This document shows positions 1 to 26,407 of a stretch of 26,407 bases of DNA, in pieces. How positions within the stretch are numbered: position 1 is the stretch's first letter; every line of letters begins with the position of its first letter. The stretch lies in the IMG/VR virus record IMGVR_UViG_3300009162_000020, positions 1 to 26,407 of that record; one strand, written 5' to 3'. The notes under the pieces were generated by a model that worked only from the letters and a program-made list of their open reading frames with translations, did no database searches and had not been told where the DNA came from. A program made the position numbers and the translations under genes. Origin of the DNA: a virus.

Positions 1-1
1 C

Positions 2-331
2 GACGATCACGGAGACTTGCCCATCCTCACCGCACAGTGGGCCTACTGTCGAGCAGGGCACGCCCACGGCTGGGGGACCTGCGATGTGGCGACCATCTTC
101 GGAACCCAGCAACTGAACGACAAAGGCCAGCCGATCGCAGGGACGAGTCTGAAGGAACAACTGTCCGCGCAGAAGGCCAGCATCCTGTCGCGCCGAGCGG
201 CACTCGTGGCGGAGCCGGCGATGCCGACGAAGCAGATCCCCAAGATCGATCCTGCGACCAAGCAACCTGTTCTCGACGTCAAGGGCGACCCCGTCATGAC
301 TCCGGTTCCGGATAAGAGCATCGGCATCTAG
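2..331 (+). CDS. Hypothetical protein, 5' end outside the window
   Basis: The frame is open from the left edge to a TAG at 329-331, so this is the C-terminal part (about 109 codons) of a larger gene. A TTG at 17 is a possible start, but the reading continues upstream of it with normal-looking residues (DDHGD), so I treat the gene as truncated by the window edge. The visible part has a Cys/His/Trp-rich stretch (AYCRAGHAHGWGTCDVATIFG, about residues 14-34) followed by a Lys/Pro-rich tail. I do not recognise the family. It lies just upstream of the small gene at 345 and the portal gene, where packaging genes often sit, but nothing visible resembles a terminase. Confidence 0.6.
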   Translation, partial: DDHGDLPILTAQWAYCRAGHAHGWGTCDVATIFGTQQLNDKGQPIAGTSLKEQLSAQKASILSRRAALVAEPAMPTKQIPKIDPATKQPVLDVKGDPVMTPVPDKSIGI

Positions 332-344
332 GAGAAGAGAGGCT

Positions 345-803
345 ATGAGCGATCCTGCGATCAAGTACAAGGGGACGGCGACCAGGGCCCAATGGCGCGC
401 ACTTTTCATGAAAGCTGAAATCGTGCCGCCCGATCACAGGGCTGCACAGAAGTGGACGGCCTCGACGTGCGCCCAACTATTCGACGTGGCAAAGGTCACC
501 ATCAAGTCAGGCGGGGTCCTCACGGGTAGACAATTTGAGGCCCACGAGGCCCACGAATTGGTGACCTTGGAACTGTCGCGCGACGCCGTGCTCGGCATCA
601 AGTACGCCGTGATCAAAGCCCTCACTGGATTTGGCACCGTGCTCCCTGCGGGACATCTCGAGCGGGAGGACCTGCTCAACGCCTGTCGCGGTATCGGACC
701 GGAGGAGAAGCTTCTCCATCTCATCGAGTCGGAGGCCAAGCTTCCGGAAATGCCCGACAAGGCCGATGCCCTCGAGCTCGAATCGAAGGAAGTGAAGATC
801 TAA
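345..803 (+). CDS. Hypothetical protein upstream of portal
   Basis: A 152-residue protein with an ATG start preceded by a purine-rich site (GAAGAGAGG, ending about 2 bases before the ATG). It ends in TAA directly against the ATG of the portal gene, so the two are probably co-expressed. It is soluble, mixed alpha/beta in appearance, with an acidic/Lys-rich C-terminal tail. No signal peptide, membrane segment or catalytic motif is visible, and I do not recognise a family. Its position immediately before the portal suggests a packaging or head-assembly accessory role, which is inference from context only. Confidence 0.7.
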   Translation: MSDPAIKYKGTATRAQWRALFMKAEIVPPDHRAAQKWTASTCAQLFDVAKVTIKSGGVLTGRQFEAHEAHELVTLELSRDAVLGIKYAVIKALTGFGTVLPAGHLEREDLLNACRGIGPEEKLLHLIESEAKLPEMPDKADALELESKEVKI

Positions 804-2255
804 ATGACGACCGGCCTGACCCTCCAGAGCGTCAAGTCCACTGCGGACTGGATCTACTCCTACGCTCTGAGTTCGGCCTTCCGCAGTCCCTACGTCTACG
901 ATCCGTCCTTCGCGCTCATGAAGGACCCGGACATCTGGGAGGTCGTTCGGAACGACGTCTCCACGATGGGCGCCATCACGCGGTCGACGAACTCGATCGT
1001 TCGGCCGTTCCGCGTTGAGGCCTTCTCCGACTCGAAGGATCCCAAGGACAAACAGCTCGCAGTGATCGTGAAGGACGGGATCTCGCAGATCGAACTGTTC
1101 GGCCGCCGGCGTCGGCGTCTTTCGGAGGCCAGGTTCCTCGCGCGCACGTACGGAGCAATCCTCTGGAGGAAGCAGAGAATCGCGCTCGGCGGCCTCCAGG
1201 AAATGGACTGGTACGTCCCCTACGAGATCAAGGACATCGACCGCCGGCGCATCCACTGGGTCACCGACTGGGACAAGGGGATGCTGAACAAGCTCGGCAT
1301 CCATCGGGAGATGTACAACACCGACACTCAGCGCTGGGAGGTGCTTCCCGAGCAGCTCCTCGACAGCATGATCGAGTACATGTTCGGCGACACGGAGGAC
1401 CGCGCCGGCAACGCTCGAGGCCTCCTGGAGCCGATCTACTTCTACCACTTCCTCAAGATGGGGACGTTCGAGAAGATCGCCGACGGCATCGACCGCTGGG
1501 CGAACGGCGTCTGGATCGCCAAGCTCGATGCCCTCCGGCCAGGCTCCACCGGGAGAACGAGCGAAGCCCTCCGGCAGGCGGCCGAGACGGTTCTCCTCAC
1601 TATCCGGAGCCAGCACGCGGCGGTCGTCGAGAAGGTCGACGACATCGAGATCAAAGAGACTTCGGGAACCGGTCACCAGATCGCGATGGACTTCGTCCGC
1701 TACCTGGACGAGGCGATCGAGCGCCTCTGCAACGGCTCCGTTCGCCCCGCTGGCCATTCGGTCGGAGGAACGGGATCCCGCGCGGCATCGGAGACGGAGG
1801 AGGATACGAGCGAGTCGTTCTTCCAGAACGAACGAGAGGACCATGACGCGATCATGACGCGCGACTTGGTGTGCGGCTTCCTCCGCTGGAACTGGCAGAC
1901 CATCGAACTCCTCAAGCTGGATAAGGCCAGGCGCCCACACTTCACGAGCGAGCAGATCAAGAAGCAGGACCCGAAGGTCGCGGTCGAGGTCATGAACTCG
2001 GCTCTCAAGTACGTGCCCCTCTCCCGCCGCCAGTACTTTGAGAAGATCGAGTGCGACGATCCCGGGGACAAAGAGGAGTCGATAGGCCCCTTCCCCGAAA
2101 TGGGACCTCCGGGCACCGGAGGATCTGCTCCGGACTTCCGGGACTTCGGGGTCGACACGGGACCGGACAAGTCCGGAAAGCCCAAGAAAGACTTCAGCTT
2201 CCCGAGCGGCAAGAAGGACGACGGGGAGAAGCCCAAGGAATCGAAGGAGGAATAG
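804..2255 (+). CDS. Portal protein, Mu gp29-like (DUF935 family)
   Basis: A 483-residue protein, a usual size for Mu-type portals, which form the dodecameric ring at the capsid vertex through which DNA enters. Family-like features are the IDRRRIHW segment (145-152), a GLLEPIYFYHFLKMGTFEK block (206-224) matching the family's aromatic 'GLL-P-Y-Y' region, a W-A-G-W-A-K block (232-240), and a GGTGSRAASE segment (321-330) like the G-[ST]-x-A-x-[ST]-E stretch found late in these portals. The last 50 or so residues are low-complexity, Gly/Pro/Lys/Glu-rich and probably disordered. In Mu the F gene follows directly; here it lies about 14.7 kb downstream. The call rests on pattern recognition of the family, not on an alignment. 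Confidence 0.8.
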   Translation: MTTGLTLQSVKSTADWIYSYALSSAFRSPYVYDPSFALMKDPDIWEVVRNDVSTMGAITRSTNSIVRPFRVEAFSDSKDPKDKQLAVIVKDGISQIELFGRRRRRLSEARFLARTYGAILWRKQRIALGGLQEMDWYVPYEIKDIDRRRIHWVTDWDKGMLNKLGIHREMYNTDTQRWEVLPEQLLDSMIEYMFGDTEDRAGNARGLLEPIYFYHFLKMGTFEKIADGIDRWANGVWIAKLDALRPGSTGRTSEALRQAAETVLLTIRSQHAAVVEKVDDIEIKETSGTGHQIAMDFVRYLDEAIERLCNGSVRPAGHSVGGTGSRAASETEEDTSESFFQNEREDHDAIMTRDLVCGFLRWNWQTIELLKLDKARRPHFTSEQIKKQDPKVAVEVMNSALKYVPLSRRQYFEKIECDDPGDKEESIGPFPEMGPPGTGGSAPDFRDFGVDTGPDKSGKPKKDFSFPSGKKDDGEKPKESKEE

Positions 2256-2257
2256 TC

Positions 2258-2530
2258 ATGGCGAGCGACAGCATCATTTGCCCGGAGTGCGGAGCTCGCG
2301 GGATTGTGAGCACGGACGGCCGGCTCTACTGCCAGGGCCCCTCGGACGTTTCCGCCCCCGCAGTGAACGCCGCGGAGAGCGCTCTCAAGGCCGCGGCCGC
2401 GAACGGCGACGAGACACGGGACCTCGACCGGGCCTGGAGATCCATCTCGGCGCAGCGGATCTGCGGCATGATTTTCTACCGAGACGAGGCCGGCGCGTGG
2501 AAGCGCGTCGTGCCGGGCCCGGGGGCATAA
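2258..2530 (+). CDS. Small Cys-containing hypothetical protein
   Basis: A 90-residue protein starting at ATG 2258, two bases after the portal stop. An AAGGAGG element inside the portal's last codons supports this start. The N-terminus holds a CPEC pair and then a single YC about 18 residues later, like half of a zinc ribbon. A further Cys sits near residue 68. An Ala-rich helical stretch follows, then a segment (about 65-80) containing GMIFYRDEAGAWKRV. The function is unknown. The same CxxC theme recurs in the small genes at 4617 and 6417. Confidence 0.7.
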   Translation: MASDSIICPECGARGIVSTDGRLYCQGPSDVSAPAVNAAESALKAAAANGDETRDLDRAWRSISAQRICGMIFYRDEAGAWKRVVPGPGA

Positions 2531-2543
2531 GAAAGCCGAAAGA

Positions 2544-3302
2544 ATGGCCCAGTTCGACCTCAAGGAAGGAAGCCTCGATGGGACGCCTCTCTACATCGTG
2601 GGAGGCGGAGAAAGCCTCCGTCTTTTCGACTGGAGCCTGCTCCAGGGCCGAGAGAAGGTCCTCGTCATCAATCGCGCCTTCCTGAACGTCCCGGACGCGT
2701 CCTTCTGGTTCAGCGAGGACCTCCGGGTGGTCGAGCTCTATGGGCGCACTCCCGAGTGGCGGCGCTTCGGCGGCAAGAAGATCTTCCATGCGCTCAAGCC
2801 GAGCTTCGCGACTCAGGCGATGGAGATCGATCCGGCGATCACCCCCATCATCCGGACGCGCGAGGATAAGTTCTGGAGCCGTCGCTTCCGCGAGGGACTC
2901 AGCATCTCCTCGAATAGCGGCGTTGGAGCGATCAACCTCGCGTGGCTCCTGGGCGCGGATCCGATCTACCTGCTCGGGTTTGACTGCGTCGTGGGCAACT
3001 TCCACGACGACTACGTGAAGGCCGGCTTCGACGAGGCCGGTCCGATTCACATGAACAGCTACAAGAGCGACTTCGAGCACTGGGTCGCTCCTCACGTGCG
3101 GGACCGGCGGATCATCAATCTCGTCGACCAGGACCGCATGTCTGCTCTGGAATGCTGGCCGCGCGTCGACAGGGACCTCTTCCTGAAACACGGTCAGATC
3201 GCTCGATACAAGCGAGTCATCCGCGACGGCGAGTCGAGCTTCGAGGTCGTTGAGGTTTCTTCTGGTACTGGGAGGGGATCGGAGGCAGCCGCGGCGCCGT
3301 GA
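2544..3302 (+). CDS. MptE/DUF115-like protein (glycosyltransferase-associated fold)
   Basis: A 252-residue protein with the pattern of the 6-hydroxymethylpterin pyrophosphokinase MptE-like/DUF115 superfamily, which also includes flagellin-modification Maf-type glycosyltransferases. Visible elements are a Gly-rich nucleotide-binding-like loop (YIVGGGESL, 17-25), VINRAF (41-46) followed by PDASFWFSED (50-59), and the block SSNSGVGAINLAWLLGA (122-138) leading to IYLLGFD (141-147). Phage members are common beside glycan genes, but the reaction catalysed is uncertain. The last 15 or so residues are Ser/Gly/Ala-rich and probably unstructured. This is the first gene of the inserted cassette and ends 4 bases before the next ATG. 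Confidence 0.7.
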   Translation: MAQFDLKEGSLDGTPLYIVGGGESLRLFDWSLLQGREKVLVINRAFLNVPDASFWFSEDLRVVELYGRTPEWRRFGGKKIFHALKPSFATQAMEIDPAITPIIRTREDKFWSRRFREGLSISSNSGVGAINLAWLLGADPIYLLGFDCVVGNFHDDYVKAGFDEAGPIHMNSYKSDFEHWVAPHVRDRRIINLVDQDRMSALECWPRVDRDLFLKHGQIARYKRVIRDGESSFEVVEVSSGTGRGSEAAAAP

Positions 3303-3306
3303 GGGG

Positions 3307-4110
3307 ATGAACAACCCCTACGCAGCGCTCTATCGGCAGTCTCCGGTCCGGTGTGGAACGGTGGTAAAGGTCGGCGCTTTCTTCACGAATGAGGCCTATC
3401 GGCGCGAGGCAGATCAGCTTCTCGACTCGATGGAGCGTTTCAATCTCTACTACTCGATCCACCGCATCGGCGGGCACGACGGCTGGGTCGAGGCCGTCCT
3501 CCACAAGCCGAGGTTCATCCTGGATTCTCTCCGCGACAGCGACGCGGACGCGATCCTGTACACGGATGCCGACAGCGCATTCCTCCAGAAGCCGGATTGG
3601 TCCATCTTCAAGGATGCGGACATTTCGTGGCACCGGTTCCGGCGGAGCGCGATCCACGCCGAGGAGAACCTGACCGGGACGATGTTCTTCCGGAACACTC
3701 CGGAGGTCCGGCTCTTTGTCGAGGAGTGGGCGAAGGAGACAGAGCTCCCAGCGTATCGCAATCACTTCACGCCAGAACAAGACAGCCTGAGGGTCACGTT
3801 TACCCTGAAGCCGTCCGCCGGGGACCTATGGTTTAACCGCCTACGCTTCGTCTCGATGCCTCCGGAATGGTGCTGGTTTGATTCGTGTGTCGAGGTCTAC
3901 GGAGAGCGGCAGCCTGTCATCCTCCATCGGCAAGCCTCCAGAAAGTATCGCCATCACAAGGAGAAATCCCATGAGCTACCTCGCGAGGGTGGACATCCAG
4001 CGGGACCGCAATCGGATCGTGGAGGAGCGGCGCAAAGCCAAAGCGAAGCGGGCCTCGGAGTCCGCAGCGAAGGGCCGAGCCCGGCTGAAGGAATGGAACC
4101 CCGATCCTGA
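3307..4110 (+). CDS. Putative glycosyltransferase (DAD motif) with read-through tail
   Basis: I chose ATG 3307 over the upstream TTG 3250 because it follows the preceding stop and GAGGGG directly. The protein is 267 residues. It looks like a GT-A nucleotide-diphospho-sugar transferase: ILYTDADSAF (83-92) carries the metal/nucleotide-sugar DxD, followed by a NLTGTMFFRNTPEVRLFVEEW-like region and an EQDSL acidic motif typical of these families. The expected end is near ILHRQASRKYRHHKE (about nt 3920-3963). After that the frame continues about 49 more residues into the gene at 3971, with the Gly/Arg/Ser-rich composition of an out-of-frame shadow. The original stop appears to have been lost. Donor and acceptor are unknown. 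Confidence 0.75.
   Translation: MNNPYAALYRQSPVRCGTVVKVGAFFTNEAYRREADQLLDSMERFNLYYSIHRIGGHDGWVEAVLHKPRFILDSLRDSDADAILYTDADSAFLQKPDWSIFKDADISWHRFRRSAIHAEENLTGTMFFRNTPEVRLFVEEWAKETELPAYRNHFTPEQDSLRVTFTLKPSAGDLWFNRLRFVSMPPEWCWFDSCVEVYGERQPVILHRQASRKYRHHKEKSHELPREGGHPAGPQSDRGGAAQSQSEAGLGVRSEGPSPAEGMEPRS
3958..3963 (+). promoter_or_regulatory. Shine-Dalgarno site for the gene at 3971
   Basis: AAGGAG placed 7 bases before ATG 3971, inside the reading frame of the upstream glycosyltransferase. It fixes the start of the downstream gene and suggests that the upstream gene originally ended about here. Confidence 0.6.
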
Positions 4111-4327
4111 GCAGAGTGCCACCTGGTTCTCGAGGATGTGCGCCGCGATGGACCCGAGGAAGTGGATGACCAAGCGCTCGCTCGCAATCAAGGAGGCTCG
4201 CGAGAAGGAGCAGGCCGAGGCGAAGGAACTCGGGATCACCGTGGAAGCGCTCCGGCAGCGGAAGCTCGACGAACTCAGGTTCGGGAAGAAGGCGGACGAG
4301 AAGGCCGGCGAGGAGGCGAAGGTCTGA
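3971..4327 (+). CDS. Charged hypothetical protein
   Basis: A 118-residue protein very rich in Lys, Arg, Glu and Ala, predicted by composition to be largely helical (long charged stretches at about 10-40 and 65-118). The start at ATG 3971 is supported by AAGGAG 7 bases upstream. A longer in-frame extension to 3878 exists but falls within the upstream glycosyltransferase. WNPDPEQSATWFSRMCAAMD (about 40-60) is the only non-charged segment. The stop overlaps the next start (TGATG at 4325-4329). The family is not recognised; a nucleic-acid-binding or assembly role is possible but unsupported. Confidence 0.7.
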   Translation: MSYLARVDIQRDRNRIVEERRKAKAKRASESAAKGRARLKEWNPDPEQSATWFSRMCAAMDPRKWMTKRSLAIKEAREKEQAEAKELGITVEALRQRKLDELRFGKKADEKAGEEAKV

Positions 4328-4620
4328 TGGTCGACGTCCTCCACGTCCGGCAACTGCGGGAGCAGATCAGGATCGTTCTCGATTTCGCGCCTGGCCGGCC
4401 GATCACCGACGAGCAGCTGTCGGCGGCGCTCGCTACGCTCGCAGAAGTCTGGACGATGCGGATCTACTGCTCTCCGGAGAAGCACACGAGCATGGAGCCC
4501 GCCGAACTCATGCAGCGGATTGCGTCGGACCTCTCCAAGGTCCTCATGGACGAGGCCAAAGAGATTCTTCCGCACGCGACGACGTTCTCGTTCTTCAGGG
4601 ATGGGGGAAGGAAGGCGTGA
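4327..4620 (+). CDS. Small hypothetical protein
   Basis: A 97-residue protein translationally coupled on both sides: its ATG overlaps the previous TGA (TGATG), and its own TGA overlaps the GTG of the next gene. The sequence looks mostly alpha-helical (LREQIRIVLDF, DEQLSAALATLAEV, AELMQRIASDLSKVLMDEAKEI). No motif is recognised. I rejected the longer in-frame reading from 4138 because it lies on the well-supported gene at 3971 and has shadow-like composition. Confidence 0.65.
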   Translation: MVDVLHVRQLREQIRIVLDFAPGRPITDEQLSAALATLAEVWTMRIYCSPEKHTSMEPAELMQRIASDLSKVLMDEAKEILPHATTFSFFRDGGRKA

Positions 4621-5048
4621 ACTACTACCAAGCCAGACAGAGGACCGAGGACGAACGCTGGGACTACACCTGCATGAACGATCGCCGTATCTGGCCGGTC
4701 GGCTATTGCCGCCGCTGGAAGGACTGGGACGAGGACCTGAAAAAGACCCACCCCGCCGAGTACGAGCGATATGTGGCGGCGAAGGCCAAGTTCCACAGCG
4801 AGGGGCACGCGACCAAGGAAGAGGCCGAACGCTGTCACCGCGAATACGAACTCGACAATTTCCTCAAGGCCTTCAGCTGTCTATCGGACGAGCAGCACAA
4901 GTGCGAGGAGTGCGGAGCCTGGACCCAGAGCGGTCTCGGCTTGCGTGGAATCCCAGGTAATTACCTCTGCGCGGCCCACGCGACGCGAGAGTTCTTCGAG
5001 AAACTCAACCCTTTCACTCCCGGGATCAGCACGATGTCGAGCTGGTGA
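4617..5048 (+). CDS. Hypothetical protein with a probable zinc-binding site
   Basis: A 143-residue protein starting with GTG that overlaps the previous stop (GTGA). The N-terminal half is rich in Trp/Tyr/Arg (DERWDYTC, RRIWPVGYCRRWKDWDED). Near residues 104-107 a CEEC pair is followed about 20 residues later by CAAH, together forming a CxxC-x(~20)-CxxH pattern that could bind one zinc ion. No catalytic motif is visible. I do not recognise the family. It is one of several small Cys-bearing proteins scattered through the cassette. Confidence 0.7.
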   Translation: MNYYQARQRTEDERWDYTCMNDRRIWPVGYCRRWKDWDEDLKKTHPAEYERYVAAKAKFHSEGHATKEEAERCHREYELDNFLKAFSCLSDEQHKCEECGAWTQSGLGLRGIPGNYLCAAHATREFFEKLNPFTPGISTMSSW

Positions 5049-5051
5049 GAG

Positions 5052-5240
5052 ATGGCAAAGAAACGAAAGCGCAAGACTCCTCGCCGGCGGCGACAGCACT
5101 GGGCCACCGGCTCCGCCATGATGATCGACAGGCGCCAGGGTCCCGAGCGGCGCGCGAAGGAGATCGAGGGGAAGTACTACATGCTTGGTCCAGGGGACAC
5201 GATTTACCCGATCGCAGACGGCAACCTCACGGAGATCTGA
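5052..5240 (+). CDS. Small basic protein
   Basis: A 62-residue protein whose first 15 residues are almost entirely Lys and Arg (MAKKRKRKTPRRRRQ). A short globular-looking stretch follows (GKYYMLGPGDTIYPIADGN). GAGAG lies directly before ATG 5052, and the stop TGA overlaps the ATG of the next gene (TGATG at 5238-5242). The basic N-terminus suggests contact with nucleic acid or an acidic protein, but no fold is recognisable. The downstream glycosyltransferase frame is also open across this region back to 5045; I favour this short gene because of the clean coupling at its 3' end. Confidence 0.55.
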   Translation: MAKKRKRKTPRRRRQHWATGSAMMIDRRQGPERRAKEIEGKYYMLGPGDTIYPIADGNLTEI

Positions 5241-5920
5241 TGGACGAACGCATCCACGTCCTGATCCCCACAGCGCAGCGTTCGCACGCGAACGTCACCA
5301 TCCAGAAGTGGCGAGCCGCCGGCTACGCCGTCGGAGTCTTCGTCGATCCCGGCCCGCTCCACGTCATCGGCTACGACTGGATCCTCCAGGCACCATACCC
5401 AGGCGTGTGGCGTGCATGGAACGCCCTCGCGAAGGCTGCCGTCGCGATGGGGATCGATGCCTGCTTCCTCGTCGGCGACGATATGGATCCGCCGCTTGAG
5501 ATCTCCGCCGAGGAGATGAAGAAGCAGTTCTTCGACCACTTCCCCACCGGCTTCGGCGTGATGCAGGCAACCGGTGACCGCCAGGGCGACAGGATCGACG
5601 GGAAATGGGCGTCCCAGCGGATCTGCGGTTCGCCGCTCGTCGGCGCCCAGTGGATCAGGAAGTCCTACGGTGGGGAGGGGCCGGTCGATGGGCGATACGA
5701 GGCGTTCTACGCGGACGAAAGCCTCCTTCACGTTGCTCGGAACCTTGGCGTCCTCTGGCAACGCGAAGACCTCTGCCTCCTCCACCGCCACTGGTCTTTC
5801 GGTTACCTGCCGCAGCAGGATTACCATCGCCGAAACAATCGACTCTCGTGGTCTAAGGATAAAGCTCTCTTTGAGACCTCGCTGGCGGCCGGGTTCCCTG
5901 AAGGAGGAAGAATAGGATGA
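5240..5920 (+). CDS. Putative glycosyltransferase (GDDMDP motif)
   Basis: A 226-residue protein from ATG 5240, which overlaps the preceding stop and has GGAG upstream. The sequence has the layout of a small GT-A enzyme: an N-terminal Rossmann-like strand (IHVLIPTA, 5-12), a central acidic motif CFLVGDDMDPP (75-85) as the likely DxD-type site, an acceptor-side block ICGSPLVGAQWIRKSYGGEG (128-147), and YADESL (157-162) as a second acidic site. The basic C-terminus ends in GGRIG, with its TGA inside the next ATG (ATGA). Sugar and acceptor are not predictable. No membrane segment is visible, so the enzyme is probably cytosolic. Confidence 0.65.
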   Translation: MDERIHVLIPTAQRSHANVTIQKWRAAGYAVGVFVDPGPLHVIGYDWILQAPYPGVWRAWNALAKAAVAMGIDACFLVGDDMDPPLEISAEEMKKQFFDHFPTGFGVMQATGDRQGDRIDGKWASQRICGSPLVGAQWIRKSYGGEGPVDGRYEAFYADESLLHVARNLGVLWQREDLCLLHRHWSFGYLPQQDYHRRNNRLSWSKDKALFETSLAAGFPEGGRIG

Positions 5921-6417
5921 ACGAGACTCACCACGTTTTGAAGAACTTCCAGAAGGACTTCAAAGGCAAGTTCCTCGCTCTGGGCGAGTGGCCGGAAGTG
6001 ACGAACGCGCTCGCGGCGGACGGCTGGGAAGGCGTGGTCGTCGATCATCTGGCGGACTCCTTCGCGGAGAATCGGGACACTTCAAAGCCGGTGATTTACG
6101 TCCACGGCCCACTCGCGATGGCACCGCACTACATCGACGTAGACTCCAACTACAAGATGCGCGCCGTGACCATGCGAGAGATCCTCGACGCGTTCCCTGG
6201 GCCGTTCCACGTTCTCGTCGTCAACGTCCCGGGGCTCGGCAAGGACCTCTCCACGAGCGATGAAGTCTGGGCTTCCTGGCCGCGGGTGCTCTGCGTCCGC
6301 TCCGAAGGCCGAGAGCAGGAGGTCATCAATCTCACGGCCGCGCACAGCTACAAGACCGTGCGGATCGAGCGCGACGCCATCATCATGGCGCGACCGGAAG
6401 AGGTGACGGTGAAGTAA
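5917..6417 (+). CDS. Degenerate FkbM-like methyltransferase-fold protein
   Basis: A 166-residue protein coupled by ATGA to the upstream gene. The region VTMREILDAFPGPFHVLVVN (about 89-108) followed by VPGLGKDL occupies the place where FkbM methyltransferases have their 'L..L...FDLVKMDIEGSE-DVL' signature, but the acidic signature residues are replaced (NVPGLGKDL). The later part (VLCVRSEGREQEV, then RIERDAIIMAR) resembles the C-terminal strands of FkbM proteins. A clear Gly-rich SAM-binding loop is absent. I infer a diverged, perhaps inactive relative of the FkbM proteins at 6662 and 11958. An unrelated Rossmann-like protein is an alternative. Confidence 0.45.
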   Translation: MNETHHVLKNFQKDFKGKFLALGEWPEVTNALAADGWEGVVVDHLADSFAENRDTSKPVIYVHGPLAMAPHYIDVDSNYKMRAVTMREILDAFPGPFHVLVVNVPGLGKDLSTSDEVWASWPRVLCVRSEGREQEVINLTAAHSYKTVRIERDAIIMARPEEVTVK

Positions 6418-6665
6418 TGCCGACCTGCCCGCACTGCTCTTCCCGGCAAACCTCCGTTGGGTTCGTGAATGTGAACAACGGGACCATGGCGCGCTTCGTG
6501 AAGCTCTGCCAGTGCGCCTCCTGCTTTGGAGAGTTCGTGTGGGTCATGAGCGCTGGGCGTGACCCTGAGAAGTACTTCACGTCAGCGGACGCTCCCATCG
6601 ACATCCTCGATCTAGAGGTCGCTGCCATAACGGCTGAAGTGAGGTGGATGGAGAGTAAGACGTGA
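6417..6665 (+). CDS. Small zinc-ribbon protein
   Basis: An 82-residue protein whose ATG overlaps the previous stop (TAATG). It begins CPHC (4-7), and a second pair, CQCASC, follows about 25 residues later (31-36), giving a four-Cys zinc-ribbon pattern with a beta-hairpin-like VGFVNVNNGTMARFVKLCQC between them. The second half is acidic and helical. Such ribbons bind nucleic acid or proteins; the specific role is unknown. Its stop overlaps the GTG of the FkbM methyltransferase (GTGA). Confidence 0.7.
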   Translation: MPTCPHCSSRQTSVGFVNVNNGTMARFVKLCQCASCFGEFVWVMSAGRDPEKYFTSADAPIDILDLEVAAITAEVRWMESKT

Positions 6666-7234
6666 AGATCATCTCAGCCGCGGGCCACTCCTTTGACGAG
6701 GATCGTATCCCCCAAGAGGCTTGGATCCTCGACGCGGGGTGCAGGGATTACGAGTTCGCCAGTTTCATGGAGGATCGTGGGCATCACGTTGTGACGATCG
6801 ACGCGGATGCATCGATCACGCCGGATTTACCCATGGCGCTCGTGGGCGAAGGGAAGCCTGAGTTTGCGCGGTACATCGCTGCTCAGGAGGCCGGCCGAGT
6901 CATCTTCGAGGAAAACCATACCCTTCAAGAGGTGCCGACGATCACGATCCGCAAGCTCGCCGACAAGTTCGGCGTGCGCTTCGACCTCGTGAAGATGGAC
7001 ATCGAAGGCTCGGAGTATGACGTGCTTCTCACCTGGCCGGGCCCGGTGGCGACTCAGATCTCCGTCGAGTTCCACGAGCCGACGGGACAGGGAACGGCGA
7101 AGCACGGAGCCGGCGTGTACGACCGGATCATCAAGCACCTCGGCCAATGGTACGACCTGGTCAAGCATGATCCCACCCCTTTCCCCGACGGCGTGAACTA
7201 CTACGACTCGCTCTGGGTCTTGAGGGCCTCATGA
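6662..7234 (+). CDS. FkbM family SAM-dependent methyltransferase
   Basis: A 190-residue protein with a GTG start overlapping the preceding stop. SAM-binding motif I is WILDAGCRDYEF (21-32), the following acidic strand is VVTIDADA (43-50), and the FkbM signature is DLVKMDIEGSEYDVL (108-122), followed by a VEFHEP block (135-140). FkbM enzymes are O-methyltransferases first described in FK506 biosynthesis and common beside sugar and polysaccharide genes. A sugar hydroxyl is therefore a likely acceptor, although none is proven here. It is clearly paralogous to the gene at 11958. It is slightly shorter than many family members and may lack peripheral strands. Confidence 0.85.
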   Translation: MKIISAAGHSFDEDRIPQEAWILDAGCRDYEFASFMEDRGHHVVTIDADASITPDLPMALVGEGKPEFARYIAAQEAGRVIFEENHTLQEVPTITIRKLADKFGVRFDLVKMDIEGSEYDVLLTWPGPVATQISVEFHEPTGQGTAKHGAGVYDRIIKHLGQWYDLVKHDPTPFPDGVNYYDSLWVLRAS

Positions 7235-7569
7235 ACGGTGAAATGAAAAGCATCGTCGGGCATCTTCGCCTCACGCACATCATCGATGGAGTCCTGCATG
7301 GGCAGATAGTCCCGCTCTGTAATCCCGAGGTGGGGCCACTTTGGGGCGTTGCTGAGTTTGATCTGTCAAAGCCCAGCTTGTCGGGGATGAGGCTCTCCAC
7401 TGCTTGCTTGGGACTGTTTGGTCCCATTGACGATCCCAGTGACGTTCCCATTGCCTATCCGAAGAAGACAGAAACGTGGGAGATCACGGCAGAGATGCTC
7501 AAGGAGGTCCTGGCCGATAGCAAGGAGCTGGAGAAGGAGGGCTGGCTCGCGCCGGTCTATCTCGAATGA
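7231..7569 (+). CDS. Hypothetical protein in a lower-GC patch
   Basis: A 112-residue protein coupled by ATGA at both ends (7231 and 7566). The N-terminal half looks beta-rich (LRLTHIIDGVLHGQIVPL, VGPLWGVAEFDL); the C-terminal third is an acidic helix (AEMLKEVLADSKELEKEGW). No family is recognised. Hand counting gives about 56% GC, lower than flanking genes (about 64%), a feature shared with the phosphatase gene that follows. The pair may have arrived together. Confidence 0.65.
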   Translation: MNGEMKSIVGHLRLTHIIDGVLHGQIVPLCNPEVGPLWGVAEFDLSKPSLSGMRLSTACLGLFGPIDDPSDVPIAYPKKTETWEITAEMLKEVLADSKELEKEGWLAPVYLE

Positions 7570-8000
7570 GATTCAAACAGATCACAAATCGCCTATTCCA
7601 AGGCGACGCTGAGGACGCCAAGGCTACTGTATCTCCCCGCTCAGATCGTTGGAGGGAGTTGGGAATCAAAGCTGTTATCTGCCCGGGAGCACGCGAACGG
7701 CTTGTCGTGCACGGCATCGAGTATCACAACGAGCTTGAAGTCTTGCTTCTTGCATGGGCAGATCACGAGCCCGTCTGTCCTGCGATCTTCAACATGATCG
7801 TGGAGTTTCACAGACTTCAGAACGGCGCAACTTTCGTTCACTGCATGGGCGGCACGAACAGATCGGCCGCAATCGCCGCCGCCATTCTCGTTTCCGAGGG
7901 CAAGAGCATCGATGAAGCGTTTGCCGTCATCAAGCCTTGGCACCCCCAGATGATACTGAACGTCCGAGCCTTCGCCGAGCACCGGAGACAGCTAACATGA
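7566..8000 (+). CDS. Dual-specificity/tyrosine phosphatase-like protein
   Basis: A 144-residue protein, the length of a minimal Cys-based phosphatase domain. It carries the active-site loop VHCMGGTNRSAA (91-102), that is, HC-X5-R-S with nucleophile Cys93 and phosphate-binding Arg99. Asp66 in AWADHEP lies 27 residues upstream and may be the general acid. The N-terminal FKQITNRLFQGD resembles the start of DUSP domains. The family removes phosphate from Tyr/Ser/Thr, and some members act on RNA 5' phosphates, phosphoinositides or glycans, so the substrate is open. It is coupled by ATGA on both sides within the glycan cassette. By hand count GC is about 56%, which suggests later acquisition. Confidence 0.85.
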   Translation: MRFKQITNRLFQGDAEDAKATVSPRSDRWRELGIKAVICPGARERLVVHGIEYHNELEVLLLAWADHEPVCPAIFNMIVEFHRLQNGATFVHCMGGTNRSAAIAAAILVSEGKSIDEAFAVIKPWHPQMILNVRAFAEHRRQLT

Positions 8001-8800
8001 ACGTTGTCGCCTACAGTTTCTTCCGTTCCGAGTTCTCCTGCTACGAGCAGGACAACTGCGGCGCGGCGAAGGGCCGCTTCTTCGTGAACTTCCTCCCCGC
8101 GGTGATCCGGGCCCACCAGTACGTCTGGCATGGCTGGGAGCTCTGGATCTTCCACGACAATCGGGTGACCGAGTACCCGTACTGGAATGCCGTCTCACGC
8201 ATGGAGCAGGCCGGACTCCTCAAGCTCTTCCCGTTCGGGCCGTCGAAGAGCCTCACGGGGATCGGTGGGATGATCGAGCGGATGAACCCGATCTTCAACT
8301 GGGACGTGGACTACCTGGTCTGCCGGGACGTGGACTCCCTCCCAATGCCGCGGGACCGGAAGATGGTGGAGGAATTCATCGGCCGACAGGCGACCGCGCA
8401 CGCGATCCAGGACTCGATCAGCCACTCGGGCTTGATGGGAGGGACCTGCGCCTGGGACGCGCGCAAGTTCCGCCAGCGCTTCGAGTGCAAGAGCCTTCCG
8501 GAACTCCTCGACCGTGGCGCGGGCCTCCACATCGATTACAACCGCCACGGCGGGGACCAGCTGTTCCTCAACGGCTACGTGGTGCCGAACGTCGCCACAG
8601 ACCTCGTGATCCACACGAAGCGTGCATACCTGAACGAGCTCTGCAAGACGCGTTTGGACGTGATCCCGCAGCAGTGCGAAGAGGACCGGCTTTCGAACCA
8701 TGTCGGCGGAGTTTATGACGCCGAGCGCGCCGCGCGGTTCTACGACCAGCATCATCCGAACGAGGCCATCCTTCAGGCGGAAAGGATCTTCGTGCAATGA
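7997..8800 (+). CDS. Putative glycosyltransferase (DVD motif)
   Basis: A 267-residue protein from ATG 7997 (ATGA overlap with the phosphatase stop). It has the look of a GT-A transferase: an N-terminal strand NVVAYSFF (2-9), WELWIFHDN (47-55), the nucleotide-sugar/metal motif DYLVCRDVDSLPM (105-117), and a later HSGLMGGTCAWDARKF block typical of the acceptor side, then HGGDQLFLN with a conserved-looking acidic residue. No signal peptide or membrane segment is visible. The in-frame extension to 7937 was rejected because it lies inside the phosphatase gene. The sugar and acceptor are unknown. Confidence 0.75.
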   Translation: MNVVAYSFFRSEFSCYEQDNCGAAKGRFFVNFLPAVIRAHQYVWHGWELWIFHDNRVTEYPYWNAVSRMEQAGLLKLFPFGPSKSLTGIGGMIERMNPIFNWDVDYLVCRDVDSLPMPRDRKMVEEFIGRQATAHAIQDSISHSGLMGGTCAWDARKFRQRFECKSLPELLDRGAGLHIDYNRHGGDQLFLNGYVVPNVATDLVIHTKRAYLNELCKTRLDVIPQQCEEDRLSNHVGGVYDAERAARFYDQHHPNEAILQAERIFVQ

Positions 8801-10020
8801 GCATCCATGATTTTGGCACTTTTTATCCCGTCTTCGCGGCGCTCATCACGCGGACGACCGGCCCGATCTTGGAGCTCGGCGCGGGTGATCACTCAACGAC
8901 GATGTTACATCTGATCTCGAGGGCCACGGGCCGCAAGGTGGTCACGGCGGAGACGGATCCGGCCTGGCTCAAGAAGTACGAGAACTACCAGAGCCCGAAC
9001 CATTCCTTCCACCTGATCACCCCGGACCGAACGAAGAAGGGTGAGTTCTATCAGTGGCAGGCGGGCTGGCAGGAGTGGGACCAGATCGAGAAGGAGAACT
9101 GGTCCGTCGCGCTCGTCGACCAGGCTCCCGGGGAGTGCCGAGCTTCCACCATCCTGAGATTGAAAGGCCGGTGCACCTTCATCGTAGCCCACGACTCCGA
9201 GGAGGACTACGGTGCCGGCGGCAACTACGGCTATGCGGAGATGAGGAAGCTCTTCAAGTACTGTTGGGAATGGCGCCGCTTCCGACCCTACACGATGGTC
9301 TTGAGCGACGACTCCATGCCGTTCGGCGACTTGAGGACCTGCAATGGAAATCGTAGGTGGGGATCCAGGGACCGACGTGAGGCTGCACGACAAGCTCTAT
9401 GCCCAGAAAACCGTCGCCTGCGGTGCTGCGGTGGCGCGCTTCAATACGATCTGCCTGGCCAAGCGCGCGATCGCCGAGGGAATCCCGGGGGACTTCGCGG
9501 AGTGCGGCGTGAACGCCGGCGCCCATCCCGCCTGCATGGCCTACGTCTCCGAGACCTACGGGAAGCTCGAAAGGAAGGTCCATCTCTTCGACAGCTTCCA
9601 GGGACTTCCCATGGCAGGACCGGACGACACCGAAGACGAGAAGCGGCTCTTGGGCGTGAACGAGGACCGCGAACACGGGAAGGCTGGGAATTACCTGCTC
9701 GCCGAGCGGTGGCAGGTCGAGCAGAACATGGAGAAATGGCACGTCGCGAAGAGCATCCTGGTTTACCACGAGGGCTGGTTCCAGGACACGCTCAAGGACG
9801 TCGCGAAGACGCTCGGGCCACTCGCCCTTCTCCGCGTAGACGTCGACCTTCACGACTCCACGCTGCCCGTCTTCCGCCACCTCTATCCGCTCGTCTCGAA
9901 GGGCGGATACATCATCAGCGACGACTGGGGCGAGGCCGGGGCCACGAGCGCGAGGCGCGCGACGCTCCAGGTTCTCTCGGAGCTCGGCTATCCGGAGCCG
10001 GACTGGACCCGGCTTCCTGA
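8797..10020 (+). CDS. Class I SAM methyltransferase-like protein with anomalous C-terminal extension
   Basis: The first 180 or so residues are a convincing class I methyltransferase: motif I GPILELGAGDHSTT (22-35), the acidic strand KVVTAETDP (47-55), WSVALVDQAPGECR (102-115) and CTFIVAHDSEEDY (126-138). The domain appears to end near VLSDDSMPFGDL (168-179), exactly where the next gene starts at 9344. The frame has no stop there and stays open to 10020, adding about 225 residues that are extremely Arg/Gly/Pro-rich and entirely out of frame with the TylF-like gene. I believe the native stop was lost and the tail is non-homologous shadow sequence. Whether the long form is made is unknown. Its start is ATGA-coupled to the glycosyltransferase upstream. 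Confidence 0.65.
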   Translation: MSIHDFGTFYPVFAALITRTTGPILELGAGDHSTTMLHLISRATGRKVVTAETDPAWLKKYENYQSPNHSFHLITPDRTKKGEFYQWQAGWQEWDQIEKENWSVALVDQAPGECRASTILRLKGRCTFIVAHDSEEDYGAGGNYGYAEMRKLFKYCWEWRRFRPYTMVLSDDSMPFGDLRTCNGNRRWGSRDRREAARQALCPENRRLRCCGGALQYDLPGQARDRRGNPGGLRGVRRERRRPSRLHGLRLRDLREARKEGPSLRQLPGTSHGRTGRHRRREAALGRERGPRTREGWELPARRAVAGRAEHGEMARREEHPGLPRGLVPGHAQGRREDARATRPSPRRRRPSRLHAARLPPPLSARLEGRIHHQRRLGRGRGHEREARDAPGSLGARLSGAGLDPAS

Positions 10021-10054
10021 GCAGATCTCGACCGTGTGGTGGAGGAAGCCATGA
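9344..10054 (+). CDS. TylF/MycF-type O-methyltransferase
   Basis: A 236-residue protein, a usual size for the macrocin-O-methyltransferase (TylF) family, whose characterised members methylate sugar hydroxyls of macrolides using SAM and a metal ion. Motifs are GDFAECGVNAG (49-59, SAM site), HLFDSFQGLP (80-89), LLRVDVDLHDST (162-173) with likely metal-ligand Asp residues, and GGYIISDDWG (187-196). In this context a sugar in a phage-made glycan is a plausible acceptor, which is inference. The gene starts inside the open frame of the upstream methyltransferase and ends in an ATGA overlap with the next glycosyltransferase. Confidence 0.9.
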   Translation: MEIVGGDPGTDVRLHDKLYAQKTVACGAAVARFNTICLAKRAIAEGIPGDFAECGVNAGAHPACMAYVSETYGKLERKVHLFDSFQGLPMAGPDDTEDEKRLLGVNEDREHGKAGNYLLAERWQVEQNMEKWHVAKSILVYHEGWFQDTLKDVAKTLGPLALLRVDVDLHDSTLPVFRHLYPLVSKGGYIISDDWGEAGATSARRATLQVLSELGYPEPDWTRLPEQISTVWWRKP

Positions 10055-10803
10055 TCATCCGTCCGTTCAACTTCACCTGCCAGCGGGACTGGAGGAGCTC
10101 CGAGCTGCTCGTCCGGTCCTGGAGGCGCTTCTCCCCGGAACCGTGGACGATTTACTTCGACCCGACCCAGCCAATCACCGAACGCATGACGGCCTTTTGC
10201 CAGGAGAACGGCGTCACGCTTCGGCTGCAGAGCCGGAAGGACTTCGGGCAATGGTGCTGGGATTCGTCGATGTGCAAGCTCGACGCTTGGCGCGAGATGG
10301 CGTCGGATCCTGCCCTCTCCGACGACGACTGGCTGATCTACTCGGACTCGGATGCGATGTTCCACTCCCCCGAGGTCAAGAACGAGCTCGCGGGAGACTT
10401 CTGCGGCTTCCCTCACTCGATCACCTACCCCGTGCCGTCCCTGAACACCGATCACTGGACCTTCTTCTCGGGCTGCCTCCAGGCTGGCCGCGTCGGCGTC
10501 GTGCGGAAAATGGGAGCGCTCCCCGACCCGCGCCTCGAGCAGATCAAGCAGGAGATGCTCACGCTCAACTTTTCCCACAACGAGGACGTGGTGATTTCGT
10601 TCCTCATGGCCCAAGTCGGCGCCGTCTACCGGCCTTTCCCCGGCGGAGGAGAGCCGAACCCGGAAGGCGTGCTCCTCGGGACGAAGAAGGCGGAGCGCCC
10701 GTTCTCCCACATGTACGGCGGATTCACCTCCTTCTGCGGAGTTCCGGTGACCGGCAAGTGGGACATCCCTCTGGCCCTCGAGAAGCTGGGGATCAAGATA
10801 TGA
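10051..10803 (+). CDS. Putative glycosyltransferase (DSD motif)
   Basis: A 250-residue protein from ATG 10051, with GGAGGAAG just upstream and an ATGA overlap with the TylF-like gene. GT-A-type features are an N-terminal strand IIRPFNFTC, WTIYFDP (32-38), and the motif DWLIYSDSDAMF (93-104) as the metal/nucleotide-sugar site. FFSGCLQAGRVGVVRKM and the HNEDVVISFLM acidic block follow, typical of acceptor-side and catalytic-base regions in such enzymes. No membrane segment is visible. It is soluble and probably acts in sequence with the neighbouring transferases; linkage and sugar are unknown. Confidence 0.75.
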   Translation: MIIRPFNFTCQRDWRSSELLVRSWRRFSPEPWTIYFDPTQPITERMTAFCQENGVTLRLQSRKDFGQWCWDSSMCKLDAWREMASDPALSDDDWLIYSDSDAMFHSPEVKNELAGDFCGFPHSITYPVPSLNTDHWTFFSGCLQAGRVGVVRKMGALPDPRLEQIKQEMLTLNFSHNEDVVISFLMAQVGAVYRPFPGGGEPNPEGVLLGTKKAERPFSHMYGGFTSFCGVPVTGKWDIPLALEKLGIKI

Positions 10804-11534
10804 CCCCCAGGATCTGCATCACGAGCGTCGGATGCCGAGAGCGGTACGTCCCATATCTCGACCGCCTCGAGGCAAGCCTGAAGCGGTGGAACCCGAACCT
10901 GCCGCGGCTTTTCTTTCGGGACTGCTGGCCTCCGAAGAGCCCGCCTCATCAGACGTCGCACTACGAGTTCAAGGCCCACGCCATGAAGGCGGTTTACTGG
11001 GCCGGCTTCAACGTCGGGATCTGGCTCGACGCCGCGTGCGAGGTCGTCGGAGACTTGAGCCCCATCCTGCAGAGGCTCGAAGAGACCGGCTACTATCTGA
11101 CCGCCGGAAACGAGCCGCTCGGGGAGTGGATCTCGGACCAGGCGCTCGCGAAGTACGGCATGAGCCGGGATCAGGCGATGGACCTCAAGCTCTGCGGCGG
11201 GGCGATCGTCGCCATCGACTTTCGGAGGGCGGAGATCCTGGGCTGGCCGTTCCTCCAGGAGTGGCTCCGGCTTGCCGAGGACGGGCTGTTCTACACCTCC
11301 CACAGCGAGTTCGCGCCGGACAAGATGACGTCCCTCCGGGTGAGCGACGGGCCGAAGAAGGAGGTCCACTCGACCGATCCGCGCTTCAAGGGGCACCGTT
11401 CGGACGAGGCCTGCTTCTCCCTCATGCTCCACAAGCGGGACCTTGAGCCGTTCTCGATCTACGAACACTTCTGTCAGGCGGAGTTCAAGAACCAGAACGC
11501 AGTCATCAAAACGGGATACGATGGACGCTTCTAG
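10800..11534 (+). CDS. Putative glycosyltransferase-like protein with atypical DxD site
   Basis: A 244-residue protein coupled by ATGA to the previous gene. It begins RICITSVGCRERYVPYLDRL (4-23), as in transferases of the 'protein of known sugar-cluster context' type, and has the strand VGIWLDAACEVVGDLSPI (72-89) where a DxD motif would sit. Here the motif reads D-A-A, so the second acidic residue is missing or displaced. A later GGAIVAIDF and the HRSDEACFSLML acidic block fit the GT-A plan. The same strand is open in another frame back to 10143, but that reading is the shadow of the upstream gene. The stop codon lies 14 bases inside the HNH gene that follows. Confidence 0.6.
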   Translation: MTPRICITSVGCRERYVPYLDRLEASLKRWNPNLPRLFFRDCWPPKSPPHQTSHYEFKAHAMKAVYWAGFNVGIWLDAACEVVGDLSPILQRLEETGYYLTAGNEPLGEWISDQALAKYGMSRDQAMDLKLCGGAIVAIDFRRAEILGWPFLQEWLRLAEDGLFYTSHSEFAPDKMTSLRVSDGPKKEVHSTDPRFKGHRSDEACFSLMLHKRDLEPFSIYEHFCQAEFKNQNAVIKTGYDGRF

Positions 11535-11961
11535 CTTCCTAAATCAGATCCTAGAGACGAACCTCTGCATTCTCTGGGGCGGAGCAAAGACCACGTCTGG
11601 GTACGGCCACGTCCGCATTGGTGGGCGGACAATGCTTGTTCACCGGGCCGCTTATCAGCTAGTTGTAGGGTGCATCCCTTCCGGTCTCCAGGTCCTTCAC
11701 TCCTGCGACATGACTCTCTGCTTCAATCCCAATCATCTTGAATTGGGCACTCAGTCTAAGAACCTACATGATTGCGTAACCCGAGGAAGGCACCCACGAG
11801 CCAACCGTAGACATTGCCCTCAAGGTCATCCTTACACGGCAGCGAACACAATCCTGCGAATCAGAACAAATTACTACAACGGGAACCTTTACAGAAGCCG
11901 TGACCGTCGCACCTGCGACAATCTCAGATCAGCTGTTTGGCGGAGACGAATGGCCTTATGA
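11521..11961 (+). CDS. HNH homing-type endonuclease
   Basis: A 146-residue protein of the HNH_3 type common as free-standing mobile genes in phages. The N-terminal CILWGGAKTTSGYGHVRIGG (16-35) is the usual lead-in. HRAAYQLVVG (41-50), VLHSCDMTLC (58-67) and FNPNHLELGT (68-77) form the beta-beta-alpha metal site with His60 and Asn69/His72. RHCPQGHPYTAANT (97-110) is the trailing Cys motif seen in this group. Hand-counted GC is about 53%, clearly below its neighbours. It sits exactly between two coupled genes: its ATG overlaps the end of the glycosyltransferase gene and its TGA forms ATGA with the FkbM gene. Confidence 0.9.
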   Translation: MDASSFLNQILETNLCILWGGAKTTSGYGHVRIGGRTMLVHRAAYQLVVGCIPSGLQVLHSCDMTLCFNPNHLELGTQSKNLHDCVTRGRHPRANRRHCPQGHPYTAANTILRIRTNYYNGNLYRSRDRRTCDNLRSAVWRRRMAL

Positions 11962-12557
11962 AGATTGAGGTCATCGACAACCACAGCGTCGCGACGGACC
12001 TCCTCCGCGGCGGCGCGGTGCTCGACGCCGGCGCGCGTGGCTTCCGTTTCTCCCGCTGGTTCGCGGAGCGCGGGCATAAGGTATACGCCTTCGACCCGGC
12101 GCCGGACATCGAGAACCTCCGCATCACGAACCTCAACTTCTACCGCATGGGCTTGGTCGGCACCGGGAAGCCTGGGGACTGGCATCTCGTCCAGTGCGAC
12201 GATCCGGAGGCTTCCTATTTGAAGCGCGGCGAGGCCGATCACTTCATCGCCACCACGGACATCCAGGGGATCATGTCGTTCTGCCGAATCCAGATGTTCG
12301 ACGTGGTCAAGTTGAACGTCGAGGGGGCCGAGTACGACATCCTAGAGTCCTGGCCCGGGCCCATTGCCCGCCAAGTAGTCGTCAGCTTCCACGAGCACAC
12401 CGGACGCGGCCGGGGGCGGGAGGGCTGCGACCTCCTCGTCGAGCGGATGCGGCAGTGGTACGACGTGCCGGTGCATCAGTGGGAACGGCGTTACTGCTGT
12501 TCGGAAAATTATTGGGATACGTTGTTCACGTTGCGCGGTTTGGAGATTCTCGTATGA
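11958..12557 (+). CDS. FkbM family SAM-dependent methyltransferase, paralogue
   Basis: A 199-residue protein from ATG 11958 (ATGA overlap with the HNH stop); the in-frame start at 11937 lies inside the HNH gene. SAM motif I is AVLDAGARGFRF (20-31), the acidic strand is KVYAFDPAPD (41-50), and the signature is DVVKLNVEGAEYDIL (115-129), followed by SFHEHTGRGRG (143-153). It matches the product at 6662 along its whole length (for example LVGTGKP versus LVGEGKP, and SWPGPIA versus TWPGPVA), so the two genes are paralogues. Asn replaces Asp in the signature (KLNVEG versus KMDIEG), a substitution found in some family members. Probably a sugar O-methyltransferase. Confidence 0.85.
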   Translation: MKIEVIDNHSVATDLLRGGAVLDAGARGFRFSRWFAERGHKVYAFDPAPDIENLRITNLNFYRMGLVGTGKPGDWHLVQCDDPEASYLKRGEADHFIATTDIQGIMSFCRIQMFDVVKLNVEGAEYDILESWPGPIARQVVVSFHEHTGRGRGREGCDLLVERMRQWYDVPVHQWERRYCCSENYWDTLFTLRGLEILV

Positions 12558-13462
12558 CCAAGCGCGCGATCATCGGCTCGACCCTGGACCACGATTATTC
12601 CTTCCTCTCGGTCATCGCCGCCCTCTGCTGGCGTGAGCGCATCGGCTATGAACCCTCGCTATTCCTGGTCGGGACCGAGGAGGACTGGCGCTCCCACAGG
12701 TACGGTTCGGTCGTTCTCAAGGCCGCCGACGACCGGTCGATCCACAAGGTCTTCGTCGACAGGATACAGGGCGTCGAGGACAAGACCGTCGCTCAGTGTT
12801 GCCGGCAGTACGCCGCGTGCCACGACTTCGCGGACTCCGACTACCTCATGCCGAGCGACGCTGATCTCCTGCCGATCAGGAAGGAGTTCTATCACCAGCA
12901 CGATCCCGAGAAGCACCCGATCGCCCTCTTCTACGCAAATGCCTACATCGGCGAGGAGGAGACGCACTGGCCCAGCTGCCACACGCCGATGCTTGCCGGC
13001 ACTTGGCGGGAGGTCATGGGCCTCGAGATCGGCAGGATGAGCGAGTGCATGCGACGGAACTTCGAGGAGTACGGCCTGCCCGACAAGATGAAGGCTTGGG
13101 AGGCCGAGTGCGCGGCGGCGAAGGCCGCGAATCGCCCCGCGGACTCTAAGTTCTTCTGGCCCGTCTGGTTCACGGACGAACTGGTCGTCTCGAAGAAGAT
13201 CAAGCAATCGCAATATTACCCGTCCCGCGTGCTGAAGATCGTTAGCGACGGCCACCCCCCCAAGGACCGGCTTGATCGCTCCTCCTGGCCGTTCTTCTGC
13301 GATGTAAACCGGTATGCGGACTCCCACAGCCTCCGGCCTGGGTGGTCCGCTCCAAACTGGCCGCGGCTCGCGCCCTTCCTGAAGAAGCTCCTTCCAGCCC
13401 ATGCCACGTGGCTCGACTGGTACCGCGTTGAGTTCCGCGAAGCGATCGGGGTGGATGCGTGA
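12554..13462 (+). CDS. Putative glycosyltransferase (DAD motif)
   Basis: A 302-residue protein coupled by ATGA to the FkbM gene. It starts RAIIGSTLDHDYSFLSVIAA (4-23), followed by LFLVGTEEDW (36-45). The motif ADSDYLMPSDADLLPI (93-108) is the probable DxD site. LFYANAYIGEEETHWPSCH and the FWPVWFTDELVVSKKI stretch contain the acceptor-side Trp-rich and acidic elements expected of GT-A enzymes. It is the longest of the DxD-type transferases in the cassette apart from the family 2-like enzyme at 14686. No signal peptide or membrane anchor is visible. Confidence 0.7.
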   Translation: MTKRAIIGSTLDHDYSFLSVIAALCWRERIGYEPSLFLVGTEEDWRSHRYGSVVLKAADDRSIHKVFVDRIQGVEDKTVAQCCRQYAACHDFADSDYLMPSDADLLPIRKEFYHQHDPEKHPIALFYANAYIGEEETHWPSCHTPMLAGTWREVMGLEIGRMSECMRRNFEEYGLPDKMKAWEAECAAAKAANRPADSKFFWPVWFTDELVVSKKIKQSQYYPSRVLKIVSDGHPPKDRLDRSSWPFFCDVNRYADSHSLRPGWSAPNWPRLAPFLKKLLPAHATWLDWYRVEFREAIGVDA

Positions 13463-13722
13463 AGGCTTGGACTGACATTACGTTTGACGGGAAGCGGCAC
13501 GCCATCGCGGCCGTCGACAACTTCAGGTTCGTCGTCTACTTCGAATGCGGCCTGGTCAAGCAGTTCACCGACAGGATCCAGATCCCCTATAAGCCCTGGA
13601 TCCCGCTGATCTCACCTGACCTCGGTCTGTCGAAGAAGGAAGCGATCGCCTTATTCGACGAGCACTGCAAGAAGTGCATGGGAGACCGCCGCTGGCAATT
13701 ACCTGAGGAGATCAAAACATGA
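13459..13722 (+). CDS. Small hypothetical protein
   Basis: An 87-residue protein with a GTG start overlapping the previous stop (GTGA) and a TGA overlapping the SDR start (ATGA). It looks like a short beta-rich N-terminus (TDITFDGKRHAIAAV, FRFVVYFECG) followed by a Pro-rich turn and a helix with a CKKC pair (KKEAIALFDEHCKKCMGD). I do not recognise a family. Confidence 0.65.
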   Translation: MKAWTDITFDGKRHAIAAVDNFRFVVYFECGLVKQFTDRIQIPYKPWIPLISPDLGLSKKEAIALFDEHCKKCMGDRRWQLPEEIKT

Positions 13723-14669
13723 GGGCTCTCGTCACCGGCGCTACCGGCTTCCTCGGGACGTGGATCTCGAACGAGTTGGGAAAGCTCGGCCACAAGGTCG
13801 TCCGTCTCGTCCGAGACCGCACGTTCGTCGAGAGCGGGATCTTGAACCGCGCCTTCGGCATGACCGACGCCTTCGGTGACGTGCTCGATCTCGAGTTCAT
13901 CGAACGCGTGATCGCCGAGTACGAGATCAATACGGTGTTCCACTTGGCCGCCCAGTCCCAGGTGAGCACAGGCCAGGCGGATCCCACCGGGACGCTTGAC
14001 ATCAACATCCGGGGGACGTGGAACGTTCTCGAGGCCTCGAGGCGGCAGAAGGTCGGCCGAGTGATCGTGGCCTCGAGCGACAAGAGCTATGGGGAGGCCC
14101 CAGACCTCCCGTACACGGAGTCCCACGCTCTCCGGGGCGGTTCACCCTACGAGACCTCGAAGGCGTGCGCCGATCTGCTGGCTCAGTCCTACGCCTCCAC
14201 TTACGGGATGTCGATCGCCATCACCCGCTGCGCGAACCTCTACGGCGGAGGCCATCTCAACTGGTCGACGCTCATCCCCGGAACGATCAAGCGGCTCTGG
14301 GATGGGATCCCGCCGGTCGTCTACGGCGGCGGAGAGATGACGCGCGAATTCCTCTACATCGAGGACGCCGTCTCGGCCTATCTCACCCTCGCGGAGAGCA
14401 GAGAGGTCGGAGCCTTCAACTTCGGCGGTGGCGAGCCGACTAAGGTGATCGACATCGTCCGGATGCTGATCGACATCATGGCGACCCGCGTCCAGCCGGA
14501 CATCCGCCAGGGCCAACGGATTGAGATTCGAGACCAGAGCCTGAGTTCGCTCAAGGCGCACAGTGTTCTCGACTGGTCTCCGAAGTGGTCGATGGCCGAC
14601 GGCTTGAAGGAAACGGTTCGCTGGTACGTGGAATGGCTGGTGGGTCAAGGGAACAGGATCGTGGTTTGA
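13719..14669 (+). CDS. Extended SDR sugar dehydratase/epimerase (CDP-glucose 4,6-dehydratase-like)
   Basis: A 316-residue NAD(P)-dependent extended short-chain dehydrogenase of usual length. The dinucleotide loop is VTGATGFLG (5-13), followed by VFHLAAQSQ (73-81), the active-site Ser in VASSDKSYG (117-125), and the Y-x3-K pair Tyr144/Lys148 in SPYETSK. The SSDK-x-YG motif together with RCANLYGGG and REFLYIEDAVSAYL recalls CDP-glucose 4,6-dehydratases more than UDP-glucose epimerases. The enzyme would convert a nucleotide sugar on the way to a deoxy or epimerised sugar. It is the only sugar-nucleotide-modifying enzyme seen, so its substrate probably comes from the host or from genes outside the window. 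ATGA-coupled at its start. Confidence 0.85.
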   Translation: MRALVTGATGFLGTWISNELGKLGHKVVRLVRDRTFVESGILNRAFGMTDAFGDVLDLEFIERVIAEYEINTVFHLAAQSQVSTGQADPTGTLDINIRGTWNVLEASRRQKVGRVIVASSDKSYGEAPDLPYTESHALRGGSPYETSKACADLLAQSYASTYGMSIAITRCANLYGGGHLNWSTLIPGTIKRLWDGIPPVVYGGGEMTREFLYIEDAVSAYLTLAESREVGAFNFGGGEPTKVIDIVRMLIDIMATRVQPDIRQGQRIEIRDQSLSSLKAHSVLDWSPKWSMADGLKETVRWYVEWLVGQGNRIVV

Positions 14670-14685
14670 CTGGGAGGAGGATTCG

Positions 14686-15639
14686 ATGCGACTGATTGGG
14701 CTCATGTGCGTCAGGAACGAGGCGTGGATTCTGGCCTGCTCCATGAGAGCAGCCCTGAAGTGGGTCGACGAGCTGGTGGTCGTTGATCACAATTCCACCG
14801 ACGGGACCTTCGACATCATCAACGAGATCTCGGCGGAGCACCCCTGGAGGGTCCATTACTCGCGGTGGCAGCCCACCGAGGAGAAGATCCTCGAAAGCGT
14901 CCATTCGACGAGCAGGACGATTCTCAATCCAACGCCCTCGAAGACCTGGAAGCAGCAGGTGCCGAGTGAGGACGAGTCGCGCTGGGATGAGCAGGATATG
15001 AGGCATCATTCCCTCGCGCTCGGCCGGCTCCGCGGCGGCACGCACTTCGCGATGATCGACGCGGACGAGATCATGACCGCGAACCTGATGGCGCGGATCC
15101 GGCAGGACGTGTACGCCTTGCAGCCCGGGGAGGTCCTCGACTACCCGCTCTATGCGATGCGTTCACTCGACGAGTTCCAGGATGACAACACGCACTGGTC
15201 TCGAGGCGTGTGCTCGCTCGTCTTCAGGGATGCGCCGCACCTAACCTGGAAGCCGGCCGCCGATGGGTACCACTTCCATTCCCGCGTTCCCTGGGGAGCT
15301 GGGAAGCGGATCGAGCCCGTGAAGTGGCGCGACGGCGGCGTCATGCATCTCCAGTGGGTCAACCATCGGCGCCTGGTTGCAAAACATTGCTGGTACCGCA
15401 TGGTCGAGACTGTTCGCTACCCGAACCGGATGACGGCCCAGAGGCTGAACGAGAAGTACGACGACGCCCTTCGGCCGCCCGGGCGAGTGAGCACCACCCC
15501 CAGCGACTGGTGGCGCGACTACGACCCTGGCCTGATCCAACTCAACGGCTGGCCGTGGCATGAGGGCGAGGTCCGGCGCATGGTGGACAAGTACGGCCTT
15601 GGCAAGTTCGAAGGGCTGGATCTCAAGGGGCTTGTGTGA
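14686..15639 (+). CDS. Family 2-like glycosyltransferase
   Basis: A 317-residue protein with its own strong site (GGGAGGAGG, about 8 bases before ATG 14686) in place of the stop-start coupling used upstream. It begins LIGLMCVRNEAWIL (3-16), then VDELVVVDHNSTDGT (27-41), the hallmark nucleotide-binding region of GT2/GT92-type glycosyltransferases. FAMIDADEIM (121-130) supplies the DxD. A later HLQWVNHRRLVAKHCWYRM block and a Trp-rich end (DWWRDYDPGLIQLNGWPWHEGE) complete the domain. Best-supported glycosyltransferase of the cassette and its last gene. Sugar and acceptor unknown. Confidence 0.85.
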   Translation: MRLIGLMCVRNEAWILACSMRAALKWVDELVVVDHNSTDGTFDIINEISAEHPWRVHYSRWQPTEEKILESVHSTSRTILNPTPSKTWKQQVPSEDESRWDEQDMRHHSLALGRLRGGTHFAMIDADEIMTANLMARIRQDVYALQPGEVLDYPLYAMRSLDEFQDDNTHWSRGVCSLVFRDAPHLTWKPAADGYHFHSRVPWGAGKRIEPVKWRDGGVMHLQWVNHRRLVAKHCWYRMVETVRYPNRMTAQRLNEKYDDALRPPGRVSTTPSDWWRDYDPGLIQLNGWPWHEGEVRRMVDKYGLGKFEGLDLKGLV

Positions 15640-15656
15640 GCTTTCGCTCCAAAGAC

Positions 15657-15663
15657 AAGGAGG
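15657..15663 (+). promoter_or_regulatory. Strong Shine-Dalgarno site for the triple-GroES gene
   Basis: AAGGAGG ending 5 bases before ATG 15669. A full-consensus site of this kind supports the start and implies efficient independent translation, unlike the coupled cassette genes. Confidence 0.65.
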
Positions 15664-15668
15664 CCTAA

Positions 15669-16598
15669 ATGCCGCGCACCGTCATCACTGCCGATCTCGA
15701 CGTTGAGAGCTTGATCCCCACGCAGGACCACGTTCTCGTGAAGGTCCTCGACCGGGACGTGACGGCCGGCGGGATCCTTCTCCCGAAGAACGCCGCGACG
15801 GCCTGCCGCGTCGCGAAGGTGATCTCTCGCGGGAAGGCCATCCCGAACGCGTACGACGGGAACGACTTCCCGATCAAAGTCGAGCCCGGCGAGCACGTGA
15901 TGTTCATGGACTACGCGGGCGAGAAACTGCGCGCCTTCTGGAGAGACTACCGCCTGATCCGAGAGCATGGGCTCTGGGCCAAGGTGGAGTTCGGCGCGGG
16001 GCACGATGTCATCGACTTTGAGAAGATCGAGCCCTGGGCGGACCGCCTCGTCCTCGAGCGCCAGGACGAGAGCATGACGAAGAGCGGGCTTCTCCATCTC
16101 CCGAACGCGCATCTCAAGATCGCCTGGAACCTCGCCACCGTGAAGTGGTCCGGCTTCGGCGTCTGGCACCAGCCAACTGCGAAGCTCCTTCCGTGCGAGT
16201 GCCAACCCGGAGACAAGGTGATTTTCAAGAGATACTCCGGTGAGGACCTCCGCGTCCGCGGAAAGGAGTACCGGATCACGCAGGAGGTCGACGTGGTCGC
16301 GATCATCGACCACGGAGTTCTCCGGCCGCTGCGGAACAAGGTGGTGATCGAGCGGAAGACGGCCGACTCGAAGACGAAGGGCGGCCTCCTCATCCCCGAC
16401 ACCGCCAAGACCAAGCACGTCACGGGAACGGTCGTTTCGGTCGGTGGCGTTCTCCTGGCGGACGGGGACCTTCATCCCTCGCCGCTTGAGGCCGGAGACC
16501 AGGTGCTATTCAAGGAAACGCCTGGGACGGAGATCGTACACGACGGCCGAGAGTTCGTGATCATGGATCAGTCTCTCGTCCTCGCGAAGGTGGAATAG
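15669..16598 (+). CDS. Co-chaperonin with three tandem GroES/Cpn10 domains
   Basis: A 309-residue protein built of three consecutive GroES-like domains, about residues 16-107, 120-213 and 217-309. Each repeats the family order. First comes an opening strand (DHVLVKVLDR, DRLVLERQDE, NKVVIERKTA). The GroEL-binding mobile loop follows (TAGGILLP, TKSGLLHLP, TKGGLLIP). Next is the P/A-G-[DE]-x-V-x-F strand with a hairpin (EPGEHVMFMDYAGE, QPGDKVIFKRYSGE, EAGDQVLFKETPGT). Last is a closing strand (YRLIREHGLWAKVE, YRITQEVDVVAIID, FVIMDQSLVLAKVE). Ordinary GroES is about 97 residues and forms a heptamer. Phage homologues such as T4 gp31 are single-domain and act with host GroEL on capsid protein folding. 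No groEL is visible here. Domain 3 is closest to standard GroES; domain 2 has an interrupted mobile loop (His143). Confidence 0.9.
   Translation: MPRTVITADLDVESLIPTQDHVLVKVLDRDVTAGGILLPKNAATACRVAKVISRGKAIPNAYDGNDFPIKVEPGEHVMFMDYAGEKLRAFWRDYRLIREHGLWAKVEFGAGHDVIDFEKIEPWADRLVLERQDESMTKSGLLHLPNAHLKIAWNLATVKWSGFGVWHQPTAKLLPCECQPGDKVIFKRYSGEDLRVRGKEYRITQEVDVVAIIDHGVLRPLRNKVVIERKTADSKTKGGLLIPDTAKTKHVTGTVVSVGGVLLADGDLHPSPLEAGDQVLFKETPGTEIVHDGREFVIMDQSLVLAKVE
15714..16595 (+). repeat. Three diverged GroES domain repeats within one gene
   Basis: Protein-level repeats at about 15714-15989, 16026-16307 and 16317-16595. They are easily aligned by the mobile-loop and P-G-D-x-V-x-F motifs but are not obvious as DNA repeats, so the fusion or duplication is old. 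Confidence 0.8.
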
Positions 16599-16616
16599 AA
16601 CAGAAAGGAGATCCTC

Positions 16617-16928
16617 GTGGACATCGGCAACAGCGAATGGGAATGGTGGGTGGGCGCGATCAACGGCTACGGGGAGTGCGGATGGGAGCAGAAGGGGAAC
16701 AAGATCCGCCACATCACCATACTCGCCGGCATCGGCCAAATGGGCGGAATCAACTTCAGCAAGACGACCTCGTTCCTCGCGATGGTCGACGGAGAGCATG
16801 CGGAGGTCGAGATCGATCCATCCCACATCATCCTGAAGAACAAGCCGAAGGAAGGCATCGTCAAGGACTGGGTCAACTTCTGGGGCGGCGCCAAGATCAT
16901 CCGGCCCGGGTTCGGAGGAAGGGGGTAG
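16617..16928 (+). CDS. Hypothetical protein between the co-chaperonin and MuF genes
   Basis: A 103-residue protein starting at GTG 16617 with AAAGGAG 6 bases upstream. The N-terminus is Trp/Gly-rich (EWEWWVGAINGYGECGWEQKG), followed by an Ile/Gly-rich beta-looking segment (ITILAGIGQMGGINFSK) and a basic C-terminus ending PGFGGRG. I do not recognise it. Its position after the co-chaperonin and one base before the MuF gene suggests a head-related role, by context only. Confidence 0.65.
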   Translation: MDIGNSEWEWWVGAINGYGECGWEQKGNKIRHITILAGIGQMGGINFSKTTSFLAMVDGEHAEVEIDPSHIILKNKPKEGIVKDWVNFWGGAKIIRPGFGGRG

Positions 16929-16929
16929 C

Positions 16930-17811
16930 GTGATCTCATCCATCAAGGAACTGAACGGCTTCCTGGACCGCCGAGCGAGCGCCTTCGAGCGGGCGCTTCT
17001 CGCGCTCTTGAAGTCCCGCTATGCACAAGGCGGCGATGAAGAGCAGGCGTTCTCCAACCTCACCGCGCTCCTCGGCGCCACGCTCGTCCTCGCCCAGCTG
17101 CACGGCCGCCGGCGGACGCTGCTTGAGGCGGACCGTCTTCGGGAGGCGCCTGCGGCGGCGTTCGAAGCGAAACCGGAGAAGTCACCCCTTTCCATGGGCC
17201 TCGCCTTCGAGGAGGCAGTCGAGGATCTACTGGCGCGCGAACCCAGACTCGTCTCAAGCGCCCGCGAGATTGCCGAGCTCTATTCCCAGGGCAAGGTCTT
17301 CGCCATGGCCAAATCGATCTCGCGGAGACTCACGGAGCGTGTCCAAGCGGCGATCACGCAGATGATGATCTCCGGTGAGAACCTCGGGAAGGGAGAGAAT
17401 GAGATCCTCCGAATCGCCTCGGAGGAGTCGCACGACTGGGTACGCGCCTACGCATCGACGGTCTATCGGACGAACGTCGCGAACGCCTACACCGAGGGAA
17501 GGCTTACTCAGGTTCAGAACCCGGAGGTTGCGGAGGTCGTGAAAGCATTCGAGTTCGTTGGCATCGACGACGCCAGGACGCGGCCCAATCACCGTGCGGC
17601 GCACGGTCTCATCGCGGCGATCGACGATCCGATCTGGGCCCGCATGCGCCCGCCCCTGGGGTACCAGTGCCGATGCGGCATCATCTTCGCGGGTCGGTAC
17701 ACGCTCGAGAGGAAGGGCCTGATCAACAAGGATGGGTCGGTGAAGAGGTACGAACCGCCCGGGTTCTCCGCGGCGGGGCCGGATGCGGGATTCAAGGGAG
17801 GGGAACTGTGA
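16930..17811 (+). CDS. Phage head morphogenesis protein, Mu gpF-like (MuF domain)
   Basis: A 293-residue protein from GTG 16930. The first 170 residues are helical. The MuF domain follows: YRTNVANAYTEGRL (179-192), then GIDDARTRPNHRAAHG (211-226) and the closing PPLGYQCRCGI (241-251), the D-x-R-T-R-P-x-H and PP-G-x-x-C-R-C pattern that defines the family. MuF proteins are minor head proteins thought to sit near the portal and help early head assembly; in Mu the gene follows the portal directly. Here the two are separated by the cassette. The size is normal for a stand-alone MuF protein, with no toxin domain fused. Its stop overlaps the next ATG. Confidence 0.9.
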   Translation: MISSIKELNGFLDRRASAFERALLALLKSRYAQGGDEEQAFSNLTALLGATLVLAQLHGRRRTLLEADRLREAPAAAFEAKPEKSPLSMGLAFEEAVEDLLAREPRLVSSAREIAELYSQGKVFAMAKSISRRLTERVQAAITQMMISGENLGKGENEILRIASEESHDWVRAYASTVYRTNVANAYTEGRLTQVQNPEVAEVVKAFEFVGIDDARTRPNHRAAHGLIAAIDDPIWARMRPPLGYQCRCGIIFAGRYTLERKGLINKDGSVKRYEPPGFSAAGPDAGFKGGEL

Positions 17812-18002
17812 TGGGTGAGCGACTCCTTCGCAAAGTGGTCTATCTGCCGCGGCAGATGATCGCCAATATCCGCCTGATCTCCGAGACTGATGGACGCGAC
17901 GAGAACGAACTCGTGCGCGTTGCGCTCGGAGAATTCATCATGGGAAAAATGGCCCAGGCAACAGCGATCAAGAGCTTTCAGGTCAAGCCACCGATCAAAT
18001 AG
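17811..18002 (+). CDS. Small ribbon-helix-helix-like protein
   Basis: A 63-residue protein from ATG 17811, overlapping the MuF stop (TGATG), with GGGAGGGG shortly upstream. The sequence reads as a beta strand (LLRKVVYLP, 5-13), a helix (RQMIANIRLISET), a turn with Gly-Arg-Asp, and a second helix (ENELVRVALGEFIMGKM). This is the order of ribbon-helix-helix (CopG/Arc-type) DNA-binding domains. If correct, it could be a local transcription regulator, and it precedes the widest noncoding gap of the window. The call is based on pattern only; a structural peptide is an alternative. Confidence 0.5.
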   Translation: MGERLLRKVVYLPRQMIANIRLISETDGRDENELVRVALGEFIMGKMAQATAIKSFQVKPPIK

Positions 18003-18108
18003 TTGGGCGCAGGCTGTCCAGCCCGGTAGGTTGTCAGGTGGCACTTTAGACCCACGCCAGGCCCGCCCACTTCTATCTTGCACTCCTCGGGACTAATGTT
18101 CCCAAGAG
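18003..18108 (+). other. 106-base intergenic gap, possible regulatory region
   Basis: The longest noncoding stretch in the window. It contains short imperfect inverted segments (GGCTG/CAGCC near 18011-18022, and GTGG/CCAC flanking an AT-richer core) but no consensus sigma-70 promoter with correct spacing and no hairpin followed by T residues. The Shine-Dalgarno match for the protease gene is weak (AAGAG). It separates the MuF/RHH genes from the protease-scaffold gene and is the most likely place for a late promoter or operator, without direct proof. Confidence 0.25.
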
Positions 18109-19752
18109 ATGAGCACGGCAACCGCGACACCGAAGATCGACCTGAAGGCCGCCTTCGATTCCGCCGGATACGACGTCTTCTCCTTCACGCCAGCCGAACA
18201 GTCCGCCATCTCGGCGAAGATCCAGAAGCTCCGCGACGAAGGGAAGCCGCAGCGTCAGGCCATCGCGATCGCCATCAGCATGGTCACGCCTGGCAAGGCG
18301 AAGAAGCAGTCGACGGCGACGGCCGCATTCTCGGCCTCGAATGACGGCGCGCCGGGCCCGAAGCCCAAGATCAAGCTCCGGGGCGGCAGCTACGCCTGGC
18401 ATGACGACGGCGACGGGTACTTCACGATCTTCGACGTGCCCATCATGAGCATCGTGAAGAAGGGCGTGAAGGGCGCGCCCATGGACGTCGATGAGGCCGA
18501 GCTCAACCGCTACGTCCAGGTGGCCCAGGAGCGGTATCACCACTGGAACTACTGCGCGACGGCCTTCGTGAACCACAACAAGGACGTCGAGTTCGAGAAG
18601 CCGGAGTTCGCCGGCTACGTCCTTCCCTACCGCGTCGGTCCCGCCGCACTCGAGGATGAGACCGGCGTCATGAGGACCGTGCCCGCGGTCTTCGCGAACC
18701 TGAAGGTCAACGAGAGCACCTTCCGGAAGATCGAGCGCGGCGAACTGCCCTACCACAGCCCGGAGGTTCCCTGGGCCAAGCGCCGGATCTCCGGCCTCGC
18801 GTTCCTCGACACGAAGCCCCCGTTCTTCGAGTTCCCGAACCTGACGCTCGGCGACGAGCAGAAGGACCTGACTTACGCCGACTCGGCCACTTTTTCGGAG
18901 GTTCCCGTGAAGGACATCAAGCGCGAACCCGTGGGCCGCTTCGACGCCGACGGCGATGGCGACGGCGGAGTGAAGCAGATGCTCAAGAACCTCGACGCCA
19001 AGATGTCGGCGATGGAGGCGAAGTACGCGGCCTTCGAAGGCCAGTTCGCCGCCATGAAGAAGAAGTTCGAAGGCGAGGCCGGAGACCTGTCCGGCACGAA
19101 GGTCGCCTCCACCGGCGGCAACGGTTCGAATCCTCCGACGAACCCCGCCGGCGGCACGTCGACCCCCGTCCTCAAGGGCAAGGCCGAAGGAGAGGGCGAT
19201 GGAGACGCCGACGGCGAGGCGGGCAAGAAGGGGAAGAAGGGCACGTTCGCGGGCGAGAAGGGAAACCCGCTCCCCGTCGAGCCGACCACGCCGGTCGTCG
19301 ACCCGAAGTTCGTCGCGCAGTTCGAAGCCACGAACGCGCGCCTCGCGGTCCTCGAGAAGGAGCGCGCCGACGAAAAGGCCGCGGTCACCAAGAAGGACCG
19401 CGTCGCCTGGGCTCGCAAGGAGCTCTCGGGGAAGATGCTTCGCCAGGGCTTCGACGAGTTCATCGGCCAGTTCGCCTCGGACGAGGCGCAGTTCAAGGCC
19501 ATCGTCGACGAGATGAAGAAGTCCCTCCCCGCCGAGCCTCCCAAGAGCATGGCGGACTTCAAGGGCGTGGCCGTCGAGCCGAACGCGCCGTCGGTCGCGA
19601 AGTTCGCGAACCTGGGCCCCGAGCAGGGCGAGATGGCGGCGAAGTTCGCCGCGCAGTACCGCGAGATGAAGCGCCTGAAGTGGCCCACCCAGCAGACCGA
19701 GGAGCAGTTCGTGAAGTTCCAGATGGAAGCCGCCACCGGGCTGAGCGCCTAG
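18109..19752 (+). CDS. Head maturation protease fused to scaffold, Mu I-like
   Basis: A 547-residue protein. Residues 25-58 carry a motif seen in many phage proteins (AEQSAISAKIQKLRDEGKPQ then AIAIAISM). Residues 90-245 fit a Mu gpI-type protease: FTIFDVPIMS, then FVNHNKD with candidate catalytic His156, VFANLKVNESTFRKIERGEL, and PYHSPEV with candidate Ser217 at the 'G-E-x-x-Y-x-S-P' site. Residues 287-322 form a charged coiled-coil-like helix. A long Gly/Asp/Lys/Pro-rich linker (about 323-400) and another helical region follow, as expected for a scaffold. In Mu the protease (I) and scaffold (Z) come from overlapping genes; here both seem to be one chain. It would be cleaved and removed during capsid maturation. 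Confidence 0.65.
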   Translation: MSTATATPKIDLKAAFDSAGYDVFSFTPAEQSAISAKIQKLRDEGKPQRQAIAIAISMVTPGKAKKQSTATAAFSASNDGAPGPKPKIKLRGGSYAWHDDGDGYFTIFDVPIMSIVKKGVKGAPMDVDEAELNRYVQVAQERYHHWNYCATAFVNHNKDVEFEKPEFAGYVLPYRVGPAALEDETGVMRTVPAVFANLKVNESTFRKIERGELPYHSPEVPWAKRRISGLAFLDTKPPFFEFPNLTLGDEQKDLTYADSATFSEVPVKDIKREPVGRFDADGDGDGGVKQMLKNLDAKMSAMEAKYAAFEGQFAAMKKKFEGEAGDLSGTKVASTGGNGSNPPTNPAGGTSTPVLKGKAEGEGDGDADGEAGKKGKKGTFAGEKGNPLPVEPTTPVVDPKFVAQFEATNARLAVLEKERADEKAAVTKKDRVAWARKELSGKMLRQGFDEFIGQFASDEAQFKAIVDEMKKSLPAEPPKSMADFKGVAVEPNAPSVAKFANLGPEQGEMAAKFAAQYREMKRLKWPTQQTEEQFVKFQMEAATGLSA

Positions 19753-19777
19753 TCGCGCCAAAGAGAAGGAGAACGAC

Positions 19778-20293
19778 ATGGCCGCACTCACCGCGTACGT
19801 CGACCGCCGGTACCGTCCGGGCGGCTTCTCGTGGCCCCAGAACTGGGTCGTCGCCAACACCGACGTCATCTTCATCGGCTCGTTCATGGGCCTGCCGAAC
19901 CCGACCACGGGCGGCCTGACCTCCCGCCGCGGCTTCGCGACGACGTTCCAGAACCAGCAGCAGCTGATGTGGCTGGGCGTCTGCGTCCGCACGAACTACG
20001 AGTCCTCGAGCGACCGCGACGCGAACAAGGTCACGGGCGTCTCCGCCGGCTCGCCGCCCCCGGAGGCCTGGGCCGAGTCCGGCCCCATCGTCCTGGAGCA
20101 GTACGCGGTCACGGGCCTGTCGGCGCAGGGCGACGTCGGCAAGGCCGTCTTCGCCACGAGCGACAACGATCTCCAGCTGACCCAGGCTCAGGCCCCGTCG
20201 ATCGGTCGAGTCTGCTACTGGTACTCGACCACGTCGGCGGATGTGCTGTGCTACGGGTTCCTCGGCCTCTTCGCGGCCCAGACGGTGGTCTAG
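19778..20293 (+). CDS. Putative capsid decoration protein
   Basis: A 171-residue protein with AAGGAGAA about 5 bases before ATG 19778, directly between the scaffold and major capsid genes, the usual place of a decoration or stabilisation protein. It is Ser/Thr/Ala-rich with beta-strand character. VGKAVFATSDNDLQLTQAQA (about 127-146) followed by IGRVCYW resembles the 'G-x-x-V-Y/F-x-x-x-D-x-x-x-T ... IGRV' pattern of DUF2190-type decoration proteins. The identification depends on this and on context. It would bind the outside of the capsid, and exposed Ser/Thr could be glycan acceptors, which is speculation. Confidence 0.6.
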   Translation: MAALTAYVDRRYRPGGFSWPQNWVVANTDVIFIGSFMGLPNPTTGGLTSRRGFATTFQNQQQLMWLGVCVRTNYESSSDRDANKVTGVSAGSPPPEAWAESGPIVLEQYAVTGLSAQGDVGKAVFATSDNDLQLTQAQAPSIGRVCYWYSTTSADVLCYGFLGLFAAQTVV

Positions 20294-20311
20294 TTCCGAG
20301 AACGAGAGATT

Positions 20312-20318
20312 AAGGAGG
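20312..20318 (+). promoter_or_regulatory. Strong Shine-Dalgarno site for the major capsid gene
   Basis: AAGGAGG placed 7 bases before ATG 20326, a full-consensus site expected for the most abundantly made virion protein. The downstream genes at 23954 (also AAGGAGG) and 21334 (GGGAGG) have similar sites. Confidence 0.65.
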
Positions 20319-20325
20319 GCAGACC

Positions 20326-21297
20326 ATGCCCAGCGCAGCGATTTCGGCACTCCTGACCCCCGGCATGAAGAGCGAGTTCGCGCTCGCCTACCAGCCGCGG
20401 TACGACGGGATCGTGAAGGAGCTCGGCGACGTCATCTGGCTCGACGCCACGTCGGACAAGCTCTTCGAGGTCTACGGCATCGTCGATTCCGCGGTGCATC
20501 CCGCGCGCTGGGATCCGGGCCGGACCATCCCCTCGAAGAAGCTGGGCGGCACGAACTTCACCATCACGAACCGCGACTTCGGCCGGCGCGTCCTCCTGCC
20601 CCGCAACTTCGACGACGAGCAGACGGGCCAGCTGATGAACGTCGCCCGCACGACCGGCTCGCGCTGGGTCCTCCTCCCCGAGCGCATCTTCTACCAGTAC
20701 ATCCAGGTCGCCACGGACCCGGATCTGCTGCCCGCCGTCCCGAACTCCGCCGACGGCAACGCGCTCTACCTGACCACGTCGCGCTACGGCAGCTCGACGG
20801 GCAACGGCGTCAGCCAGACCGGCTCGACGACCACGCAGAGCGTCATCACCGACCTCTACTCCGGCGTCCAGACGTTCCGGAACTTCCAGGACACGGAGAG
20901 CCAGCCGTTCTTCGACGTCGCCCTGACGCGCGACATCAGCGTGTTCTACGGGACGTCGCTCACCCTCGTGATCGAGCAGGTGGCGAACCAGGCGCTCACG
21001 CACTCGGTCGTGAGCTCGACGGGCGCCGCGGTCTCGAACGTCGCCATGTACGGCACGATCAACTGGAAGTTCATCGGGAGCCAGAGGATCACCACCTCGC
21101 GGCTGTTCCTGTTCCTCCGGAACCTCCCGAACGAGCTCCGGCCGATCGTCCGCCAGGTGCGGAAGGGGATGACGGCGGCCCAGGCGAACTGGGACATCTC
21201 CGACTACACCCGCGACACGGGCGAGCCGTACTGGCAGTTCCACAGCCGCGAAGGCTGGGGTTCCGCCAACGCGCGCGGCACCGTCCGGATCGCGTAG
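20326..21297 (+). CDS. Major capsid protein, Mu gpT-like
   Basis: A 323-residue protein, close to the length of Mu gpT (about 305). FTITNRDFGRRVLLPRNFDD followed by EQTGQL (78-104) matches the gpT-type segment that precedes the long helix, which here is ARTTGSRWVLLPERIFYQYI (107-126). The middle contains a Ser/Thr/Gly-rich variable region (about 148-182), then Ile/Leu/Val-rich strands. TINWKFIGSQRITTSRLFLF lies near the C-terminal axial domain. HK97-fold proteins of this group form the shell. Location after protease/scaffold and decoration genes and a very strong ribosome site support the call. It is the likely client of the triple-GroES protein. Confidence 0.85.
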   Translation: MPSAAISALLTPGMKSEFALAYQPRYDGIVKELGDVIWLDATSDKLFEVYGIVDSAVHPARWDPGRTIPSKKLGGTNFTITNRDFGRRVLLPRNFDDEQTGQLMNVARTTGSRWVLLPERIFYQYIQVATDPDLLPAVPNSADGNALYLTTSRYGSSTGNGVSQTGSTTTQSVITDLYSGVQTFRNFQDTESQPFFDVALTRDISVFYGTSLTLVIEQVANQALTHSVVSSTGAAVSNVAMYGTINWKFIGSQRITTSRLFLFLRNLPNELRPIVRQVRKGMTAAQANWDISDYTRDTGEPYWQFHSREGWGSANARGTVRIA

Positions 21298-21333
21298 GCC
21301 GCGACCATACTCGGGTTTCAACTGGGAGGCGAT

Positions 21334-22215
21334 ATGGCAGGCAAGGACAGAGAAGGTGCATCCTCGGATGTCGGATCGTCCGTGATCTCGACGGCTCCCG
21401 CTCCGGGAGCCAGCCGCGTCGCGTCGAGTCCGCTCACGGTCGACGTCATCCGTGACCCCGCCGAAGGCATGGCCCTCTACTGGTGCGGGACCCTCCTCAT
21501 GGAGGGAGATTTCGACTTCGAGGTGCCGGCGACGCTCCAGGAGATCGACGGCGGAATCGTCTCCGAAGGGGACGACGGCGGATTCTGCAAGCCCATCAAG
21601 ACCACGGCGTGGAAGCAGTGGTATCCCGGACCGGGGAAGCCGAGCTTCTGGGCCGCCCGGAACCGCTACTTCCAGCAGCTCGACGTGACGGGCCTCTCCT
21701 TCCCGGCGTTCAGCGAGGAACGCGGTCGAGATGCGGCGAACGAAGACGTGGGCCACAAGTACGCCTGGCCCGGCTGCATCTTCGCCATGAGCGACTCGGA
21801 CATCAAGAGAGTGCTCGAGAGCGTCCAGAACCACGCGATCCGGCCGCTCGGGCCGGCGTGGCACTCCTTCCCCGGCGCGAAGGTCGTGAACTACAAGCAC
21901 GCCCACATGCCCGGATGCCCCGGCGGCCGCCTCCTCACGGCGCCGTACTGCCAGAAGTGCGAGGACATCGAGAAGGCGATCGCGGACTCGAAGAACGAGC
22001 GCCTCCTGCCGCAGCGCAACCAGGATCCGGAGTACCGCCACCGGGAGGATCTCCCGATCTCGGATTTCATCTACCTGCTCAAGCTCGGGGCGTCCTGGGA
22101 TACGCCCCGCGACCTCTACACGAGCCTCGTTCCGACGATGGCGGAGTTCATCAAGAAGCAGCCTCCTTCCCTCTCGCGCGACCTGAACAAGGCGCCGAAG
22201 GGCGGGGCGGCGTAA
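21334..22215 (+). CDS. Hypothetical protein downstream of the capsid gene
   Basis: A 293-residue protein with GGGAGG about 6 bases before ATG 21334. The N-terminal 35 residues are Ser/Ala/Gly-rich and disordered. A compact region follows (LYWCGTLLMEGDFDFEVP, YPGPGKPSFWAARNRYF). Near the middle are several His and Cys residues (YKHAHMPGCPGGRL, then YCQKCEDIEKA) that could bind zinc. The C-terminal part is helical and basic. I do not recognise a family. A virion or head-assembly role is inferred from its place in the structural operon. Confidence 0.7.
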   Translation: MAGKDREGASSDVGSSVISTAPAPGASRVASSPLTVDVIRDPAEGMALYWCGTLLMEGDFDFEVPATLQEIDGGIVSEGDDGGFCKPIKTTAWKQWYPGPGKPSFWAARNRYFQQLDVTGLSFPAFSEERGRDAANEDVGHKYAWPGCIFAMSDSDIKRVLESVQNHAIRPLGPAWHSFPGAKVVNYKHAHMPGCPGGRLLTAPYCQKCEDIEKAIADSKNERLLPQRNQDPEYRHREDLPISDFIYLLKLGASWDTPRDLYTSLVPTMAEFIKKQPPSLSRDLNKAPKGGAA

Positions 22216-22233
22216 CGAAGGGGGTCCGGACCG

Positions 22234-23589
22234 ATGGCACCGCCGACCAGAGCGCAGATCGAGTCGGCCTGGGCGGCTGGCATCAAGCTGGTCGACCAGA
22301 TCTTCCGCTTCGGCTCGAAGAACGCGACGAACTTCGTTTCGCTGCTCCAGACGCTGCAGCCCCTCCTCTTCGGGGATTGGTCGAACGAAGCGACAGACGT
22401 TGCCTCGGCGATCAGGAGCACTCTCTCCGGCAGCTGCTCCCGCAGCGCGATCCAGTCCTTCATGCGCGCGTTCATGAAGATGTACGTGCAAGGCGTGATC
22501 GGCCGGACCGACCTCTCGACCGACACGGCCATGGCGGCGGAGATCTACAAGTACTTCATCGACAACCGTCTGCGCGTGCCGAGCAGAGGGATCACGTTCG
22601 GATCCCCGACTGCCGCCGCGGCGAACATCGGAACGAGCCAGCTCCTCCGGTTGACGACGGATCGATTCAACTTTCCAATCGAAGCAGCCTCCCTCGACGC
22701 GAAGAGGTGCCGCTGCATCCTCGACCAGAACACCGGAGCACAGGGTCAGGGCGGTGAATCCTGGTACCTCGAAGGTCAGACCCCTCCCATCGATGACCTT
22801 CAGCGTTCCGGAAGCGGCCTGACCACGACGCTGAAGGGAATCACGTCCGACGATTCCATTCTCTCGAATCCTGACTTCCGGAACTTCACCGCGACGTCAC
22901 CGGTCACTGGCGGTCTCACGACGACGCTCACGGACATCACCGACTGGACCTGCACGCCATCCGTTTCCGGCACCACCTATCAGCTGGACAACTACGCGAA
23001 CAACATCTATCGGGTGCCGCCCTCAAACAGCTTGGCCGGTGCTTACTCGCTGGTCCTCCTCGCCACCGCGCTTCTCACCCAGAAGCTCTCGCTCCGGAAC
23101 AAGAAGCTGAACCAGGACCTGCCGTACGCCCTCGTCATCATCTGGAACCGTCAGATCGGGGCCGCTAGCGGCACGCTCAAGATCCGGATGGGGAATACCG
23201 AGACGGTGGTGTCGGTGTCGGCGCAGACGGGATGGCAGGTCACGGTTTGCCCGCCGAACCGCGGCTGGTCGAACTGGTACCGCGTATTCGCCGAGGATGA
23301 TCTCCAGATCGACATCGACTGGACGTCGACGGGCGGCAGTCTCTACATCTCCGAGATCCTGCTCTTCCCCTTGACGCCGGCGACGTCCGGGAACGGGTTT
23401 GATGGCTACTTCGCGGTGATCCCGAGTTCCGCGCCGGTCTGGAAAGCGCCCAGGATTTTCGACGAGTTCAACTTCGCGGACATGGTCACGGGATCGGACG
23501 GCATCAATCAGCGGACGCTCGGGTTCGCATTCCCTGGATTCTATCTTCCGTCGAGCGTCACCTCGGGAATCACGTTCGCAGACGCATAG
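22234..23589 (+). CDS. Putative virion protein with carbohydrate-binding-like beta-sandwich
   Basis: A 451-residue protein. The first 115 residues are helical and could anchor it to the particle. Residues about 208-385 read like a jelly-roll/CBM-type beta-sandwich: SNPDFRNFTATSP near the start, ITDWTCTPS, then YALVIIWNRQ, a GTLKIRMGNTETVVSV strand pair and LQIDIDWTSTGGSLYISEIL at the end. Such domains occur in phage head fibres and surface proteins that bind glycans. Many Ser/Thr residues are present. Function and location on the virion are inferred, not proven. No cleavage motif or chaperone domain is visible. Confidence 0.65.
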   Translation: MAPPTRAQIESAWAAGIKLVDQIFRFGSKNATNFVSLLQTLQPLLFGDWSNEATDVASAIRSTLSGSCSRSAIQSFMRAFMKMYVQGVIGRTDLSTDTAMAAEIYKYFIDNRLRVPSRGITFGSPTAAAANIGTSQLLRLTTDRFNFPIEAASLDAKRCRCILDQNTGAQGQGGESWYLEGQTPPIDDLQRSGSGLTTTLKGITSDDSILSNPDFRNFTATSPVTGGLTTTLTDITDWTCTPSVSGTTYQLDNYANNIYRVPPSNSLAGAYSLVLLATALLTQKLSLRNKKLNQDLPYALVIIWNRQIGAASGTLKIRMGNTETVVSVSAQTGWQVTVCPPNRGWSNWYRVFAEDDLQIDIDWTSTGGSLYISEILLFPLTPATSGNGFDGYFAVIPSSAPVWKAPRIFDEFNFADMVTGSDGINQRTLGFAFPGFYLPSSVTSGITFADA

Positions 23590-23598
23590 GAGTCAACA

Positions 23599-23943
23599 AT
23601 GGCCGATCCAACCAAAACGAAAACCCTCACGGTCGCCAACGGCGGGACGACCTCCAACACCGCCGACCTCGGCATCGTCGACGGGAACCAGGAAATCGTC
23701 GGCCTAATCGTCGTCGGGACGATCCTCTCGACGACGATGACCTTCAACGTCTCGGACGATGGCACCCTCTTCCAGCAACTCCAGACCCAGGCCGGGTCTG
23801 CCGTCTCGATCACCGTGGCCTCGAACAAGAGCGTCGGCCTCAACCAGGACACGCGCGCGCAGCTCGGCCGCTGGCGCTACGTCCAGGGCGTCATGGGTTC
23901 GACCGAGACCGGCGGAGCCACGATTCGTCTCCTCGTGAAGTAA
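23599..23943 (+). CDS. Small beta-rich putative virion protein
   Basis: A 114-residue protein with AGGAG 6 bases before ATG 23599. It is made almost wholly of short Thr/Val/Gly-rich strands (TKTLTVANGGTTSNTADL, EIVGLIVVGTI, MTFNVSDDGTLFQQL, GATIRLLV), the look of an immunoglobulin-like or jelly-roll sandwich. Similar small proteins are found near capsid genes of many uncultured phages and may decorate the head. No enzyme motif is visible. Partner and position on the virion are unknown. Confidence 0.65.
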   Translation: MADPTKTKTLTVANGGTTSNTADLGIVDGNQEIVGLIVVGTILSTTMTFNVSDDGTLFQQLQTQAGSAVSITVASNKSVGLNQDTRAQLGRWRYVQGVMGSTETGGATIRLLVK

Positions 23944-23953
23944 GGAGGGCCGG

Positions 23954-24415
23954 ATGTCCCTCGACGCGAACGTCCAGTCGCGCTGGTCGGCGCAGATCCT
24001 GATCAACGCCTCGAACCCTCAGAACTCGACGTCGACCACGATCGACACCACGAGGCTCACGAACGCCGAGACCGACGTCCAGGCTGCGTTCAAGGTCATG
24101 GCCGGTGTCGCCTACGACGATACGGATGATCGGCACGTCCTGTACGCGGTGGAAGGGGTCCTCGTCCGGCTCCTCGTCCTGACTGGCCAGGCCCAGCTCG
24201 AGACCTGGACGGATTGGAAGAAAGCCCTGAAGTTCGAACTCGGGAAAGTCACCGGCCGGGATCGTATTGCGATGTCCACGCGCTCGAAGATGCGTCCCAC
24301 GGAGGAGGCGCCGGGCGCGAAGCCCATGGCCGACATGTCCGCGTTCGGCAAGCTCAAGCCCAACACCCCGGCGAGCAACCCGTCGGGAAGCCGGGATTAT
24401 CTCTCGGACTCATAG
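23954..24415 (+). CDS. Head-tail connector, Mu gp36-like (DUF1320-type)
   Basis: A 153-residue protein with AAGGAGGG before ATG 23954. The N-terminal part begins with a Ser/Asn/Thr-rich stretch, then a helical core (RLTNAETDVQAAFKVMAG, HVLYAVEGVLVRLLVLTGQA) with an aromatic WTDWKKALKFELGKVTGRD, as in neck adaptor proteins that dock on the portal after packaging. The last 40 residues are Pro/Ser-rich. The assignment follows from size, helical pattern and position after the capsid genes and before the gpG-like gene; it is tentative. Confidence 0.5.
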   Translation: MSLDANVQSRWSAQILINASNPQNSTSTTIDTTRLTNAETDVQAAFKVMAGVAYDDTDDRHVLYAVEGVLVRLLVLTGQAQLETWTDWKKALKFELGKVTGRDRIAMSTRSKMRPTEEAPGAKPMADMSAFGKLKPNTPASNPSGSRDYLSDS

Positions 24416-24417
24416 AC

Positions 24418-25098
24418 ATGGCCGGTTACAGCGACGTCCAGAAACGATGGCTCAAGGTCCTCGAGGACCTGGACCGGGCCCTCGACCAGCCGAACGCGCC
24501 CAGGAAGAACACTGAGGGCCTCATGACGCGCTGGGGAGCGATGATGGTCGAGGTTTCCCAAAGGGCGTTCCTCGATCAGCGCCTGGGCGACGTCGAGTGG
24601 CCGCCGCGGTATCCGGGGATGGAGGCGCCGATCATCAACATCGCCGGCGCCCTCTCCGACTTCAACGATGGGAGATCGAAGCCGAAGCCGAACCGGTTCC
24701 AGGACCGGCCCGCAGCCGTGGACGAGGGCATGCGAGGCGGCCTCTGGGGCTCCGTGTCGTTCCGGGCGGAGAAGACTTCAACCGAGGCGGGATCGAACAA
24801 GCCGTATGCCGGGCGCGTCCAGAACGGTGGGCGGTCGACCATCCGGATCTCCGAGGAAGGCTATCGCCGCGGCCGCGACTGGCTGGTCGACAAGAAGGGG
24901 AACTTCCGGAGCGGACGGGAGGGATACTTTCCGAAGCTCTGGCCGGCGCTCTTCCGAAGGTTCCACAAGCAGACGGTCCTTCCGAGACCGTTCGTCGGCA
25001 TCACCGACGAGCTCGCCAAGGACATGATCCGCGAGACCTCGAGGTACTTTGAGCGCGAATCCGGTCTAGGAGGCGGTCGCGTGTCTGCGGCCGTATAG
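24418..25098 (+). CDS. Tail completion/virion morphogenesis protein, Mu gpG/HK97 gp10-like
   Basis: A 226-residue protein from ATG 24418, three bases after the previous stop. It shows the pattern of the gpG/HK97 gp10 group: an N-terminal helix ending before RAFLDQRLGDVEWPPRYPGM, a central LWGSVSFRAEKTSTEAGSNK then PYAGRVQNGG segment (the 'Y-A-x-x-x-x-x-G' site), and a C-terminal RPFVGITDELAKDM followed by a helix, matching the 'RPF-x-G-[IL]' ending. Members connect the head to the tail or act as tail completion factors. In Mu, gpG is encoded near F; here it lies after the neck gene, as in lambda-type orders. Confidence 0.75.
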   Translation: MAGYSDVQKRWLKVLEDLDRALDQPNAPRKNTEGLMTRWGAMMVEVSQRAFLDQRLGDVEWPPRYPGMEAPIINIAGALSDFNDGRSKPKPNRFQDRPAAVDEGMRGGLWGSVSFRAEKTSTEAGSNKPYAGRVQNGGRSTIRISEEGYRRGRDWLVDKKGNFRSGREGYFPKLWPALFRRFHKQTVLPRPFVGITDELAKDMIRETSRYFERESGLGGGRVSAAV

Positions 25099-25100
25099 CG

Positions 25101-25619
25101 GTGGCAGTAGCCGATTCCGGGAGAATCATCTTCGTCCCGGGAAGACTTTCGTGGAACGGGACGGAGATCGGGACCTGTCGCGGGATTCGCTTTCAGCCGA
25201 ACCCGCGATGGGCGCACCTCTTCAATCCCAGGCTCGGGACCATCATCGACTCCGTCTACACCGGAGAGTCCCCAGTCACGATCTCCGCGATCGTGCGCTA
25301 CCCGGACACGGATGCCATCTCGGCGGCGGCAGCGAAGTCGGCGGTGGGTACGGCAGTCCACTGGCTCTTCAGACCGGGGACTGGAGGCACGAAGCCTGGA
25401 ACGATGGGGTCGAGCAAGGCAGGGACTCTGCTCTTCACGCCGAAGGCCTCCGCGAATCATCCGGCCGTAAAGCTCTACAACGCGATCCCGCAGATCGCCG
25501 ACGACGCCGAGCTCCGAATGAGCATGGAGGAAGAATACGGCCTGGGGCTCAAGTTCACGGGGACGCCGGATTCGAACTTCCGAGTGTACGAGGCAGGGCT
25601 ACTTTCGGATCTGCCATGA
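25101..25619 (+). CDS. Putative major tail tube protein
   Basis: A 172-residue protein beginning at GTG 25101, two bases after the preceding stop. The pattern matches simple tail tube proteins: an opening GRLSWNGTEIGTCRGIRFQP, a strand with DSVYTGESPVTISAIVRYPD (the 'G-E-x-x-V-T' site), GTLLFTPKA and ending ELRMSMEEEYGLGLKFTGTP then FRVYEAG, as in 'E-x-x-Y-x-L-x-F-x-x-x-P-D'. Such proteins stack into the hollow tail shaft. Its place after the gpG-like gene fits. No sheath gene is visible within the window, so myovirus or siphovirus type is undecided. Confidence 0.6.
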   Translation: MAVADSGRIIFVPGRLSWNGTEIGTCRGIRFQPNPRWAHLFNPRLGTIIDSVYTGESPVTISAIVRYPDTDAISAAAAKSAVGTAVHWLFRPGTGGTKPGTMGSSKAGTLLFTPKASANHPAVKLYNAIPQIADDAELRMSMEEEYGLGLKFTGTPDSNFRVYEAGLLSDLP

Positions 25620-25927
25620 AGGAGCAGACGGACAAGATCGGCTGGCTGATCTCCGACACCTTCCGGGGAACGGCGGAGATCTCGTCCGAACAGTTCGGGC
25701 TCCTCGTCGACCACGCGGAATCCTACCTCCGAGCCGTGGGCCAGATCACGCCGTCGGAGTGGCGCTGCCTCTCGACCGTGGAACGGAAGGCCTTCGAGGA
25801 GGCCGGAAGGAGGATCGACGACGGGCGAACGGAGAAGATGGCGAACATTCTGGCGGACAAGATCACTGCCAAGCTATTCGAAAAGCTTCCGGAAATCGTG
25901 GCAGCGCGATTCGAGGAGAAAGCATAG
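25616..25927 (+). CDS. Small hypothetical protein after the tail tube gene
   Basis: A 103-residue protein coupled by ATGA to the tail tube gene. It looks wholly alpha-helical (FGLLVDHAESYLRAVGQI, STVERKAFEEAGRRI, MANILADKITAKLFEKL) and charged. The position after the tube could suit a tail assembly chaperone, but no frameshift signal or longer partner frame is evident, and homology is not recognisable. Confidence 0.6.
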   Translation: MKEQTDKIGWLISDTFRGTAEISSEQFGLLVDHAESYLRAVGQITPSEWRCLSTVERKAFEEAGRRIDDGRTEKMANILADKITAKLFEKLPEIVAARFEEKA

Positions 25928-25930
25928 GCC

Positions 25931-26407
25931 GTGGCGAACCTGAAGACGATGCTCCAGCAGATCCAGACCAAGCTGCTCGCGCAGGCGTGGCCAGGCGGCT
26001 CGGCTCCTGCGTTCGGGTCCGGGTCCGTCGTCATCTCAAGGTACGAGCCGGCGAAGTCGCTCACGTCGATGCGAGTCCCCATCGCGATGATCATGCCGGC
26101 GGATTGGAGAGCCGATCCGCGCTTCGGCGAGGAGCCAGACTTCTGGTCCGTCCGCGTCGTGGTCCGGATCATCGTCGCGATCCCCGGCGACGCCATCGGC
26201 CAGAAACCGCTCGTGGGCGCCAACAGGCCAGACGCCACGAAGAGCGAGGGCGCCGGCCTCTTGGATCTCGAGCAGGTGGTTTACACGGCGATCGGCAAGC
26301 TGAGCAGGGTCGACCACGCGAACTTCGCGATCCAGTTCCTGCAGAAGGGCGGCGCCGGTGGGATCCACGTCGACGGGGTTCTCTGGTGGGAATACCAGGA
26401 CCTGGAG
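25931..26407 (+). CDS. Tail terminator-like protein, 3' end outside the window
   Basis: From GTG 25931, three bases after the previous stop, the frame stays open for 159 codons to the right edge, so the gene is incomplete. The protein starts MANLKTMLQQIQTKLLAQAW. A region VVISRYEPAKSLTSMRVPIA and the strand FWSVRVVVRIIVAIPGDAIG follow, then a GAGLLDLEQVVYTAIGKL helix. The plan (short N-terminal helix, then strands, a central basic strand and a 'L-x-x-L-E-x-x-V-x-x-A-I' helix) resembles lambda gpU-type tail terminators and neck proteins. That assignment is tentative; the coding call itself is secure, given clean composition and coupling to the upstream gene. Confidence 0.65.
   Translation, partial: MANLKTMLQQIQTKLLAQAWPGGSAPAFGSGSVVISRYEPAKSLTSMRVPIAMIMPADWRADPRFGEEPDFWSVRVVVRIIVAIPGDAIGQKPLVGANRPDATKSEGAGLLDLEQVVYTAIGKLSRVDHANFAIQFLQKGGAGGIHVDGVLWWEYQDLE

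Follow-up and report, generated by a model that had tools for sequence, protein, structure and literature searches.

How could a protein carrying three GroES domains in one chain cap a chamber with seven seats? The GroES lid over the GroEL folding chamber normally consists of seven separate pieces. This question is raised by IMGVR_UViG_3300009162_000020, an IMG/VR record of an uncultivated phage, a linear fragment of 26.4 kb analyzed here over its full 26,407 nucleotides (hereafter the window). An initial annotation of this DNA had proposed that one gene encodes three tandem GroES domains in a single polypeptide, placed among phage head genes, and had pointed out that three such domains do not divide evenly into a seven-fold ring. 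We confirm that three GroES domains lie in one uninterrupted frame, and that this arrangement is real and recurrent. We further propose that the 309-aa protein is probably a phage co-chaperonin, two chains of which would place six domains on a host GroEL ring for the folding of head proteins, with a single-domain GroES in the seventh seat or that seat left empty.

Table 1. Features of the three-domain GroES locus and its surroundings in the window (D1–D3, GroES domains 1–3; residues are those of the 309-aa protein).
Feature	Position	Strand	Basis
Mu-type portal protein	804..2255	+	Pfam Portal_Mu, 90.4 bits
Sialyltransferase-like gene	2544-3302		phrog_4603
FkbM methyltransferase	6662-7234		in ~13-kb cassette
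HNH_3 endonuclease	11443-11961		40.3 bits; in cassette
Nucleotide-sugar epimerase	13719-14669		in ~13-kb cassette
GT2 glycosyltransferase	14686-15639		in ~13-kb cassette
Shine-Dalgarno AAGGAGG, 5 nt before ATG	15657..15663	+	sequence; anti-SD duplex -11.4 kcal/mol
Three-domain GroES (Cpn10) co-chaperonin gene, 309 aa	15669..16598	+	single open frame; Pfam PF00166 3.5e-51, three stretches
GroES domain 1 (residues 14-107)	15708..15989	+	Pfam 51.2 bits; modest model confidence
Mobile-loop motif GGILLP, D1 (residues 34-39)	15768..15785	+	sequence; low-pLDDT segment 30-43
GroES domain 2 (residues 119-214)	16023..16310	+	Pfam 46.6 bits; barrel pLDDT ~90; 3nx6 match
Mobile-loop motif SGLLHLP, D2 (residues 139-145)	16083..16103	+	sequence; low-pLDDT segment 135-148
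AGGAGG-N5-GTG, in frame, codon 209, last strand of D2	16282..16295	+	-10.9 kcal/mol; speculative
GroES domain 3 (residues 217-309), most canonical	16317..16595	+	Pfam 83.6 bits; 4v4o_P match
Mobile-loop motif GGLLIP, D3 (residues 238-243)	16380..16397	+	sequence
MuF-like minor head protein, downstream of GroES gene	16930..17811	+	Pfam Phage_Mu_F 72.8 bits; phrog_220
Probable major capsid protein	20326..21297	+	Mu-like_gpT 17.4 bits, below cut-off 20.1; inferred with position after MuF

The gene reads from an ATG at 15669 to a stop at 16598, giving 309 codons with no internal stop. Scored as separate pieces (residues 1–118, 119–216, and 217–309), all three parts of the protein exceed the curated Pfam PF00166 (Cpn10) cut-off of 21.1 bits (Table 1). 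A six-frame profile search of the record returned the same three Cpn10 matches in one 309-aa frame, and PHROG 3188 “co-chaperonin GroES” also aligns to the protein in three stretches. The loops and strands quoted in the initial annotation are all there: a hydrophobic mobile loop is present in three of three domains, and the G[DE]xVxF strands read GEHVMF, GDKVIF, and GDQVLF. That annotation had also called the D2 loop interrupted and suggested specialized roles for the domains. The D2 loop does contain a one-residue insertion, but its hydrophobic residues are kept, and the specialized roles are at most conjectural. All domains further contain a segment of roof-hairpin length, 12–15 residues running from a VGG, SRG, or WSG turn to the G[DE]xV strand, as judged by eye from the sequence. 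The Cpn10 score, mobile loop, roof-hairpin-length segment, and G[DE]xVxF strand are thus shared with GroES/Cpn10 (PF00166). Whereas GroES assembles from seven identical chains, however, the 309-aa protein has three diverged domains per polypeptide (27.7–29.7% pairwise identity), and so departs from the one-domain-per-chain, seven-chain ring.

Could the long frame have arisen by erroneous joining of adjacent genes? The interdomain linkers are short, at ~11 residues between D1 and D2 and ~2 residues between D2 and D3. In-frame starts near the D2 and D3 boundaries comprise GTG 106 and GTG 209, each within the final strand of the domain that precedes, and codons 225/226, already inside D3; there are no others. 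Such short linkers and badly placed starts make error-joined genes unlikely. Position-3 GC, at 86%, is in line with that of neighboring genes. Moreover, the same architecture occurs in a second viral lineage, described below, which argues that the triple is no isolated assembly accident. The sole further contig of this virus that we found, IMGVR_UViG_3300050503_000112 (4842 bp), is 100% identical over 20353–25194 and stops short of the GroES gene; it is either an independent assembly or derived from the same sample as the record.

Structure prediction agrees with the profile matches. An AlphaFold2 model built on a modest alignment reached a mean pLDDT of 71.5 for the whole chain and 72.2 for residues 1–216. 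The D2 and D3 barrels are confident and D1 is less certain, while the mobile loops are poorly ordered, with the low-pLDDT segments 30–43 and 135–148 being what is expected of such loops. Modeled D2 matches GroES 3nx6 (Z 10.9, rmsd 1.4, 75 residues) and modeled D3 matches 4v4o_P (Z 12.1, rmsd 2.5, 93 residues), so that a GroES beta-barrel fold is predicted for both. VIA rows for residues 4–117, covering D1, are mostly MDR oxidoreductases at Z ~6, which we take to reflect the wider GroES-like fold of the modeled domain.

Over the full length, the structures that match best are 7ekq_Q and 7ekq_R, two-domain co-chaperonins of the chloroplast (Foldseek E 4.7e-11 and 1.4e-10, ~205 columns; VIA for 7ekq_R, Z 13.6, rmsd 4.3, 179 residues), followed by ordinary GroES/Cpn10 chains. 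Like the 309-aa protein, Cpn20 and Cpn23 of chloroplasts and apicoplasts join Cpn10 domains covalently head to tail through short linkers. They have two domains and belong to a eukaryotic organelle, whereas the present protein has three and is viral, and the likeness does not imply homology of the fusions. In BFVD, the unnamed viral protein A0A516L046 (304 aa) matches the whole three-domain model (TM 0.57/0.58), so that one or more chains of this kind have probably been deposited unremarked.

We searched for the same architecture in other viruses with degenerate DNA patterns designed to match a pair of GroES domains in succession. These patterns assume particular glycine codons and spacings, and the census is therefore a lower bound. 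It yielded a viral contig, L056, encoding a 319-residue GroES with three domains. A search with the L056 protein added six further contigs with a full-length triple at ~66% identity and one more that is truncated at its end. This second triple lineage (L056 and L198–L203) spans seven metagenome IDs and proteins of 319–322 aa, and all seven full-length contigs give three Cpn10 matches over the cut-off in one frame. Three-domain GroES thus occurs in no fewer than two viral lineages. Between L056 and L198, dN is 0.24 and dS ~2.2, the latter near saturation and not computable for D1; between L198 and L202, dN is 0.011 and dS 0.20. In both pairs dN lies well below dS in each domain with a computable dS, which indicates that the triple is maintained by purifying selection in this lineage.

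Two-domain fusions also occur. L208 (IMGVR_UViG_3300043173_000111) encodes a 206-aa double GroES at 2477–3097, between portal (phrog_156) and scaffold/major capsid protein (MCP) genes (phrog_8865, phrog_283). The cultured Cellulophaga phage phi18:3 carries a single GroES, gp080 (31108–31362), and a 200-aa GroES-annotated protein, gp096 (41458–42060), whose gene lies shortly before those for terminase and portal. In gp096, the Pfam profile is passed by the C-terminal half alone; the N-terminal half fails it, and is a probable diverged second GroES domain judging from a fold match and inspection by eye. L208 and phi18:3 therefore resemble the present locus in having a fused GroES near portal or terminase genes, but with two domains.

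Other searches delimit how widely such fusions can be seen. A sequence search of INPHARED phages recognized no tandem GroES; the matches were single-domain, with gene lengths checked for part of them, and several are probably host groES genes in unannotated records. Direct searches of IMG/VR and GTDB contigs with the 309-aa protein, and likewise with the portal, gave no matches. Among the matches listed, a genome scan with the DNA patterns showed only single-domain GroES at the loci fetched, and 150 genomes of the phylum of genome G018 showed no same-frame Cpn10 pair. The initial annotation had known of no described phage example. A search of open-access full texts likewise turned up no account of a phage tandem GroES or of a GroES with three domains. 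In viral sequence data, however, fusions of two and of three domains do exist.

How did these fusions arise? In L022, a relative of L056 and L198, the place of the fused triple is taken by a pair of overlapping but separate genes for single-domain GroES (4507–5117). Judged by eye, the two places look syntenic, with a phosphoesterase-like frame before the GroES genes and similar frames after them. In a tree of individual domains, the L022 pair and the L056/L198 domains form one clade (support 97/94) that excludes D1–D3 of the 309-aa protein, so that the 309-aa triple is probably an independent fusion. A clade uniting D1–D3 is neither supported nor rejected (AU p 0.42), which leaves both duplication within the gene and fusion of unlike genes as routes to the 309-aa triple.

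The gene neighborhood points to a role in head assembly. The three-domain gene sits between the portal gene, ~13 kb upstream, and the genes for MuF and the probable MCP downstream. The initial annotation had placed it between a glycan cassette and MuF, protease, and capsid genes. The head-gene region holds up, with MuF and portal confirmed, but neither Pfam nor PHROGs found a protease identity for the gene at 18109–19752, and the capsid assignment is weak at a score below the cut-off. The ~13-kb run at 2256–15639, which extends from the portal to GroES and MuF, consists mostly of small unknown genes, some of them glycan-related, and includes an HNH_3 gene that is possibly a homing element. A glycan cassette within a head operon seems unusual.

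A location of GroES between portal and capsid genes is an established pattern in phages. Five other phages (L010, L011, L012, L016, and L017) have single-domain GroES genes between portal and MCP, and GroES is among the 13 core genes of HTVC023P-type pelagiphages (PMC9599517). The GroES proteins of HTVC027P, Roseobacter phage CRP-902, DSL-LC04, and Podoviridae ct2G2228 share the portal-to-MCP position of the 309-aa protein but are single-domain proteins of 107–155 aa. This established placement makes capsid folding the favored role, as the initial annotation had suggested; the parallels with single GroES genes, the pelagiphage core gene, and the L208 double make the suggestion reasonable. The same role is not assured for both triple lineages, because the L056/L198 triple, which likewise has three Cpn10 domains per chain, differs in neighborhood: it has other neighbors and does not visibly lie between portal and MCP. 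One of those neighbors, ~2 kb downstream of the triple in L198 (6910–7614), encodes a head maturation protease of ClpP-like type (phrog_94). Its proximity is notable given that algal co-chaperonins are known to bind ClpP.

T4 gp31, a phage-encoded co-chaperonin for capsid protein folding, offers a functional analogy for the 309-aa protein. The roof hairpin of T4 gp31 is reduced, giving a wider cage. As far as the eye can tell from sequence, no such reduction occurs in the 309-aa protein, and the enlarged folding cage envisaged in the initial annotation finds no support, given that a roof-hairpin-length segment is kept in every domain. The two proteins also differ in that gp31 has a single domain and little sequence similarity to the present protein (1g31_A; Z 8.1, 11% identity).

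We propose the following model. Three GroES subunits would be joined covalently head to tail in one chain, and two chains would place six GroES domains next to one another to cap a single seven-fold host GroEL ring, with their mobile loops binding the GroEL apical domains. No GroEL gene was found in any of ten records searched, so the partner would be the GroEL of the host. The seventh position may stay empty or be taken by a single-domain GroES, either the host’s or a phage one encoded outside the fragment. Made together with the head proteins, the lid would then allow GroEL to fold one or more of them. In this model we infer that the protein binds GroEL, that each ring takes two chains, what fills the seventh seat, and that the client is a capsid protein.

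The mismatch between three and seven is less of an obstacle to this model than the initial annotation implied. There are three domains per chain, as it proposed, but chains of six to eight concatenated GroES domains reportedly function with GroEL, and one- and two-domain subunits of Chlamydomonas mix into seven-domain lids (PMC5780408). Working six-domain concatamers and algal mixing to seven mean that the indivisibility of seven by three is not fatal. The Chlamydomonas Cpn11/20/23 heterotetramer, which sits on one side of ClpP (7ekq; PMC8889267), itself counts one Cpn11, one Cpn23, and two Cpn20 chains, or seven domains. Two-domain cpn20 substitutes for GroES in E. coli (PMC3542282), and GroEL binding needs at least four functional subunits of seven (PMC4242682).

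The gene might even supply its own seventh subunit. Translation from the AGGAGG-N5-GTG motif at codon 209 would add a single-domain GroES of ~101 aa to the 309-aa triple, so that one mRNA would furnish exactly seven domains, six from two triples and one from the single. By pairing energy the motif ranks second of the 228 in-frame start codons tested inside genes of the window. Codon usage alone gives a ~18% probability for the motif given the amino acids, and the L056/L198 lineage keeps an in-frame Met at the D3 start with a poor Shine-Dalgarno (~-3 kcal/mol). We regard use of this candidate start as unlikely.

Other functions have to be weighed against a GroEL lid. A ring of fused GroES domains could instead cap a ClpP-type protease, either host ClpP or a phage ClpP-like head protease, and control access to it. 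The closest full-length structural matches come from just such an assembly, the Chlamydomonas ClpP complex capped by Cpn11/20/23, and the title of a preprint cited in its description states that Cpn11/20/23 inhibits ClpP (PMC8889267); the phrog_94 protease near the triple of the L056/L198 lineage points the same way. However, the 7ekq match reflects a solved entry that contains two-domain co-chaperonins and carries no functional link, no ClpP-like gene was recognized in the window among the proteins scanned, and GroEL adequately explains the single-domain GroES of other phage head operons. We give a protease cap little credence. Much the same holds for the idea that the triple works poorly as a lid or locks in place, jamming host GroEL or diverting it from host clients. 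Diverged domains in a number mismatched to the ring could slow release, but the loops are intact in all three domains, and both the head-gene position and the parallel single phage GroES genes favor help with phage folding.

The chain might also be a precursor. Phage head assembly involves maturation proteases, and a phage or host protease could cut at sites such as the ~11-residue linker between D1 and D2, releasing three single-domain subunits to form an ordinary heptamer. No cleavage motif was identified, and the D2–D3 linker is as short as in a Cpn20-type fusion, so that processing of this kind appears very unlikely. Finally, the tandem barrels could be a structural or scaffold head protein that is GroES by ancestry only, a reading to which the resemblance of D1 to GroES-like domains of MDR oxidoreductases and the lack of GroEL in the record might lend themselves. 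Yet mobile loops serve GroEL binding and would otherwise be free to decay, and here they are kept in all three domains, each with a strong Cpn10 score. A purely structural protein is in our estimation highly improbable. The lid for host GroEL remains the reading we favor.

GroEL-type chaperonins are described as seven-fold, and the way multi-domain lids accommodate this symmetry has been examined in chloroplasts and with engineered concatamers. The viral fusions described here indicate that co-chaperonin fusion extends beyond plastids. With its series of paired single, double, and triple domains, the viral set can be used to ask whether a GroEL ring needs seven contacts. A natural three-domain lid can likewise be used to ask whether phages mix their subunits with those of the host, and whether certain capsid clients are better served by an asymmetric lid.
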